DNA from: an uncultured Pelagibacteraceae bacterium
Lineage (GTDB): Bacteria > Pseudomonadota > Alphaproteobacteria > Pelagibacterales > Pelagibacteraceae
Reading direction: 5' to 3'
DNA: 64,000 nt
NCBI GenBank assembly: GCA_902581445.1
Contig: CACHOG010000001.1
Coordinates: 310,001 to 374,000, forward strand
A model generated the notes under the pieces. The model was not told the origin of the DNA. It did no database searches and saw nothing but the letters and a program-made list of their open reading frames with translations. Positions 1 through 64,000 of this stretch are shown here, in pieces (position 1 is the first letter of the stretch; each line of letters starts with the position of its first letter). The position numbers and the translations under genes are program-made.

Positions 1-2
1 AA

Positions 3-206
3 GCTGTAATGGACAAATCTTCAGGGGGACAAATTGCTGACAATATCACTGTTTCAAAAGATGCTATAATTGAAACTGTGGCTGAAAAAATTTTAAGTCA
101 GGATAAACCGGTGAGTGTGGTAGATAAAAATAATAATGTAGTTGGAAGTGTAAAACCTTCAAAAATAATCCAAACTGTTTTTGGGCAAGGTAAAGAAAAA
201 AAATAA
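3..206 (+). CDS. Betaine-type ABC transporter ATP-binding protein, C-terminal fragment (CBS region)
   Basis: The reading frame is open to the left edge of the window, so this is the 3' end of a longer gene and the ATG at 9 is internal. The visible 68 residues resemble the last half of the CBS domain that ends ProV/OpuAA-type ATPases, with a VSVVDKNNNVVGSVKPSKI segment followed by a lysine-rich tail. The Walker motifs lie outside the window. The fused permease gene follows after 6 bases, so the two subunits are almost certainly co-transcribed and form one importer. The substrate (glycine betaine, proline betaine, choline or another methylated amine) cannot be told from this piece. Confidence 0.75.
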   Translation, partial: AVMDKSSGGQIADNITVSKDAIIETVAEKILSQDKPVSVVDKNNNVVGSVKPSKIIQTVFGQGKEKK

Positions 207-212
207 AGTATT

Positions 213-2336
213 ATGGCTTTTCTTCAAAAATATCCTAAAGCTGTCCAATGGTCATTTTTGTTATTAGTGTTCTTTGGATTATGTTTTGCAATAGAGGTTC
301 CTGATGGATATGAATTTGCGAAAGCTGGAACTGAATTTATTGATAAAGATAAATTAGATCAAACAAAATACAGTGTGTTTTGGAGATTACCTGCTTTTAT
401 AGCATGGATGCCTGGATGGATAAATGACTCAGTTTTTTTTCTATTAAATGAATGGGCACCTATAGAATATTTTGATAGCGATATTCAGGAGACAAAATCT
501 CGTCCAGTTGTTCTTCATATTACAAGAATTATTTCTAGATCAATGCTTTTCATGATTGAGTTCATAAGAGAAATTTTAATTGGAGGTGTTGAAACTGTTG
601 TAGCATTTACTAGCTGGGATTGGTTAGATAAAAATCCTTGGGCAGAATTACCGGGCCTTCCTTGGACTATTGTTGCTGGTGCAGCTGTAGTTTTAGGTTA
701 TAAATTAAATGGCAGGAATCTTGCTATCTTTGCTGGATTAACCATGATTTATATTTCAGCATTCGGTCAATGGAAACCTTCAATGCAAACTTTATCATTT
801 GTAATGGTTGCAGCGCCAATATCTTTCTTATTAGGATTAGGATTTGGAATATGGGCATACAGAAGTAAAAGAGTTGAAAATATTTTAAACCCACTTCTTA
901 ACGTTGCACAAACCATGCCACACTATTCCTATTTAGTTCCAATAATGGTTTTATTTGGTATTGGTGACCATGCTGGAGCAATAGCAACTATTATTTTTGC
1001 TACACCTCCTATGGTCAGATTGACTTTGCTAGGACTCAGAAAAGTTTCACCAGAAGTTATAGAGGCTGGAAAGATGAGCGGATGTAGTAATTTCCAACTC
1101 TTATTTAAAGTACTAATACCAACGGCTCGTAGAGATATTTTAATTGGTGTTAACCAAGTTATCATGCAATGTTTAGCAATGGCTGTTATTGCATCTTTTA
1201 TTGGAGCAAAAGGACTAGGCTGGAATTTATTATTAGCTTTGAACCAATTACGAATAGGTTTAGCTTTAGAAGCAGGAATATGTATAACACTAATCGCTGT
1301 TTTATTAGATAAAATGTCATTGGCTTGGGCAAACAAACAAATAAATTATTTTGAAAATCCAACTTTCTTTCAAAGAAATAAATATTTTATGATTTTTGTC
1401 GGAGTGGTCATAGCTGGATACATTTTATCATATATTGGAACATTCTATTTCAAAGAAGGATTTAATTATCTGTTTATTGTTCCACACAATAAAGGAATAT
1501 CTACAGAAGCATTTTGGAATTCTGGTGTAGATTGGATACTTGATAACTTTTTTGATCCACTAAAAGTTTTTAATACTTGGTTAATTACACAAGTTTTAAT
1601 TCCTATGAAAAATGCCTTCTTAAGAATGCCAGCTGTAGCTACTTTTGTACTTTTTATGGGTGCTGGTTATATTATTGGAGGAATAAGATCTGCAATTGTT
1701 GTTGGAAGCTTTACATTATTTATAGCTCTAACTGAGTGGTGGGATAGAGCGTTAATAACCATGTATATGGCAACATTCGGTGTAATTGTTTCAGGTATTT
1801 TAGGTATAATAATTGGAACTTTAAGTGCACAGAGCAAAACAAGCACTAAAATTACATTAGCGGTGTGTGACACACTTCAAACATTTCCATCTTTTATTTA
1901 CCTAATACCTGTAATTATGTTATTTGGAGTAACAGACACTTCTGTTTTAATTGCAGTTGTAATTTATGCAACAATACCTGCAACAAGATACACAATAGAA
2001 GGATTAAGAAGTGTTCCATCAGCATTACATGATGCAGGCTCAATGTCAGGAGTTAATAGACTTCAAAGATGGATGAGAATAGAACTACCCTTAGCCTTTC
2101 CACACATGATGCTTGGAATAAATCAAACAGTCGTATTTGCATTGTTTATGGTAATTATTGGAGCAATGATTGGGACAACCGATCTTGGACAATATATACT
2201 TAAAGCATTATCTGACAGACAAGGAACCGGCAATGGTTTGATGTTGGGATTATGTGTAGCATTTATTGGACTTGCAGTTGATAATTTAATACGTACTTGG
2301 GCTGAAAAACAAAAGAAATTGTTAGGGCAGGATTAG
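213..2336 (+). CDS. Betaine-type ABC transporter permease, two permease domains fused
   Basis: A 707-residue inner-membrane protein with two copies of the binding-protein-dependent permease domain. Each copy carries the EAA-type cytoplasmic loop that contacts the ATPase: EVIEAGKMSGCSNFQLLFKV in the first half, and a matching ALHDAGSMSGVNRLQRWM in the second. Ordinary ProW/OpuAB proteins are 280-350 residues with one domain, so this is a tandem fusion. A similar 704-residue fusion lies at 47649-49763. Its ATPase ends 6 bases upstream and glycerol kinase starts 6 bases downstream. No binding-protein gene is visible next to it, so that gene is upstream of the window or elsewhere. The substrate is probably a quaternary amine osmolyte, by family only. 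Confidence 0.85.
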   Translation: MAFLQKYPKAVQWSFLLLVFFGLCFAIEVPDGYEFAKAGTEFIDKDKLDQTKYSVFWRLPAFIAWMPGWINDSVFFLLNEWAPIEYFDSDIQETKSRPVVLHITRIISRSMLFMIEFIREILIGGVETVVAFTSWDWLDKNPWAELPGLPWTIVAGAAVVLGYKLNGRNLAIFAGLTMIYISAFGQWKPSMQTLSFVMVAAPISFLLGLGFGIWAYRSKRVENILNPLLNVAQTMPHYSYLVPIMVLFGIGDHAGAIATIIFATPPMVRLTLLGLRKVSPEVIEAGKMSGCSNFQLLFKVLIPTARRDILIGVNQVIMQCLAMAVIASFIGAKGLGWNLLLALNQLRIGLALEAGICITLIAVLLDKMSLAWANKQINYFENPTFFQRNKYFMIFVGVVIAGYILSYIGTFYFKEGFNYLFIVPHNKGISTEAFWNSGVDWILDNFFDPLKVFNTWLITQVLIPMKNAFLRMPAVATFVLFMGAGYIIGGIRSAIVVGSFTLFIALTEWWDRALITMYMATFGVIVSGILGIIIGTLSAQSKTSTKITLAVCDTLQTFPSFIYLIPVIMLFGVTDTSVLIAVVIYATIPATRYTIEGLRSVPSALHDAGSMSGVNRLQRWMRIELPLAFPHMMLGINQTVVFALFMVIIGAMIGTTDLGQYILKALSDRQGTGNGLMLGLCVAFIGLAVDNLIRTWAEKQKKLLGQD

Positions 2337-2342
2337 TATTTT

Positions 2343-3812
2343 GTGAATGGAATACTTGCCATTGATCAAGGAACCACATCATCTAGAGCAATTATTTTTT
2401 CAAAAAGTGGCAAAAAATTAATTTCATCTCAATTAGAGTTTAAGCAATTTTTTCCAAAAAACGGATGGGTAGAACATAATCCCAACGAAATTTGGTCGAC
2501 AACAATCAAAGTCACAAAAAATGTTTTGTTAAAATCAAAGAAGTTAAAAATAAATATTAAAGCCTTAGGAATTACCAATCAAAGAGAAACAACCGTATGC
2601 TGGGATAAAAGAACAGGTGAACCAGTTTATAATGCAATTGTTTGGCAAGACAGAAGAACAGAAAACTACTGCAAAAAAATTAAAAAAAAAGAAAAGTTAA
2701 TTAGAAAAAAAACTGGTTTATTTTTAGACCCATATTTTTCTGCAACAAAAATAAAATGGATAATAGACAACGTCCCAAAAGCTAAAAAATTATTTAAAAA
2801 AAATGAGTTGCTGTTTGGTACAATAGACACCTTTTTGATTTGGAAATTAACCAATGGTAAAATTCACGCAACAGATGCTACAAATGCCTCAAGAACAATG
2901 CTTTTTAATATTACAAGTAACAAATGGGATAAAGATATTTTAAAAATATTCAAACTCAACGAAAAAATTCTTCCAACTGTTAAAAATTCTGCTGATGATT
3001 TTGGTTTTACAAGCAAGAAAATTGTTGGACAAAAAATAAAAATTTCTGCTGTATTGGGCGACCAGCAAGCAGCAGCAATAGGTCAAGCATGTTTTGAAAA
3101 AGGATCAGTCAAAAGCACCTATGGTACAGGAGCCTTCTTATTAATGAATACTGGTGAAAAAAAGATCATGTCAAAAAATAAATTAATAACTACAATTTGT
3201 TACAGAATAAATAATAAAACTACATATGCTTTAGAAGGGTCTATATTTATTGCAGGTGCTGGTGTGCAATGGCTTAGAGATAAAATCAGGCTAATAGATA
3301 ATGCATATGAGACTGAAAAGATCGCGAAATCCACAAAAAATAATAAAAGTGTTTATGTTGTGCCAGCTTTCACAGGTCTGGGAGCCCCATACTGGAATTC
3401 CAAATCAAGAGGTTTAATCACGGGTCTTACAAGGGATAGTGATTGGAGAGATTTAGTAAGAGCAACAATTGAGTCTGTTGCTTATCAAACTTCTGATGTA
3501 TTCTTATCAATGAGAAAAGATGGTTTAAATCCTAAAAGTGTTAAGGTTGATGGTGGTATGGTTTCAAATAATTGGTTTGTTCAATTTCTATCAGAAATTT
3601 TAAAAATTAAGATTACCAGATCAAAAATTAATGAAACTACTGCTTTAGGAGCTGCTTATATGGCTGGTTATCAAACTGGTATTTATAGATCCCTCAGTGA
3701 TATTAAACAAAATTGGAAAAAAGATAGAGACTTTAAACCAAAATTCAATAAAAGTTACAGAAATAAGTTATTGCAAGGTTGGCAACAAGCAATTAAAAAA
3801 ACTTTAGCATAA
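2343..3812 (+). CDS. glpK: Glycerol kinase
   Basis: FGGY-family kinase that phosphorylates glycerol to sn-glycerol 3-phosphate with ATP. At 489 residues it has the usual GlpK length. It shows the N-terminal phosphate motif AIDQGTTSSR (residues 6-15), the NQRETT and WQDRR blocks (79-84, 101-105), the catalytic Asp at about 240 in LGDQQAA, and YGTGAF at 260-265. The start is GTG, 6 bases after the permease stop. The next gene is a GpsA-like glycerol-3-phosphate dehydrogenase, so the pair would convert glycerol to dihydroxyacetone phosphate or feed lipid synthesis. Its place behind a betaine-type importer suggests the whole operon handles small osmolytes. Confidence 0.92.
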   Translation: MNGILAIDQGTTSSRAIIFSKSGKKLISSQLEFKQFFPKNGWVEHNPNEIWSTTIKVTKNVLLKSKKLKINIKALGITNQRETTVCWDKRTGEPVYNAIVWQDRRTENYCKKIKKKEKLIRKKTGLFLDPYFSATKIKWIIDNVPKAKKLFKKNELLFGTIDTFLIWKLTNGKIHATDATNASRTMLFNITSNKWDKDILKIFKLNEKILPTVKNSADDFGFTSKKIVGQKIKISAVLGDQQAAAIGQACFEKGSVKSTYGTGAFLLMNTGEKKIMSKNKLITTICYRINNKTTYALEGSIFIAGAGVQWLRDKIRLIDNAYETEKIAKSTKNNKSVYVVPAFTGLGAPYWNSKSRGLITGLTRDSDWRDLVRATIESVAYQTSDVFLSMRKDGLNPKSVKVDGGMVSNNWFVQFLSEILKIKITRSKINETTALGAAYMAGYQTGIYRSLSDIKQNWKKDRDFKPKFNKSYRNKLLQGWQQAIKKTLA

Positions 3813-3819
3813 TTTTGTT

Positions 3820-4785
3820 ATGGCAAAAATATTAGTAATTGGTGGCGGTGCAATGGGATCAGCTTTTACGATTCCTTGTTTAGATAATAAAAATAATGTT
3901 ACAATTACTGAACCTTATAGCAAACAATTTATAAATAATCTTAAATCAAAAAATAAATTTCATTCAGTATTAAAAATAAAGCTACCAAAAAAACTTAAAT
4001 TCAGAATATTTTCAAAAGAACTTTTAAAAGAAAAGTTTAATTTGATAGTTATTGCACTTAGTTTACCGGGAATTAATTTCATAAGTAAGGAATTAAAAAA
4101 TATTAAAAATAAAACACCAATATTAATTTTAACAAAAGGTTTAAAATATGACAAAAAAAGAAATAAAATTTTAACAATTTCTGAGCAAATTAAAATTGAC
4201 ACTAAGAATAAAAATATTTCAGTCTTAAAAGGCCCATGTTTAGCAAAAGAACTAGCAAAAAAAAATCAGACCAAAGTAATTATCGCAAATAAAAACATTA
4301 ATATAGCAAAAAAAATTGGAAAATTAATTTCAACGAATTATTATTTAGTTGAATATTCGACAGATATAATTGGTGTTGAGGTTTGTTCGGCAATAAAAAA
4401 TATTTATGCTATGGTTATAGGTGCAGGTCAATCTTTAAATATGTCTTCAAGTTTATTTCAAAAATCACTAATAGAAATGAAATATCTAACAAAATATTTT
4501 AATGGTAAAGAAACCACAGTCGAAAGTCTAGCAGGTGTTGGTGATTTATATGTAAGCGCTGCTGGGGGAAGAAATAGTAAAATGGGTGATTATTTAGGAA
4601 AAGGTTTTACATTCAAATCCGCTAAGAAAAAATTTATGTTTAAAGACACAGTTGAAGGAGAACAATTGGCCAGAGAAATTGGACCGTTTATTTTTAAAAA
4701 AATTAATTTACAAAAAATACCTTTAATGACCAATTTACTTAGATCTTTATTAAAAAATAAAAAATTAAATTTAAAAAAATTGTAA
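3820..4785 (+). CDS. gpsA: NAD(P)-dependent glycerol-3-phosphate dehydrogenase, GpsA-like
   Basis: Interconverts sn-glycerol 3-phosphate and dihydroxyacetone phosphate. The 321-residue protein starts with a Rossmann nucleotide-binding motif GGGAMGSA (8-15). It has the GPCLAKE block (138-144) and the catalytic lysine region VCSAIKNIYAM with Lys at about 193, then AGVGDLYVSAAGGRNSKMG. It follows glpK by 7 bases. It is lysine- and asparagine-rich, as expected for an AT-rich genome. Whether it works in glycerol catabolism (suggested by glpK) or phospholipid synthesis (the usual GpsA role) cannot be decided here; a second gpsA elsewhere in the genome would favour the catabolic role. Confidence 0.85.
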   Translation: MAKILVIGGGAMGSAFTIPCLDNKNNVTITEPYSKQFINNLKSKNKFHSVLKIKLPKKLKFRIFSKELLKEKFNLIVIALSLPGINFISKELKNIKNKTPILILTKGLKYDKKRNKILTISEQIKIDTKNKNISVLKGPCLAKELAKKNQTKVIIANKNINIAKKIGKLISTNYYLVEYSTDIIGVEVCSAIKNIYAMVIGAGQSLNMSSSLFQKSLIEMKYLTKYFNGKETTVESLAGVGDLYVSAAGGRNSKMGDYLGKGFTFKSAKKKFMFKDTVEGEQLAREIGPFIFKKINLQKIPLMTNLLRSLLKNKKLNLKKL

Positions 4786-4790
4786 ATTTT

Positions 4791-5951
4791 ATGAAATCTA
4801 ATTGGAACTACCCAACAACCGTCTGGGTCGGTAATAATAGAATAACTGAAATTAATTCTGCATGCAAAAGTCTTAAAATCAAAAAGCCATTGTTTGTCAC
4901 AGATAAAGATTTAGCAGGTTTAGATTTTGTAAAAAATATAATTAAAATTATTGAAAAAGAATTCAAAAACTTAAATATTTTTTCCAATTTTTCTGGCAAC
5001 CCTAATGGCGATGATGTTGATAAAGGTGTTAAAGAATTTAAAAAAAATAACTGTGATGGCGTAATAGCTTTTGGTGGTGGAAGTGGATTGGATGTTGGAA
5101 AAGCAATAGCGTTTATGTCTGGTCAAACAAGACCAATTTGGGATTTTGAGGATATAGGTGATTATTGGAAAAGAGCGAACAACGATAATATCGCACCTAT
5201 AATAGCTGTACCCACAACAGCAGGTACAGGCTCAGAAACTGGAAGAGCATCAGCGATAATTAATAATGAAACTGGGGTAAAAAAAATAATTTTCCATCCT
5301 AAATTTTTACCGTCGATTGTAATCTTAGATCCGGTTTTAACTTTGGACCTTTCTCCTAGATTAACTGCTGCAACAGGAATGGATGCTTTAGCGCATAACT
5401 TAGAGGCTTTTTGCGCTCCTGGATTTCACCCAATGGCTGATGGTATAGCGATAGAAGGTATAAGATTGACAAAAAAATCTTTAATGACTGCTGTTAAAGA
5501 TGGAAAAAATTTAGAAGCAAGGTCAGATATGTTGGCCGCAGCAAGCATGGGATCTACTGCGTTCCAAAAAGGCCTTGGTGCAATTCATTCATTAAGTCAC
5601 CCAGTAAACGCTCAATTTAATTTACATCATGGATTATCCAATGCAATTTTTATGCCTTATGTACTCACTTATAATAAAAAATTTATAGAAAAAAGAATAG
5701 TATCTATTTGTGATTTCCTTGGTTTAAAAAAAGATTTTAAATGTTTTTTGGATTGGATCTTAGAACTAAGAAAAGATTTAAATATCCCACATGCTTTATC
5801 AGAAGTTATCAGCGAAGATAAATTTGATTTAGAAATGTTATCAAAAATGGCTCTTGAAGATCCTTCAACTGCGACAAATCCTAGATTGTTAAATCTAGAG
5901 GATATGAAAAAATTATATGACCACAGTATGAAAGGTAATTTATTTTCATGA
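4791..5951 (+). CDS. Iron-containing alcohol dehydrogenase
   Basis: Group III (Fe-ADH) NAD(P)-dependent dehydrogenase, 386 residues. Visible motifs are the nucleotide-binding GGGSGLDVGKA (95-105), PTTAGTGSE (141-149), and the metal ligands Asp198 and His202 in GMDALAH, His266 in HSLSH, and His280 in HHG. It is paralogous to the protein at 51859-53052. The start is 5 bases after gpsA and its stop overlaps the next gene by 4 bases, so it belongs to the same operon. The substrate is unknown; with glycerol kinase and GpsA beside it, a small polyol, an aldehyde or a glycerol derivative is possible. Confidence 0.85.
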   Translation: MKSNWNYPTTVWVGNNRITEINSACKSLKIKKPLFVTDKDLAGLDFVKNIIKIIEKEFKNLNIFSNFSGNPNGDDVDKGVKEFKKNNCDGVIAFGGGSGLDVGKAIAFMSGQTRPIWDFEDIGDYWKRANNDNIAPIIAVPTTAGTGSETGRASAIINNETGVKKIIFHPKFLPSIVILDPVLTLDLSPRLTAATGMDALAHNLEAFCAPGFHPMADGIAIEGIRLTKKSLMTAVKDGKNLEARSDMLAAASMGSTAFQKGLGAIHSLSHPVNAQFNLHHGLSNAIFMPYVLTYNKKFIEKRIVSICDFLGLKKDFKCFLDWILELRKDLNIPHALSEVISEDKFDLEMLSKMALEDPSTATNPRLLNLEDMKKLYDHSMKGNLFS

Positions 5952-6736
5952 AAAAAATACTAATAGTAGAGGGTAATCTTAAAGAGGAAAATCAGCAATT
6001 TACTAATGCTGGCATTCAAACACACACAGAAAGTTTAAAAGATAGTATTGCATATTTTACAAAAAATTTAGAAATTGATGTAGCAAATCCTTCATCAGAT
6101 CCTAAAGTTTTTGAAAATATTAAAAACCTTGAGGAGTACGATGGTCTTATTTGGGGCGGCAGTAGCTTAAATATTTATAATGATACAATTGAAATTCGTA
6201 GACAAATTGAATTTATGAAAGAGTCTCAAAAAAAAATAAAAAAAATTCTTGCAATATGTTGGGGTATGCAAGTTGCTGTTACAGCAGCAGGTGGAGAAGT
6301 AAGGAAATGTCAAAAAGGAACACATAGGGGAATCGCTCATCAAATACAAATAAATGATAACGGGCTAAAACATCCTCTTTATAAAAATAAAAAAAATAAT
6401 TTTAACACCCCTGCATTTAATTTTGACGAAGTTTCAAAAATTCCAGATAACGCAATACTTTTATCATCAAACAAAATTAATAAAGTGCAAGGGCTAAATT
6501 TTAAAATTAATGAGTGTGATATCTGGGGTATACAATATCACCCAGAGATATCATACGATAAAATGATAAGATTAATCCATTTTAGAACTGATAGATTAAT
6601 TGAAAAGAAGGCTTTTGAAGATCAAAAAGAAATTGATAATCATGTTCAAATGATAGAGCAAGAAAATCAAATATCAAATAGGGATTTAAGAATGATCGAA
6701 TTGAAAAATTGGATTGATTATTTAAATGAAAATTAA
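5948..6736 (+). CDS. Class I glutamine amidotransferase-like protein
   Basis: A 262-residue protein with a class I glutamine amidotransferase fold like that of the GMP synthase GATase domain. It has a nucleophile elbow ICWGMQ with Cys104 and the HPE pair with His198 and Glu200, so the triad is complete. There is no synthetase domain, so it may be a free-standing hydrolase of a gamma-glutamyl compound rather than an ammonia donor. It overlaps the Fe-ADH gene by 4 bases (ATGA) and the glutamate-cysteine ligase gene by 11 bases. This tight coupling to gshA and gshB hints at hydrolysis or transfer of a gamma-glutamyl group. The exact substrate is not known. Confidence 0.75.
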   Translation: MKKILIVEGNLKEENQQFTNAGIQTHTESLKDSIAYFTKNLEIDVANPSSDPKVFENIKNLEEYDGLIWGGSSLNIYNDTIEIRRQIEFMKESQKKIKKILAICWGMQVAVTAAGGEVRKCQKGTHRGIAHQIQINDNGLKHPLYKNKKNNFNTPAFNFDEVSKIPDNAILLSSNKINKVQGLNFKINECDIWGIQYHPEISYDKMIRLIHFRTDRLIEKKAFEDQKEIDNHVQMIEQENQISNRDLRMIELKNWIDYLNEN

Positions 6737-7970
6737 ATCTAAGCAACAAATAATAGAACATTTTATTTCAGGTAATAAACCAGATCAATTTATTGGTGTT
6801 GAGAATGAAAAATTTCTATTTAAAAAAAAAAGTAACGAAAGGGCAGATTACTCTGATTTATTAAAAATTTTCAATTTTTTTACCTTAAAATTTAATTGGG
6901 AACCTATTAAAGAAGATGAAAATATTATTGGTTTAAAAAAAAATGGAAAAATGATTACTCTAGAACCAGGAAATCAAATAGAATTATCTGGTAGTCAATT
7001 ATCCAATATTCATGAAGTCTGTTCCGAGTCATATGAATTTCAAGAAAAATTAAATTTAGCATGTGAAAATTTTGATTTAAAAACTTTATCAGTAGGCTTC
7101 GATCCATTTTCGAGTATTGATAAAATTCCAAATAACCCAAAAAAAAGATACAGAGTAATGACAAAAGAAATGCCAAAAAATGGTTCTCTAAGCTTAGAAA
7201 TGATGTATCAAACAGCTGGTACTCAGATAAATATTGACTACAAGAATGAAGAAGATTTTAAAAAAAAATTTAAAGTTGCATCTTATCTAACACCAATAAG
7301 CATCGCATTATTTTCTAATTCTGCAATCAAAGAAAACAAATTCAGTGGTTATTTATCTTATCGTTCGAAAGTTTGGCAAAACACTTCTAGAGCTGGATTG
7401 CCAGAAATTTTTCTTGAAGAAATGTCTTATGAAAAATATGCAGATTTTGTTTTAAATTATCCACTGTTATTTTATCAAAAAAATAACGAATATTTATTTC
7501 CAGATGGTAAAACATATTCTGATTTAATAAAACAAGATGAAGCTGACAAAAGTAATCTTGAATTGCATCTATCCACAATTTTTACCGAAGTAAGATTAAA
7601 AAGCTACATAGAAATAAGATCTTTGGATGCGTGCGAATGGGACTGTCATTGTGCTGGTCCAGCATTTTTAATAGGACTTCTTTATGGAAATTTAAATAAA
7701 ACATATGAGATTATAAATAAATGGAAAAAAAAGGACATTTTAGAAGCATATTTTAATAGTCCAACAAAAGGTTTTGGCACAGAAATAGATGGGAAAAGTA
7801 TTTTAGATTGGTCGGATATTTTTTTAAAATTATCAAAAGAGGGATTAAATTTTAGAAATCAATTAAACTCAAAAAAAAATAATGAAGAAATATATCTTAA
7901 AAATGTTGATAGCATGATCACTAAAAAAAGTACTAAGGCTGAGGATTCACTTAAAAATCTAAATCAATGA
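6726..7970 (+). CDS. gshA: Glutamate-cysteine ligase
   Basis: First step of glutathione synthesis: ATP-dependent joining of glutamate and cysteine through the gamma-carboxyl. At 414 residues it looks like the plant/alpha-proteobacterial type of the enzyme. Features are the N-terminal FIGVENEKFLF segment, the central MMYQTAGTQINIDY block (about residues 159-172), the YRSKVWQNTSRAGLPE segment, and the acidic/Cys-rich EIRSLDACEWDCHCAGPAF region near residue 300. It overlaps the amidotransferase upstream by 11 bases and gshB downstream by 4 bases. Because it sits with an unusual amidotransferase, a different amine acceptor than cysteine is a minor alternative. Confidence 0.83.
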   Translation: MKIKSKQQIIEHFISGNKPDQFIGVENEKFLFKKKSNERADYSDLLKIFNFFTLKFNWEPIKEDENIIGLKKNGKMITLEPGNQIELSGSQLSNIHEVCSESYEFQEKLNLACENFDLKTLSVGFDPFSSIDKIPNNPKKRYRVMTKEMPKNGSLSLEMMYQTAGTQINIDYKNEEDFKKKFKVASYLTPISIALFSNSAIKENKFSGYLSYRSKVWQNTSRAGLPEIFLEEMSYEKYADFVLNYPLLFYQKNNEYLFPDGKTYSDLIKQDEADKSNLELHLSTIFTEVRLKSYIEIRSLDACEWDCHCAGPAFLIGLLYGNLNKTYEIINKWKKKDILEAYFNSPTKGFGTEIDGKSILDWSDIFLKLSKEGLNFRNQLNSKKNNEEIYLKNVDSMITKKSTKAEDSLKNLNQ

Positions 7971-8893
7971 AAAAAATTATAGCAATACAATCTAACAATC
8001 TAAAAACAATTAATCCATTAACAGATACCTCTTTACAATTAGCAATTGAGGCTCAAAAAAGAGGTTTTAAAGTTTTTTGGTATGAAGCTGATAATTTAAG
8101 TATAATAAATTCTAAACTCCAGGCTCAAGGTCATCTGGTATATTTTTTTGAAGGTAAAAAAAATTTTTATAAAATAAATAAAAAAATTAAATTTAATATT
8201 TCAAAAGCTGCTTTTATTTTAATAAGGCAAAATCCACCATTTGATATGAATTATATTAATTCTACATATTTTTTGGATAATATTGATCAAAAAAAAGTTA
8301 TTAATAATCCATCTGCAATAAGAAATGTATCTGAAAAATTTTACTCTTCACGATTTTTAAGATTTATGCCTCCGACTATTTTTTCAAATAGTATTAAGGA
8401 CATCCACAAACATTACAAAAAATATAAGAAAATCGTAATAAAACCTTTAGATGGTTATGCAGGAAAAAATATACTCTTTTTAACAAAAAAATTTTCTAAA
8501 CCAAAAGTATCTTTGTTTATTAAAAAATATAATTATTTGATGGTCCAAAAATATTTAAATAAAGTAAAATTTGGAGACAAAAGAGTATTTATAATTAAGG
8601 GTAAAGTAAAAGGCGCAATTAAAAGAGTTCCAAGAGCAGGATCTAACTTATCAAATATTTCACAAGGTGGAACAGCATTTAAAACTGGCTTAAGTAAAAA
8701 AGAATTAAAAATTTCCTCATTAATCAGCAAAAGTTTAATAAAAGATAAAATTTATTTTGCAGGAATAGATTTAATTGATGGTTACCTCATTGGAGATATA
8801 AACGTTACATCTCCAACTGGATTACCTCAATTTAAAGATCTTACAGGAAAAAATTTAGCAAAAGATTTTTGGGACGGTTTAGGTTTAAAATAA
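7967..8893 (+). CDS. gshB: Glutathione synthetase
   Basis: ATP-grasp ligase that adds glycine to gamma-glutamylcysteine. The 308-residue length matches prokaryotic GshB. The sequence shows the N-terminal domain with [13 protein letters not shown], the ATP-grasp core [15 protein letters not shown], the MVQKYL segment, GDKRVFII, the basic [17 protein letters not shown] loop, and the C-terminal [14 protein letters not shown] metal/ATP site. It overlaps gshA by 4 bases, completing a glutathione operon. It converges with fhs, overlapping its end by 9 bases. Confidence 0.9.
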
Positions 8894-10573
8894 TCCTTCT
8901 ATGTCACCTTTTTTATTTAGTTTTATTTTATCAGCGGCAGGAACTCTTGGTAAACCAGGCATTGTCATAATTGATCCACAAACTACAACAATAAACTCAG
9001 CACCAGATGATAATCTTACCTCTCTTATAGAAATTTCATGTCCTGTAGGAGCTCCTTTTAATTTAGGATCAACTGAAAAACTGTACTGAGTTTTAGCTAT
9101 ACAGACAGGTAATTTTCCATATCCATTATCCTCAAATATTTTTAACTGTTTTTTAACATTTTCATCTGAAGTAATTGAACTTGCTTTGTATATCTCCTTT
9201 GCAATTGTTTCCACTTTACTCCACAATGATTGATTATCCTCATATAAAAACTTAAAATTTTTCTTTTTTGAAACTTTGCATATCTTAACAACTTTTTTAG
9301 CTAAATCTTTTGCACCCTTTCCACCATCTGCCCAATGTGTAGACTCACTGACTTCAACCTTTTGACTCTTGCAAAAATCTTTTACAGCGGATATTTCTTT
9401 TTTTGTATCTAAAATGAAACTATTAACAGCTACAATTGGCGTTAATCCAAATTTTTTTATATTACCTATATGTCTTTCCAAATTTACCAATCCTTTTTTA
9501 AGTGCTTCAACATTTTCGTTTTTTAAATTTTCTTTTTCAACACCTCCATGCATTTTTAAGGCTCTTATTGTTGCAACAATAACCACACAACTTGGTTTTA
9601 AGTTTGATTTTCTACATTTAATATCTAAAAATTTTTCAGCACCTAGATCTGCGCCAAACCCAGCCTCTGTAACAACATAGTCAGCAAGTTTTAAAGCAGA
9701 CTTTGTTGCAATTACCGAATTGCATCCATGCGCAATATTAGCAAAAGGTCCTCCATGGATTAATGCAGGATTATTTTCTAAAGTTTGGGTTACGTTCGGT
9801 CTTATTGCATCTTTTAAAAGAACAGTCATTGGTCCTTGGGCATTTAGATCTTTTGCATAAATAGGTTTGCCATCGGTATTGTATGCGATTGTTATATTTC
9901 CGATTCTTTTTTCTAAATCTTTTAGATCATTTGATAGGCAAAAAATTGCCATGACCTCTGATGCAACTGTGATATCAAATCCATCTTCCCTAGGGAATTC
10001 TTTTGCAACACCTTTAGTATTTATATTTATGAATCTTAAAGCTCTGTCATTCATATCCACAACTCTTTTCCAAACAATTCTCTTATCGTCAATTTTAAGT
10101 TTGTTACCCCAATAGATGTGATTATCAATTAATGCAGATAGCAAATTGTGAGCTGATGTAATGGCATGAAAGTCTCCAGTAAAATGTAAATTAATCTGTT
10201 CCATAGGTACTACTTGAGCATAACCTCCTCCAGCAGCCCCTCCCTTCATACCAAACGATGGTCCGAGACTAGGCTCTCTTAAACATACTATTGATTTTTT
10301 ACCAATTTTGTTAAGCCCATCATGTAACCCAACAGAGGTAGTTGTTTTTCCCTCTCCCGCTGGAGTAGGAGTAATAGCGGTTACTAAAATTAGATGTCCA
10401 TCTTTTTTATTTTTTAATTTATTTAAGTATTCAAGGTTTATTTTAGCAATATGTCTACCCATAGGACTAAAGCTGCTATTATTATCAGGAACTTTGATTT
10501 TGCCTAAAATATCCTTAATAGGCTTCATTTTTGCGGCTCTTGCTATTTCGATGTCTGATTTGACTGCGCCCAT
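8885..10573 (-). CDS. fhs: Formate-tetrahydrofolate ligase
   Basis: ATP-dependent ligation of formate to tetrahydrofolate giving 10-formyl-THF; it can also run in reverse to yield ATP and formate. The 562-residue protein has the P-loop segment [16 protein letters not shown] (69-84), the glycine-rich [21 protein letters not shown] region, [22 protein letters not shown] and a C-terminal [15 protein letters not shown] block. It is divergent from soxB with about 94 bases between them. Sarcosine and dimethylglycine oxidation load one-carbon units onto THF, so Fhs is well placed to process them. Read on the minus strand, the start ATG is at 10573. Confidence 0.95.
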
Positions 10574-10667
10574 ATATGCTTTCTTTAAGCTTTATATTAT
10601 GGAACAGATTTCTATACTTTATTATATAATTTTTAAAGAAATAAATTAAAATTAGTTATAATAATTT

Positions 10668-11924
10668 ATGCAAAAATATTCATTTTTAAGCTTAATAAAA
10701 AATGCATTCTCAGGTCATAAAGGTTGGGAAGTCGCTTGGAAAGATCCAACACCAAAAAAAGAATATGACGTCGTCATAATTGGAGGCGGGGGTCATGGCT
10801 TAGCCACAGCATATTATTTAGCTAAAGAACACAAAATTACAAATATTGCCGTTATAGAAAAAGGATGGATTGGTGGTGGAAACGTTGGGAGAAATACAAC
10901 TATTATAAGATCAAATTATATGCACGATGAGAACGGTCTTTTTTATGAGAAAGGGATGGACTTGTGGAGAAGTATGTCTCAAGATTTAAACTTTAATATA
11001 ATGTTCTCCCCAAGAGGAATTATTAATCTTGCACATTCTGATGCGCAAATGAATGCATATGCAAGGAGAGGGAACTCTATGAGATTAAATGGTATTGATG
11101 CAGTATTGCTCGATAGAGAAGAAGTAAAAAAGAAAGTTCCAGTTTTAGATTTTTCTGACAATGTGAGGTTTCCAATATTCGGCGCGCTGATGCAACCAAG
11201 TGCTGGAACTGCTAGACACGATGCCGTTGCTTGGGGTTACGCAAGACAAGCTGACTCTATGGGAGTAGATATTATTCAGCATTGCGAAGTTACTGGGTTT
11301 GATATTAGTAATGGAAAAATTCAAGGAATTAAAACCTCAAGAGGAGATATTAAAACTAAAAAAGTTGGCTTATGTGTTGCTGGTAGTACTTCAATTCTAG
11401 CAGAAATGTTAAATATGACATTGCCAATTGAAACCCATTTATTGCAAGCTTGCGTTTCTGAACCAATCAAGCCAATTCTTGATCATGTAGTAACTTTTGG
11501 TGCCGGACATTTTTATTGTAGTCAATCTGATAAAGGTGAAATGGTAATGGGTGGAGATTTGGATGGATATAATAGTTACGCGCAAAGAGGAAATTTACCA
11601 ACACTTCAACATGTATTGACAGAAGGAATTGCGATGTTCCCATTTTTAAGTAAATTAAATATGTTAAGAACCTGGGGCGGTATAATGGATATGTCAATGG
11701 ATGGATCACCAATAATTGACAAAACTCATATTGCAGGATTGTATTTAAACTGCGGATGGTGTTATGGTGGATTTAAAGCAACACCGGCATCAGGTTTTAC
11801 TTTTGCACATACAATAGCACAAGATAGAGTTCACGAATTAAACGCTGGTTTTAGACTGGATAGATTTAGCACTGGTCATCTCATAGATGAAAAAGGTCTT
11901 GGAACAAAAACTTGGATTTCTTAA
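10668..11924 (+). CDS. soxB: Sarcosine oxidase, subunit beta
   Basis: FAD/FMN subunit of heterotetrameric sarcosine oxidase, which oxidises sarcosine (N-methylglycine) to glycine and hands the methyl carbon to THF. The 418 residues include the Rossmann FAD motif VVIIGGGGHGLATAYYLA (35-52), GWIGGGNVGRNTTIIRSNY (67-85), and the C-terminal NCGWCYGGFKATPASG. The gene begins the soxBDAG operon and directly abuts soxD (stop then ATG). A TATAAT-like box lies at 10625-10630 upstream, which is weak promoter evidence in such AT-rich DNA. Confidence 0.95.
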   Translation: MQKYSFLSLIKNAFSGHKGWEVAWKDPTPKKEYDVVIIGGGGHGLATAYYLAKEHKITNIAVIEKGWIGGGNVGRNTTIIRSNYMHDENGLFYEKGMDLWRSMSQDLNFNIMFSPRGIINLAHSDAQMNAYARRGNSMRLNGIDAVLLDREEVKKKVPVLDFSDNVRFPIFGALMQPSAGTARHDAVAWGYARQADSMGVDIIQHCEVTGFDISNGKIQGIKTSRGDIKTKKVGLCVAGSTSILAEMLNMTLPIETHLLQACVSEPIKPILDHVVTFGAGHFYCSQSDKGEMVMGGDLDGYNSYAQRGNLPTLQHVLTEGIAMFPFLSKLNMLRTWGGIMDMSMDGSPIIDKTHIAGLYLNCGWCYGGFKATPASGFTFAHTIAQDRVHELNAGFRLDRFSTGHLIDEKGLGTKTWIS

Positions 11925-12194
11925 ATGCTTTACATCAAGTGCCCACATTGTGGATTACGATCTCAAAATGAATTTGCTTATGGTGGAGATGCCTCAGTAA
12001 AAAGACCAGAACTTAATAAAGAAATTTCAGATCAAGAGTGGGATGAGTTTGTATATTTAAGAAAGAGCCCAAGAGGAAAACATTTAGAACTTTGGCATCA
12101 TGTATCTGGATGTAGACAATGGATAAAAGTTCTAAGAGATACCTCAACACATGAAATATTTAATACTTATAAATCAGAAGAAAAAGTTGGATAA
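11925..12194 (+). CDS. soxD: Sarcosine oxidase, subunit delta
   Basis: Small zinc-binding subunit of heterotetrameric sarcosine oxidase, 89 residues, close to the usual 85-105. The N-terminus has the CPHCG zinc motif (Cys6, Cys9), and the HHVSGCRQW segment (near residues 62-70) supplies the remaining His/Cys. The GDASVKRP and SPRGKHLELWHH blocks are typical of SoxD. It starts immediately after the soxB stop, and its TAATG end overlaps the start of soxA by one base. Confidence 0.93.
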   Translation: MLYIKCPHCGLRSQNEFAYGGDASVKRPELNKEISDQEWDEFVYLRKSPRGKHLELWHHVSGCRQWIKVLRDTSTHEIFNTYKSEEKVG

Positions 12195-15190
12195 TGAGAC
12201 AAAATTATAGATTAGATAAAATCGGATTAGTAAATAGAGAAAAAAAACTTTCATTTAAATTTAATGGAAAAAAATATTTTGGGTATGAGGGAGATACATT
12301 GGCATCTGCTTTAATTGCTAATGGTGTTCATTTAGTAGGAAGAAGTTTCAAATATCATAGACCTAGAGGTTTTTTTGGTGCAGGTGTCGACGAGCCGTAT
12401 GCTATTGTTCAATTATATAGAAATGGTGAAACAGAACCAAACGTAAGAGCTACAGAACAGGAATTATTTGAGGGTTTAGAAGCGAAGAGTGTAAATTGTT
12501 GGCCAAGTGTTAATTTTGATATTGGTGCAATAAATAATTTTTTGAATATATTTTTACCAGCAGGTTTTTATTACAAAACTTTTATGTGGCCGAGAAGCTT
12601 TTGGTACAGAATATACGAACCATTTATCAGAAAAGCAGCAGGTTTTGGCGTTGCATCAAAAGAACATGACAAGGAAAGATATGAACATAAATATGAGTAT
12701 TGTGATCTCTTAATTGCTGGATCTGGACCCTCCGGATTGGCAAGTGCTTATGCTGCAGCAAAAAATGGTGCAAGAGTTATTCTTGCTGAAGATAAGCCTC
12801 GATTTGGTGGAAGTTTATTAACATCAGATGTGAGTATTAATAATCAAAGTGGAAAAGAATGGGCTGATAATATTATTACAGAACTTAAAGGAATGACAAA
12901 TGTAACTGTTAAAAATAGAGCTCAAATTTTCGGTTACTATGATCACAATATGCTAGTAATGTCTGAAAGAGTGACAGACCATTTACCAAAATCAGAACAA
13001 TTCACTCCTAAACAAAGACTTTGGTATATAAGAGCAAAACAAGTTGTAATTTCTTCAGGATCAATAGAAAGACCAATTGTTTTTGGAAACAATGATACAC
13101 CTGGAGTAGTCTTAGCATCCGCAGCTAAGGAATACATGAAAGTTTATGGAGTTTTAGTTGGAAAAAAACCTATTGTATTTACTAACAATGATAGCGCTTA
13201 TGAAACTGCTATCGAATTTAAAAAAAATAATATTAATCCAATTGTATTAGACAGTAGACAAGACAGTAACTCAGAAATAATTAAAGAGGCAAAGTCTCTT
13301 GGTATAGATATTAAATTTTCTCATGTTGTAGTTGTAGCTAAAGGTTATAAGAAAGTAAAATCTTGTGATATTGCAGAAATATCTGAAGATAAACAAAACT
13401 TAAATCAAATTAAAAATATTGAATGTGATTGTATTTGTGTCTCAGGTTTTTGGACCCCAACTATTCATCTTGCGTCTCAATCAGGAGGTAAGACAAAGTT
13501 TAAAGAGGAAATTGATGCTTTTGTGCCAGATAAGTCGAAACAAAAAGAAGTAACCTTGGGTTCTGCAAACGGAGTATTTACTTTAGAAGAAACATTGAAA
13601 ACTTCTTTTGACAAAGGTTTTGAATTATCTAAAGAAATTACTAATAATAACAATAGCCAGCAAATACCTAAAGTTTCAGAAAAAAAACACTCTAAACATG
13701 ATAAGTTTTGGTGTGTTCCGTTACCAAAAGGGAAAAAATATAAAAGATTTTTAGATTTTCAAAATGATGTTGCTGTATCAGATATAGAACTTGCAATTAG
13801 AGAGGGTTATAGATCTATTGAGCACGTAAAACGTTATACAACTTTAGGTATGGCTACCGATCAAGGTAAAACAAGTAATCTTAATGGATTACAATTAGTA
13901 TCAAATATAGAAAATAAAGTTGTTCCAGCAGTAGGACACACAACATTCAGACCACCTTATACACCAATTTCTATTGGAGCTATTGTAGGAAGAGAAATTG
14001 GAAAACACTCTAAACCAACAAGAAAATCTCCAATGCATAATTGGCATGAAAAAAATAATGCAGTTTTTGTTGATGCTGGCGTTTGGTTACGACCAAGATA
14101 CTACAAAAGAGGAAATGAAGGATTATTCGAAGCCTCTAAAAGAGAAGCTGAAAACGTTCGAAAAAATGTTGGCGTTTGTGATGTAACAACTCTTGGAAAA
14201 ATAGATGTTAAAGGTCCCGATGCAGCTGAATTTTTAAATAGAGTTTACACAAATGCATGGCTTAAACTACCAGTCGGGAAAGCAAGATATGGTGTAATGC
14301 TTAGAGAAGATGGTATCGTAATGGATGACGGAACAACTACAAGGATTTCTGAGAACCATTACCATATGACAACTACTACTGCTCAAGCAGCTAATGTATT
14401 GTCTCATTTAGAATACTATTTACAACTAGTTTGGCCTGAGCTTGATGTTAATGTTGTATCAACAACCGAACAGTGGGCTGGCGCTGCTATTGCAGGACCA
14501 AAGTCTAGAGATTTATTGCAAAAACTTTTTCCAGATACAGATGTTTCTAATGAAGGATTGCCATTTATGGGATTTGTAGAGGCAAATTTATTTGGTGTTA
14601 ACGCAAGAATATTCAGAATTTCATTTTCTGGTGAGCTTGCTTACGAAGTAAATGTTGAGTCAGATAATGGAAACTTTATGTGGGAAAAAATTATAGAAAT
14701 TGGTAAAGATTTTGATTTGCAACCATATGGAACTGAAGCTTTATCAACTCTTAGAATAGAAATGGGCCACGTTGCTGGATCAGAATTAGATGGAAGAACT
14801 ATACCTTATGATACAGGTTTAGATGGTTTAGTAAGTAAGAAAAAAGACTTTATAGGTAAAAGATCTTTACTGAAAAAAGCCTATAATGAAAAGGATAGAC
14901 AAAGATTAGTAGGGGTAGTTCCGTTAGATAAAAAGACAAGTATTCCAGAAGGATCACATCTTGTAAAAGATCCTAAAGGAAAGTTACCTAATCCAAAACT
15001 AGGACATATATCAGCTTCTTGTTGGAGTGTTGAACATAACAATCCATTTTCTCTAGCTATTTTAAAAGATGGAAAAAATATGATTGGTTCAAAATTATAT
15101 GCTATGTCTCCACTAAAAAATAAAACTATAGCAGTTGAAATTGTATCGTCGCACTATGTAGATCCAAAAGGAGAGAGAGTACGATCATGA
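12194..15190 (+). CDS. soxA: Sarcosine oxidase, subunit alpha
   Basis: Large subunit of heterotetrameric sarcosine oxidase, 998 residues. Domains in order are an N-terminal ferredoxin-like fold (about 10-100, without iron-sulfur cysteines, as in this family), an NAD/FAD-binding oxidoreductase domain beginning at GSGPSG (176-181), a central SoxA-specific region, and a C-terminal GcvT-type aminomethyltransferase half (from about 610 to the end). The GcvT half receives the imine from sarcosine oxidation and makes 5,10-methylene-THF. It overlaps soxD by 1 base and soxG by 4 bases. Confidence 0.95.
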   Translation: MRQNYRLDKIGLVNREKKLSFKFNGKKYFGYEGDTLASALIANGVHLVGRSFKYHRPRGFFGAGVDEPYAIVQLYRNGETEPNVRATEQELFEGLEAKSVNCWPSVNFDIGAINNFLNIFLPAGFYYKTFMWPRSFWYRIYEPFIRKAAGFGVASKEHDKERYEHKYEYCDLLIAGSGPSGLASAYAAAKNGARVILAEDKPRFGGSLLTSDVSINNQSGKEWADNIITELKGMTNVTVKNRAQIFGYYDHNMLVMSERVTDHLPKSEQFTPKQRLWYIRAKQVVISSGSIERPIVFGNNDTPGVVLASAAKEYMKVYGVLVGKKPIVFTNNDSAYETAIEFKKNNINPIVLDSRQDSNSEIIKEAKSLGIDIKFSHVVVVAKGYKKVKSCDIAEISEDKQNLNQIKNIECDCICVSGFWTPTIHLASQSGGKTKFKEEIDAFVPDKSKQKEVTLGSANGVFTLEETLKTSFDKGFELSKEITNNNNSQQIPKVSEKKHSKHDKFWCVPLPKGKKYKRFLDFQNDVAVSDIELAIREGYRSIEHVKRYTTLGMATDQGKTSNLNGLQLVSNIENKVVPAVGHTTFRPPYTPISIGAIVGREIGKHSKPTRKSPMHNWHEKNNAVFVDAGVWLRPRYYKRGNEGLFEASKREAENVRKNVGVCDVTTLGKIDVKGPDAAEFLNRVYTNAWLKLPVGKARYGVMLREDGIVMDDGTTTRISENHYHMTTTTAQAANVLSHLEYYLQLVWPELDVNVVSTTEQWAGAAIAGPKSRDLLQKLFPDTDVSNEGLPFMGFVEANLFGVNARIFRISFSGELAYEVNVESDNGNFMWEKIIEIGKDFDLQPYGTEALSTLRIEMGHVAGSELDGRTIPYDTGLDGLVSKKKDFIGKRSLLKKAYNEKDRQRLVGVVPLDKKTSIPEGSHLVKDPKGKLPNPKLGHISASCWSVEHNNPFSLAILKDGKNMIGSKLYAMSPLKNKTIAVEIVSSHYVDPKGERVRS

Positions 15191-15771
15191 CAAGCATATC
15201 ACCATTAAATAACGTTCATTTAGTTGGAGATCATGGTAATTTCAAAAATAAAAATCCAGATGAAATTATAAATATAAAAGAATTGAAAAACTTTAAAATT
15301 TTCCAGATCGTAAAGTTTAAAAAAAATAAGAAAAATATTAATGATTATAAATTATCTGGTTTAGATTTTCCTGATAAGCTAAAAGTATCTAAAAATAAGG
15401 ATGCAAGAATATTATGGATGGGCCCAAATAATTGGCTCATAATATCAAGCTCAAGTAATTTGTTTCAAGAAATATCTAAAAATCTTTCTAACGTTGAGTT
15501 TGCGATAACTGATTTGTCCCATTCAAAAGCAATAATTGAACTGTCAGGAAAAAGTGTAAGAGAGGTTTTAAAAAAAGGTTGCCCAATTAATTTTAACGAC
15601 ATAAATAAAAATGAATCAATAAATTCTATTTTTAATGGAATTGCTATCACATTAGATTTTATTAATGATAAACCTGATAAAATAAGAGTTATGTGCCTTA
15701 GAAGTTTAGGAGAGTCTTTGTATCATTCAATTACAGACGCTTCGCTTGAATTTGGTTATAAAGCAATTTAA
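15187..15771 (+). CDS. soxG: Sarcosine oxidase, subunit gamma
   Basis: Fourth subunit of sarcosine oxidase, 194 residues, at the end of the soxBDAG order. SoxG is poorly conserved. Support comes from position, size and the ILWMGPNNWLIISS, ITDLSHSKAIIELSG and RSLGESLYHSITDA segments, which match the GcvT-like fold of this subunit. ATG overlaps the soxA stop by 4 bases, which makes translational coupling likely. Confidence 0.85.
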   Translation: MTSISPLNNVHLVGDHGNFKNKNPDEIINIKELKNFKIFQIVKFKKNKKNINDYKLSGLDFPDKLKVSKNKDARILWMGPNNWLIISSSSNLFQEISKNLSNVEFAITDLSHSKAIIELSGKSVREVLKKGCPINFNDINKNESINSIFNGIAITLDFINDKPDKIRVMCLRSLGESLYHSITDASLEFGYKAI

Positions 15772-15775
15772 TTTT

Positions 15776-16231
15776 ATGGAGTCAATTGAGGGAAATTTTG
15801 ATAACGTTGAAGTTAATAGTCTTTTATTAAATCATTTTAAAGAATTGAGATCCGTATCCCCTGAAGGGAGCGCTCATGTGCTTGATATTCCAGGATTAAA
15901 AGATCCAAGTATAAAGTTTTGGAGTATATGGGAGGAGGCTCATCTTGTTGGATGTGGTGCAATAAAAATACTTAGCAAAGAGCATGGTGAATTTAAATCT
16001 ATAAGAGTGTCAAATGAATTTAGAAAAAAAGGCTATGGTGAGAAAATTTTAAAACACTTATTATTTAAAGCTAAAAATTTAAATTTAAAAAAATTAAGTA
16101 TAGAGACTGGATCAGGAGATTTCTTTAAACCAGCAAGAGAATTATTTCAGAAAATTGGTTTCAAAAAGTGTCCCCCTTTTGCTCACTACAAAGAGGATCT
16201 TAACTCTTGTTATATGAATCTAGATATTTAA
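15776..16231 (+). CDS. GNAT family N-acetyltransferase
   Basis: A 151-residue acetyl-CoA-dependent N-acetyltransferase. The acetyl-CoA pyrophosphate loop is visible as VSNEFRKKGYGEKILKHLL, preceded by a beta strand with GCGAIKIL and followed by the KLSIETGSGDFFKPARELFQ segment seen in the PhnO/YjcF-like and YsnE-like subgroup. I place the start at the ATG at 15776, four bases after soxG stops, not at the in-frame TTG at 15746 that would lie inside soxG. The acceptor substrate is unknown; its position at the end of the sox operon does not define it. Confidence 0.82.
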   Translation: MESIEGNFDNVEVNSLLLNHFKELRSVSPEGSAHVLDIPGLKDPSIKFWSIWEEAHLVGCGAIKILSKEHGEFKSIRVSNEFRKKGYGEKILKHLLFKAKNLNLKKLSIETGSGDFFKPARELFQKIGFKKCPPFAHYKEDLNSCYMNLDI

Positions 16232-16232
16232 A

Positions 16233-17279
16233 TTAATCTAATACCTCGTCTAATTTTTTAAATTCTCCAATCTTAAAAATTAAAGCATCGTCTCTTTTAA
16301 AACCAAATTTTTCTGCATTATCTTTGAATCTTTTTGGAGGTTCCATTATTGGCTCAAGTGACAAAACAAATGTACCCCAATGAGTACCTAAAACTTTTTT
16401 ACTTTTAAGATCTTGAGCAGCTTGCAAAGCTTCTTCAGGCGATGTGTGATATATTGATTTTTCAAACATTGGTCTAAAGTCATATGCACCAATATTTATC
16501 ATTGTTAGATCTATTGGTCCAAACTCTTTGCCAATTTTTTTATAGATGTTTCCATATCCAGTATCACATGCAAAAAATATTTTTTTTCCATCGTATTCTA
16601 TTAAAAAACTACCCCATAAAGTTTTATTTGTATCTGTTAAACTTCTTTTTGACCAGTGAACTGCAGGCAAAAATGTAATTTTTAAATCATTAAATTTTAC
16701 TTCTTGATACCAGTCAAGCTCTTGAACATCTTTAAAATGGTGCTTTGTAAAATATTTACCTAATTTGAGTGCTGTAAATACTTTTGTATCCTTGTATGGA
16801 AATTTTCTTATAGTTCCCATGTCCTGATGATCATAATGATTATGAGTCAGTAAAAATAAATCAATTTTTGGTAGCTCATTTAAATTTAATGCTGGCTCAG
16901 TATATCTTTTAGGTCCGAAAATTAATGGTCCAGCATTTTTAGAAAAAACTGGATCAGTAATTATAGTTGTATTACCTAATTTTATTAAAAAGGTAGCATG
17001 TCCTATCCAACCTATGTAATCATTATTTTTAATACTGTTTAATTTATCTAAGACTAAATTTTTTTTGATTACATGTTCATCAGGAACAGTCATGTCTAAT
17101 TTTTTTTTCTCTTTATTAAATGTACTATAGGACCAATTTACATTTTCACTTCTAACAGGTGATCCCTCAGGGTTTCTGAATTTTCCGTTATCTAAATGAT
17201 GATATGGTTTATTTGTCATAGCAAGAGTTACCGAATTATATTGAAAAAAAATAATAATTAAAATTATAAATTTTTTCAT
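16233..17279 (-). CDS. MBL-fold metallo-hydrolase, exported (NAPE-PLD/UlaG-like)
   Basis: A 348-residue metallo-beta-lactamase-fold hydrolase with an N-terminal signal-like segment (MKKFIILIIIFFQYNSVTLA) implying a periplasmic place. The dinuclear metal motif HNHYDH is at 146-151, preceded by WIGHATFLIKLGNTTIITDP and followed by LPAVHWSKR, FACDTGYG and GTHWGTF. This order is typical of the N-acyl-phosphatidylethanolamine phospholipase D / UlaG-like group. A lipid or lactone substrate is possible. It lies two bases beyond purK on the minus strand and may be read through from purEK. Confidence 0.83.
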   Translation of the reverse strand: MKKFIILIIIFFQYNSVTLAMTNKPYHHLDNGKFRNPEGSPVRSENVNWSYSTFNKEKKKLDMTVPDEHVIKKNLVLDKLNSIKNNDYIGWIGHATFLIKLGNTTIITDPVFSKNAGPLIFGPKRYTEPALNLNELPKIDLFLLTHNHYDHQDMGTIRKFPYKDTKVFTALKLGKYFTKHHFKDVQELDWYQEVKFNDLKITFLPAVHWSKRSLTDTNKTLWGSFLIEYDGKKIFFACDTGYGNIYKKIGKEFGPIDLTMINIGAYDFRPMFEKSIYHTSPEEALQAAQDLKSKKVLGTHWGTFVLSLEPIMEPPKRFKDNAEKFGFKRDDALIFKIGEFKKLDEVLD

Positions 17280-17281
17280 TA

Positions 17282-18331
17282 TTAAATTTTAATAATTGTG
17301 GTGAAATGACCCATTTTTCTTTTAGGTTTTATTTCTTTTTTTTGGTAATCAAAAAAAAACTCGTTTTCTTTAACTTTTTTGTTTCGATACTCAGTAATAT
17401 CTTCACCAATTAAGTTTATCATTTTTGCATTGTAAATTTTTTTTGTTTCTAATTTATCCAAGGCACAAACTGCTCTTATATGATTTTCAAATTGACTTAC
17501 ATTATGTGAATTTATTGTTAAGTGACCAGAGTTATGTACCCTCGGTGCGATTTCATTTACATAAAGATTGTCGTTTTCGTCAATAAAATATTCTACACAT
17601 AGTGTTCCCACATAATCTAACTCTTCTGAAATTTTTTTTGCCCATTCGGTTGATAAATTTAAGATTTCTTTACTAATTTTTGCAGGTATTTCTGAAAATT
17701 TAAGTATCTGATCCTTGTGTGTATTTTCTATTGGTTCATATATCTCATAGGTTTGATTTTTAAATCTTGTAATAATTACTGAAATTTCTTTTTTTAGATT
17801 TATAATTTTTTCTAAAATATATTGGTTGTTAAAATCTATTTTTTGCTTATCTATCTCATTTTTATTGTTAAGTCTAAATTGTCCTTTCCCATCATAACCA
17901 AGGGTAGTGGTTTTCAAAATACCCGGTAAAAAATTTAAGTTATTATTTAAATCTTTTAAGTTTTTTATAATTACGTAGTCGGTAGTTTTAATACCTAAGT
18001 TGTTTATAAAATTTTTTTCAGAAAATCTATTTTGAATAACTTGATTAATATTTGGTTTAGGCAAAACTTGCTTATGTTTATTAATAAATTCAAGGGTATT
18101 AAAAGGAATATTTTCAAATTCGTAAGTTACAACATTTACTTTATTTACAAATTCTGTAATTTTGTTCTCATCATTATAATCACCCAGAATGAAATCATCA
18201 GCAAATTTTTGTGCAGGCGCGTTTTCATCATCACAATAAATGATGGTTTGTACATTTAATTTTTTTGCTGCTGTTGCAAGCATACTACCTAATTGACCAC
18301 CACCTAAAATTCCAAGATTTATCTTACTCAT
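17282..18331 (-). CDS. purK: N5-carboxyaminoimidazole ribonucleotide synthase
   Basis: ATP-grasp enzyme of purine synthesis that makes N5-CAIR from AIR, bicarbonate and ATP. The 349 residues start with ILGGGQLGSMLATAAKKL, followed by VVTYEFENIP, KTTTLGYDGKGQF (ATP binding), EKIINLKKEISVII and the EIAPRVHNSGHLTI signature. It lies directly after purE with no gap, so the two act in sequence and are co-transcribed. Confidence 0.93.
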   Translation of the reverse strand: MSKINLGILGGGQLGSMLATAAKKLNVQTIIYCDDENAPAQKFADDFILGDYNDENKITEFVNKVNVVTYEFENIPFNTLEFINKHKQVLPKPNINQVIQNRFSEKNFINNLGIKTTDYVIIKNLKDLNNNLNFLPGILKTTTLGYDGKGQFRLNNKNEIDKQKIDFNNQYILEKIINLKKEISVIITRFKNQTYEIYEPIENTHKDQILKFSEIPAKISKEILNLSTEWAKKISEELDYVGTLCVEYFIDENDNLYVNEIAPRVHNSGHLTINSHNVSQFENHIRAVCALDKLETKKIYNAKMINLIGEDITEYRNKKVKENEFFFDYQKKEIKPKRKMGHFTTIIKI

Positions 18332-18823
18332 TTAACGTGGTTTTTTTTTCACAGATCTAGTTTGTTTAGCACGCCAACTTTCAAGACTTCTTCTAATTTT
18401 TTTATCACTAACTGATAATATGGATGCGGAGAGTAAAGCAGCATTTATCGCTCCATCGACACCGATTGCAACTGTTCCGACTGGAATTCCTTTTGGCATC
18501 TGTACTATTGAAAGAAGACTGTCTAAGCCTTTTAATTTTTTACTCTCAATTGGCACTCCTATTACAGGTATTCTAGTTAATGCTGCTATCATTCCAGGAA
18601 GGTGTGCAGAGCCACCAGCACCAGCAATAATTACAGAAATACTATTTTTTTCAGCTTTTTTTGCAAATTCATACATTCTGTTTGGAGTTCTATGAGCTGA
18701 TACAATCTTAGTTTCAAATTTTATTTTGAGTATCTTAAGCACTTTGACTGTATATTTCATAGTTGAGTAATCTGATTGGCTACCCATTACAATTGCTACT
18801 TTGTGATTTTTTTTATTTTGCAT
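18332..18823 (-). CDS. purE: N5-carboxyaminoimidazole ribonucleotide mutase
   Basis: Converts N5-CAIR to CAIR in purine synthesis. At 163 residues it has standard class I PurE length. The motifs are [10 protein letters not shown] (phosphate binding), [13 protein letters not shown] (catalytic His), [17 protein letters not shown] and the C-terminal ALLSASILS segment. It is first in the purE-purK pair on the minus strand. It is divergent from the dipeptidase gene at 18871, with 47 bases between them. Confidence 0.95.
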
Positions 18824-18870
18824 TTATATATTTAATATCAAAAAAGCTAACACTAATATATATTTATTAT

Positions 18871-19839
18871 ATGAATTATAAAATCGATAATCTTCAATAT
18901 TGTAAGTGGTCTCGAGAAGTATTTGAAATAAACCACCAAGCAGGTTTAGATGCTGTGCATGTCACAGTTGTTTACCATGAGGATTATGATGAATTCCTTG
19001 AAAGATTAAAAGAATGGGATGATCATTTTAAAAACAATTCTGATTTAATTTTTTTAGGAAAAAATTTTAACGATATTGAGAAAGCTAAAAAAGATAAAAA
19101 AACAGCAATTTTTTTTGGTTTTCAAAATTGCTCTCCTATTGAGGATGATATCGGTTTAATAGGAAAAGTTCACGAGCATGGATGTAGATTTATGCAATTA
19201 ACATATAACAATCAATCTCTACTAGCTACTGGATGTTACGAAAAAAATGACAGTGGTGTCACTAATTTTGGACGAGAAGCAATAAAAGAAATGAACAAGA
19301 TTGGTGTAGTAGTTGACATGTCACATTCAGCAGAAAAAAGTACTTTTGACGCAATAGATATTAGTGAAAAGCCAATAGCTATCACTCATGCAAATCCTAG
19401 TTTTTGGCACAGTGCAAAAAGAAATAAATCTAAAGACCTATTAAAAACTCTTGCTGACAGCAAAGGAATGTTAGGACTATCATTATATCCTCACCATTTG
19501 AAAAATGGTACTAATTGCACACTAGAAAGTTTTTGTGCAATGACAGCTCAAACTGTAGAAATAATGGGTATAAATAACGTTGGAATAGGTTCTGATCTAT
19601 GTCTATTCCAGCCAGATACTGTTGTAGAGTGGATGAGAAATGGAACATGGGCAAAACAAAAAAACTTTGGTGAAGGAAGCAAATCAAAACCTGGCTTTCC
19701 CAAACAACCAAATTGGTTTGAAGATGCAAGAGGTTTTAAAAATTTAGAAACTGGTCTTAAAAAAATTGGTTTTAGTGATGAAGAAACAAATAAAATTTTG
19801 GGTAATAATTGGTTTAATTTTTATAAAGGCATAAATTAA
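18871..19839 (+). CDS. M19 renal-dipeptidase-like protein lacking the N-terminal HxD
   Basis: A 322-residue amidohydrolase-fold protein of the membrane dipeptidase (M19) family, without a signal peptide. Present are LTYNNQ (110-115), the metal His152 in DMSHS, His173 in ITHANP and an IGSDL segment. The usual first metal motif (DGHND) near the N-terminus is absent; in its place is INHQAGLDAVHVTVVYHEDY (20-39). I use the ATG at 18871; the frame extends upstream over purE but only with a TTG. The last base overlaps the next gene (TAATG), so it leads a run of linked genes. The natural substrate is unknown; D-amino-acid or modified dipeptides are family guesses. Confidence 0.78.
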   Translation: MNYKIDNLQYCKWSREVFEINHQAGLDAVHVTVVYHEDYDEFLERLKEWDDHFKNNSDLIFLGKNFNDIEKAKKDKKTAIFFGFQNCSPIEDDIGLIGKVHEHGCRFMQLTYNNQSLLATGCYEKNDSGVTNFGREAIKEMNKIGVVVDMSHSAEKSTFDAIDISEKPIAITHANPSFWHSAKRNKSKDLLKTLADSKGMLGLSLYPHHLKNGTNCTLESFCAMTAQTVEIMGINNVGIGSDLCLFQPDTVVEWMRNGTWAKQKNFGEGSKSKPGFPKQPNWFEDARGFKNLETGLKKIGFSDEETNKILGNNWFNFYKGIN

Positions 19840-21500
19840 TGGAAATACATTTAAGAGATCCAAAAGAAGTAATGAAATTATCAAGACTCGGATCTTTTCA
19901 TCAATCGAAACTTTCTTTTTTGAGATCTTTCTTACAGGAATTTAAAAATTGGGAATACAAAAGAGATTTATTAGATTTGGATGAAAATGGTTTTGGAGTT
20001 GTTATTTATTCTTTAAAAAAAAAAAATAGAATTTATTCTTTGATTTGTTTTGCTAATAAAATAAGCGACCAAGAAAGATCAGATAGAGTGATTGCTACAA
20101 AGTGGGACGCAGCTTTTACACTATTTGACGGCGTTCCAACAAAACAAGATATCGAAAGATTAAAACAAAATGTTCCAAAACAAGAAGTTGGTAGAATGTC
20201 ATTTAAAGAACTTACATTATCTCGTGCAAACAAATCAGTGAGAATTTTTGATTATGTAGTTGAGTGTCTCTCAAATGGAAAACAACCAGATAAGGATAAA
20301 TTAGCAAAAGTTGGATACCTTTACAGAACCACAGCTGTCTACGGCTCAGGAAAATTTGGGCTGGCTGATAGATTTAGAATTAAAAATAGAGAAGAAATAT
20401 ATGGACCATTTAGATTAGAAATGATGTTGGTATATCTTGTAAGACAATTTACTTTTGATCAAGTGAATCACATTGCAAAGAGTAAAAATCCTAAAAAAGC
20501 AGTCGCTTTAGATCCAAACATATCTAGAAATCTAGGAATTGGGAACTCTACTGGTCTAGGGATGGCTCCATTTATTGTAAATCATCCTTTGTTATTAAAT
20601 AATTGGATAATGGCAAGAGAAACTGCATTAAAACAAATTAGAGAAATAAAAGAGGTAAAAAAAAAAGATGTTGATCTAATAATTAGTTGCCTGCAAAATT
20701 CTAAAAAAAATATTGATAATTGGACAACCGAAAGTGAATTCCAACTATTAAAAATCAATAATTTAAAGAAAGATTTAGATTTATTGTTACAATATTTTTT
20801 AACAAAATTTGATTACGAAAAAGAATATTCTTATAACGATTTGTATATTTGGGCAAAAAATAATCTAGGGGAAGAATGTTTAGAATTTATGGTCTCAGTG
20901 ATAATGGAGCCATATGAAAAAATTACGAGTCCACTAATAAGAACTATGAGTGCTGATGAAGAGAAATTCTTTACAATACCAATAGAGAAAACGATTTTAG
21001 ATTTAAGAAAAGTTTTAGAACTAAAATACTCAGATATTCTTAAAATAGATTTTAAAAAAAAAGAAAATAATCAAAATTTTTGGTTTATTTCAAAAAATAA
21101 GGAAGAACCTAGGCTTGCCAACAGATTTCAAGATGAAGGTTCGGATTTAGAGCAACCATTAGCGATAGCAAGAGATATTTGTAAATTGTATGAAAGAATT
21201 TCAAATGAAAAAAATAGTTTAAAAATAGGAACTTTCTTAATGAATAATAACGATCTAAGACATGTCGTAAGAAGAGCGTTCATAACAGAAAAATTTCCGT
21301 ATGCTGAAATTCAAGATAATACAATAGGTTCAAAATTAATGCCAATTGACATGCTAAGATTAAAGCTTTCTTTTTTTGGTGCGGTAAAATTTGATCCTCG
21401 GTCAGATAAATGGTTAAGGATCTGCATGTTTCAAGGAGCTCCATTACCAACTGAGCTCACAACATCAGATGACCATTGGGTTTATAATTCAATAAATTAA
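19839..21500 (+). CDS. Unrecognised 553-residue cytosolic protein
   Basis: I do not recognise this family. It has no signal peptide and no transmembrane run. Two glycine-rich, probably functional stretches stand out: RTTAVYGSGKFGLADR (163-178) and LDPNISRNLGIGNSTGLG (224-241). The C-terminus has RLKLSFFGAVKFDPRSDKW and an aromatic ending (GAPLPTELTTSDDHWVY). The middle is charged and probably helical. It overlaps the dipeptidase by one base upstream and the 202-residue gene by one base downstream, so all are read as one operon. The conserved-looking Gly/Asp/Asn patches suggest an enzyme, but the reaction cannot be named. Confidence 0.85.
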   Translation: MEIHLRDPKEVMKLSRLGSFHQSKLSFLRSFLQEFKNWEYKRDLLDLDENGFGVVIYSLKKKNRIYSLICFANKISDQERSDRVIATKWDAAFTLFDGVPTKQDIERLKQNVPKQEVGRMSFKELTLSRANKSVRIFDYVVECLSNGKQPDKDKLAKVGYLYRTTAVYGSGKFGLADRFRIKNREEIYGPFRLEMMLVYLVRQFTFDQVNHIAKSKNPKKAVALDPNISRNLGIGNSTGLGMAPFIVNHPLLLNNWIMARETALKQIREIKEVKKKDVDLIISCLQNSKKNIDNWTTESEFQLLKINNLKKDLDLLLQYFLTKFDYEKEYSYNDLYIWAKNNLGEECLEFMVSVIMEPYEKITSPLIRTMSADEEKFFTIPIEKTILDLRKVLELKYSDILKIDFKKKENNQNFWFISKNKEEPRLANRFQDEGSDLEQPLAIARDICKLYERISNEKNSLKIGTFLMNNNDLRHVVRRAFITEKFPYAEIQDNTIGSKLMPIDMLRLKLSFFGAVKFDPRSDKWLRICMFQGAPLPTELTTSDDHWVYNSIN

Positions 21501-22108
21501 TGAAAAGCTTTAGTGAAATAGACACCACTGTTAAAAGAGCTTCAAAAAGTATTGGATTTGAGTGGGGTGTAGCAGAAGAATTAGGAAAAAATATACGATT
21601 ACTAGAAATGTTTGGATTGGCAGGTTTAAAAAATCTAAATTCATATTTTAAAATTTATAATCAAAAACAGTTTCAAAAAATAAGTTTAATATCTAAAATA
21701 AATACGTCTAGTATTGCTTATTGCCCAATCATATCAGGTACAAATTTCCTAGATCAGGTAATAAATTTAGAGACGATGGATGAGATAAATTTTGAAAATA
21801 TGGCATACCCTTTATTATTTTTACCTTTTGTCAGTAGGTCAACAGAGATTATTGGTAAACGTATTTTTTTAAATATTGATGAAAAAGAATTTTTATTAAA
21901 TTTTAACCAATCTATTTATTCTAATTATTTGAGTGGTGATATAATCGATTCTGCAAAAAAAATTAAAATAAAATTTATAGAAAACAAAAATACATTTGAA
22001 GAAAATGAATGGCAAGAACTTTATAAATTATCAGAGGGAACGTTTGTAGAGGAGACAGAACAATTGAAAAATTCAGCTGCTGGAGCAGGGCTTACAGATA
22101 ATGACTAA
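21500..22108 (+). CDS. Conserved hypothetical protein, DUF3726-like
   Basis: A 202-residue protein of unknown function. The N-terminal SEIDTTVKRASKSIGFEWGV followed by AEELGKNIRLLEMFGLAGL resembles, from memory, the DUF3726 group of marine alpha-proteobacteria; that match is not verified. No signal peptide or membrane segment is seen. It starts on the last base of the 553-residue gene, and its end overlaps the small zinc-ribbon gene by 8 bases. The constant tight linkage suggests that these proteins act together. Confidence 0.72.
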   Translation: MKSFSEIDTTVKRASKSIGFEWGVAEELGKNIRLLEMFGLAGLKNLNSYFKIYNQKQFQKISLISKINTSSIAYCPIISGTNFLDQVINLETMDEINFENMAYPLLFLPFVSRSTEIIGKRIFLNIDEKEFLLNFNQSIYSNYLSGDIIDSAKKIKIKFIENKNTFEENEWQELYKLSEGTFVEETEQLKNSAAGAGLTDND

Positions 22109-22256
22109 AGAAGAGAAAAAATTAAATTTCAAAGAAATTGATAATAAATGTGAAGAATGTGGGAAAACAGATGAAAGTGTAAGAGAAAATTTAATTTTAT
22201 ATGGCTTTAAAATTTGCCAATCTTGTAGGGTTTCAAAAACAGTATTTCCAGTTTAG
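22101..22256 (+). CDS. 51-residue zinc-ribbon protein
   Basis: A short open frame with an ATG that overlaps the stop of the upstream gene by 8 bases. It translates to 51 residues with two Cys-x2-Cys knuckles: CEEC at 17-20 and CQSC at 39-42. That is a classic treble-clef/zinc-ribbon spacing. It then ends with a short VSKTVFPV tail. The overlap, the paired knuckles and the operon position support a real gene, although it is short enough to be missed by size filters. It converges with the YIP1-like gene, overlapping its end by 4 bases. A role as a small partner or regulator of the upstream proteins is an inference. Confidence 0.72.
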   Translation: MTKEEKKLNFKEIDNKCEECGKTDESVRENLILYGFKICQSCRVSKTVFPV

Positions 22257-22798
22257 CTAATTGTACTTATTGGCAATGCATTCATTCTACTAATCACAAA
22301 AGATACTGATAAAAATGCAATTAGCAAGAAAGCTAAAAAAATTATACCAAAAGATTTAAGATTGGACTTTAGGCCCAAAACATGTTTCGTTGATATGATG
22401 AGAGACGCAAAAATCCAAAATTGCGTTAAAAATATCACAGGTAGAACTAAATCTGGTGTTACTGCAAAAAATCTAATTAACCCGGGTGCATGGGCATAGC
22501 CAACACCAATTAAAACTTTTTTAAATGGTATTTTACTATTTTTATCTGGAAATAGTTTAACTCCAATTACAAAAATTAATATTGACCATATAAACCATGT
22601 CAAAATTGCAGTTAACCCCGATAATCCTATTGATGTTTTAATAATACTGTTGGCAGCAATTGCTCCAGCAACTCCCTCTAGGATCATTATAAGGCCAGCA
22701 AAGTATATAGCAGCCTCCCCAAAATATTTATTATCAGAATAAAGAGATCTATCTAACTTCAGTGATTTAAAAACAATATCTAAAAATACAGCAAACAT
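22253..22798 (-). CDS. YIP1-family integral membrane protein
   Basis: A 181-residue membrane protein with about five hydrophobic segments (near residues 30-50, 55-80, 100-125, 130-145 and 150-170). The order of short loops and the GVGYAHAPGLIRFF segment resemble the Yip1 domain seen in small bacterial membrane proteins. No enzymatic motif is visible. It is on the minus strand downstream of the GcvT-like gene, separated from it by a strong hairpin at 22808-22831, so it may be a separate transcript. The function is unknown. Confidence 0.7.
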   Translation of the reverse strand: MFAVFLDIVFKSLKLDRSLYSDNKYFGEAAIYFAGLIMILEGVAGAIAANSIIKTSIGLSGLTAILTWFIWSILIFVIGVKLFPDKNSKIPFKKVLIGVGYAHAPGLIRFFAVTPDLVLPVIFLTQFWIFASLIISTKHVLGLKSNLKSFGIIFLAFLLIAFLSVSFVISRMNALPISTIS

Positions 22799-22807
22799 AA
22801 TTTAAAT

Positions 22808-22831
22808 GAGGAGCGAATTACTTCGCTCCTC
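22808..22831 (-). terminator. Stem-loop between GcvT-like and YIP1-like genes
   Basis: A perfect 10-base-pair inverted repeat (GAGGAGCGAA / TTCGCTCCTC) with a four-base loop, unusually GC-rich for this region, placed 10 bases after the GcvT-like stop on the minus strand. Only a weak T-rich run follows on that strand, so it is either a modest intrinsic terminator or a transcript 3' end stabiliser. Confidence 0.6.
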
Positions 22832-22841
22832 GAATATTGAA

Positions 22842-24203
22842 TTAACCTTTTACCACTTCTCTTGTATTTGCGTGGTATGACTCAGTAAATGGAATATCAA
22901 CTACTACAGCATCAACAGGTTTACCAGGTTTTGTAGAATATTTTCTTGGTAAATGAACTTTATATTTAGTTCCAACTTTACCTTTTGGAAAACCATTCGG
23001 GTTTTTTGTACCATCGTATGGGACATATCCCATTGCGATATTCATTCCCTTTTCCGGATGATACCAAGGCGAAGTAATAAATCCTACAGGTTTACCGCCA
23101 CTTGGTTTTGAAATTAACCAAAAGTCTGGAGCATATTCTGTTATTGGTTTTCCACCCATTTCCATTCCAACTAATTGAAGTTTGTAAGGTTTTTTTCCTG
23201 CTTTTAATTGTTTTTTCATTTTTTCTAAAGCGGCCTTACCAACATAATTAGCTTTTTTCTTCCATTCACCTTTTCCTGATAATGATACTTGGTAACCAAG
23301 ATTACATTGAAACGGATTGTGTTCGTGATCTAAGTCTTGACCCCAAGATAAAATCCCAGCCTGTATTCTTCTGTGGTGAGCAGGAGCAATAACTCTTAAT
23401 TTATGTTTTTTTCCTGCTTTCAAAACTGCATTCCACATATCATCTGCATATTTTGTAGCATTCTTTAAATAAATTTCATATCCAGCCTCACCTGAAAAAC
23501 CAGATTGTGAAATAACACAATCTCTTCCACCAACCTTAGCTTTTGCTAAGCCATAGTACGGCATATTATCTAAATCAACTTGTTTACCGATTAAATCTTT
23601 CATTAATGCTTTAGATTTTGGACCTTGTATTTGTACAGGACACGCATCTATTTCATCAATTTCACATTTAAATTTTTTATTTGCATTTACCCCTTGCAAG
23701 TAAAGTCCAATATCACTGTCTGATAAACTAAACCAAAATTCATCTTTAGCTACTCTTAATAATATTGGATCATTTAAAACACCACCTTTATAGTTACAAA
23801 GAATAACGTATCTTGCTCTCATTGGTGATATTTTTGTTGCATCTCTAGTAATTACATAATTAACAAATTTTTCAGCCTCTTTGCCTTTAACTCTAATTTG
23901 TCTTTCAACTGCAACATTCCACATCGTTACATCATTTTTAATTGATTTATATTCAACCATCGCACCATTTTTGCCTTTAACATAACCTCTTGGATGGTAA
24001 ATACGATTGTATACAGTTGCTCTCCAACATCCTGCTCTCATTGATAAATGCCAATAAGGTGATTTTCTTACCCTTGTTGAAATTAACAATTCAACTTTTG
24101 TTGGTCCACTTTGTCTTAAATTATAAGGCACATGTCTGTCTGATTGGTTCACAGACGTTGCATGTTTCATTTTTGAATAATCAAACTCTTTAGACATATT
24201 CAT
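22842..24203 (-). CDS. GcvT-like aminomethyltransferase-family protein (probable THF-dependent demethylase)
   Basis: A 453-residue protein of the GcvT/DmdA/LigM superfamily, which moves a methyl or methylene group from a substrate to tetrahydrofolate. Visible family segments are MWNVAVERQIRVKG, ISPMRARYVILCNYKGGVLNDP, CPVQIQGPKSKALM, SQSGFSGEAGYEIYLK and the C-terminal PVGFITSPWYHPEKGMNIAMGYV. It is clearly longer than DmdA or GcvT (about 360-370). It shares no dehydrogenase domain. The next gene upstream in the operon (MetF-like) overlaps it by 14 bases, and a betaine-type permease and binding protein precede that. I infer demethylation of an imported N- or S-methylated compound; the substrate is unknown. 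Confidence 0.8.
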   Translation of the reverse strand: MNMSKEFDYSKMKHATSVNQSDRHVPYNLRQSGPTKVELLISTRVRKSPYWHLSMRAGCWRATVYNRIYHPRGYVKGKNGAMVEYKSIKNDVTMWNVAVERQIRVKGKEAEKFVNYVITRDATKISPMRARYVILCNYKGGVLNDPILLRVAKDEFWFSLSDSDIGLYLQGVNANKKFKCEIDEIDACPVQIQGPKSKALMKDLIGKQVDLDNMPYYGLAKAKVGGRDCVISQSGFSGEAGYEIYLKNATKYADDMWNAVLKAGKKHKLRVIAPAHHRRIQAGILSWGQDLDHEHNPFQCNLGYQVSLSGKGEWKKKANYVGKAALEKMKKQLKAGKKPYKLQLVGMEMGGKPITEYAPDFWLISKPSGGKPVGFITSPWYHPEKGMNIAMGYVPYDGTKNPNGFPKGKVGTKYKVHLPRKYSTKPGKPVDAVVVDIPFTESYHANTREVVKG

Positions 24204-24918
24204 TCTCCTTCAACCACTTGTTAGTTTCCTTCAAGCCGCCGAATGTATAAATGTGAAAAAAATCGGTATGCATTTTTAATTTCCCAATTAATTCATTAGG
24301 GTCTTTAGGTTTCATCAAATCTAATGCCTTACTAAAATTAGATTTTAGAAAGTTAATGGAATTTTTTGCACCTACAATATTAGCAAATTTAATCAGGCTA
24401 GTGATTTTAAGTGGTCCAGTAATTCCAACATGAACTGGTACTGACTGCTTGGATATAAAGTCAATTATAGGCTGAGGATCTAGCAACCATTGGGTGACTA
24501 TATAATCAGCGTAAGGCTTTTTATCTTCCATTGCTTTTTCCAATTTAGAATCCGATATATCAGGACTCCCCTCTGGATGTCCAGCAATTCCTATCTTCAT
24601 TTGTTCAAAATAACCTGTCTCCAAAAGTTGTATTGAGCTATCGAACTTACCAACAGGTTCTCTACTTCCTCCAATAATAAGAGCTTGTTTCACACCCCCG
24701 TCTTTACATATAGAAATATAATCTTTTAGTTGTGTTTCGCTTTCAATAGATCGTGCCGGGAAATGTGGAATTGGATTAAAACCATTTTGAACTAATTTAA
24801 CAGCTTGTTCCGCAGTCTCTTTATAATCACCTCCTGGAAGCATTGTGATATAAACATCCTTAAGGGTAGGAAGAGTGGAAAGGTCTGTTTTTGGTCCAAT
24901 TTCTAAAGAAAAGTTCAT
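24190..24918 (-). CDS. Methylenetetrahydrofolate reductase-like protein
   Basis: A 242-residue TIM-barrel protein of the MetF family, shorter than the usual 290. Segments such as PGGDYKETAEQAVKLVQNGF, PIPHFPARSI, LIIGGSREPVGKFDSSIQLL, IGIAGHPEGSPDIS and TQWLLDPQPIIDFI follow the order of MetF (folate and FAD binding in the barrel). It overlaps the GcvT-like gene by 14 bases, so the two are translationally coupled. Working after a methyl-transferring GcvT protein, it could oxidise methyl-THF to methylene-THF, the reverse of the biosynthetic direction. This is an inference from context. Confidence 0.8.
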   Translation of the reverse strand: MNFSLEIGPKTDLSTLPTLKDVYITMLPGGDYKETAEQAVKLVQNGFNPIPHFPARSIESETQLKDYISICKDGGVKQALIIGGSREPVGKFDSSIQLLETGYFEQMKIGIAGHPEGSPDISDSKLEKAMEDKKPYADYIVTQWLLDPQPIIDFISKQSVPVHVGITGPLKITSLIKFANIVGAKNSINFLKSNFSKALDLMKPKDPNELIGKLKMHTDFFHIYTFGGLKETNKWLKENEYV

Positions 24919-24981
24919 TGGAAGATATTTATTTATTTTGAAAAAACTGTCTATAAAAATTTGAGATCAAATTGAAACAGG

Positions 24982-25866
24982 TTACTTTTTTTGACCTCTA
25001 TGCTTTTGGATCCTCTGACCGTACTGCTGGGTAACTCTATCAAAAATTATGGCCAAGGCCACAATTGCAAGTCCATTCATCATTCCAAGGGCTAAATATT
25101 GATTAGAAATTGATTGAAGAATTGGAATTCCTAGCCCTTTAACACCTATCATCGAAGCTATAACGACCATCGCTAAAGCCATCATTATAGTTTGATTTAT
25201 TCCAGCAAATATCGTGGGAAGTGATAACGGAATTTGTACTGATTTCAGTTTTTGGAACGGGGTAGCGCCAAAGGCCTCACTTGCCTCCAGAGTCTCCTTG
25301 TCGACCTCTCGAATTCCCAAATTAGTAAGCCTTACTATTGGAGGAAGCGCATATATGCAAACCGCTAATAATCCAGGAACTTTTCCAATTCCCAATAACA
25401 TTATAATAGGAATTAAATAAACAAAGCTTGGAATTGTTTGCATCATGTCTAAAATTGGTAAAATTGCTTTTTCAGCCCTGTTAGATTTTGACATCAAAAC
25501 ACCTATTGGAATACCTACAACTATACATACTAATGTTGAAACAGAAATTATAGCAACTGTAGCCATACAATTTTTCCACATTCCAAAGTATCCAATGATC
25601 AGAAAACAAATCATTGTTCCAATAACTAATTTGATACTTCTTGATCCTATCCATGCCAATAATCCAAAAACACCAATTACTAACGGCCATGGACTACTTA
25701 CTAATAGTTTTTCTAACCATATTAAAAAATGTAAAAGAGGATCAAAAAAACCCTCTATAGAGTCACCATACTCTCTTGAAAATTCTTTAAAACTTAAATC
25801 AATTCCCTTCTTTAACTCTCTTAAAGCATCTCTGTCCATTTCAGGAATTTTATTTAAGAAATCCAT
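24982..25866 (-). CDS. Betaine-type ABC transporter permease
   Basis: A 294-residue ProW/OpuAB-like inner-membrane subunit with a single permease domain. The EAA loop is EASEAFGATPFQKLKSVQIP, and the segments MMQTIPSFVYLIPIIMLLGIGKVPGL and MALAMVVIASMIGVKGLG are characteristic. It lies between the binding protein gene (58 bases upstream, with a hairpin in the gap) and the MetF-like gene (63 bases downstream). No ATPase gene sits in this cluster, so it must use an ATPase encoded elsewhere, such as the one at 61937-62989. Confidence 0.9.
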   Translation of the reverse strand: MDFLNKIPEMDRDALRELKKGIDLSFKEFSREYGDSIEGFFDPLLHFLIWLEKLLVSSPWPLVIGVFGLLAWIGSRSIKLVIGTMICFLIIGYFGMWKNCMATVAIISVSTLVCIVVGIPIGVLMSKSNRAEKAILPILDMMQTIPSFVYLIPIIMLLGIGKVPGLLAVCIYALPPIVRLTNLGIREVDKETLEASEAFGATPFQKLKSVQIPLSLPTIFAGINQTIMMALAMVVIASMIGVKGLGIPILQSISNQYLALGMMNGLAIVALAIIFDRVTQQYGQRIQKHRGQKK

Positions 25867-25878
25867 AATTTTTTTATT

Positions 25879-25908
25879 TCTGAACCCGTTAATTATAACG
25901 GGTTCAGA
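25879..25908 (-). other. Intercistronic hairpin between binding protein and permease genes
   Basis: A perfect 12-base-pair inverted repeat (TCTGAACCCGTT / AACGGGTTCAGA) with a six-base loop in the gap after the binding-protein gene on the minus strand. No T-run follows, so it is not a standard terminator. Such hairpins often protect the upstream message and raise the binding protein above the permease; that role is inferred here. Confidence 0.6.
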
Positions 25909-25924
25909 TAATTTTAACTATTAA

Positions 25925-26935
25925 TTAAAGTGCCTTTTTGATTTTTTTCGCAGCACCGCTTGAAACCCACTTGGTCCAAACACTCTCTTGTGTTTTTAGG
26001 AATTCAATTGCAGCATCAGCACCTTCTGCTTGGTTTTCACCCATCCAAACTAACATACCGTTCATAACTGGGCCTGGATACGTTCTTTTTTTAAAGTATT
26101 CCATACCAGCGTTTCCAGCTGTTTTTTTGAAATTATCAGTTACGATTGTGTAAACTTCAGATTTTGTCCATGAAGTTTTTTTAGGGTTAGCACACTCTTG
26201 CTCTGGTAAAACAATACAACCATCCCAGTTGTCTTTACCACCCCATTCACCCATATCCACAGCTCTCATATCATATTTACCAATAATAGCTGTTGGTGAC
26301 CAATAATAACCAAACCAGTTTTCTCCTCTTTCTGCAGCTTTAGCAATTGAACCATCTAATCCTGCAGCTGAACCAGTTTCAACTATCTTCCAACCTTTTT
26401 TCTCCATTTCCCAAGCTCTAAAATGGTTTCTGTTACTTAATTCACAGTTCCAGCCTGGAGGACAAATATGGAAACCACCTTTTGATGGATCTTCTGGATG
26501 TGGAAAAAGATCTGGTCTTTTTAAAATAGCTTCAGCAGTTGTTAACTCAGGATGTTTTTTAAGTGTGTGAGGTAATACCCACCAACCTTCACCCAAACCA
26601 GTAATTGGCGCTTTGTTAAGTGAGTGCATTTTACCTTCATCAACAGCTTTATTCAAAGCGATGATTGCAGCGTTAGCCCAAAACTCTGGAGCAACATCTG
26701 GCTCACCTTTTTCTTGCATCGATGTAAACGTTGGCATAGTTGCTCCTGGAACTAGTTCCACAGTACAACCATAACCCTCTTCTAATATAATCTTATCAAC
26801 TTCAGCCATAAAATTAGCTGATGCCCAGTTCATATTAGCAACAGAAATCTTTCCACATGCAGCGTTAGCTATTCCACTAAAAGAAGTTAAGCCAAATGCA
26901 ACAAGTAAAGAAAGAATTATTCTTTTTATTTTCAT
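25925..26935 (-). CDS. Periplasmic binding protein for a betaine-type ABC transporter
   Basis: A 336-residue OpuAC/ProX-fold protein with a signal peptide (cleavage likely after IANA). The mature protein is rich in tryptophan, as expected for the aromatic box that holds a quaternary ammonium group: WASANF, APEFWANAA, GEGWWVLP, WFGYYWSP. It contains Cys pairs in FHICPPGWNCEL. It is the first gene of the minus-strand cluster permease-metF-gcvT, so its ligand is probably the compound that these enzymes demethylate. It is related to, but clearly different from, the protein at 46524-47531. A leader hairpin lies upstream. Confidence 0.9.
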   Translation of the reverse strand: MKIKRIILSLLVAFGLTSFSGIANAACGKISVANMNWASANFMAEVDKIILEEGYGCTVELVPGATMPTFTSMQEKGEPDVAPEFWANAAIIALNKAVDEGKMHSLNKAPITGLGEGWWVLPHTLKKHPELTTAEAILKRPDLFPHPEDPSKGGFHICPPGWNCELSNRNHFRAWEMEKKGWKIVETGSAAGLDGSIAKAAERGENWFGYYWSPTAIIGKYDMRAVDMGEWGGKDNWDGCIVLPEQECANPKKTSWTKSEVYTIVTDNFKKTAGNAGMEYFKKRTYPGPVMNGMLVWMGENQAEGADAAIEFLKTQESVWTKWVSSGAAKKIKKAL

Positions 26936-26984
26936 TTATTATCTCCGTTTTTTAAATTTAAAAAGTAATTAGAACATATATAAG

Positions 26985-27034
26985 AAAAAAAGCAAACCAG
27001 TAACAACTATAAGTTGTAATTAAAAATTGCTTTT
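26985..27034 (-). ncRNA. Structured leader element upstream of the binding-protein gene
   Basis: An outer 8-base-pair stem (AAAAGCAA 26988-26995 with TTGCTTTT 27027-27034) encloses an inner perfect hairpin (ACAACT / AGTTGT, 27003-27017). Read on the minus strand, the outer stem is followed by a run of seven T, about 50 bases before the binding-protein ATG. This looks like a terminator-type or attenuator element in the leader. It matches no riboswitch class that I recognise. Confidence 0.35.
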
Positions 27035-27153
27035 ACTTAGATTTTGTATTTTGATATTTTTAAAATTATGAAATTTGTCTCATACAAAAATATTTTTGGT
27101 TTTAAATTTAATTTAAATTGCAAAACTGTTTTTCAACAATCAATTATAAGAGA

Positions 27154-27208
27154 CAGTTATTAAAAACTTTCCTCAAATAAAAAATAAATTAACTTTTAAA
27201 GGAGGAAA
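27154..27208 (+). ncRNA. SAM-V-like riboswitch covering the bhmT ribosome binding site
   Basis: The short leader folds as an H-type pseudoknot. P1 pairs AGTTA (27155-27159) with TAACT (27190-27194). The P1 loop TTTCCTC (27168-27174) pairs with GAGGAAA (27202-27208), which contains the Shine-Dalgarno sequence AAGGAGG. The linker CTTTTAAAGG (27193-27202) matches the conserved U/A-rich part of SAM-II/SAM-V aptamers. SAM-V riboswitches are known to precede bhmT in SAR11 and to block the ribosome site when SAM binds. No SAM-II aptamer was found upstream, so this looks like the single rather than the tandem form. Confidence 0.8.
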
Positions 27209-28249
27209 ATGAAAAAAAACTTATTATCAAGATTAGATGAAGGTCCTGTCATATTTGCAGAAGGGTATTTATTTGCAATGGAAAGAAGAGGATATTTATC
27301 TGCAGGCCCATTTGTACCTGAGGTAGTGCTAGAGTATCCTGATGTTGTAACTCAGCTGCATAGAGAATTTATAAGAGCTGGTTCTGATATCGTTCAAGCT
27401 TTCACTTATTACGGACATAGAGAAAAATTAAGAATTATTGGAAAAGAACATCTGCTTGAACAAATGCAAAAAAATGCACTTAAAATCGCAAAAGATGCTG
27501 CAAATGAATTTAAAGATTTGGATTTGATGGTTTGTGGAGATGTTGCAAATACAAATATTTTTGATCCAAAGGATAAAAATTCATTTAAAGAATGTCAAAA
27601 GATGTATGAGGAACAAGTGCTTTGGGCAAAAGAGGCGGGTGTTGATTTCATTGTTGCGGAAACAATCAATTGGGTAGATGAAATGAAGATAGCATTAAAA
27701 GCAATTAAGGATGAAGGTTTAATAGCTGTAGCTAATTATGCGATACCTAGAGGAGATTTAACAAGAGACGGTTACACAGCTGAAGATGCGTGTAAAATAA
27801 TAGAAGATCTTGGTGCAGATGTTGTTGGTTTAAATTGTTATAGAGGTCCTAAAATGACAATGAAACTTTTAAAAGAAGTTAGAAAAAAAGTTTCATGCCA
27901 TGTCGCAGGTTTGCCTGTTCCATATAGAACAACGGAGGAAGAGCCTGGATTTTTAAATCAAACTGATCACGGATGTGATTGTATCCCAGGAGGAAATGCG
28001 TTTCCCGTAGCTTTAGATAATTTATTTTGTAATAGATTTGAAATGGCAGAATTCGCCAAGGAATGTCTTGAGAAAAAAATTAATTTAATTGGTATATGTT
28101 GTGGAGCAGAAGCTCATCATGTTAGAGAGATGGCAGTTGCAGTTGGAAAAAAACCGATTGCTATGAAGTATATGCCAGATATGAGTAAGCATTTTCACCA
28201 TGGGACAGACAAGACATTGAAGAAAGTAAACAAAGAAATAAAATATTAA
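27209..28249 (+). CDS. bhmT: Betaine-homocysteine S-methyltransferase
   Basis: Transfers a methyl group from glycine betaine to homocysteine, giving dimethylglycine and methionine. The 346-residue barrel has all three zinc cysteines: Cys210 in VGLNCYRG and Cys297/Cys298 in IGICCGAEAHH. It also has the FAEGYLFAMERRGYL N-terminal substrate loop and QAFTYYGHREKL. A strong AAGGAGG ribosome site lies inside the SAM-V-like pseudoknot, so high SAM should lower translation. The dimethylglycine dehydrogenase gene follows after one base, which directly uses its product. Confidence 0.93.
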   Translation: MKKNLLSRLDEGPVIFAEGYLFAMERRGYLSAGPFVPEVVLEYPDVVTQLHREFIRAGSDIVQAFTYYGHREKLRIIGKEHLLEQMQKNALKIAKDAANEFKDLDLMVCGDVANTNIFDPKDKNSFKECQKMYEEQVLWAKEAGVDFIVAETINWVDEMKIALKAIKDEGLIAVANYAIPRGDLTRDGYTAEDACKIIEDLGADVVGLNCYRGPKMTMKLLKEVRKKVSCHVAGLPVPYRTTEEEPGFLNQTDHGCDCIPGGNAFPVALDNLFCNRFEMAEFAKECLEKKINLIGICCGAEAHHVREMAVAVGKKPIAMKYMPDMSKHFHHGTDKTLKKVNKEIKY

Positions 28250-28250
28250 A

Positions 28251-30656
28251 ATGGAAAATCATGCAAAAGTAGTCATTATCGGTGGTGGTGTAGTAGGTTG
28301 TTCAATTCTTTATCATTTATCTAAATTTGGTTTAAAAGATTGTATTTTACTTGAGAGAAATGAACTTACTTCTGGTTCTTCTTGGCATGCTGCTGGCAAT
28401 GTTCACGTAATTTCATCTGATCCAAATATTTCTAGAATGATGGCCTATACAATTGGTCTTTATAAAGAGATAGAAAAAGAGTCTGGTCATTCTGTTGGTT
28501 TTAAACCAAGCGGAGGCTTTTATTTAGCATCTAATGAGGTTTGGGCTGAATATTTAAAGAGGGAAAGATCAAAAGCTAGATATATGGGTCTAGACCAAGA
28601 ATTTATTTCTCTTGATGAAGTAAAGAAAAAACATCCTTTAATTGATCCTAAAAGGTATTTGTTAGCTTTGTGGGATCCTATTGATGGTGAAGTTGACCCT
28701 TCAGGAGTGACATATGCATTTGCAAAAGCCGCTAAAGTTCACGGTGGAAAATATTATACTCACACAGTTGTTAAAGATACTAAACAAAAACCAGATGGTT
28801 CTTGGGATGTATTTACTGATAAAGGAAATATTAATGCAGAAATTGTTATCAATGCAGGTGGTCTATGGGCTAGAGAAGTAGGAAATCTTTCTGGAGTAGA
28901 TCTTCCAGTTCAACCAATGGAGCATCATTATTTAATAACTGAAAGTATTCCAGAAATTGAAGCGATGGGAGATCAAAGATTACCAATTGGCACAGACTTT
29001 GAGGGAAATATTTATTTTAGACAAGAAGGTAAAGGAATGTTGCTTGGTACTTATGAACCTAAGTCAACTCCATGGAAAATAAATGGAACTCCGATGAACT
29101 TTGGACATGAATTGTTAGAACCAAAGCTAGATAACATTCAAGACAGGTTAGCAATAGGATTTGAAAGAATGCCAGCATTAGAAAAAGCTGGAATAAAAAA
29201 TATTGTTAATGGACCTTTTACTTTTGGTCCTGATGGCAGTCCACTTATTGGTCCAGTTCCTGGTATGAAAAATTATTGGGTTGCAGTTGGCGTTATGGCT
29301 GGTTTTTGTCAGGGCGGAGGTGTTGGAAAATGTATCGCTGAATGGATTATAGATGGGGAACCTTCAATTGATGTTTGGGCAATGGATGTAGCAAGGTTTG
29401 GTGAATATGCCACTCCACAGTATGGAACTATTAAATCATCAGAAAATTATGAAAGACGATTTATAATGACATTTCCAAATGAAACTTTACCCAAGGGAAG
29501 AAAACAAAAAACAACTGCATTATACGATCGTTTTGTAAATCAAGGAGCAGTTATGGGAGATGGATTTGGTTTAGAGAGCGTTTTATGGTTTGCAAAAAAT
29601 AAAGAAGATGCCTTTGAAGAGCCAACTATAAAAAGATCAAGATCTCATAATTACGTATCAAAAGAAGTTATAAATGTTAGAGAAAATGTAGGTGTGATGG
29701 AACTTGCAAATTTTTCAAAACACGAATTTGAAGGACCTGATGCTAGAAATTTTTTAAACTATATTATGGCTGGTAAAATTCCTAAACCAGGAAGAATTTC
29801 TCTTACCCCAATGCTTACTTACAGAGGAAAACTTTATGGTGACCTTACCGTGTCATGTATTGATGAAAATAAATTTATGGTTTTTGGATCTGGAGCAGCT
29901 CAAGAAATGCATAGAAGGTGGTTTGAAAGTCATTTAAATAAATTTAAAGTAAATTATAAAAATCGATCAGATGATTTTCATGGTTTAGCAATATCAGGAC
30001 CTAAATCCAGAGAGGTTTTTCAAAAAATTGTAAGAGAAGATGTATCAAATAAAAATTTTAAATTTAGAGACTCTAAGAAAATGTTTGTTGGTGGAGTACC
30101 AGCAATTGTAAATCGATTATCTTTTACTGGTGAGCTGGGATATGAAATTTATACAGCGCCACATTATCAAATTAAATTGTACGAAGAATTAATGGAAGCT
30201 GGTAAAGAATTTAATATTCAACCCTTTGGTTTAAGAGCTTTAATGTCTATGCGTCTTGAAAAAAATTGGGGTGCTTGGACACTTGATTATAGACCAGACT
30301 TTACTGCAAAAGAGACAGGATTGGATGTATTCATTGATTGGGATAAAGATTTTGTGGGAAAAAATTTTGCAAAAAAAGATGAAAGCAAAAATAAACTTAC
30401 TCCATTAATTGTAGAAACAAATGATATTGATGTCACAAATAACGAAGCGGTATTAAAAAATGGAAAAGCTATTGGATACGTAACTTCAGGAGGTTTTGCA
30501 CATTTTACAAATAAAAGTGTTGCGTTTTCATATCTTGATAGCCGAGAAATAAATTCGGAAAAAGGAATTCAAGTGGAAATAAATGGAGATTTGTTTAACT
30601 CTTCAGTAATAAAATCACCGCTTTATGATCCAACAGGACAAAAAATGAGAAGCTGA
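28251..30656 (+). CDS. Dimethylglycine dehydrogenase (FAD/GcvT fusion)
   Basis: An 801-residue enzyme that oxidises N,N-dimethylglycine to sarcosine and passes the one-carbon unit to tetrahydrofolate. The N-terminal half is an amine oxidase with GGGVVGCSILYHL (11-23) and SGSSWHAAGNVH, where His46 is the position of the covalent FAD. The C-terminal half (from about 440) is a GcvT-type domain with ISGPKSREVF and LSFTGELGYEIY. A sarcosine dehydrogenase activity is an alternative, since the two families are close. But sarcosine oxidase is separately encoded at 10668-15771 and this gene follows bhmT, so dimethylglycine is favoured. Confidence 0.88.
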   Translation: MENHAKVVIIGGGVVGCSILYHLSKFGLKDCILLERNELTSGSSWHAAGNVHVISSDPNISRMMAYTIGLYKEIEKESGHSVGFKPSGGFYLASNEVWAEYLKRERSKARYMGLDQEFISLDEVKKKHPLIDPKRYLLALWDPIDGEVDPSGVTYAFAKAAKVHGGKYYTHTVVKDTKQKPDGSWDVFTDKGNINAEIVINAGGLWAREVGNLSGVDLPVQPMEHHYLITESIPEIEAMGDQRLPIGTDFEGNIYFRQEGKGMLLGTYEPKSTPWKINGTPMNFGHELLEPKLDNIQDRLAIGFERMPALEKAGIKNIVNGPFTFGPDGSPLIGPVPGMKNYWVAVGVMAGFCQGGGVGKCIAEWIIDGEPSIDVWAMDVARFGEYATPQYGTIKSSENYERRFIMTFPNETLPKGRKQKTTALYDRFVNQGAVMGDGFGLESVLWFAKNKEDAFEEPTIKRSRSHNYVSKEVINVRENVGVMELANFSKHEFEGPDARNFLNYIMAGKIPKPGRISLTPMLTYRGKLYGDLTVSCIDENKFMVFGSGAAQEMHRRWFESHLNKFKVNYKNRSDDFHGLAISGPKSREVFQKIVREDVSNKNFKFRDSKKMFVGGVPAIVNRLSFTGELGYEIYTAPHYQIKLYEELMEAGKEFNIQPFGLRALMSMRLEKNWGAWTLDYRPDFTAKETGLDVFIDWDKDFVGKNFAKKDESKNKLTPLIVETNDIDVTNNEAVLKNGKAIGYVTSGGFAHFTNKSVAFSYLDSREINSEKGIQVEINGDLFNSSVIKSPLYDPTGQKMRS

Positions 30657-31285
30657 TGGCACAAAAAGACGTAGGAAACAAAATACCAATTTATAAATTA
30701 AAAAAAACCGATGAGGTAATGAAGTATTATGACGATTGGGGACAAGAAAATAAATATGATAAAGACATGCTTGATTGGAACTATACTGGTCCAAAAGAAA
30801 CTACTGAAACATTTATTAAATATCAAAAAAACAAGGATGCTAAAATTTATGATGCTGGATGTGGCACAGGATTAGTTGGTGTTGAATTAAAAAAATTTGG
30901 GTATCATAATTTTTATGGTGCAGATCTTTCAAAAAAACTCTTAGATTTGGTACCTGACCAACTTTACAAAAAACTTGATCAAGTAGACTTAAATAAACCT
31001 ATTGAAGAAGAAAACGACTCCTTCGATGCTGTGATGTGTGTTGGGACTTTTACATTTGGACACGTTAAACCTCCTGCTTTAGACGAATTTATAAGAATTA
31101 CTAAAAATAAAGGACATATATGTTTTACAATAAACGAAGGAATACACGAAGAGTATGGCTTTGATAAAAAAATTGAACAATTAAACAATGAAAATAAATG
31201 GAAAGAAATCGAATTTTTTAAATCTGACTATATTGCAAGCAAAGATGTAAATGCTTGGCTTGGGTTATATGAAGTGATAAAATAA
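30656..31285 (+). CDS. SAM-dependent methyltransferase
   Basis: A 209-residue class I methyltransferase. Motif I is DAGCGTGLVGVELKKFG (about 65-81), followed by GADLSKKLLDLV, and motif IV-like FDAVMCVGTFTFGHV. Its start overlaps the dimethylglycine dehydrogenase stop (TGATG). The acceptor is unknown. Its place inside a betaine-degrading operon suggests methylation of a small amine or repair of a cofactor, but nothing in the sequence proves it. Confidence 0.8.
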   Translation: MAQKDVGNKIPIYKLKKTDEVMKYYDDWGQENKYDKDMLDWNYTGPKETTETFIKYQKNKDAKIYDAGCGTGLVGVELKKFGYHNFYGADLSKKLLDLVPDQLYKKLDQVDLNKPIEEENDSFDAVMCVGTFTFGHVKPPALDEFIRITKNKGHICFTINEGIHEEYGFDKKIEQLNNENKWKEIEFFKSDYIASKDVNAWLGLYEVIK

Positions 31286-31288
31286 GTT

Positions 31289-32464
31289 ATGTCTGAAATT
31301 TATAATATTATAGACAAAAAAAAACTAGATGTTGTAAATAACTCTATTGAAAAAGCTCATGGATTACCAAACGAATGCTACACGAGCAAAGATTATACTT
31401 TAATTGAGAGAAAAAAACTTTTTGAAGATAAATGGATTGTAGCAGGAGTTGCAAGCTCCATACCTGAAATTGGAGATGTAAAACCAATAGATATTCTTGG
31501 AATGCCTATTTTAATTTTAAGAAATAAACAGAATGAAGTTAAAGTTTTCCACAATGTTTGTAGTCATAGAGGAGTGAAACTGGTTTCTAAAAGTGGAAAA
31601 ATTAATAGCCTTATTCGATGCCCATATCATTCTTGGTCATATAGTCTCGATGGAGAACTAATAGCAACACCTCACATTGGTGGTATGAATAAACATTCTG
31701 TAGAAGGTTTTGATAAATCAAAAAGTAATCTAAAAGAAATCAGATCTTATATTTGGTTAGATTTAATAATGATAAATATTAATCAAAATGAGATGTCTTT
31801 TGAAGAATATATAAAACCTTTAAGCGATAGGTGGGAGAAATTTTGGCCTGTAAAAGACCGAGAATTAATTCATCACTCAAATGATTTTGGATATTTCAAA
31901 TTAAATGCAAAATGCAATTGGAAATTTGCAATTGAAAACTATTGCGAAAGTTATCATCTACCATGGGTGCATCCAGGTTTAAACTCTTATTCAAAAATAG
32001 AGGATCATTATCATATACAAGGTTTACCCAATCGCTTTGCTGGTCAAGGAACAGTTGTTTATAATCCTCGATTTAAAGGAAAAGAAAAACTTCCAAGTTT
32101 TCCAAATTGGCCAAAGGATAAAGAAAATATTGCAGAGTATGTTGCATTGTTTCCAAATGTTATGCTTGGAATTCATAAAGATCATTACTATGCCTATTGG
32201 ATTGAACCAATTAATCATGAGTTTACTTTTGAACATATGGAGCTATATTATGTTGGTGAACAAGCAGCTCAAGCTAATAAATTTAAATCATTACGAAAAC
32301 AAAATCATAAACAATGGGAAGACATTCAAAAAGAAGATGTTGATATAATACAGGGTATGCAAACTGGCAGAAACTCTCCATCATATAATGGAGGAAACTT
32401 TTCACCTGTAATGGATAATCCAACTCATCATTTTCATAAATGGGTAGCACAAAATTTAATTTAA
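31289..32464 (+). CDS. Rieske non-heme iron oxygenase, glycine-betaine/quaternary-amine type
   Basis: A 391-residue alpha-subunit of a ring-hydroxylating-type oxygenase. The Rieske [2Fe-2S] ligands are Cys91-x-His93 and Cys111-x2-His114. The mononuclear iron site has ENYCESYHLPWVH with His223 and His228, and a later Asp near 350. The sequence resembles the oxygenases that demethylate quaternary amines (GbcA, proline-betaine demethylase, carnitine monooxygenase). No reductase gene is next to it, so electrons must come from another place. With bhmT present, it could be a second route from glycine betaine to dimethylglycine or act on a different betaine. Confidence 0.82.
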   Translation: MSEIYNIIDKKKLDVVNNSIEKAHGLPNECYTSKDYTLIERKKLFEDKWIVAGVASSIPEIGDVKPIDILGMPILILRNKQNEVKVFHNVCSHRGVKLVSKSGKINSLIRCPYHSWSYSLDGELIATPHIGGMNKHSVEGFDKSKSNLKEIRSYIWLDLIMININQNEMSFEEYIKPLSDRWEKFWPVKDRELIHHSNDFGYFKLNAKCNWKFAIENYCESYHLPWVHPGLNSYSKIEDHYHIQGLPNRFAGQGTVVYNPRFKGKEKLPSFPNWPKDKENIAEYVALFPNVMLGIHKDHYYAYWIEPINHEFTFEHMELYYVGEQAAQANKFKSLRKQNHKQWEDIQKEDVDIIQGMQTGRNSPSYNGGNFSPVMDNPTHHFHKWVAQNLI

Positions 32465-32465
32465 A

Positions 32466-33701
32466 ATGAAATTTAGTAGAAAAATTGCACCGGAAATTAA
32501 AACATCACCAAAATTTTTAACAAAAAAAAGATTAAAAGAGGATGAGATAAATTTTGAAAAATTAAGATCATATAGACTTGATAGAGTTAGAAAAGAATTA
32601 AAAAAAAATAATCTCGAGGCATGCATACTCTTTGATCCAGTCAATGTTAGATATGCATTAGACACTGTTAATATGAGTGTTTACAATATGCACAATCTAA
32701 CAAGATATTGTTTTGTGCCTGTTAATGGACCAACAATTTTGTATGAATACTTTAATTGTGAAATTTTATCAAAGCACTTAAATTTAATCGATGAAATTAG
32801 ACCAGCAATCACCTGGGATTATTTTAGCAACGGCGATCAAGCAAATACTCAACTCAAAAAATGGATTAATGAAATTAAAGACCTATCAAATAAATATTTT
32901 AAAACTAAAAAAGTTGCAATTGATGTATTAAATGGCCCAGCTGTATCTGAACTCAATAAACAAGGTATTGAAGTTGTTGATGCAAAATTAATATTAGAAC
33001 AAGCAAGAGTAATCAAATCTCCTGAGGAATTAAAATGCATGAAAGCCGCGATAGAAGTTGCAGAGATTGGTGTTGCAAAAATGCGAGAAGAATTAAAACC
33101 TGGTATGACTGAGGATGAACTTTGGTCCATACTCCATAAAACAAATATCGAGCATGGAGGTGAATGGATTGAATGTAGAATATTATCTTCAGGTGAAAGA
33201 ACAAATCCATGGATGCAAGAAAGCAGTAATAAAGTAATGCAAACTGGAGAAATAGTTGCTTTTGATACCGATATGGTTGGTCCATATGGATATTGTGCAG
33301 ACATTTCAAGATCTTATGTCGTGGGACATAAATTTAACGATGAACAAAAAAAATTATACTCAATGGCAGTTGAACAAATAGACCATAATGCAAGATTAAT
33401 TAAACCTGGAATGACTTTTAAAGAATTTATTGAAAAATCTTGGTTATTACCTGAGGAGTACTATGGTAACCGATACTCATGTATGGTTCATGGAATTGGT
33501 CTTTGTGATGAGTGGCCACAAATTAAATATCCAACAGATGGTGGAGAACAAGGTGGAAGTTTTGAACAAAATATGACTTTAACTGTTGAAAGCTACATAG
33601 GTAAAGTAGGTGGCAAAGAAGGAGTTAAATTAGAACAACAATACTTAGTTGGACAAAATGGACTTGAGCTAATGTCTTATCATCCTTTAGAAAAAATTTA
33701 A
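32466..33701 (+). CDS. dddP: DddP-like M24-family protein (candidate DMSP lyase)
   Basis: A 411-residue creatinase/Xaa-Pro-peptidase-fold protein. From memory it aligns well with roseobacter DddP. GEWIECRILSSGERTNPW (232-249) and VHGIGLCDEWP (341-351) match closely. The metal ligands line up as Asp267, Asp269, Asp279, His342, Glu375 and Glu390. The residue corresponding to the catalytic Asp377 of DddP is present as Asp348, and the Tyr366 equivalent is Tyr337. DddP cleaves dimethylsulfoniopropionate to dimethyl sulfide and acrylate. The start is 2 bases after the Rieske gene, and the final base overlaps the next ATG. Creatinase or peptidase activity is the alternative. Confidence 0.72.
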   Translation: MKFSRKIAPEIKTSPKFLTKKRLKEDEINFEKLRSYRLDRVRKELKKNNLEACILFDPVNVRYALDTVNMSVYNMHNLTRYCFVPVNGPTILYEYFNCEILSKHLNLIDEIRPAITWDYFSNGDQANTQLKKWINEIKDLSNKYFKTKKVAIDVLNGPAVSELNKQGIEVVDAKLILEQARVIKSPEELKCMKAAIEVAEIGVAKMREELKPGMTEDELWSILHKTNIEHGGEWIECRILSSGERTNPWMQESSNKVMQTGEIVAFDTDMVGPYGYCADISRSYVVGHKFNDEQKKLYSMAVEQIDHNARLIKPGMTFKEFIEKSWLLPEEYYGNRYSCMVHGIGLCDEWPQIKYPTDGGEQGGSFEQNMTLTVESYIGKVGGKEGVKLEQQYLVGQNGLELMSYHPLEKI

Positions 33702-34111
33702 TGAAAATTATTTTAGTTATGGGATTGCCTGGTGCAGGTAAAACAACTTTAGCAAATGAACTTGCACCAATGATAAATGCAAAAAGATTAAATGCGGATG
33801 AAGTAAGAAAAGCTGCAAATGATTGGGATTTTTCTGAAGAGGGAAGAACAAGACAAGCAAAGAGAATGGCAGATCTTGCTATTAAACTAAAAGCAGAAGG
33901 AAATTATGTTGTAGCTGATTTCATTTGCCCAACGCCTGAAGCAAGAAACTTATTTCCAGCTGATTATGTTGTTTGGGTGGATACGATAAAAGAGGGTAGG
34001 TTCGATGATACTAATAAAATGTTTGTAAAACCTGACAAATTTGACTTTCATGTTACCTCTCAGGATGCCAAAAATTGGGCATCTAAGATATATGAAGATT
34101 TAAAAAAATAG
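33701..34111 (+). CDS. Small P-loop kinase, adenylylsulfate-kinase-like
   Basis: A 136-residue P-loop protein with Walker A GLPGAGKTT (8-16), the NADEVRKAANDWDFSEEGR substrate-binding region and VADFICPTPEARNLF. These are the blocks of APS kinase (CysC), but the protein is clearly shorter than normal CysC (about 170-200). It starts on the last base of the DddP-like gene. A nucleotidyltransferase with a similar small size lies beyond two surface-protein genes (38645-39019). The phosphate acceptor is unknown and may not be APS. Confidence 0.72.
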   Translation: MKIILVMGLPGAGKTTLANELAPMINAKRLNADEVRKAANDWDFSEEGRTRQAKRMADLAIKLKAEGNYVVADFICPTPEARNLFPADYVVWVDTIKEGRFDDTNKMFVKPDKFDFHVTSQDAKNWASKIYEDLKK

Positions 34112-34133
34112 ATTAAAAATATCTCTAATTTTT

Positions 34134-36242
34134 ATGAATAAAATTTTCAAATTAAAAATAATTATTTTAGTTATTCTTATTTTGCAAAGTTCAATTACTT
34201 TTGCAGCTGTAAGTGGATTTGTTGACAGCAAAGGTATTACGCAAAAACTCGCACATGGAATAACATTTAAACCAGATGGAACTAAAATGTTTGTTGTTGG
34301 AATGAGTCAAAATAAAATTTTCGAATTTGATTTATCTACAGCTTTTGATATTTCAACTGCTACCAAAAATTCAAACGAATATCTTCATTTTTCAGAACAA
34401 ATAGATGCAACTGATATAAAATTTAATTCTGATGGTACAAAATTGTTTCTTGCTGGAACAGATGATCAAGAAATAAACGAGTATAATTTATCAAATGCTT
34501 ATGATGTTTCAACCATCACACATCAGAATACATATTTTAATGGGGATGGTTTGGATTTTGTTGCTATCGCATTTAATACGGATGGAACAAAACTTTTTAT
34601 TTATGATAAGACAGGTAATGACTCGATTAAACAATATTCATTGGGTAGTCCCTTTGATCTCTCAAACGCAGTTCTTCAAAAAGAATATAATGGAACGAGC
34701 AGCAAAACTTTAAGACAAATAAATGGGACTCCACAAGGATTTGCATTTAGTGCTGATGGATCTAAAATGTACGTTACAGGAACAGGCACACAAAAAATTA
34801 AAGAATTCACACTAAGCACACCTTTTGATTTATCTAATGTAACACTTGAATCAGGGGGTTATGACCTCTCTGGCCAAATTGAAGAACCTGCAGGAATTGC
34901 ATTTAGCGCTGATGGTCTTAAATTATTTATTTTAGATTTCAAAAATAATGCCGCTAATAGAGATGTTAATGAATATGATTTAACTTGTGGTTTTGGTGTC
35001 ATCAGTTGCATCGATCCAACAGCAAACAAAGATGATGTTGCTTCTATTGAAACACAATCAGAGACAACAAAAAAAATTATACAGCACACAACATTCCCAG
35101 TTATCAACCGTATGGAATGGTTAAGACGAAATAGTGGAAGAGTTAATTTGACTAATCAAAACATTAAGATTCAGTTTAATAATGCAATTTTGAATTCCTT
35201 AACAGATACTTTAATTCCTCTTTATTTTTCTAATGATGGTAATAGTGATTCAAATTATCAAAATTCAAGCTGGTCTTTTTGGAGTGAAGGAACTATCAGT
35301 ATAGGAAGCACGGGTGACACTAGTCAATCTTCATCAAAAAGTATTAACACTTCTGCAATTACTCTTGGAGCAGATAAAAAAGGTCAGGATAATATCATAA
35401 GAGGTATTGCTTTAAGATTTGGTACTGATGATGTTGATGTTGGCGACCTTGGAAGTGCTTTAGATATGAATTCTTTTAGTTTAACTTTTTATGAAACAAA
35501 GCCAAAAGGTGAAGAAAGATTTACAGATCATTTATTAGGCATGAGTTTTATAAATTCAAATTTAATAAATAACAGCGGATCTCAATCAACAAATGGTGAC
35601 AGATACGGCGAACAATTATATGGATCCTTTAGCTTGAGAGATACGTTTTCAAAAAATCGATTAAATTTTACTCCTAAATTAAAAATTAATTATGGAATAA
35701 CACATTTAGGCTCATATAAAGAAACAGGATCTGAAGGATTAAATTTAGAATATGACGATCAATATATTGGTAATTTTATATCATCTGTAGGAACAAGTTT
35801 AGATAATACTTACGATTTTGAAGTTGGATCCTTTATTCCGTATTTTGATTTTGAATATTATGCCGATATGAGTCCAGCTTCAAAACAGACATTCTCTTAC
35901 GTTTCTAATGGTGAGGAATTTACTTTGAGAGGTATAGAAAACTCTACTCACAATTTTATAGGTGGTATTGGATTTGATTTTGTGTCGGAGACTGGTTTAA
36001 CTTTAATGACCAAGTACACCAGGGATCAGGCTCAAAATAGTAAGAATGATAGCTTTAATATTGCTTTAGACTACAGAGGTTCTCAAAGGTCCTCTTATGC
36101 TATGTCCATTCAAGATACATCAGCTAAGTTTTCACACGATAAAGAACTAAATAATTTTAAAGTTAACATAGATAGTCACTATGATTTTTTAAAAAACGAC
36201 CCAGATTATGGGCTTTATTTAAAAATTTCGAATGTAAATTAA
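34134..36242 (+). CDS. Secreted beta-propeller/outer-membrane-barrel protein, copy 1
   Basis: A 702-residue exported protein with a signal peptide (cleavage probably after ITFA). The passenger has five repeats of about 50 residues with the pattern F-x-x-DG-x-K-(M/L)-F-(V/I) ... (E/Q)(F/Y)-x-L-S-x-(P/A)-FD-(I/V/L)-S, from roughly residues 28 to 285. A linker with NRMEWLRRNSGRVNL and FWSEGTISIGSTGDTS follows, then a C-terminal region of alternating hydrophobic strands that resembles an autotransporter barrel. It does not end in the usual aromatic residue. It is paralogous to the next gene. An outer-surface role is likely; the ligand is unknown. Confidence 0.8.
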   Translation: MNKIFKLKIIILVILILQSSITFAAVSGFVDSKGITQKLAHGITFKPDGTKMFVVGMSQNKIFEFDLSTAFDISTATKNSNEYLHFSEQIDATDIKFNSDGTKLFLAGTDDQEINEYNLSNAYDVSTITHQNTYFNGDGLDFVAIAFNTDGTKLFIYDKTGNDSIKQYSLGSPFDLSNAVLQKEYNGTSSKTLRQINGTPQGFAFSADGSKMYVTGTGTQKIKEFTLSTPFDLSNVTLESGGYDLSGQIEEPAGIAFSADGLKLFILDFKNNAANRDVNEYDLTCGFGVISCIDPTANKDDVASIETQSETTKKIIQHTTFPVINRMEWLRRNSGRVNLTNQNIKIQFNNAILNSLTDTLIPLYFSNDGNSDSNYQNSSWSFWSEGTISIGSTGDTSQSSSKSINTSAITLGADKKGQDNIIRGIALRFGTDDVDVGDLGSALDMNSFSLTFYETKPKGEERFTDHLLGMSFINSNLINNSGSQSTNGDRYGEQLYGSFSLRDTFSKNRLNFTPKLKINYGITHLGSYKETGSEGLNLEYDDQYIGNFISSVGTSLDNTYDFEVGSFIPYFDFEYYADMSPASKQTFSYVSNGEEFTLRGIENSTHNFIGGIGFDFVSETGLTLMTKYTRDQAQNSKNDSFNIALDYRGSQRSSYAMSIQDTSAKFSHDKELNNFKVNIDSHYDFLKNDPDYGLYLKISNVN

Positions 36243-36251
36243 ATTAAATTC

Positions 36252-36278
36252 CACTATTTTTTGGCACATTAAATAGTG
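36252..36278 (+). terminator. Stem-loop after the first surface-protein gene
   Basis: An 8-base-pair inverted repeat (CACTATTT 36252-36259 and AAATAGTG 36271-36278) starts 10 bases after the stop. The T-tract after it is weak, so termination is only possible. It separates the two paralogous genes. Confidence 0.35.
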
Positions 36279-36309
36279 CATTAAATTATAATTCATATAA
36301 AAAACTCTA

Positions 36310-38604
36310 ATGTTTTTAATAAGAAAATTCCTTTTAATATTATTTTTATTATTTCCAATCTCTAATTCATTTGGAGCTCCAGTAACTCTTGTCCATACAA
36401 CGCAGTTTAATGATGGTCCTAGTCCAGGTGGTATTGAATTTAATAAAGATGGAACAAAAATGTTTATAGTTCATAATACAAAAGATACAGGTGATGATTA
36501 TGAGGCAATTTATGTATATGATTTATCTACACCTTTTGATTCTTCTGAGAGCTCCAGAACCTATACCGGAGACAGCGAAAGATGTGTTTTAGGAGATGGC
36601 ACCAATGGTATAGATACCAATAACAATGCTGTTCTTTATGATTTGGAATTCAGTAGTGATGGAATGAAATTATTTACTACAAGTAGAATAAATGGCGATG
36701 GTACGAATGTGGACAGGGTTTACAGATTTGATTTAACTTCGCCTTATGATGTTTCAACTTGTTTTTATGTAATGGAAACTACAAATCTTGAAGTTGACGC
36801 TAATATTAATGGAAGTAATGCTGGAACTTTTGATTTAGGGGGATCGGGTCAACACAGTAATAATCACAGACTCCAAGCTTTGGAAATTAATGATGACGGT
36901 ACTAAATTATTTTTAGCTTGGATGGATTTGTCCAATACCAATACTAGATTGTTAGAGTATAATTTAACAACACCATATGACATAACAACACTCCAACTTG
37001 AAACGAATGCCGGAATTTTAATAGGTTCGGGTACCACAACTGATGTAATTAATCCTAATGGAATGAGATTTAGTGCAAATGGAAAAAGAATTTTTGTTGT
37101 TAGTCACCAAGCAGGTGGTAACCAGGGTGTTAGTCAGATTTCCCTTACAAATGCTTATGATACGTCTTCATTTGTTTTAGATGGAAAATATAGTGTAACA
37201 GGTTCAAACAACCAACCAAGAGGTATTGGATTTAGCGCAAATGGTTTAAAAATGTATGTAGGAAGTGATCCAAGCGGAGGTTATGGCACAACTAGAATTT
37301 ATGAATATGATTTAACTTGTCCTTTTAATTTATTTGAAGGTAAATGTGACGCTATAACAGAGGGTGATCGAACAGGTATGGCAGAAGCACAAATGGAACT
37401 TGCAAGAAGAACGATCGACCATTCAACAAATTCAGCTTTGAACAGATTAAAATGGATAAGAAGAAACAAAGATAAACAAGATTTAACAAATTTACAAATT
37501 GATATTAATTTCTCAAATCAAATGATGGCTTCTCTTACAGAAGCAGTAAAAACTGCAGCTACTAAAAAAAACAAACCTTTTAAAGATAAGAATGTATTTT
37601 ATTGGAGTGAAGGAAGTATTTCAGTTGGAAAAGTGGGAGACACCAACGTTTCAACTTCAAAAGAAATTAATGCAAACTCTTTAACTATTGGTGCAGACAA
37701 ATTTACTGACAATAATGGTATTATTGGATGGGCTCTTCGATATGGAAATGATCATACTAAAGTAGGTTACAATGGTAGCAACATGAATGCAGATACATTT
37801 AACCTTACACTGTATAACACTAGACCCTCATCTATTGACAATAAATATATTGATACAATCTTTGGAATTGGAAAACTTAATTTAGATATTCTAAATTTAC
37901 TTGATGGTGAAAATTTAGTTGCCAAAAGATCAGGAAGACAAATGTACGGTACAGTTAAACTTAAAGACGAAATTATCAAAAATACATTAACAATAATTCC
38001 ATCTGTACAAATTGATTTTGGTCACACAATATTTGATTCTTATAAAGAAACTGGTATCTCAGCAATAAGCTTTAAGAAACAACATGTAAAATCTAGAAAT
38101 ATAAGGGCAGCTATTGCAGCGGTAGATAAAATAGAAAATGATAAATATTCAATTAAAAAACATGGAAAATTAGAATACCAAGCTAATTTGAAACGTTCTT
38201 CAAATATTAAATATACATATAAAGACGATTCTTCAAAATCATTTCAAACGAAACTACACTCAGGATCTTTGCACAATATTAATGGTGAGATTGGTGTAGA
38301 TATAATTTTTCCAGAAAATTATAGTATTTTTATAATCTATGAAAGAAAACAGACTTTTGATCATGGAGGTCTACATCATGGATATGGTTCAGGATATACA
38401 GACAACCTCTATATAGCATTAGGTTATTTACCAGGCAAAGATACTGAGTATGCATTAAAATTGAATAGTACAGATAATTTAATGACACAACTTGAGATTA
38501 AAAAAGATATAAAAGGATTTGATTTAATATTTAATTTGAATGATGATTTAACAAATATAGGCGATGCAAGAGAAGCTTATATTGAACTAAATAAAGTCTT
38601 TTAA
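36310..38604 (+). CDS. Secreted beta-propeller/outer-membrane-barrel protein, copy 2
   Basis: A 764-residue paralogue of the preceding protein with its own signal peptide (cleavage after SNSFGA). It also has five beta-propeller-like repeats, for example GIEFNKDGTKMFIV, DLEFSSDGMKLFTT and GIGFSANGLKMYVG. The linker NRLKWIRRNKDKQDL and YWSEGSISVGKVGDTN matches that of copy 1. The C-terminal barrel-like region ends in Phe (ELNKVF), as expected for insertion by the BAM machinery. Loops differ strongly between the two copies while the frame of the repeats is kept, a pattern seen in surface proteins under changing selection. Confidence 0.8.
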   Translation: MFLIRKFLLILFLLFPISNSFGAPVTLVHTTQFNDGPSPGGIEFNKDGTKMFIVHNTKDTGDDYEAIYVYDLSTPFDSSESSRTYTGDSERCVLGDGTNGIDTNNNAVLYDLEFSSDGMKLFTTSRINGDGTNVDRVYRFDLTSPYDVSTCFYVMETTNLEVDANINGSNAGTFDLGGSGQHSNNHRLQALEINDDGTKLFLAWMDLSNTNTRLLEYNLTTPYDITTLQLETNAGILIGSGTTTDVINPNGMRFSANGKRIFVVSHQAGGNQGVSQISLTNAYDTSSFVLDGKYSVTGSNNQPRGIGFSANGLKMYVGSDPSGGYGTTRIYEYDLTCPFNLFEGKCDAITEGDRTGMAEAQMELARRTIDHSTNSALNRLKWIRRNKDKQDLTNLQIDINFSNQMMASLTEAVKTAATKKNKPFKDKNVFYWSEGSISVGKVGDTNVSTSKEINANSLTIGADKFTDNNGIIGWALRYGNDHTKVGYNGSNMNADTFNLTLYNTRPSSIDNKYIDTIFGIGKLNLDILNLLDGENLVAKRSGRQMYGTVKLKDEIIKNTLTIIPSVQIDFGHTIFDSYKETGISAISFKKQHVKSRNIRAAIAAVDKIENDKYSIKKHGKLEYQANLKRSSNIKYTYKDDSSKSFQTKLHSGSLHNINGEIGVDIIFPENYSIFIIYERKQTFDHGGLHHGYGSGYTDNLYIALGYLPGKDTEYALKLNSTDNLMTQLEIKKDIKGFDLIFNLNDDLTNIGDAREAYIELNKVF

Positions 38605-38644
38605 TTTCAATAATTAAGATTAAACTAATCATTGAGGAGTACCG

Positions 38645-39019
38645 ATGAGTTATAAGTGGGATAACAAAAAACCAACTGCACAAATGCTTGGAAGGTGGCA
38701 ACCATTTCATGACGGTCACTACGCTTTATTTAAAGAAATAATTAAAAAAACAGGACAAGTTTGTATTCAAATAAGAGATGTACAGGGAGTAGATGATAAT
38801 CCATTTGATTTTGAAACAGTTAAGAAAAAAATAGAGGAGAGATTAAACCCTGAATTTGAAGGAAGATTTAAAGTGATATTGGTACCAAATATAACTAATA
38901 TTTGTTACGGCAGAGGAGTAGGTTACAAAATTGAGGAAATAGTGTTGTCCGAGGAAATACAAAAAATATCTGCAACAAAAATTAGAGCTAAAATGCGGGA
39001 AGATGGAGATTTAAAGTGA
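38645..39019 (+). CDS. Small nucleotidyltransferase (cytidylyl/adenylyltransferase fold)
   Basis: A 124-residue protein with the HxGH nucleotidyltransferase motif in RWQPFHDGHYALF (His22 to His25) and the second motif ISATKIR (108-114). These define the family of NMN adenylyltransferase and related cytidylyltransferases. It is shorter than most members. A good GAGGAG ribosome site precedes the ATG. Its stop overlaps the GTG start of the 2OG oxygenase by 4 bases. With the kinase at 33701 it could activate a small molecule as a nucleotide derivative; this is inferred. Confidence 0.75.
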   Translation: MSYKWDNKKPTAQMLGRWQPFHDGHYALFKEIIKKTGQVCIQIRDVQGVDDNPFDFETVKKKIEERLNPEFEGRFKVILVPNITNICYGRGVGYKIEEIVLSEEIQKISATKIRAKMREDGDLK

Positions 39020-39867
39020 ATGAAAGACTTAAATCAATTGTTGATTTAGAAAAATATCCAATTCACGATTTAAACTCACCAATAATAAAAAAATTAGTTG
39101 AAAAATGTAAAAAGGAGTTAGACGAAGATAGTTGTTCGACAATTCCAAATTTTATCCTACCAAAGTCATTATCAATAATGAATACTGAGTTAGAAAAGCA
39201 ACTTGATGAAGTTTACATGTCTAAAGAAAAAATTAATCCCTATTTGTATGCCAAAGATGATCCAGAGTTGCCAAAAGATCATCCTAAAAGAACCTTCATG
39301 AATAGATTTAATGGATATTTGAATTCAGATTGTTTTTTAAAAGGTTCCGAAATGAAATTTCTTTACGAAACAGAGGAACTTTTGAAATTTGTTTCCTTAT
39401 GTTTAGGAGTTTCACCAATATATAGATGGGCAGATCCTTTAGCTTGTCATGCATATAATGTTATGGAGCCAGAAGGAATTTTGCCTTGGCATTTTGATAG
39501 TTGTGAATTTACATTAAGTTTAATGATCCAAAAACCTGAGAAAGGTGGAATATTTGAATACTGCCCAAATATAAGAGAACCTGGTAATGAAAATTTTGAT
39601 GAAGTAAAAAAAGTTTTAAACGGAGACAGATCAAGAGTTAGACAATTAAAATTAGAGCCGGGAGATTTGCAAATATTCAAAGGAAGATTCACATTACATA
39701 GAGTAACTAAAGTAGAAGGAAACAAATCTAGATATATGTGTATTCCTGCTTATGTTCTTGATCCTTGGAGAGTAAATACACCAGAGCACTCAAAAGCAAT
39801 TTATGGAAAAGTTTTACCAATCCATTTAGAAAGAAATGTTGCTCGATCAGATGGTTTAACAGATTAA
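39016..39867 (+). CDS. 2-oxoglutarate/Fe(II) oxygenase, HalD/BesD-like
   Basis: A 283-residue double-stranded beta-helix oxygenase. The iron triad is His159 and Asp161 in WHFDSCEF, and His228 in FTLHRV, with Arg239 (NKSRYMC) likely to hold 2-oxoglutarate. The surrounding sequence recalls proteins grouped with the amino-acid halogenases HalD/BesD. Those halogenases have Gly or Ala in place of the Asp, so the intact HxD here argues for hydroxylation or another oxidation. The start is GTG, overlapping the nucleotidyltransferase by 4 bases. The gene ends directly before carnitine dehydrogenase (next ATG). Confidence 0.75.
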   Translation: MNERLKSIVDLEKYPIHDLNSPIIKKLVEKCKKELDEDSCSTIPNFILPKSLSIMNTELEKQLDEVYMSKEKINPYLYAKDDPELPKDHPKRTFMNRFNGYLNSDCFLKGSEMKFLYETEELLKFVSLCLGVSPIYRWADPLACHAYNVMEPEGILPWHFDSCEFTLSLMIQKPEKGGIFEYCPNIREPGNENFDEVKKVLNGDRSRVRQLKLEPGDLQIFKGRFTLHRVTKVEGNKSRYMCIPAYVLDPWRVNTPEHSKAIYGKVLPIHLERNVARSDGLTD

Positions 39868-40806
39868 ATGATTAAAAAGATTGCTGTAATTGGTACTGGA
39901 GTTATAGGTACTGGTTGGATTATTAGATGTTTGGCTCATAATTTTAAGGTCATTGCCTACGACAAAGATCCTAAATTAAAAAAAAAAATAATAGAAGAGA
40001 TAAGAAGAGCATCACCGTTTGTAAAAAAACTATTTAACAAAAAAAAAATCAATATTAAAAATTTTCAATATGTAACTTCTTTAGAAATAGCACTTAAAGA
40101 TGCAGACTTTATTCAAGAAAACACTACAGAAAATTATAAAATTAAAACTAAATTAATGAACCTTATTGGAAAATACGCAAAAAATAATGCAATTATTTCA
40201 TCTAGTTCTTCTGGCCTACTTCCTACAAAAATTTATTCAAAATGCAGAAATCCTGCAAGAACTATGATTGGACATCCATTTAATCCTGTTTACCTGTGTC
40301 CTGGAGTTGAAGTAGTTGCTGGAAAAAAAACTAAAAAAAAATTTTTAAATAAAGCCAATAAATTTTATAAATCTATTTCTATGAATCCAATTATCGTTAA
40401 AAAGGAATTACCTGGATATTTAGCAGATAGATTACAAGAAGCGTTATGGAGGGAAGGTTTGCATATTATTAATGAAGGTTATGCAACCACTAAAGATTTA
40501 GATAGAGCTATAGAGGACGGGCCAGGACTTAGATGGTCTTTGATGGGAACATTTTTAACTTTTCACCTAGCAGGTGGTAAACTTGGAATGAAACATATGT
40601 TAGAACAATTTGGACCAGCATTAAAATTACCTTGGACAAAATTAAAAGCTCCGAAACTTTCAAAAAAATTATCTAGTAGAGTTATTAGTGGTACAAAATC
40701 ACAAGCAAAAGGCAAGTCTGTGGCAATGATCTCCAGCATCCGTGATGAATATCTAGTTAATCTTCAAAAGCTTAGAAAGAAATATGAAGACAAATTAAGG
40801 AAATGA
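39868..40806 (+). CDS. cdhA: L-carnitine 3-dehydrogenase
   Basis: Oxidises L-carnitine to 3-dehydrocarnitine with NAD. The 312-residue 3-hydroxyacyl-CoA-dehydrogenase-fold protein has the NAD motif VIGTGVIGTGW (7-17). It has the segments DADFIQE, SSSSGLLPTKIYSK, GHPFNPVYLCPGVEVV, LADRLQEALWREGLHIINEG and FGPALKLPWT. From memory, these match Pseudomonas CdhA far better than 3-hydroxybutyryl-CoA dehydrogenase. The cleavage enzyme (60528-61412) and a thioesterase (45173-45643) that complete the pathway also occur in this window. Confidence 0.85.
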   Translation: MIKKIAVIGTGVIGTGWIIRCLAHNFKVIAYDKDPKLKKKIIEEIRRASPFVKKLFNKKKINIKNFQYVTSLEIALKDADFIQENTTENYKIKTKLMNLIGKYAKNNAIISSSSSGLLPTKIYSKCRNPARTMIGHPFNPVYLCPGVEVVAGKKTKKKFLNKANKFYKSISMNPIIVKKELPGYLADRLQEALWREGLHIINEGYATTKDLDRAIEDGPGLRWSLMGTFLTFHLAGGKLGMKHMLEQFGPALKLPWTKLKAPKLSKKLSSRVISGTKSQAKGKSVAMISSIRDEYLVNLQKLRKKYEDKLRK

Positions 40807-40821
40807 TTGTACTTAAATATC

Positions 40822-41595
40822 ATGACCGTATTAGTAAAAAATCTTGGAAATGGAATTAAGAATGTAAAAATTAATGATCCAAAGTCATATAATTCATTAA
40901 CTTTTGCAACTTTAAACCTACTTTTAAAAACCTTTCAGAAAATGGACAAAGATAATTCGACAAGAGTAATTATCTTAGAAGGAGTTGGTAAAGGCTTTAG
41001 CGCAGGTCATAATCTCAAAGAAGTAAGAGGACTTAAAAAAAGATCAAAATATTTAAAACTATTTAACCTTTGTTCAAAGTTAATGATCCAAATTGTAGAA
41101 GGACGTAAACCTGTAATTGCGAAAGTTCATGGCGCTGCTTATGCGGCTGGATGTCAATTAGTTGCAAGTTGTGACTTAGCTTATAGTACCAATGATGCAA
41201 TCTTTGCAACGCCAGGTGTTAATATTGGATTGTTCTGTAGCACACCTATGGTTGCAGTAAGTAGAAAAGTTACAAGAAAAAGAATGATGAAAATGCTTCT
41301 TACAGGAGAACCAATTAAAGCAAACTATGCAAAAGAAGTTGGCTTAATAAATGATCATTTTTCAAAAAAGAATTTAAACAAAGAAGTTATGAAAATTGCT
41401 AAAACAATTTCTTCAAAATCAAATTTAACAATTAAAATTGGAAAACAAGCTTTCTATAAACAGTTAGAAATGCCATTAAAAAAAGCTTATGATTTCACAG
41501 CAAAAATGATGACGCTTAACATGATGTCAATTGATGCCAAAGAAGGTATTCAGGCATTTTTAGAAAAAAGAAAACCCAAATGGAAAAATAGATAA
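40822..41595 (+). CDS. Enoyl-CoA hydratase/isomerase family protein
   Basis: A 257-residue crotonase-fold protein. The oxyanion-hole segments GKGFSAGHNLKEV and KVHGAAYAAGCQLVASCD are clear, followed by FATPGVNIGLFC. I set the start at the ATG at 40822 rather than the TTG at 40807. It follows carnitine dehydrogenase closely. The usual second catalytic Glu positions are not obvious; the substrate could be carnitinyl-CoA/crotonobetainyl-CoA or an ordinary acyl-CoA. The stop shares a base with the next ATG. Confidence 0.83.
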   Translation: MTVLVKNLGNGIKNVKINDPKSYNSLTFATLNLLLKTFQKMDKDNSTRVIILEGVGKGFSAGHNLKEVRGLKKRSKYLKLFNLCSKLMIQIVEGRKPVIAKVHGAAYAAGCQLVASCDLAYSTNDAIFATPGVNIGLFCSTPMVAVSRKVTRKRMMKMLLTGEPIKANYAKEVGLINDHFSKKNLNKEVMKIAKTISSKSNLTIKIGKQAFYKQLEMPLKKAYDFTAKMMTLNMMSIDAKEGIQAFLEKRKPKWKNR

Positions 41596-42062
41596 TGACC
41601 GACGATCAGATTAAAAATATTTTAGAAAAGTCAAAAACAATTGCAATGATTGGTATTAGTTCAGAAAAAAAAGGTGAAGATCCAAAAAATTTAAAAAGAA
41701 AACCTGCAAATGTAGTGATGAAATATATGCAAGATTTTGGTTATAAAGTTTATCCAATTAATCCTTTTGCAGAAGGTGAAATAGTTAATAATGAAAAAGT
41801 GTTAGCTGACCTAAAAAATGTTCCAGAAAAAATAGATATTGTTGATGTATTTAGACCTTCAAAAGAAACACCAGGTATTGCCCAACAAGCTAAAGAAATT
41901 GGATCAAAAGTTTTATGGTTGCAATACGGAATTCATAGTGACGAAGCAAAAGCAATTGCTGAAAGTTCGAATATGGAGTTTATATCTAATAGATGTATTA
42001 AGCAGGAATACCAAAAGATTTTTCAAAAATCTAATCCTGTCTTTCCAGCACTGAAAAATTAG
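41595..42062 (+). CDS. CoA-binding domain protein
   Basis: A 155-residue stand-alone CoA-binding (Rossmann-like) protein. It shows KTIAMIGISSEKKGEDPKN near the N-terminus, VMKYMQDFGYKVYPINPFAEGE, and VDVFRPSKETPGIAQQA, followed by VLWLQYGIHSDEA. This is the common YccU-like family of unknown exact role. It overlaps the genes on both sides by a base, so it is part of the same transcript as the crotonase and MsrA genes. Confidence 0.85.
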   Translation: MTDDQIKNILEKSKTIAMIGISSEKKGEDPKNLKRKPANVVMKYMQDFGYKVYPINPFAEGEIVNNEKVLADLKNVPEKIDIVDVFRPSKETPGIAQQAKEIGSKVLWLQYGIHSDEAKAIAESSNMEFISNRCIKQEYQKIFQKSNPVFPALKN

Positions 42063-42634
42063 TGAAAAAGTTTTTATTGATAAGTTTTATTTTTTTTTTG
42101 GCAACCAATGTTGTTAAATCTGAAATATCAAAAGCTTATTTTGCTGGTGGATGTTTTTGGTGTATGGAAGAGGTTTTTGAAAAAACCGAGGGTGTTATTG
42201 AAGTAGTTTCAGGGTACTCAGGTGGAACCTCAAAAAATCCTACTTATAAAGAAGTTACATATGGTGACACAGGACATTTTGAAGTTGTTGAAGTTGTTTA
42301 TAATAAATCAAAAATAAATTTTGAAAATCTAGCAAATATTTTTTGGAAAAATATCGATCCTTTCGATAAGGCAGGTCAGTTTTGTGATAAAGGATACAGT
42401 TATAGGTCTGTTGCGTTTTATACAAATAATGATGAAAAAAAACTTATAAATGATGATATTCAAGAAATTGAGAAAAAGTTTAATCAAAAAGTAGTTACAT
42501 ATGTAAGGAAATTTGAAATATTTTATAAAGCAGAGGAACATCATCAAGATTATTATAAAGAGAAATTTTTAAATTATTTGTTATATAAAGAGGGATGTGG
42601 AAGACAAAGAAAATTAGATAATATTTGGCAATGA
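42062..42634 (+). CDS. msrA: Peptide methionine sulfoxide reductase MsrA, exported
   Basis: Reduces methionine-S-sulfoxide in proteins. The 190-residue protein starts with a hydrophobic signal-like stretch (about 1-20), so it may act in the periplasm. The active site is GGCFWCMEEVF with catalytic Cys31 and Cys34. The GYSGGTSKNPTYKEV, GDTGHFEVVEV and AEEHHQDYY blocks complete the family pattern. The start is GTG, overlapping the previous gene. Its TGA overlaps the following ATG. Confidence 0.9.
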   Translation: MKKFLLISFIFFLATNVVKSEISKAYFAGGCFWCMEEVFEKTEGVIEVVSGYSGGTSKNPTYKEVTYGDTGHFEVVEVVYNKSKINFENLANIFWKNIDPFDKAGQFCDKGYSYRSVAFYTNNDEKKLINDDIQEIEKKFNQKVVTYVRKFEIFYKAEEHHQDYYKEKFLNYLLYKEGCGRQRKLDNIWQ

Positions 42635-43200
42635 AAAATATTTTTTTAGTATATGGACATTATAATGATAATTCATTTAATGCGGCGATAAGAGAAACTT
42701 TTTTAGAGGAAGCAAAACAAAAAGGATTTTCTGTAGATTGTGTAGATCTATATAAAGAAAAATTCGACCCAGTATTTGCAGGTGAAAAACCAGATGATAC
42801 AGTCCTAGATCACCAAAAGCGAATTGAAAAATCAAATATAATTGTTTTGATTGCACCTATTTGGAATTTTAGAATGCCAGCAATTGTTGAGGGATGGATA
42901 GACAAAGTTTTATCCCCACCTTGGGCATTTAGATTTAAAAAAATTATAGGTAATTATGGTTATCCTATTGGAAACTTAAAAGGAAAAAGAGCAGTAGTAT
43001 TTTGTACTTATGGATCACCTCAATTTGCAATTCGAACTTTTTTTTTAAATATGCCAACTAAAAGATTAAGACGAGGTGTATTTAATATATGTGGGATAAC
43101 TAATGTAATATATAAAAGGTATTTTGCAGTTCCTTTTGTTTCTGATCAAAAAAGAAAAAAATTTTTAGAAGATGTTAGAAAAACAGTAAGAAGTTTATAA
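42631..43200 (+). CDS. Flavodoxin-like NAD(P)H dehydrogenase (quinone)
   Basis: A 189-residue flavodoxin-fold oxidoreductase of the MdaB/NQO type. It has the FMN-binding start NIFLVYGHYNDNSFNAAIRE, APIWNFRMPAIVEGWIDKV and the FCTYGSPQFAIR segment. I prefer the ATG at 42631, overlapping the msrA stop (ATGA). It is the last gene of the plus-strand run, converging with the 2OG oxygenase gene at 43206. A role in quinone or flavin reduction is likely; the natural acceptor is unknown. Confidence 0.85.
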   Translation: MKNIFLVYGHYNDNSFNAAIRETFLEEAKQKGFSVDCVDLYKEKFDPVFAGEKPDDTVLDHQKRIEKSNIIVLIAPIWNFRMPAIVEGWIDKVLSPPWAFRFKKIIGNYGYPIGNLKGKRAVVFCTYGSPQFAIRTFFLNMPTKRLRRGVFNICGITNVIYKRYFAVPFVSDQKRKKFLEDVRKTVRSL

Positions 43201-43205
43201 CTAAT

Positions 43206-44174
43206 CTATCTTGTATACTCGACAAATTTCTTAAGAGATTTATTTATAAAACTTTCATAAGAAATAGATTGTTTTTTTAAATTAGTTCCATTTAAAAATG
43301 ATTTAGACATTTTAAAATCGTAAGAAGGCTCAAAAAAGAAAGGTACCGAAATTCTTTCTGATTTATTCCAAAGAACTCTATGATTTGTAGCCTTAAACTT
43401 TCCTTTACTTAGATATTCTAAGGCTCTACCAGTATTAACAACTAGAGCATTTTTATTAAAAGGTACATCATACCATTTCTTGTTTTTTCTATTTTGAACT
43501 TGTAGTCCTCCTACTTTATCTTGATATAAAACTGTAAATATCCCACTATCCACATGTGTTTCACAACCCAATGCAACGCCATCTTGTTTAGAAATTTCCA
43601 CAGGTTTACTTTGAATTGGATAAAAATTAAATCTTAAAGTACTCAGTGTTTTAAATCTTGAAAAGGCTTTACCGGATAATAAAGGATCTTTCTTGTATAG
43701 TTTGATAATACTCTTGAAAAGTAATTCGCTTAATAAATAAATATCATCATAATAGTTTGATAAATGATTTATTGAATCTTTTTGGAAACATTTTTCCAAA
43801 TCTAAGCACTCTATATATTGATTTTTAATTTTCTGTGAAAAACTTTCTGATACTCTTAAGTCTCCAATATCCAAACCTTCTTTTCCATTTACGTCACTTG
43901 GAAAGTAGCCCCTATAAAAGTTTTTATTTTTTTTATTCCATTTATTTGGAGAAAGTTTAATTTTTTCTTTTTTGTTAAGTTTAAAAAATTTTTCTCCAAT
44001 TTTTACAATTTTTTTAATTCTTTTATGATCAATACCGTGACCAATAACTTGAAAAAAACCAACCTCAACACAAGCTTTCTCAATCTTTTTAATGATCTTC
44101 AGCGATTCTTTGGAACCCAGATCTTTGCTAACTAATGATGAAATATTTATAGTTGGTATATAGTTTTGTTTCAT
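43206..44174 (-). CDS. 2-oxoglutarate/Fe(II) oxygenase, isopenicillin-N-synthase-like
   Basis: A 322-residue oxygenase. The N-terminal DIOX_N-like region carries ACVEVGFFQVIGHGID. The C-terminal jelly roll has the iron ligands His207 and Asp209 in ETHVDSG and His265 in ATNHRVLWN, and the 2OG pair Arg274/Ser276 in RISVPFFFEP. The substrate is unknown; this family acts on amino acids, peptides and small secondary compounds. It overlaps the DMT exporter gene by one base in an operon with a thioesterase and an SDR. Confidence 0.87.
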   Translation of the reverse strand: MKQNYIPTINISSLVSKDLGSKESLKIIKKIEKACVEVGFFQVIGHGIDHKRIKKIVKIGEKFFKLNKKEKIKLSPNKWNKKNKNFYRGYFPSDVNGKEGLDIGDLRVSESFSQKIKNQYIECLDLEKCFQKDSINHLSNYYDDIYLLSELLFKSIIKLYKKDPLLSGKAFSRFKTLSTLRFNFYPIQSKPVEISKQDGVALGCETHVDSGIFTVLYQDKVGGLQVQNRKNKKWYDVPFNKNALVVNTGRALEYLSKGKFKATNHRVLWNKSERISVPFFFEPSYDFKMSKSFLNGTNLKKQSISYESFINKSLKKFVEYTR

Positions 44175-45121
44175 TATCTGTTTGGTGTATCTGTTGCTAT
44201 CATCTGACCTCTTACTTTTTCTCTAAAGTAAATATAGAACCCAGCTGCAATAATGATTGCTGCACCTAAAAAAGTTCTAGGCACTGGAATAGTTTCGAAA
44301 AGAATATAACCAGCTAGCATAGCCCAAACAATATATGAGTATTCAAACAATGATACAATTGATGGAGATGCAATACTGTAAGCTGAGAAAACACAAAAGA
44401 ATGATATAGATGCAACAATCCCCATAACAAGAACGTATGGCCATGAAGCTGAAGGATTAGTAAACCACTCTCTTACAATAAATTGCATTGTTGGATCTGT
44501 AAAAGTATTAAATTTTCCATCCCCAGTTATTAAAAATATCATCAAACCTGCAAACGTTGCAAAAATATAAAGCCAAGTCATCTGAGTATAAATACTGTCT
44601 TTGTCAGATGTATATTTTGTTATTGTCATTGAACATGAGTAACAAATAGCACAAGCAACTGGTGCTAATTTAAAATAATCAAAGTCTTCCCAGTTTGGGT
44701 CTAAAACTATTATTACACCAATAAATCCAACTACAATCGCAGACCATCTTCTTATACCAATTTGCTCTTTTAGAAAAAATTTAGCAAACATTGACATAAA
44801 AAAAGGACAGGAGAAGAAAAGTGCACTCGTCATAGCAAGTGTCATAAAAGTTAAAGATATATAAAAAAAACTAAATCCAAAAAAGAAACAGATTACTCTT
44901 AAAAGAGTTAAAAAAGGGTAGTGTGTTTTTAAAGTAATATGTTTTTTTGTTATTATTACAAATGCCAAAAGTATAGTCGCTTGGATTAGTGTTCTACCAA
45001 GGTATAATTCAAATAACGCAATATCTTCGAAAATAAATTTAATAAGAGAGTCCTGAATGGAAAAAAAGGCCATACCAGTCATTATAAAAAAAATACCTTT
45101 TGTATTATTATTTGCTTCCAT
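44174..45121 (-). CDS. EamA/DMT-family membrane transporter
   Basis: A 315-residue protein with about ten transmembrane segments arranged as two EamA repeats. RTLIQATILLAF and RWSAIVVGFIGVIIVLDPNW mark the end of the first repeat, and IVSLFEYSYIVWAMLAGYILF belongs to the second. Family members export or import small metabolites. It is translationally coupled to the downstream 2OG oxygenase gene. It resembles the protein at 50890-51822 (same RWSAI-IGF-G motif). Confidence 0.85.
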   Translation of the reverse strand: MEANNNTKGIFFIMTGMAFFSIQDSLIKFIFEDIALFELYLGRTLIQATILLAFVIITKKHITLKTHYPFLTLLRVICFFFGFSFFYISLTFMTLAMTSALFFSCPFFMSMFAKFFLKEQIGIRRWSAIVVGFIGVIIVLDPNWEDFDYFKLAPVACAICYSCSMTITKYTSDKDSIYTQMTWLYIFATFAGLMIFLITGDGKFNTFTDPTMQFIVREWFTNPSASWPYVLVMGIVASISFFCVFSAYSIASPSIVSLFEYSYIVWAMLAGYILFETIPVPRTFLGAAIIIAAGFYIYFREKVRGQMIATDTPNR

Positions 45122-45172
45122 ATTCTGTACCTACAACAAAAAACTTATCTTTTTAATTTGAAAAGAATGAAA

Positions 45173-45643
45173 CTATTTTTTTAGTTTATTTGAGAATATT
45201 AGATTTTCGCTCTTGAAGGAATGTTTATTTTCACTGATGAATTTTGCCATAAGTTCTACTTTTTCTTTTTCAAATTCAGCAACTTTTCTCTCTTTTAAAT
45301 CAACGTAAAGGGCTAAAACTTCAATTGTTGATGCTAAATATTTTTTTTCTTTATGTACCATTTCAAACTTGTACTGTATTCTTTTTTTATCGTGGTCAAA
45401 GTGTATAAGGTTTAATTCAACTTCATCTCCCTCAATCAATTCTTGGTTGTAAGTAATATGTGACTCAACTACCATTGTACTTTTATTAGTTTCTAAAGCA
45501 GATTTTTCACCCATATCAAGTTTTGTCATTAAAGTTTCCGCTGCATTTTGATCAAAAATTAAAATGTAATAAGCCACATTCATATGGCCATTATAGTCAG
45601 TCCACTCTTTTTTAATTTTTGCTGTCGAAATTTTTATTGTCAT
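45173..45643 (-). CDS. cdhB: Hotdog-fold thioesterase, probable betainyl-CoA thioesterase
   Basis: A 156-residue 4HBT-type thioesterase. The active-site region is KEWTDYNGHMNVAYYILIFD, and VESHITYNQELIEGDEVEL follows. Similar thioesterases are linked or fused to carnitine dehydrogenase and hydrolyse betainyl-CoA to glycine betaine. That assignment rests on the presence of CdhA and CdhC homologues in the same window and on the typical WxDYNGH motif. A general acyl-CoA thioesterase is the alternative. It is downstream of an SDR gene. Confidence 0.7.
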   Translation of the reverse strand: MTIKISTAKIKKEWTDYNGHMNVAYYILIFDQNAAETLMTKLDMGEKSALETNKSTMVVESHITYNQELIEGDEVELNLIHFDHDKKRIQYKFEMVHKEKKYLASTIEVLALYVDLKERKVAEFEKEKVELMAKFISENKHSFKSENLIFSNKLKK

Positions 45644-45676
45644 TAAATAATTATTACCTCAAAATTAATTACAGAT

Positions 45677-46465
45677 CTAATGTAATCTAATAGCATCTCC
45701 GTCGACACCGATTACTTGTCCAGACACTCTTGCTGCATCATCAGAAATCAAAAAGCCACACATTTTCCCAATATCGCTCTCATAAATCCAACAATTCATC
45801 GATGCCATTGATATAAATTCTTTTTCAATAGATTTTTTTGAAATTTTTAAAAGTTTTGCTTTATCTTTCGCAACTCTAATCATTCTGTCACCTTTTATTG
45901 TTCCTGGGCATAACGCATTCACACGTATTTTAAATTTACCAAGCTCCATAGATAAAGTTTTTGTCATTCCTACAATCGCCCATTTACTTGCAGCATAAGG
46001 TGATCTTAAAGGGAAGCCCATTATTCCAGCTCCTGATGAAATATTTATAATTGATCCACCCTTATTTTTTTTTAACATTGGTATTGCTAGTCTAGTGAAA
46101 TAATAATGACTAAACACATTTACTTTCATTGTATTTTCCCAATCGTCTGTTGAGATATTTTCTAATGTTGCAGTTGGACCTGCTATACCTACATTGTTAA
46201 TCAGGCAATCAATTTTGGATGTCTTTTTATTTATTTTTTCAAATAATTCATTTACTTGGTACTCGTCTGAAGCATCACAATTAAAAATAAAGAGTTTTTT
46301 ATTTATATTTGAATTTTTTTTTAATTTATTGATATATTTTTCATTTATATCACTTACAAATACTGTTGCACCTCTATCCAAGCAAACTTTTACTGTAGCT
46401 AAGCCAATTCCAGATGCTCCAGCTGATATTATAATTTTTTTATTTTTTAAGGATTGATTTGTCAT
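45677..46465 (-). CDS. Short-chain dehydrogenase/reductase
   Basis: A 262-residue SDR with the classical NAD(P) motif SAGASGIG (14-21), NNVGIAGP, INISSGAGIMGFP and the catalytic YAASK. The reverse-strand ATG at 46465 lies directly after a terminator of the betaine binding-protein gene, so transcription here may start independently or by read-through. The substrate is unknown. Because CdhC releases acetoacetate, a 3-hydroxyacid dehydrogenase role is conceivable but unproven. Confidence 0.85.
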   Translation of the reverse strand: MTNQSLKNKKIIISAGASGIGLATVKVCLDRGATVFVSDINEKYINKLKKNSNINKKLFIFNCDASDEYQVNELFEKINKKTSKIDCLINNVGIAGPTATLENISTDDWENTMKVNVFSHYYFTRLAIPMLKKNKGGSIINISSGAGIMGFPLRSPYAASKWAIVGMTKTLSMELGKFKIRVNALCPGTIKGDRMIRVAKDKAKLLKISKKSIEKEFISMASMNCWIYESDIGKMCGFLISDDAARVSGQVIGVDGDAIRLH

Positions 46466-46501
46466 AATAAAAAAAAGGCCCTTTTATAAAAAAGGGCCTT
46501 T
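46466..46501 (-). terminator. Intrinsic terminator of the binding-protein gene
   Basis: A 12-base-pair stem (AAAGGCCCTTTT 46474-46485 with its complement 46490-46501) and a four-base loop are followed on the minus strand by a T-rich tract (TTTTTATT). It lies 23 bases after the stop of the binding-protein gene and just before the SDR start codon. This is the clearest terminator in the window. Confidence 0.85.
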
Positions 46502-46523
46502 AATTTTAATTATTTAAAAAGTG

Positions 46524-47531
46524 TTATTTTAGCCAAGGCTTCCATTTATCTGGATTGTTGTCTAACCACTCTTTAACAACTTCTTTTACAGGTCTTTTCT
46601 TAATATCAACTTCAACTAACATTTTAGCTTGATCAATATTTTGTAAAGACATGTTTTCGAAGAATTTTTTAGCATCAGCATGTTCAGCTTTTGCAAAAGT
46701 AGCTGGATTACCATAATTCATTGTATAATCCTTAGCCCAACCAGTTGCTGGCCAACCTTTTGTTCCGCAGTCTTTCCAGTTGTTTGCTTCAGTAAACGTA
46801 TCTGGGTCACAAACTTTGTGTTCTGGAAGTTGAACTCCTACCATCTCATACTCACCAAAAAACCAATGTGGTGACCATAGGTATAATAAGAAAGGTTCTT
46901 TTCTCATATAAGCCGCTTTTGCTTCAGCAATAGCTGCTGCTTCTGTACCAAGTTCATCTGCTTGGAAATCAATTCCTAAAAGATCAAGTCTTTTTTGGTC
47001 ATGACAATTCCAACCAGCTACCGGACAGCCAATAAGTCTACCTTTGCTTCCAGTTTCAATAGTTGCAAATTTTGCTTTATGTTTATTTAGATCTTTCCAA
47101 GTTTTAATCCCTAGTTCATCAGCTGCATATTTTGGTATCCAGTAATCAGATAATCCAATTATTCCAGAAGTTCCTAAAAGATCTACACTTCCGTCTCCGC
47201 TATAAGATCCTACGACTTTGCCTTCATAAATTAGATCTTCATTTAACATAACGGAGTCTGCCTCAGCATAACTTGGCCAACTTTCACAAGCAAAATCAAG
47301 TTCACCTGCTGCAATTGCTTCCCATAAACCAGTTCCTGACGGAAATACCGTTTGTTTAACTTTATATCCATATTCTCTCTCAAGAATTGCTACAGCAACT
47401 TCGCAAGTGATAATACCACCAGTCCAGTCAGCAATAGCTGCGTGTAGTCTTTTAGCATTAGCTTGCCCTAAACTACCCACTAATAGCACTAGTGATAAAA
47501 ATAGTGCCGATATTGTTTTTGATAATTTCAT
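46524..47531 (-). CDS. Periplasmic glycine-betaine/carnitine-type binding protein
   Basis: A 335-residue OpuAC-fold binding protein with a signal peptide (cleavage after GQANA). Aromatic residues expected for the quaternary-amine pocket are ADWTGGI, ACESWPSY and LYLWSPHWFFGEY. A disulfide is possible in GCPVAGWNC. A GGAGGG ribosome site precedes the ATG. The fused permease gene is 117 bases upstream and the ATPase is divergent at 49842. The next genes on the strand encode SDR and thioesterase proteins, so carnitine or glycine betaine is a likely ligand. Confidence 0.9.
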   Translation of the reverse strand: MKLSKTISALFLSLVLLVGSLGQANAKRLHAAIADWTGGIITCEVAVAILEREYGYKVKQTVFPSGTGLWEAIAAGELDFACESWPSYAEADSVMLNEDLIYEGKVVGSYSGDGSVDLLGTSGIIGLSDYWIPKYAADELGIKTWKDLNKHKAKFATIETGSKGRLIGCPVAGWNCHDQKRLDLLGIDFQADELGTEAAAIAEAKAAYMRKEPFLLYLWSPHWFFGEYEMVGVQLPEHKVCDPDTFTEANNWKDCGTKGWPATGWAKDYTMNYGNPATFAKAEHADAKKFFENMSLQNIDQAKMLVEVDIKKRPVKEVVKEWLDNNPDKWKPWLK

Positions 47532-47578
47532 TATTTTCCCTCCAATGAATTAATTAAAAACTCATTTTAGTTCAAAAG

Positions 47579-47592
47579 TTACATAAATGTAA
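47579..47592. promoter_or_regulatory. Palindrome upstream of the binding-protein gene
   Basis: TTACAT and ATGTAA form a perfect inverted repeat with a two-base centre, in the 117-base gap between the permease stop and the binding-protein ATG (minus strand). It may be an operator or part of a promoter. The AT-rich background makes chance occurrence possible. Confidence 0.25.
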
Positions 47593-47648
47593 ACCCCTCG
47601 AAAAAACGCACTAATTACTGGCAATATAGAGTTAATTTAAAAGTAAAT

Positions 47649-49763
47649 TTAAAGACCCAATGCTTCTCTTTGTTTTCTCGTCCAAGCCAAAGTAATTCTG
47701 TCTATTATTATAGCTAAAAGAACAATACCGATACCTGCTGCTAGACCTCTGCCAGTATCAGATCTAGCTAATCCATTAAACACCTCTAACCCAAGGCCCT
47801 TACCACCAATCAATGGCGTAACTATTTGCATCGCAAAAGCCATTATTACTGTTTGATTAAAGCCTATAACTAAACTTGGAACTGCTAATGGAAATTTTAT
47901 TTTTCTTAAAGTCTGAATTAAAGTTCCACCAAATGATCTTGATACTTCTGAGTAAGTTCCTGATACTTGTGTTAAACCCAAACAAGTCAATCTTACTATA
48001 GGTGGTATCGAGTAAATAACAGTAGCTAAAACAGCAGAAACAATCCCACCACCAAAAAACATTAGAACTGGTATTAGATAACAGAAATAAGGAAGAGTTT
48101 GCATTGCATCTAATACAACGTTTTGAATATTCCTAAATCTTTCACTATACGATGCTATTATTCCTAAAGGTACTCCAACAACAAAACATAAAGCAACTGA
48201 AACTAAAACAGATGATAGAGTAATCATTGATTGAGACCAGATTCCACAGGCACCAATAAAAAGCAACAATATAGCAGTAATGATTGCAAATCTTACTCCA
48301 ACGGTAATGTAGCCTAACGCAACAAATACAGCCATAGTGTACCACCAAGGTATGTGAGTTAAGAAAACATCTAATGGACGCAATAAATTTAGATAGACAA
48401 AAGCCCTTAAACTTTTTGTAAAAGCAATAAAACCTGGATTTACAGTTAAACTTTCCACAGCATTTGTAATTGGTTGTCTTATAGATAGTTTCCATTCTTC
48501 AGGAAAAGAACCAAAGTTAAATAAATATGTATCGATTAAACTAATTAGAAAAAAAACTATAAATGACGGTATTATATAATATCTTTTACTTATAAATTCT
48601 TTAATATCATTTGCAGTTCTTTTATTAAATATTGAAATTGAAAATTGAAAAAAATAGGCGATTAAACTAGTTACAAATAAACAGACATATTTAATTACAT
48701 CGTGAGAAATTTTTATAGGCTGCTCTATAATTCTTGCCAAAGAATACTTAGCCCAATTTTGTGGTAAAAAATAAAATTTCTGCACATCATCTGGAATTCT
48801 TTCTTCAGTTTTACTGAAAGACATACTGAACCTATCAAACATAATTGCCATAAACAAAATACAAAGCCCACCTTCCATAGCCCATCCAACATCGAGTCTT
48901 CTAATAGCCTGCCAAACCTGTCCACCAATTCCTTCAGCTCCAATGAAACATGCAAGAACAACGAGGGCCAGAGCCATCATAATTACCTGATTGATACCCA
49001 TCATGATACTAGGCAATGATAAAGGAATTTTAATTTTAAATAAAAGCTGTAATTTATTTGAACCAAATGCAGTTGCACTTTCTATGGTTTGTGCTGGAAC
49101 TTGTCGTATTCCTGAATTTGTTAATCTTATAATTGGAGGCATTCCATAAATCATAGTTGCAAGAATTGCTGGTGCACCACCGATACCAAAAAAAAATAAA
49201 GCAGGAAATAAATATACAAAAGCTGGCATCACCTGCATGGTATCTAAAACTGGTTTCATAAAATTTTCAAACCGGTCACTTTGAGAACATAACACTCCAA
49301 GAATAAATCCAAAAAATACACAAAGTAAAACTGATAAACCCATTAAAGCAACAGTTTGAAGGGAAGGCTCCCACATACCTGTTGCACCCCAAAAATAAAC
49401 TACAAACAATGAGTAGAGACCAAGTCTTAAACCACCAGCAATCAAACATGGTAAAAATATTATAGCAGCGATTAATAACCATGGAGAATCAAGTAAAAAA
49501 TCTTCTACAAAATAATAACAAGCCTTAATATATCCAGCTACAATTTTAGTCATCCACCTATAGTTTTTTTTTAAAAAATCTTCTCCCTCATTTACCCATG
49601 CAGTAAAAGTAAATTGATCTGTTACATACTTTGGAAACTTTGATGGACCTTCATTTTGGGTAGAGAGCCATAGAGCAACTAAAAATACTAAGCCAACTAT
49701 TATATAAGTTATGATATTTTTTGATTGGCTTGATTTTTTTATGATTTCAGTGCTGGTAGTCAT
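47649..49763 (-). CDS. Betaine-type ABC transporter permease, two permease domains fused
   Basis: A 704-residue membrane protein with two ProW-like permease domains. The EAA loops are ESATAFGSNKLQLLFKIKIP in the first half and EVSRSFGGTLIQTLRKIKFP in the second. The paired VMPAFVYLFPALFFFGIGG and TLPYFCYLIPVLMFFGGG segments repeat in matching positions. It is the same architecture as the gene at 213-2336. The ATP-binding subunit is divergently encoded 78 bases away, and the binding protein follows on the same strand. Together they form a full importer. Confidence 0.9.
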   Translation of the reverse strand: MTTSTEIIKKSSQSKNIITYIIVGLVFLVALWLSTQNEGPSKFPKYVTDQFTFTAWVNEGEDFLKKNYRWMTKIVAGYIKACYYFVEDFLLDSPWLLIAAIIFLPCLIAGGLRLGLYSLFVVYFWGATGMWEPSLQTVALMGLSVLLCVFFGFILGVLCSQSDRFENFMKPVLDTMQVMPAFVYLFPALFFFGIGGAPAILATMIYGMPPIIRLTNSGIRQVPAQTIESATAFGSNKLQLLFKIKIPLSLPSIMMGINQVIMMALALVVLACFIGAEGIGGQVWQAIRRLDVGWAMEGGLCILFMAIMFDRFSMSFSKTEERIPDDVQKFYFLPQNWAKYSLARIIEQPIKISHDVIKYVCLFVTSLIAYFFQFSISIFNKRTANDIKEFISKRYYIIPSFIVFFLISLIDTYLFNFGSFPEEWKLSIRQPITNAVESLTVNPGFIAFTKSLRAFVYLNLLRPLDVFLTHIPWWYTMAVFVALGYITVGVRFAIITAILLLFIGACGIWSQSMITLSSVLVSVALCFVVGVPLGIIASYSERFRNIQNVVLDAMQTLPYFCYLIPVLMFFGGGIVSAVLATVIYSIPPIVRLTCLGLTQVSGTYSEVSRSFGGTLIQTLRKIKFPLAVPSLVIGFNQTVIMAFAMQIVTPLIGGKGLGLEVFNGLARSDTGRGLAAGIGIVLLAIIIDRITLAWTRKQREALGL

Positions 49764-49805
49764 AGTTATAAAATTAGAATAATTAAATTTACTTTTAAAG
49801 CAAAA

Positions 49806-49825
49806 TATTGTCTATTTTGACAATA
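49806..49825. promoter_or_regulatory. Inverted repeat between divergent transporter genes
   Basis: TATTGTC and GACAATA form a 7-base-pair perfect inverted repeat with a six-base spacer in the 78-base gap between the divergent permease and ATPase genes. Its position suits an operator that controls both. A TATAAT box at 49829-49834 lies close to the ATPase start. The regulator is unknown. Confidence 0.35.
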
Positions 49826-49841
49826 AATTATAATTTTAAGC

Positions 49842-50888
49842 ATGAATAAAGACCAAAAAATCACCTGCTCAAATATTTGGAAGTTGTTTGGACCAGATGA
49901 AAAAAGAATAATAAAGAATTTAGATAAAAGTCTGTCTATTAAAGAAGTACAAGAAAAAACAGGGCATGTTGTAGCTGTGAAAGATGTAAGTTTCTCAATT
50001 CAAAAAGGAGAAACGTTTGTGGTGATGGGTCTCTCCGGTAGTGGAAAATCAACATTGGTAAGATGCATTTCAAGATTAATTGAACCCACATCAGGTACTG
50101 TGAAAATGGATGATGTTGATGTTACTAAAATGAGTTCAAAAGATTTATTAGAATTAAGAAGAAATAAAATGAGCATGGTCTTCCAGCATTTTGGCCTTTT
50201 TCCACATAGAACTGTTGTAGAAAATATTGGATATGGACTAGAAGTTAGAGGTGCAAAAAAAGATATCAGAATAGAAAAATCAATGGAAGTTTTAAAAATG
50301 GTTGGATTGGATGGGTGGCAAAATAATTATCCTAGAGAGTTATCAGGTGGTATGCAACAAAGAGTTGGATTAGCAAGAGCACTTGCAGTTGATCCTGAAA
50401 TTTTAATTTTTGATGAGCCATTCTCAGCTTTAGACCCACTAATAAGACGAGAGATGCAAGACGAACTTTTAAAAATTCAAGAAAAACTCCAGCGAACTAT
50501 GGTTTTTATTACTCATGATTTCTTAGAGGCTATTAAGATGGGAGATCACATTGCAATTATGAAAGATGGTGAAGTTTCTCAGGTTGGAACACCGGAAGAA
50601 ATTGTTGCTAATCCTAAAGATCAATATGTTAAAGATTTTTGTGAGGATGTTCCAAAATATAAAGTTTTAAGTGCGGGAAAAGTAATGAGAAAAGATTGTT
50701 GCAATCAATCAAAAGAATTATTTAAAAATAAGTCGGACTGCATTTTAGATAATTCAAAAATTGAAACTTTAATTGATAAATTAGTTGAGTCAGATAAAAT
50801 TTACCCAGTTATATGCTCAGAGACTGGAGAACTTCTAGGAGAGATAGACCGTTCTATAGTAATGAGGTCAATGAAATCAAAAACATAA
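49842..50888 (+). CDS. Betaine-type ABC transporter ATP-binding protein
   Basis: A 348-residue ProV-like ATPase. Walker A is GLSGSGKST (63-71), the signature LSGGMQQR is at 167-174, and Walker B with the catalytic Glu is LIFDEP (Asp191, Glu192). The extended N-terminus (KLFGPDEKRII and VQEKTGHVVAVKDVS) and a C-terminal part with CBS-like segments are typical for betaine transporters. It is divergent from its permease gene. It converges with a DMT transporter, 1 base apart. Confidence 0.92.
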   Translation: MNKDQKITCSNIWKLFGPDEKRIIKNLDKSLSIKEVQEKTGHVVAVKDVSFSIQKGETFVVMGLSGSGKSTLVRCISRLIEPTSGTVKMDDVDVTKMSSKDLLELRRNKMSMVFQHFGLFPHRTVVENIGYGLEVRGAKKDIRIEKSMEVLKMVGLDGWQNNYPRELSGGMQQRVGLARALAVDPEILIFDEPFSALDPLIRREMQDELLKIQEKLQRTMVFITHDFLEAIKMGDHIAIMKDGEVSQVGTPEEIVANPKDQYVKDFCEDVPKYKVLSAGKVMRKDCCNQSKELFKNKSDCILDNSKIETLIDKLVESDKIYPVICSETGELLGEIDRSIVMRSMKSKT

Positions 50889-50889
50889 A

Positions 50890-51822
50890 CTAGTAAAATT
50901 TTTTATTAGCCTTAACTGTTTTTATTTTTTGAGAATCTCTCCATATAATTATGAAACCAGCAGAAACAATTAATAAAACACCTGGAAATAATTGTTGCCA
51001 CGGAGCTTCATTAAAAAAAATCCAACCTAATAAAAATGAAGATGGGATACCAAAATATTCAAAGGAGGCGAGCTTACTTAATGAAATTAGTCTATATGCA
51101 AATACAAATAATATTGCTGCTGTACCACCAAGTATACCTGTTAAAACCATTAATAGTAAATCTCTTAGATTATTAACCGTAAAATCGTTTGATAAAATAA
51201 CAAATAAAAAAAATGCACCTATCACATTAAACATCAACGTATAAAATTGTATTTTGGACGTTGAGAAGTTCGAAGGAATGTACTTAAGTATTATAACCGT
51301 TACTCCCCAAGCAAAAGCTGTTAGTATTGAATATATAGAATAATAATTAAATATATCACTCGTTGGCTTTAAAATTAATACCACACCTAAAAAGCCAATT
51401 ATAATTGCAGACCATCGATATATACCCACTTTATCTTGTAAAAATATAATCGAAAGTATTACTATAAAAAATGGAGATGAAAAAGTTAAAGTCATTGCTG
51501 TTGCAAACTCAACATTAATTACCGAGATAAAAATAAATATATTCATTGCAAGAAAACTTAATCCTCTAAAACAACAGAGAGATAAAAATTTCTTATTTAC
51601 ATTCTTAAAAAGAGAGTTGTATTCTCCTGAAAAGAAAAGCAGAACAAGCAATGGTATTACCGCAAAAAAATTTCTAAAAACAGCTAATTTAAACACTGAA
51701 TAGTCATTTCCTATAAATCTAATTACTACTAAATACAAATCTACGCAAACTACACCTAATAGCATTGTAAGTATTGCGATTAAAGTTTTCCTAAGATCTA
51801 CTTTTTCTTTTGCGATTTTCAT
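50890..51822 (-). CDS. EamA/DMT-family membrane transporter
   Basis: A 310-residue protein with ten predicted membrane segments in two EamA repeats. The segments FRGLSFLAMNIFIFISVINV, YRWSAIIIGFLGVVLILKPT and the C-terminal SFLLGWIFFNEAPW are typical. The transported compound is unknown. It is divergent from the iron alcohol dehydrogenase gene, with 36 bases between. Confidence 0.85.
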   Translation of the reverse strand: MKIAKEKVDLRKTLIAILTMLLGVVCVDLYLVVIRFIGNDYSVFKLAVFRNFFAVIPLLVLLFFSGEYNSLFKNVNKKFLSLCCFRGLSFLAMNIFIFISVINVEFATAMTLTFSSPFFIVILSIIFLQDKVGIYRWSAIIIGFLGVVLILKPTSDIFNYYSIYSILTAFAWGVTVIILKYIPSNFSTSKIQFYTLMFNVIGAFFLFVILSNDFTVNNLRDLLLMVLTGILGGTAAILFVFAYRLISLSKLASFEYFGIPSSFLLGWIFFNEAPWQQLFPGVLLIVSAGFIIIWRDSQKIKTVKANKKFY

Positions 51823-51858
51823 TTATTTTTGTAAGTTAGTATAAATTTTTAAATAAAT

Positions 51859-53052
51859 ATGCAAAATTTTAAACTCAATAAAGACGATTTATTAGGCAAA
51901 CAAGATTGGACCTTTCCAACATTTACAGCTTATGGACCAGGAAGATTTAAAGAAATTGGAAAATTCTGCAAAGATTTCAATATTCAAAATCCTTTAATCG
52001 TAATAGATAGTGGAAGCACTAAGCTGCCCTTTATAAGTGAATTACAAAATCTGCTTTCTGATACAAAAATTAAATCAAATATTTATTCTAATATATCTCC
52101 CAACCCTAGAGATGACGAAATCGATGGTGGCTGCAAAGCATTCAAAGCCGGTAATCATGATTCTATAATCGCAATAGGAGGGGGCAGTGCTATGGATGGA
52201 GGAAAAGCTATATGCTTAACTGTTAATAGCGGAATTCCTTTGTGGGATTTTGAATTTTTAGATAAAGTTCCAAGAGATCTAAAAGGTAAAAACCCTTTTC
52301 CAAAACTAATAACTATACCAACAACTGCTGGTACAGGTGCAGAAACAGAAATAACTGCAATGGTTACTGACACAAAAAAAAGTATGAAATTTTGTATATG
52401 GCATCCAGAAGCTAGACCCTGCTTAGCATTAGTTGATCCAGAATTAACTTTAAAGTTACCAGCAAACCTAACAGCTTGGACCGGTATTGATGCAATGATA
52501 CACGCTATTGAGGGTTACAGTGTTCCTATGTTTCATCCGTTATGTGATGGTTCAGCTTTAGAAAGTTTAAATTTAATTTCTAAGTCTCTTAAACTGGCAG
52601 TAAATGAACCAGACAATTTAGTTGCAAGGGGAGGAATGATTGTAGGGTCTTATTTAGGTGGAGTAGCTTTTTTAAAAGGCTTAGGTTTAGTACATGCCAT
52701 CTCTCATATGGTTGGTGCAGAATATAATACCCATCATGGACTTACAAATGCAATAATTCTTCCAACAGTAATGGAATATAATTTACCTGGTTTAGAGGAA
52801 AAAGTTCAGCGAATGTCAGAGGCAATGCAATTTGATGACCATTCAGTTAAAGGTTTTAGAGAAAATTTAAATAAAATGTTAGATGAACTTAATATTCCAA
52901 GAGGATTAAATGAAATTGGTGTACCTGAGGATTCATTCAAAAGAATTGCAAAAAAATCTATGCTCGATCAGGCTTATGGTCAAAATCCTAAAAAAGCAAC
53001 TTTAGAAGAGGTTGAACAATTAACTTTAAAAAGCATTAAAAAAGCTCGCTAG
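51859..53052 (+). CDS. Iron-containing alcohol dehydrogenase
   Basis: A 397-residue Fe-ADH, paralogous to the one at 4791-5951. It shows GGGSAMDGGKA (107-117) and PTTAGTGAE (154-162). The metal ligands are Asp211 and His215 in GIDAMIH, His279 in HAISH and His293 in HHG. The amidase gene follows after 5 bases and a DMT transporter after that. The substrate is unknown; an alcohol/semialdehyde pair produced by the amidase pathway is possible. Confidence 0.87.
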   Translation: MQNFKLNKDDLLGKQDWTFPTFTAYGPGRFKEIGKFCKDFNIQNPLIVIDSGSTKLPFISELQNLLSDTKIKSNIYSNISPNPRDDEIDGGCKAFKAGNHDSIIAIGGGSAMDGGKAICLTVNSGIPLWDFEFLDKVPRDLKGKNPFPKLITIPTTAGTGAETEITAMVTDTKKSMKFCIWHPEARPCLALVDPELTLKLPANLTAWTGIDAMIHAIEGYSVPMFHPLCDGSALESLNLISKSLKLAVNEPDNLVARGGMIVGSYLGGVAFLKGLGLVHAISHMVGAEYNTHHGLTNAIILPTVMEYNLPGLEEKVQRMSEAMQFDDHSVKGFRENLNKMLDELNIPRGLNEIGVPEDSFKRIAKKSMLDQAYGQNPKKATLEEVEQLTLKSIKKAR

Positions 53053-53057
53053 GGCAG

Positions 53058-54470
53058 ATGCTAGAAAACAAAAAAGTATCTGAAATTATTAAATTAATTC
53101 AGACAAAACAGATATCAGTAAAAGAAGTAGTAGAATTCTATTTAGCAAGAATTGAAAAGTATAATCCAAAATTAAATGCAATTGTTCTTTTAAAAGAGAC
53201 TGAGAAAATTTTAGAAGAAGCTAAAAAAAAAGATAATCAACAGAATAAAAATAAATCTTTGTTCGGATTACCATTAGCTGTTAAAGATTTAAGTGATGTA
53301 GTTGGAATTCAAACAACATACGGTTTTAAAGGTTACAAAGATTATTTTCCAAAAAAAAATTCTTTTTTTGTGGATAAACTAATTGAAAACGGCGCAATAA
53401 TAATTGGAAAAACTAATACAGCTGAACTCGGAGTTGGAGGACATACAATTAATAGACTTTTTGGTCCAACTTCAAATGTTTATGACTTAAGCAAGTCGTC
53501 TGGTGGTTCAAGTGGAGGCGCAAGTTCAGCAGTCGCAGCTCAATTAGTTCCATTTGCAGATGGTACAGATCAAATGGGTTCATGTAGGAATCCTGCTGCA
53601 TATTCTAATATATACGGTTTTAGACCAACTCCAGGAGTTATTTCTTCTGCTAGATCGGACAACCAAAAAAATATTCCTATTTTAACTACTCCTGGTTTTT
53701 TATCTAGAACACCAGACGATATGACAATTATTTTAGATAGCGTAACTGGTAAAAATAATTTGGATCCATATTCTTTAGAATTAAAATCTAATTTTCAAAA
53801 TTTTGAAATAAAAGATTCAGAAATTAAAAATATAAAAATAGGATGGTTATCCGATATTAATAGTAATTATAAATTTGAAAATGAAATATTAGAAATTTGT
53901 GAAAAAAAATTAAGTGAGTTAAATAAGCAAAATATAAAAATAGATTTTTTGAAATCAGGTATTAATACTGATGAACTATGGGATTCGTGGTTAACATTCA
54001 GATCAAGAAGTATATTTATGGATATTGGAAGTATGAGTATTAAAGATATTAATGAAATGACTTTTCAGGCGATTTGGGAGTACAATAGGGGAAAAGATAT
54101 TAAAGATAATGACATTGATATTGCATTAGAAAAAAGAAAAAAGTCTTTAAATGATATAAATCAGATATTTAAAGATTACGATTTTTTAGCTTTGCCATCA
54201 GCACAAGTATTTCCATTTAAAAAAGAATTAAATTATCCAGAAAAAATAAATGATTTTAATTTAGATACTTATCATCGATGGATTGAAGTTTTTATATTAT
54301 CAAGCCTTTTAGAATTACCAACTATAACAGTTCCAGTTGGTTTTAATAAAAATAAACTACCAATGGGTATGCAAATAATAGGAAAAAAGAACGATGATTT
54401 AAAAGTACTTGCATTTGCAAGAAAATACGAACAAATGTTCAATTATTCAAAAATAAAACCAGAAATATAA
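53058..54470 (+). CDS. Amidase (amidase signature family)
   Basis: A 470-residue amidase-signature hydrolase with the Ser-cisSer-Lys triad: Lys76 in AVKDLSD, the cis-Ser at 151 in SGGSSGGASS, and the nucleophile Ser175 in GTDQMGSCRNPA. The C-terminal ITVPVGFNKNKLPMGMQIIG motif is also present. There is no GatB/GatC partner nearby, so this is a metabolic amidase rather than GatA. It hydrolyses an amide of unknown identity. It lies between an Fe-ADH and a DMT transporter in one operon. Confidence 0.88.
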   Translation: MLENKKVSEIIKLIQTKQISVKEVVEFYLARIEKYNPKLNAIVLLKETEKILEEAKKKDNQQNKNKSLFGLPLAVKDLSDVVGIQTTYGFKGYKDYFPKKNSFFVDKLIENGAIIIGKTNTAELGVGGHTINRLFGPTSNVYDLSKSSGGSSGGASSAVAAQLVPFADGTDQMGSCRNPAAYSNIYGFRPTPGVISSARSDNQKNIPILTTPGFLSRTPDDMTIILDSVTGKNNLDPYSLELKSNFQNFEIKDSEIKNIKIGWLSDINSNYKFENEILEICEKKLSELNKQNIKIDFLKSGINTDELWDSWLTFRSRSIFMDIGSMSIKDINEMTFQAIWEYNRGKDIKDNDIDIALEKRKKSLNDINQIFKDYDFLALPSAQVFPFKKELNYPEKINDFNLDTYHRWIEVFILSSLLELPTITVPVGFNKNKLPMGMQIIGKKNDDLKVLAFARKYEQMFNYSKIKPEI

Positions 54471-54476
54471 TAATTA

Positions 54477-55382
54477 ATGCAAAGACACCCTCATCATTTT
54501 AAAATTGCACTTGCTTTAGCATTTTCCGCTGGAGCTTGGGGAATTTATTGGCTCCCTCAACGCACACTGGAAGCTGGAGGACTAACTGGCGGATGGGGTA
54601 CAATTGCCCAGATGGTAATTGGAGTATTATTGTTGTTACCAATCGCTCTCTGGAGAGTTTATAAAAAAAAAGGAAGTGGCTTCGAGCTTCCATTAACAGG
54701 ATTATTGGTTGGCGGTGGTTTTATTTGTTATGCACTAAGTTTTCTATTAACAGATGTAATAAGAGCTTTAATACTTTTTTACATGACACCTATTTGGACT
54801 ACTATTTTTGAAATCTTATTTTTAAAAAGAAGACCTGGCTGGCAAAGAGCCGTCACACTTTCGCTAGCTCTCGCTGGCTTATGGATAGTTTTTAGTAAAG
54901 ATGCAATTATACCTTTACCCCAAAATGCCGGAGATTGGATAGCTCTTGCTGGTGGAGCAATTTTTGCAGGAGGAATGATAAGACTTGAAGTTGTAAAGAC
55001 CGATGGAGTATTCCCGATTATATTTTCATTTTTCTTCTATGGAACATTATTTAATATTGTAGCTGGTTTTTTATTAGTTGATTATTTGGGCGAGACACCA
55101 CCGATAGAGTCTTTTATTCCAATGGCAATGTTCTTAATTGTTTTGTCATTATTTTATTTCATTCCTACAGGAATTGTTATTCTTTGGGCACCAAGCAAAC
55201 TAGGTGCTGGACTATGCTCAATTCTTTTTCTAACAGAAATAGTAGTTGGAGTTGTAAGCTCCAGCATATTAACAGATGAACCTTTTGGATGGAGAGAAAT
55301 AGTTGGAAGTTCAATGATTATTTTAGGTGGAATTTTAGCTGTTGTTCTTGCTCCTAAAGAGGATAAAAAAATTACCGCTTAA
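54477..55382 (+). CDS. DMT-family membrane transporter
   Basis: A 301-residue ten-segment EamA-like transporter. FICYALSFLLTDVIRALILF and MTPIWTTIFEILFLKRRPG mark the end of the first repeat. The second ends in TEIVVGVVSSSILTDEPF. Its base composition looks slightly more GC-rich than its neighbours. It overlaps the end of the convergent serine hydrolase gene by 4 bases. The substrate is unknown. Confidence 0.83.
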   Translation: MQRHPHHFKIALALAFSAGAWGIYWLPQRTLEAGGLTGGWGTIAQMVIGVLLLLPIALWRVYKKKGSGFELPLTGLLVGGGFICYALSFLLTDVIRALILFYMTPIWTTIFEILFLKRRPGWQRAVTLSLALAGLWIVFSKDAIIPLPQNAGDWIALAGGAIFAGGMIRLEVVKTDGVFPIIFSFFFYGTLFNIVAGFLLVDYLGETPPIESFIPMAMFLIVLSLFYFIPTGIVILWAPSKLGAGLCSILFLTEIVVGVVSSSILTDEPFGWREIVGSSMIILGGILAVVLAPKEDKKITA

Positions 55383-56536
55383 TATTTAGTATCCACTAAA
55401 TCAATCAACATATTAATCATATCTACTTTGTAACTTTCTTTTGTTGCTGATTTAGTTTCTAAAACAGAAAAAAATGCAGCAACGTTTCCAGTTTTTAAAT
55501 TTACAGCTAAAAATTGACCACCATAACCTGAATGGCCAATCATATTTCCAGATACCATAGTAGAGTTAGAATAATATAAATATTTATTATTTGATAAATT
55601 CATATATTTTGGACCAACATTGTTTAAAGTTCGGTTTAAAAAAGAGCTTGAGCCAATCTTCCTATTTCCCACTCCTTTACCTTTTCTTGCAAATAAAAGA
55701 CCCATTCTTAAAAAGTCTCTTGTAACCAAACATCCTCCCCCTGACATCCAAGGCATACCATATCTGTCAGATGCAATATAAAGCCCATCTTCAAACCCAG
55801 CTGCCTCAACTGCTCTTAACATCCAATGTCTTAATGATTTACCACTGATCTTCTCAACTATTAATCCTATAACATCGGTATTTGCAGATTTATAAAAAGC
55901 TAAATTACTTTTGTTTTTTAAATTTTTATTTTTTTTTGATTTAATAGTATTTAAATAACTTTCCTGACTTAAATGTGTATCACCACTTTTTGGTAGTCTC
56001 CATCCACCAACAGGCTCATGTAAAAAAGATGAAGAGTATGCCTTAGTGTAATCTTCTGTGTAGGCATTTATTACATTCATATTTAATACGTCTTGCACTT
56101 TAGCATTGGCATATCCACTCCCAATTTTTGGAAGGTAGTAAGATACTTTTTTATCAAGATTTATTGACTTATTATTCAAAAGTTCTCCAACGAAAAGATT
56201 AACAAACATTTTTGTTATAGACATTATCGTTTGAGGTTGATTTTTTGGAAAATCTTTTGCGTATTTTTCAAAATAAATATTTTGTTTATTTCCAACTATT
56301 AAGGAGCAAAAAGACTTTTGTTTAGTCATTTTTTTTACCAGTGGCTTTTTATAGATTGTATCTTTGTATTTTTTTTTTAATTTTAAAACCAAATCTGATC
56401 TTAAAAATAATCCATATCTATTTATTTTGTGAAGATTTCTATAACCATGTCTTCTAGTTTTAGGGAGATTCCATACAGCTTTATTATCTTTGACTGTTAC
56501 TAATTCAGGATTCTTATATGATATTATTTTAGTCAA
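55379..56536 (-). CDS. Serine hydrolase, beta-lactamase/DD-peptidase fold
   Basis: A 385-residue protein of the class C beta-lactamase / esterase family. The nucleophile motif SxxK is SITK (106-109). A Tyr-x-x-x-Asn block occurs in YKSANTD, and an HxG-like block in IGHSGYGG. No signal peptide is seen. It is probably an esterase or amidase of small molecules rather than a true beta-lactamase. It ends a minus-strand run that includes MsrA and the homocysteine methyltransferase-like gene. Confidence 0.85.
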   Translation of the reverse strand: MTKIISYKNPELVTVKDNKAVWNLPKTRRHGYRNLHKINRYGLFLRSDLVLKLKKKYKDTIYKKPLVKKMTKQKSFCSLIVGNKQNIYFEKYAKDFPKNQPQTIMSITKMFVNLFVGELLNNKSINLDKKVSYYLPKIGSGYANAKVQDVLNMNVINAYTEDYTKAYSSSFLHEPVGGWRLPKSGDTHLSQESYLNTIKSKKNKNLKNKSNLAFYKSANTDVIGLIVEKISGKSLRHWMLRAVEAAGFEDGLYIASDRYGMPWMSGGGCLVTRDFLRMGLLFARKGKGVGNRKIGSSSFLNRTLNNVGPKYMNLSNNKYLYYSNSTMVSGNMIGHSGYGGQFLAVNLKTGNVAAFFSVLETKSATKESYKVDMINMLIDLVDTKY

Positions 56537-56548
56537 ATTAAAATAAAG

Positions 56549-57004
56549 TTAATCAAATTTCAAAGATTTTTTTTGTTCATATTTTTGATGATAACCTTCA
56601 GCCTTACAATAATTTTTCTCTTTTGAAACTTTAGTAGAAACTTTACCACCAAGTTTATTATTCATTTCCTCTAAAACTTTTTCCGCAATTTTTTTTTCTT
56701 CATCATTATTATAAAAAATTTCAGATCTATATTGAATTCCAACATACGTACCTTGACGGTTTACTTGAGTAGAGTCGTGTAATTTAAAAAATAGTCTCAC
56801 CATATCTTCATATGATTTAACTTTTTCATCATACTCTACTTTAACAACTTCAATATGACCAGTATCTCCACCACATACTGCTTTATAAGTGACGTTTGGT
56901 TCGTCTCCGCCGCAATAACCACACTCAGTAGAAATTACTCCTTCAATACCTTCGTATTTAGTTTCATCCCAAAAGCAGCCAATACCCCCAATAAACGTCT
57001 TCAT
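56549..57004 (-). CDS. msrA: Peptide methionine sulfoxide reductase MsrA
   Basis: A 151-residue MsrA without a signal peptide, the second in the window. The active site is GGIGCFWDETKY with catalytic Cys10. The usual Cys or Gly two to three residues later is replaced by Asp. The GYCGGDEPNVTYKAVCGGDTG segment and AEGYHQKYEQK complete the family blocks. It is probably cytosolic, unlike the MsrA at 42062. Confidence 0.87.
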   Translation of the reverse strand: MKTFIGGIGCFWDETKYEGIEGVISTECGYCGGDEPNVTYKAVCGGDTGHIEVVKVEYDEKVKSYEDMVRLFFKLHDSTQVNRQGTYVGIQYRSEIFYNNDEEKKIAEKVLEEMNNKLGGKVSTKVSKEKNYCKAEGYHQKYEQKKSLKFD

Positions 57005-57018
57005 ATTTTTATTTTATA

Positions 57019-57930
57019 TTAATTTTTTAGAATTGAAATTGCTTTTATCTCTTCAACTCCAATACCACAACAACCACCAATAATTTGTGCCCCATTATCA
57101 ATCCATTTTTTTGCACTTTTAACATAATCACTTGGCTTAATATCATCAGTAAACTTCCATTCTGGTTTAACAAAGTGTCCTCTGTTTGGATAAGCGCCAA
57201 CTGTATTATTATGATTATTTTTTAGTATGCTGACTGCTTCTTCAGTTACACTCATGTTTGAGTGTGCAACAAGTATTGGTCCTGAATGAAATTTTTTAAA
57301 TCTATGTAATGAATCTTCAAGTTCCTCATAAACTTGAGGATCTTTATGAGACACATCATCATCATATCCAAGATGAATATTTTTATTTTTATCAAATACA
57401 CAAGATATTGATAACCACGTTGGTAATTTTAAATTACTTGAACATTCAACTAAAGTTTCAACAATATCAGCTTGTGACGACATAGCTTCAAGAATAATTA
57501 AATCTACTCCTGTATCTGACAAAATTTTTAAGTGTTCATCAAAACTTGGTTTCATTTTAGTAACACCATCTTTCATAAAATAACCGTAAGTGGAGACAGA
57601 TCCAGCAACTAAAACATTTTTACCTGACACGGCCTCTTTTGCAATTTTGATACTTTTATGATTGCATTCTTTAATTAGATCTTCATAACCATATTTTTTC
57701 ATTGATATAGGGGTTGAAGCATAAGTATTTGCGGTTATTACATCAGCACCAGCTTTAACATAATTTTGGTGCACTTTTAAAAGTTCATTTGGACTATCTA
57801 AAGAACACCTCCCACACCACAGCCCTTCATCCATTTTTGCTCCAACTTTTTGTAATTCTCCTCCTATTCCCCCATCAAGAATTATTATTTTTCCTTCAGC
57901 TAATCGCTTTTCAATTGATGAATAAGACAT
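57019..57930 (-). CDS. Homocysteine S-methyltransferase-like protein
   Basis: A 303-residue homocysteine methyltransferase-fold protein. It has ILDGGIGGELQKVG and the zinc pair Cys287/Cys288 in GGCCGIG. The first zinc cysteine, found in other members in a GxNC motif, is not seen; the corresponding stretch reads LVAHSNMS (220-227). The methyl donor could be S-methylmethionine, a betaine, or another compound, and the missing ligand leaves activity uncertain. It lies between the MsrA and the VOC genes. Confidence 0.75.
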   Translation of the reverse strand: MSYSSIEKRLAEGKIIILDGGIGGELQKVGAKMDEGLWCGRCSLDSPNELLKVHQNYVKAGADVITANTYASTPISMKKYGYEDLIKECNHKSIKIAKEAVSGKNVLVAGSVSTYGYFMKDGVTKMKPSFDEHLKILSDTGVDLIILEAMSSQADIVETLVECSSNLKLPTWLSISCVFDKNKNIHLGYDDDVSHKDPQVYEELEDSLHRFKKFHSGPILVAHSNMSVTEEAVSILKNNHNNTVGAYPNRGHFVKPEWKFTDDIKPSDYVKSAKKWIDNGAQIIGGCCGIGVEEIKAISILKN

Positions 57931-57935
57931 ATAAT

Positions 57936-58319
57936 TTATTTGTTATTTGTAAAAGCGCAGATTTTATTTCCATCTAAATCGCGAATATATGAATAATATA
58001 CACCAGAACCTTCTGGTCTTTCTCCGCCACTTCCTTCGCTGCTACCGCCTGCTTTCAAACCGATCTCATGAAATTTATCAACTATCTCTCTTGATGAAAC
58101 AATAAAAGAAACTTGTGTTCCATTTCCGAAAGTAGCAGTTTTACCATTTGCTGGTTTTGTAACATAAAATTCTATAGCACCATCACCATCTTTTTGCGTA
58201 TATCCAGCACAAAATTCATCAGTATCTTTTCTTTTTAAATTTATAATTTGTAAAACTTCATCATAAAAATTAATGGCTTTATCTAGATTATTTGTGCCTA
58301 CCATTACATACCCAATCAT
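57936..58319 (-). CDS. VOC-family (glyoxalase-like) protein
   Basis: A 127-residue vicinal-oxygen-chelate protein. It begins MIGYVMVGTNNLDKAINFYD, has GAIEFYVTKPANG and ends with YIRDLDGNKICAF, the pattern of two beta-alpha-beta modules. The role could be metal-dependent binding or a lyase reaction. It is next to aldehyde dehydrogenase and aldolase genes and probably acts in the same pathway. Confidence 0.85.
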   Translation of the reverse strand: MIGYVMVGTNNLDKAINFYDEVLQIINLKRKDTDEFCAGYTQKDGDGAIEFYVTKPANGKTATFGNGTQVSFIVSSREIVDKFHEIGLKAGGSSEGSGGERPEGSGVYYSYIRDLDGNKICAFTNNK

Positions 58320-58320
58320 C

Positions 58321-59754
58321 TTAATTTTTCCATTCAGTGATAGTTTTCACTTCCAAATATTCATGTAAACCCCAGGTACCTCCTTCACGTCCATTTCCAG
58401 ACTGTCTATAACCACCAAATGGAGTGCCAGAGTCCGCAGGTTTATGATTTACGTACACAATTCCAGATCTTAATTTTTTTGAAACTCTTTTTGCTTTTTC
58501 TTTATCTTCAGTTTGCAAATAGTTTCCAAGACCATATTCAGTGTCATTTGTAATTTTTATTGCCTCCTCTTCATTCTCAAAGGGAATTATAGATAAAACT
58601 GGACCAAAAATTTCCTCTTTAGCAATTCTCATATCATTATTTACATCTGTGAACACTGTTGGCTTTATAAAATATCCTTTTTTGAAATCTTCGGGTTTCT
58701 CAGGTCCACCAGCTACTAAAGTTGCACCTTCTTCAATTCCGCTCTTGATTAAACTTTGAATTTTATCGTATTGCGTTTTAGATATCACCGGACCTATATG
58801 TTCGCCAGCTTTTGATGCAAGATCTACTTTAATTTTATTAGCTTCATCGGCAGCTTCTTCTACTGCTCGTTTGTATATTGATTTTTCTACTAACATTCTT
58901 GTTGGTGCATCACATGATTGACCAGAGTTACTCATGACGTTTCGTATTCCATCTCTTACTGCATCAGGATAAGCATCAGCAAATACAATATTTCCACCTT
59001 TACCTCCAAGCTCTAAACAAACTCTTTTAATTGTATCAGCTGCATTTTTTGTAATTAACTTTCCAGCTCTTGTCGATCCAGTAAAGGAAACCATATCAAC
59101 ATCAGGATGTCCTGATAAATCTGTACCAACACCTGGCCCATCTCCGTTTACTAAATTAAACACACCCGCAGGAAATTTTGCTTCATGAATCATTTCTGCA
59201 AAAAGCATTGCTGATAAAGGAGCTATCTCAGAAGGTTTCAAAACCATTGTGCAACCAGTTGCAAGTGCTGGTACAACTTTTAGAGCTATTTGATTAATTG
59301 GCCAGTTCCAAGGGGTAATTAAACCACATACACCAATTGGTTCATACACAATGTGATTAACAGATCCTTTGTCAAAACCAGGTTCAAAATTAAATTCTTT
59401 TAATCTTTTTATAAAATCTTCAATATGACCCGCACCTGATGCAGTTTGATTAGCTGAACACCAATCTTTTGGGCAACCAAGCTCAGTTGATATGGCATCA
59501 GTCATTTCATCCCATTTAGATTTATAGATTTCTAATAATTTTTCTAAAAGTTTTATTCGTTCTTGCTTTGAAGTTTCTTTCCAAGTTTCAAAAGATGACT
59601 TTGCAGATTTTACAGCAAGATCAGTATCTTCTGAGCTACCTAGAGAAATTATTGCGCAAACTTCTTCAGTAGAGGGATTAATTACATCAAAATCTTTTGC
59701 TTTAATTGGATTGACCCATTGTCCATTTATATAAAATTTTTTTTTATCTTTCAT
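58321..59754 (-). CDS. NAD(P)-dependent aldehyde dehydrogenase
   Basis: A 477-residue aldehyde dehydrogenase. Active-site residues are Asn150 in TPWNWP, Glu248 in LELGGKGGN and the catalytic Cys281 in SGQSCDAPT. The NAD-binding TGSTRAGK and the C-terminal EEIFGPVLS are present. Candidate substrates are betaine aldehyde or 4-trimethylaminobutyraldehyde, because carnitine genes are near, but the sequence does not prove it. It is directly downstream of the class II aldolase (12 bases). Confidence 0.9.
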   Translation of the reverse strand: MKDKKKFYINGQWVNPIKAKDFDVINPSTEEVCAIISLGSSEDTDLAVKSAKSSFETWKETSKQERIKLLEKLLEIYKSKWDEMTDAISTELGCPKDWCSANQTASGAGHIEDFIKRLKEFNFEPGFDKGSVNHIVYEPIGVCGLITPWNWPINQIALKVVPALATGCTMVLKPSEIAPLSAMLFAEMIHEAKFPAGVFNLVNGDGPGVGTDLSGHPDVDMVSFTGSTRAGKLITKNAADTIKRVCLELGGKGGNIVFADAYPDAVRDGIRNVMSNSGQSCDAPTRMLVEKSIYKRAVEEAADEANKIKVDLASKAGEHIGPVISKTQYDKIQSLIKSGIEEGATLVAGGPEKPEDFKKGYFIKPTVFTDVNNDMRIAKEEIFGPVLSIIPFENEEEAIKITNDTEYGLGNYLQTEDKEKAKRVSKKLRSGIVYVNHKPADSGTPFGGYRQSGNGREGGTWGLHEYLEVKTITEWKN

Positions 59755-59765
59755 AATTTATTTTT

Positions 59766-60494
59766 TTAATTTTGATAATCAGGTTCTTCTTTATCTAAAA
59801 TTAATCTGATTTGATCTAAATGTGCTCTACCCATATCAGAAGGATAGTTTGACCACTCTTGTGCTGTTTTTTCTGCCACTTCGTGTGATGCTACATTTAA
59901 TTCTTTTCCAGTGGCTAAAGCTGTTAAATATGTTTCTGCAGATTTTTCAAAATAATATAATGCATCAAATCCATCCGAAACAGTTTCACCAGTAGTTAAA
60001 ATTCCATGATTTGACATTAACAGATTTTGTTTATTACCCAATGCAGCAGCCATTTTTAGCGACTCTTCTTCAAAACCCATACCACCATACTCATTATATA
60101 TAGATACTCGGTTATAAAACCTCATCGTATTTTGATCTATTGGAGGAAGAGTAGGGTTTTTCAAAGCAGAAAGAGCTGTCGCGTATTTTGAATGAACATG
60201 AAATATACATTTTGCATGAGGTACTTTTTGGTGAATTGTCCCATGAATATTTATTGCAGTAGCATCCACAAGGTCGGGTTTTTTTTTTAATTCCTCGATA
60301 TTTTCTTTGGTAACCAAAATTAAATCGCTTACTTTCATTTGGCTAAAATGAACACCTGATTTATTAACTAAAAATTCATCAGTTGAACCAGGCACACATG
60401 CGCTAAAGTGATTTGCAACTCCCTCATTCATATTCAATCTAGCGGTCCATCTAAAGGTAGCTGCTAAATCCTTTTTTAATTCTGTTATTTCCAT
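59766..60494 (-). CDS. Class II aldolase/adducin family protein
   Basis: A 242-residue class II aldolase with metal histidines His99 and His101 (FHVHSKYA) and His163 (SNHGILTTG). The segment HGTIHQKVPHAKC lies before them. The family includes fuculose- and ribulose-phosphate aldolases and decarboxylases. The substrate is unknown. It is the first gene of the minus-strand operon that continues with aldehyde dehydrogenase, and is divergent from the BKACE gene (33 bases apart). Confidence 0.88.
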   Translation of the reverse strand: MEITELKKDLAATFRWTARLNMNEGVANHFSACVPGSTDEFLVNKSGVHFSQMKVSDLILVTKENIEELKKKPDLVDATAINIHGTIHQKVPHAKCIFHVHSKYATALSALKNPTLPPIDQNTMRFYNRVSIYNEYGGMGFEEESLKMAAALGNKQNLLMSNHGILTTGETVSDGFDALYYFEKSAETYLTALATGKELNVASHEVAEKTAQEWSNYPSDMGRAHLDQIRLILDKEEPDYQN

Positions 60495-60527
60495 ATTAAT
60501 TATAATAAACTATACCATTAATAAATT

Positions 60528-61412
60528 ATGAACAATAAAGTATTTATATCGTGTGCAGTTACTGGATCTGGTGATACTGCTAAAAAACATCCCGATTTAC
60601 CAAAGACACCTGAACAAATAGCAAAATCTGCAATCGAAGCAGCAAAAGCAGGTGCAGCGATTGCACATATACATGTTAGAGAGGAAGATGGAACACCAAG
60701 TAGAAGATTAGAGTTATACAAAGAAGTTGTCGATAGAATTAGATCATCAGACACAGATGTAGTTCTAAATCTTACAACTGGAATGGGTGGTGATTTAGAT
60801 ATAGGAGAAAATAGTCCACTTCAATTTGGTCCATTAACCGATATGGCGAATGTAATGGAAAGAATTACAAATGCGGAACAGTTCTTGCCTGAGATTTGTA
60901 CTCTTGATTGTGGAACTTTAAATTTTGGAGATGGATCTGTTATTACAATTAATACCCCGAGAGATTTAAGAAAAGCAGCAAAAAGACTTCAAGAAATAAA
61001 AGTTAAACCAGAGATAGAGGCTTTTGATTTAGGAAATATGTGGTTTGGAGCTCAGTTATATCAAGAGGGATTACTCAGTGATCCCCCAATGTTCCAAATG
61101 TGTTTAGGTATTCCTTGGGGTGCACCCGCTACACCTTTAGCAATGCAAGCAATGAAAGATATTATGCCGAAAGAGGCAGTATGGAGTGGTTTTGCAATTT
61201 CTAAAAATGAAATGCCTTATGTTGCTCAAACAGTAGTAATGGGTGGAAACCCAAGAGTAGGGCTTGAGGATAATTTATATATTTCAAAAGGAAAGTTAGC
61301 TACAAATGCTCAACTAGTTGAAAAGGCAAGAAGAATTGTTGAGGACTTAGGAGCTTCGGTAATGACGCCTGCCGAAACTAGAGAAAAGTTAAAACTAGTA
61401 AAACATAAATAA
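60528..61412 (+). CDS. cdhC: 3-dehydrocarnitine cleavage enzyme (BKACE family)
   Basis: A 294-residue beta-keto acid cleavage enzyme. It uses acetyl-CoA to split 3-dehydrocarnitine into acetoacetate and betainyl-CoA. The zinc His pair is in AHIHVREEDG (His47, His49). Long segments such as NLTTGMGGDLDIG, EICTLDCGTLNFGDG, EAFDLGNMWF and CLGIPWGAPA match, from memory, Pseudomonas CdhC much better than the lysine-pathway Kce. Other BKACE substrates remain possible. The gene is divergent from the class II aldolase. Confidence 0.8.
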   Translation: MNNKVFISCAVTGSGDTAKKHPDLPKTPEQIAKSAIEAAKAGAAIAHIHVREEDGTPSRRLELYKEVVDRIRSSDTDVVLNLTTGMGGDLDIGENSPLQFGPLTDMANVMERITNAEQFLPEICTLDCGTLNFGDGSVITINTPRDLRKAAKRLQEIKVKPEIEAFDLGNMWFGAQLYQEGLLSDPPMFQMCLGIPWGAPATPLAMQAMKDIMPKEAVWSGFAISKNEMPYVAQTVVMGGNPRVGLEDNLYISKGKLATNAQLVEKARRIVEDLGASVMTPAETREKLKLVKHK

Positions 61413-61492
61413 AAACCTTTCAAACTATATCCTGTGGCAACTTGCTCCAATATTAGAGTTGATAAGATAACTTTTAATATTAAATAACCGTT

Positions 61493-61936
61493 ATGAATTT
61501 AAAATCTATAATCAAAAAATCTTTAATAACTATATCAATTACTTTATTACCAACTTTGTTGAATGCAGCAGATGTAACAATTGAGATGCTAAACAAACTA
61601 GGAAAAGAGAGTATGGTTTATTCACAAAAAATTGTAAAAGTAAATTCAGGTGATACAGTTTTTTGGAAAGCGACAACCAAAGGTCATAACGTAGAGTTTA
61701 TAAAAGGTGGGTTTCCTACTGGTGTTGAAAAATTCAAATCTAAAATGAACAAAGATGCTGAATATAAATTCACTGTGCCAGGTATTTATGCTTATTGGTG
61801 CACACCTCATAAAAGTATGGGAATGATTGGATTCGTTGTTGTTGATGGCGATAAATCAAATTTAGAGGCTGTAAAAGCACTTAAATTTTTTGGAAAATCA
61901 AAAAAAATTGCTCCGGATTTAATAAATCAATTATAA
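61493..61936 (+). CDS. Pseudoazurin (type I blue copper protein)
   Basis: A 147-residue periplasmic cupredoxin with a signal peptide (cleavage after LLNA). The copper ligands are His65 in KGHNVEF, Cys103, His106 and Met111 in YWCTPHKSMGM, exactly the pseudoazurin order. It carries single electrons. No nitrite reductase or other usual partner lies nearby, so the partner is unknown. It converges with the ABC ATPase gene with no gap. Confidence 0.92.
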   Translation: MNLKSIIKKSLITISITLLPTLLNAADVTIEMLNKLGKESMVYSQKIVKVNSGDTVFWKATTKGHNVEFIKGGFPTGVEKFKSKMNKDAEYKFTVPGIYAYWCTPHKSMGMIGFVVVDGDKSNLEAVKALKFFGKSKKIAPDLINQL

Positions 61937-62989
61937 TTAATTAGTTTTAACTGCTTCTTTTAAATGCTCTTTGGCAAGTGCCTTAGATAATTCTTTTTGG
62001 GTTAGATAACCCTTAGTGTTTCCACTTTTATCTACAACCTCACAGTTTGCATTTGAACAAACTACTTTTGGTAGGAATTCCTCTATAAATTGATCTTCAT
62101 TTATTTTAACAAGATTTGATTTGTCAATATTATCAACCTCATTTACTGATTTCATTATTATTTTGGCCTTTATAACTTTTGCTCTATTTACATCTTTAAC
62201 AAATGCTGAAACATAATCATCTGCAGGTTTCATTATTATTTCTATTGGGGTTCCGACTTGAACTAATCTTCCTCCATTTAAAATTCCAATATGATCACCT
62301 AATTTTAAAGATTCATCTAAATCATGTGTAATGAAAACTATCGTTTTTTTTAATTCGCCTTGTAAATCAAGCAACTGTTTTTGCATGTCACTTCTTATTA
62401 AAGGGTCAAGTGCTGAAAAAGCTTCATCCATTAATAATATGTCAGTATCAGTAGCAAGTGCTCTTGCTAAACCAACTCTTTGTTGCATACCTCCAGATAA
62501 TTGGTTTGGGTATTGGTTTTCAAAGCCACTTAAACCAACAGCTTCTATTTTTTCCATAGCAACTTTATTTTTATCCTCAGGTTTTTTACCCTGAACCTCA
62601 AGTCCGTAACCCACATTTTCTAAAACAGTTTTATGTGGAAATAACCCAAATCTTTGAAAAACCATGCTCATTTTATGTCTTCTAAAATCTATTAATTTAT
62701 TTTTGTCTAAACTCATCACATCAGTACCTTCTACAGAAACCACACCTGATGTTGGGTCGATTAAACGATTAATATGTCTAATTAAAGTAGATTTACCTGA
62801 ACCAGATAAGCCCATACATACAAATGTTTCACCTTCATCAATCTTAAGTGACACATTATCTAAACCTACTGTATGTCCTGTTTTTTCTAAAACTTCTTCT
62901 TTAGTAGCACCTTCTTGCACCATAGGTAGAATCTTCTTTGGAGAGGGACCAAATATTTTATAAACGTTATTAATTTCAATTTTACTCAT
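61937..62989 (-). CDS. Betaine-type ABC transporter ATP-binding protein, stand-alone
   Basis: A 350-residue ProV-like ATPase. Walker A is GLSGSGKST (60-68), the signature LSGGMQQR is at 164-171, and Walker B includes Asp188 and Glu189 (LLMDEAF; Ala in place of the usual Pro). The C-terminal region has CBS-like segments. No permease or binding protein gene is adjacent, yet the cluster at 24982-26935 lacks an ATPase, so it may serve that transporter. It is divergent from the gamma-butyrobetaine hydroxylase-like gene at 63125. Confidence 0.9.
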   Translation of the reverse strand: MSKIEINNVYKIFGPSPKKILPMVQEGATKEEVLEKTGHTVGLDNVSLKIDEGETFVCMGLSGSGKSTLIRHINRLIDPTSGVVSVEGTDVMSLDKNKLIDFRRHKMSMVFQRFGLFPHKTVLENVGYGLEVQGKKPEDKNKVAMEKIEAVGLSGFENQYPNQLSGGMQQRVGLARALATDTDILLMDEAFSALDPLIRSDMQKQLLDLQGELKKTIVFITHDLDESLKLGDHIGILNGGRLVQVGTPIEIIMKPADDYVSAFVKDVNRAKVIKAKIIMKSVNEVDNIDKSNLVKINEDQFIEEFLPKVVCSNANCEVVDKSGNTKGYLTQKELSKALAKEHLKEAVKTN

Positions 62990-63124
62990 TTTTTATAAAG
63001 TTTTAACAGTTGTCCAAGTTTGTTGCAAAGTAACAAATTTTATTTTTGATATTATTAAAAAAAACAATAATTTATCAACTATAAATTGCATTGAAAATGT
63101 AAATAAGTATAATAAATTTTAACC

Positions 63125-64000
63125 ATGTTTAGTATTTCAAAACTTGAAAAAAATGGAACTTACCTAAGAATTCTTTGGAGCGATGGAGAAGAAAGTAAAT
63201 TTAATTATTTATGGTTAAGAGATAATTGTCCAACGGCTCACGACAAAGATTCTAGGCATAGAATGTTTGATATATTAAACGTTTCTAAAAAACTAAATCC
63301 AACAGAATATAAAGTAAATGATGAGGGTAAACTAGAAATAGTTTGGAGCGAGGGAAATCATACAAGTTTTTACGACATTAATTGGTTAAGAAAAAACTGT
63401 TACACAATCAAAAATAAACAAAAATACATTTCTCCATACCAACTTTGGGATAAATCGATTGAAAAAAATATTAAGTCTATAAGAATTGATTGCGATGAAA
63501 TAATGTCTTCAGAGGAAGGTTTAATAAAGTGGTTAAAACTTCTTCACTATAAAGGAATAGCTTTAGTAAATAACGCACCAACAAAAGAAAAGTCAGCTTT
63601 TGAAGTTTTAAATAGAATTAGTCACACAAGAGAAACTTTTTTTAAAACACCTTTTGAAGTTATAAATATACCTAAACCAAATAACTCAGCCTATACAGCC
63701 CACGCATTGAAAAATCATATGGATTTACCTTGGTTTGAAAATCCACCAGGCTACCAGTTTTTACATTGTCTTATAAATTCTGCTAATGGAGGAGATTCTT
63801 CAGCAGTTGATGGTTTTGCTGTTGCAGATTACTTAAAAAATAATGAAAAGGATATTTTTGATACTTTGGTAAATGTACCGTTAAAATTTAGAGATAAAGA
63901 TTATACCCAGCAAGCTCACAGAAGTTTTTATGCACCCGCAATAAGTTTAACTAAAGATGGTGATTATAATGATATTAGATTTAGTGTTGCAACCATGGAT
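63125..64000 (+). CDS. Gamma-butyrobetaine hydroxylase-like 2OG oxygenase (5' part)
   Basis: The frame is open to the right edge, giving 292 residues of a TauD/TfdA-family oxygenase. The N-terminal domain has WLRDNC (30-35) and the SRHRMFDI segment seen in gamma-butyrobetaine hydroxylases. The catalytic domain shows the iron His198 and Asp200 in HMDLPWFENPPG, close to His202/Asp204 of human BBOX1. The second His lies beyond the window. The zinc-binding Cys cluster after WLRDNC is not present. The enzyme would hydroxylate gamma-butyrobetaine to L-carnitine, matching the carnitine genes here. Trimethyllysine hydroxylase is the near alternative. Confidence 0.8.
   Translation, partial: MFSISKLEKNGTYLRILWSDGEESKFNYLWLRDNCPTAHDKDSRHRMFDILNVSKKLNPTEYKVNDEGKLEIVWSEGNHTSFYDINWLRKNCYTIKNKQKYISPYQLWDKSIEKNIKSIRIDCDEIMSSEEGLIKWLKLLHYKGIALVNNAPTKEKSAFEVLNRISHTRETFFKTPFEVINIPKPNNSAYTAHALKNHMDLPWFENPPGYQFLHCLINSANGGDSSAVDGFAVADYLKNNEKDIFDTLVNVPLKFRDKDYTQQAHRSFYAPAISLTKDGDYNDIRFSVATMD

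Follow-up and report, generated by a model that had tools for sequence, protein, structure and literature searches.

The window, which is the whole stretch of 64,000 nucleotides analysed from an uncultured Pelagibacteraceae bacterium, contained an intact ORF at 32466-33701, with an ATG start and no internal stops, that encodes a DddP-like metalloenzyme of the M24 family (M24 hereafter). The operon had the order bhmT, dmgdh, SAM methyltransferase, Rieske oxygenase, M24 and small kinase, and the Rieske gene and M24 were separated by one base. An earlier note on this DNA had described M24 directly behind bhmT, the dimethylglycine dehydrogenase gene and the Rieske gene; that order was confirmed, and the SAM methyltransferase gene, which it had left unnamed, was located between dmgdh and the Rieske gene. 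Family matches of the genes at 25925-34111 and 38645-42062 were mostly betaine-, C1- and carnitine-type. The annotated features are as follows:

25925-26935, minus strand: glycine-betaine-type ABC substrate-binding protein (OpuAC), a divergent neighbour (family search)
27209-28249, plus strand: homocysteine S-methyltransferase family protein (PF02574), read as betaine-homocysteine methyltransferase (BhmT)
28251-30656, plus strand: dimethylglycine-dehydrogenase-like protein with DAO, FAO_M, GCV_T and GCV_T_C domains
30656-31285, plus strand: SAM-dependent methyltransferase (family search)
31289-32464, plus strand: Rieske oxygenase alpha subunit, carnitine-monooxygenase-like (family search, alignment, co-occurrence)
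32466-33701, plus strand: DddP-like M24 metalloenzyme, 411 aa (ORF, alignment to DddP, model)
33701-34111, plus strand: small P-loop kinase, APS-kinase-like, directly after M24 in bhmT-type SAR11 loci
38645-39019, plus strand: small nucleotidyltransferase with weak NMN-adenylyltransferase matches
39016-39867, plus strand: Fe/2-oxoglutarate-oxygenase-like protein, distant HalD family (Pfam match on a relative in locus L073)
39868-40806, plus strand: 3-hydroxyacyl-CoA-dehydrogenase-type protein (best model L-carnitine dehydrogenase, 341 bits, below the cut-off of 414)
40807-41595, plus strand: crotonase/enoyl-CoA hydratase (348 bits, cut-off 313)

The window copy of the oxygenase-like protein matched solved HalD with an E value of 0.005 only, and a relative of its gene was found directly behind M24 in a second type of SAR11 locus. 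The crotonase could serve either a betaine/carnitine or an acrylate path. The kinase and the nucleotidyltransferase form a pair after M24 in bhmT-type SAR11 loci, and in many relatives the nucleotidyltransferase gene lies directly behind the kinase gene without the two large genes that intervene here. These two ORFs (34134-36242 and 36310-38604; 702 and 764 aa) showed, by eye, signal-peptide-like starts and propeller-like repeats; one or both are missing in many relatives, with the flanking genes joined. Upstream on the minus strand, a GcvT-like gene (22842-24203) scored 231 bits in the dmdA model, below the cut-off of 410, and is accompanied by an ORF of 242 aa (24190-24918). In locus L073, too, the Rieske-M24 pair is closely preceded by a GCV_T gene and by one of 242 aa, the latter without a Pfam match.

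Searches with the M24 protein placed four DddP sequences first among solved proteins (E values between 3.5e-82 and 3.2e-80), a similarity that is, judged by the E value of 3.5e-82, far above chance. The earlier note had listed eight DddP residues and a block nearly identical to roseobacter DddP, and both observations held in the alignment with RlDddP. D267, D269, D279, H342, E375 and E390 corresponded to the RdDddP metal ligands D295, D297, D307, H371, E406 and E421 (numbering from the available sections of PMC4108388), while Y337 and D348 aligned with DddP Tyr366 and Asp377, which were taken from the PDB DddP mutants Y366A and D377N. The block GEWIECRILSSGERTNPW shared 14 of its 18 residues with RlDddP. 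An AlphaFold model built from 18 sequences reached a pLDDT of 82.9, and Foldseek with this model returned DddP for all top four matches (rmsd 2.2 Å, 34-35% identity). The predicted structure thus had the two-domain pita-bread fold, nearest to solved DddP; structure prediction had been one of the checks proposed in the earlier note.

The NCBIfam DddP equivalog profile (NF043017) matched the M24 protein with an E value of 5e-105 and a score of 351.8 bits, below its cut-off of 600. Among 385 genomes of the window's class, 12 had a match over the DddP cut-off and 78 had a match at E 1e-60 or better; relatives under the cut-off are therefore much commoner than DddP. Of 588 relatives the best 80 were kept. 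A quick tree of 109 rows, which included the window and 11 of the 65 SAR11 loci (L038-L101 and L112), was followed by a careful tree of 59 rows picked from those 109. Both trees placed the SAR11 clade outside the DddP clade. On its DddP side, the careful tree grouped two solved DddPs and two annotated ones with all 12 proteins over the cut-off, which are sequence matches with predicted activity, and with seven more that scored 546-592 bits and so fell short of it. The split setting this side apart from the SAR11 clade had a support of 100/99, the SAR11 clade itself 100/99, and its nesting among other DddP-like proteins 98/90. A constraint joining the DddP and SAR11 clades as one was 33 log units worse and was rejected (p-AU 0.0174). 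The SAR11 rows had an unusual composition that was flagged in both trees, and the proven divergent DddP1 and DddP2 of O. doudoroffii, the fungal DddPs and the scallop-symbiont DddP stand outside the sampled set. As far as the sequences in the tree go, the M24 protein is placed in a subfamily beside, not inside, the DddP clade. A phylogeny had also been proposed in the earlier note, with placement among peptidases or creatinases outside the DddP clade as the outcome that would speak against a DddP. The protein did fall outside the DddP clade, in a neighbouring DddP-like group, and in the 109-row tree it was also apart from the more distant M24 outgroup.

The active-site motif was compared over 16 DddP, 20 SAR11-clade and 56 other DddP-like rows, the last of which included soil- and plant-associated bacteria. 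All six metal ligands were invariant throughout. Tyr366 was kept in every DddP and SAR11-clade row and in 55/56 of the others, and Asp377 likewise in 16/16, 20/20 and 50/56. The eight residues are therefore not diagnostic of a DMSP lyase, and the motif as proof of that function was rejected, as it runs through the wider DddP-like family; in particular, the ligand set loses the DddP-specific value that had been placed on it, being invariant in 56 rows outside the DddP clade. Three other positions did separate the groups. At Rl155, F was found in 16/16 DddP rows and W in the SAR11 clade and 44/56 other DddP-like rows; at Rl282, G in 16/16 and S in the SAR11 clade and 44/56; and at Rl407, A or V in 16/16, S or T in the SAR11 clade and S in 53/56. 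At these alignment positions the SAR11 clade sides with most other DddP-like proteins and not with DddP.

It is unlikely, on this evidence, that M24 is a real lyase of DMSP (or DMSOP) releasing DMS and acrylate beside or instead of the cupin lyases, with DddP function reaching beyond the clade drawn here. The eight conserved residues and the nearness of solved DddPs at 2.2 Å are consistent with such a lyase, as is the identity of 44.7% to the nearest annotated DddP among the plasmid matches listed, and, according to the available text of PMC10989825, a divergent scallop-symbiont DddP that shares 55% identity with O. doudoroffii DddP2 produced DMS when placed in E. coli. The window's genome also holds two genes over the dmdA cut-off, both outside the window (G000:C2:159431-160531 and G000:C1:266332-267432), so that DMSP is likely used by the organism, and the crotonase (40807-41595) might act on acryloyl-CoA. 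Pfam DMSP_lyase (PF16867) had no match in this genome, which is about 85% complete. Against a lyase stand the tree split with its rejected constraint, the score of 351.8 of 600 bits, the recurrence of these eight residues in bacteria associated with soil or plants, in several of which betaine genes lie nearby, and a partner that is a quaternary-amine Rieske oxygenase. Overall, the DddP homology and conserved active site claimed in the earlier note stood, whereas its candidate DddP-type DMSP lyase was left unsupported by the profile score, the clade and the Rieske partner.

Membership of the peptidases or creatinases by closeness was rejected. Xaa-Pro peptidases were the next-best solved matches (E 3e-21 and weaker, vs. 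3.5e-82 for DddP) and superposed at an rmsd of at least 3.5 Å, vs. 2.2 Å for DddP, among the 50 matches listed; neither in sequence nor in fold was the protein closer to an M24 peptidase, creatinase or ectoine hydrolase than to DddP. A prolidase-, creatinase- or ectoine-hydrolase-like activity, by which M24 would free an N-methylated or betaine compound from an amide or peptide for demethylation, is rated slightly less likely again than DMSP cleavage. It draws on the Pfam domains found (Peptidase_M24 and Creatinase_N), on plasmid relatives named 'Xaa-Pro peptidase family protein' and on the M24 fold that creatinase and ectoine hydrolase share, but the distances above and the presence of the DddP Tyr337/Asp348 pair in 20/20 SAR11-clade rows argue against it.

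For the window Rieske protein, the nearest solved protein was carnitine monooxygenase CntA (E 6e-34, 121 bits), followed by the demethylase entry 4qup (E 1.4e-22), and the best NCBIfam model was glycine betaine monooxygenase at 126 bits vs. a cut-off of 670. Rieske residues Tyr218 (codon 31940-31942) and Glu220 (codon 31946-31948) aligned with CntA Y203 and E205, with a 20-residue offset of the solved CntA chain inferred from the alignment. In the available sections of PMC7948474, CntA Y203 holds the quaternary ammonium group and E205 acts as bridging carboxylate, and group Va quaternary-amine oxygenases are recognised by an aromatic residue at position 203. Both the aromatic residue and the bridging Glu205 of this group were found in the window Rieske protein, which by these residues is a putative carnitine-type quaternary-amine oxygenase. 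The motif YCESYH was present in 73/73 SAR11 Rieske ORFs of the loci compared, with some genomes counted twice. The linked Rieske proteins of Paraburkholderia, Caballeronia and Rhizobium plasmid loci had Asn at the place of CntA 203, which is the state of group Vb (demethylase); two kinds of quaternary-amine Rieske oxygenase are therefore linked with DddP-like M24 genes. No reductase for the Rieske protein was found among the window operon genes scanned for families.

A survey of 297 Pelagibacteraceae genomes showed that M24 was present in 46. With the Rieske gene counted at an identity of at least 57%, which left out matches of 35-39% and so removed one genome (G068) from 83, it was found in 46/46 genomes with M24 vs. 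36/251 without (Fisher p 9e-32, a value that ignores the shared ancestry of the genomes). The distance between the two genes was at most 7 kb in 45 of the 46 (23 within 50 bases, seven at 460-463 bases and 15 at 1-7 kb), and in one genome they lay on different contigs. The SAM methyltransferase gene was present in 42/46 genomes with M24 vs. 40/251 without.

At least two SAR11 locus types were found around M24. The bhmT-type locus comprises bhmT, dmgdh, methyltransferase, Rieske, M24, kinase, nucleotidyltransferase and crotonase genes, with a Fe/2-oxoglutarate-oxygenase-like gene in many loci and a carnitine-dehydrogenase-like gene in some; its Rieske gene adjoins M24, precedes it by about 460 bases or stands before bhmT. 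In the second type (L073, L074, L089, L091 and L093-L096), Rieske and M24 were still together, the operon's bhmT, dmgdh and methyltransferase were absent from the flanks covered, and a distant dmgdh-like gene was located on the opposite strand. Where the contig permitted, the Rieske-M24 pair of this type was followed by the oxygenase-like gene, in some loci by an aldolase, carnitine-dehydrogenase-like or GFA gene, and further on by a betaine-aldehyde-dehydrogenase-like gene. Over both types together, a carnitine-dehydrogenase-like gene was found in 11/65 SAR11 loci and a GFA gene in 6/65, with some contigs ending early. In addition, an FrhB-type (F420 hydrogenase beta-like) gene was observed near M24 in some SAR11 loci (L089:9773-10993) and on a Pseudomonas plasmid (L032:11258-12490). 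That M24 is a chance or passenger neighbour with a role apart from the operon is very improbable, for although gene order varies between the locus types and a quaternary- or methyl-amine marker gene was found in just 4/8 loci of the sister group, the Rieske gene occurred in all 46 M24 genomes, within 7 kb in 45, at one base in the window, and beside M24 in two locus types.

Outside SAR11, two listings of plasmid matches covered 20 and 60 of 304 plasmid records. The nearest of them by tblastn (47-48% identity) belonged to Pseudomonas, Paraburkholderia and Caballeronia and, where annotated, were named 'Xaa-Pro peptidase family protein'; the nearest annotated DddP among those listed was that of Oceanisphaera (44.7%). 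In 8 of 13 plasmid neighbourhoods, Rieske, MttB, bmt, sarcosine oxidase or betaine ABC genes were close, while the other five (two annotated DddPs and three DddP-like genes) had no marker within 6 kb. Markers, i.e., quaternary- or methyl-amine genes within 6 kb, were found in 10/11 SAR11 loci, 4/8 loci of the sister marine alphaproteobacterial group, 22/50 other DddP-like loci, 2/14 DddP-clade loci and 2/12 loci beside or just inside the DddP clade, counts that are a description and not a test because the markers were chosen after the first plasmid neighbourhoods were known and some contigs end early. None of the eight sister-group loci had a Rieske gene within 6 kb; in one (L210) it was about 6 kb off, and BhmT was found in four. 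At the base of the DddP side, L190_10542 has a tyrosine-type Rieske gene directly upstream (L190:9074-11885), so the neighbourhood draws no sharp DddP line. A separate observation concerned one alphaproteobacterial genome with five DddP-like M24 ORFs within 15 kb and an MttB-type gene among them (L208:2857-17702).

Homology to DddP, the predicted fold, the two-metal site, the Tyr/Asp pair, the clade placement and the Rieske link were all computed for the M24 protein. The reading that accounts best for them, with a probability of roughly 60%, is that M24 is a DddP-like metalloenzyme that takes part in degrading a carboxylated quaternary amine (betaine) and belongs to a subfamily beside DddP, and its chemistry is probably an elimination of the DddP type. 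The Rieske oxygenase would hold the trimethylammonium group on Tyr218 and oxidise it, and the two metals of M24 would bind the carboxylate group, either of this compound itself or of what the Rieske enzyme makes from it. Asp348 with Tyr337 would then take a proton and a C-N bond would break, as DddP breaks the C-S bond of DMSP. The M24 and Rieske products would feed the BhmT and dimethylglycine dehydrogenase steps, and any formaldehyde released would go to a GFA-type protein, which is present in few SAR11 loci. Carnitine- or butyrobetaine-like substrates would fit the predicted 2-oxoglutarate-oxygenase-like and carnitine-dehydrogenase-like genes; with the latter present in only a minority of the loci, carnitine counts as one substrate candidate among others. 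DMSP has its exact nitrogen counterpart in beta-alanine betaine. RnDddP has a high reported Km for DMSP (13.8 mM), and in the available sections of PMC4108388 its authors linked the low activity to metal; the value would also fit, and proves nothing about, an origin of DddP from an enzyme for another onium compound. Against the betaine reading, the sister group had no Rieske gene within 6 kb, 28/50 other DddP-like loci were without a marker, 36 family genomes have the Rieske gene without M24, and in 15 of the 46 genomes with both the Rieske gene was 1-7 kb off. A broader proposal is tentative and has the odds against it: an M24 group of wide occurrence (SAR11, other marine alphaproteobacteria, rhizobia, a pseudomonad and burkholderias) may cleave betaine C-N bonds, DddP being its sulfur-specialised offshoot and part of the ocean 'dddP' signal being nitrogen chemistry.

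The available part of PMC12636525 states that no other group of heterotrophs in the surface ocean is as abundant as SAR11. DMSP cleavage affects the release of dimethyl sulfide. Glycine betaine use by SAR11 via bhmT and dmgdh is described in the available text of PMC3160333 and PMC12478193; 'peptidase' is absent from the main texts of both, and 'Rieske' occurs in the latter only in a reference title. According to the available sections of PMC10686828, DddP cleaves DMSP and DMSOP and fungal DddPs exist. In PMC8520302, as far as its available text goes, DddP was counted by HMMsearch at 1e-30 with trees including outgroups and a check of key residues, DddP was among the most abundant DMSP-cycling genes, and Pelagibacterales were listed under DddP. 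With all key residues and an E value of 5e-105 (from the NCBIfam profile, not the one used there), M24 should therefore pass filters of the kind given in that text, and the list in that text already implies a SAR11 DddP homologue, taken there as a DMSP lyase. Within the available portions of the literature on homarine, M24-containing betaine clusters and DddP-like proteins, no description of the Rieske-M24 pair or of the separate clade was found. Gene surveys may thus miscount M24 as DddP. If the betaine reading is right, survey counts of DddP would need a clade split and SAR11 would gain a methylated-nitrogen step; should M24 prove to act on DMSP as a lyase, SAR11 would possess one outside the cupin type. 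Overall, M24 is a real, conserved, DddP-like gene, and DMSP lysis is probably not its main function.

Compared with known systems, the M24 protein shares with DddP (NF043017; RlDddP 4rzy/4rzz/4s00/4s01 and RdDddP 4b28) the fold, the two-metal site, the Tyr/Asp pair and the GEWIE...NPW block. It differs from DddP in its identity of 34-35% to RlDddP and RdDddP, in its score below the equivalog cut-off, in its place outside the clade, in W, S and S/T at Rl155, Rl282 and Rl407 (F, G and A/V in the 16 DddP rows), and in its Rieske-linked locus. The window Rieske protein and CntA have in common the group Va Tyr and bridging Glu, but they are distant (121 bits). The Arctic SAR11 glycine-betaine island (PMC12421898, available text) resembles the SAR11 M24 loci in its carnitine dehydrogenase, aldehyde dehydrogenase, class II aldolase and betaine ABC genes, whereas its gene set is a different one: the text names BBOX and BKACE, with no 'peptidase' in the main text and no 'Rieske'. 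Finally, the DddP-like genes on plasmids of Pseudomonas, Paraburkholderia, Caballeronia and Rhizobium were 44-48% identical to M24 with the same catalytic residues where aligned, and most of those examined had a Rieske or MttB gene nearby, as the Rieske gene is in SAR11, the Rieske proteins of the Paraburkholderia, Caballeronia and Rhizobium loci carrying Asn where those of SAR11 carry Tyr.
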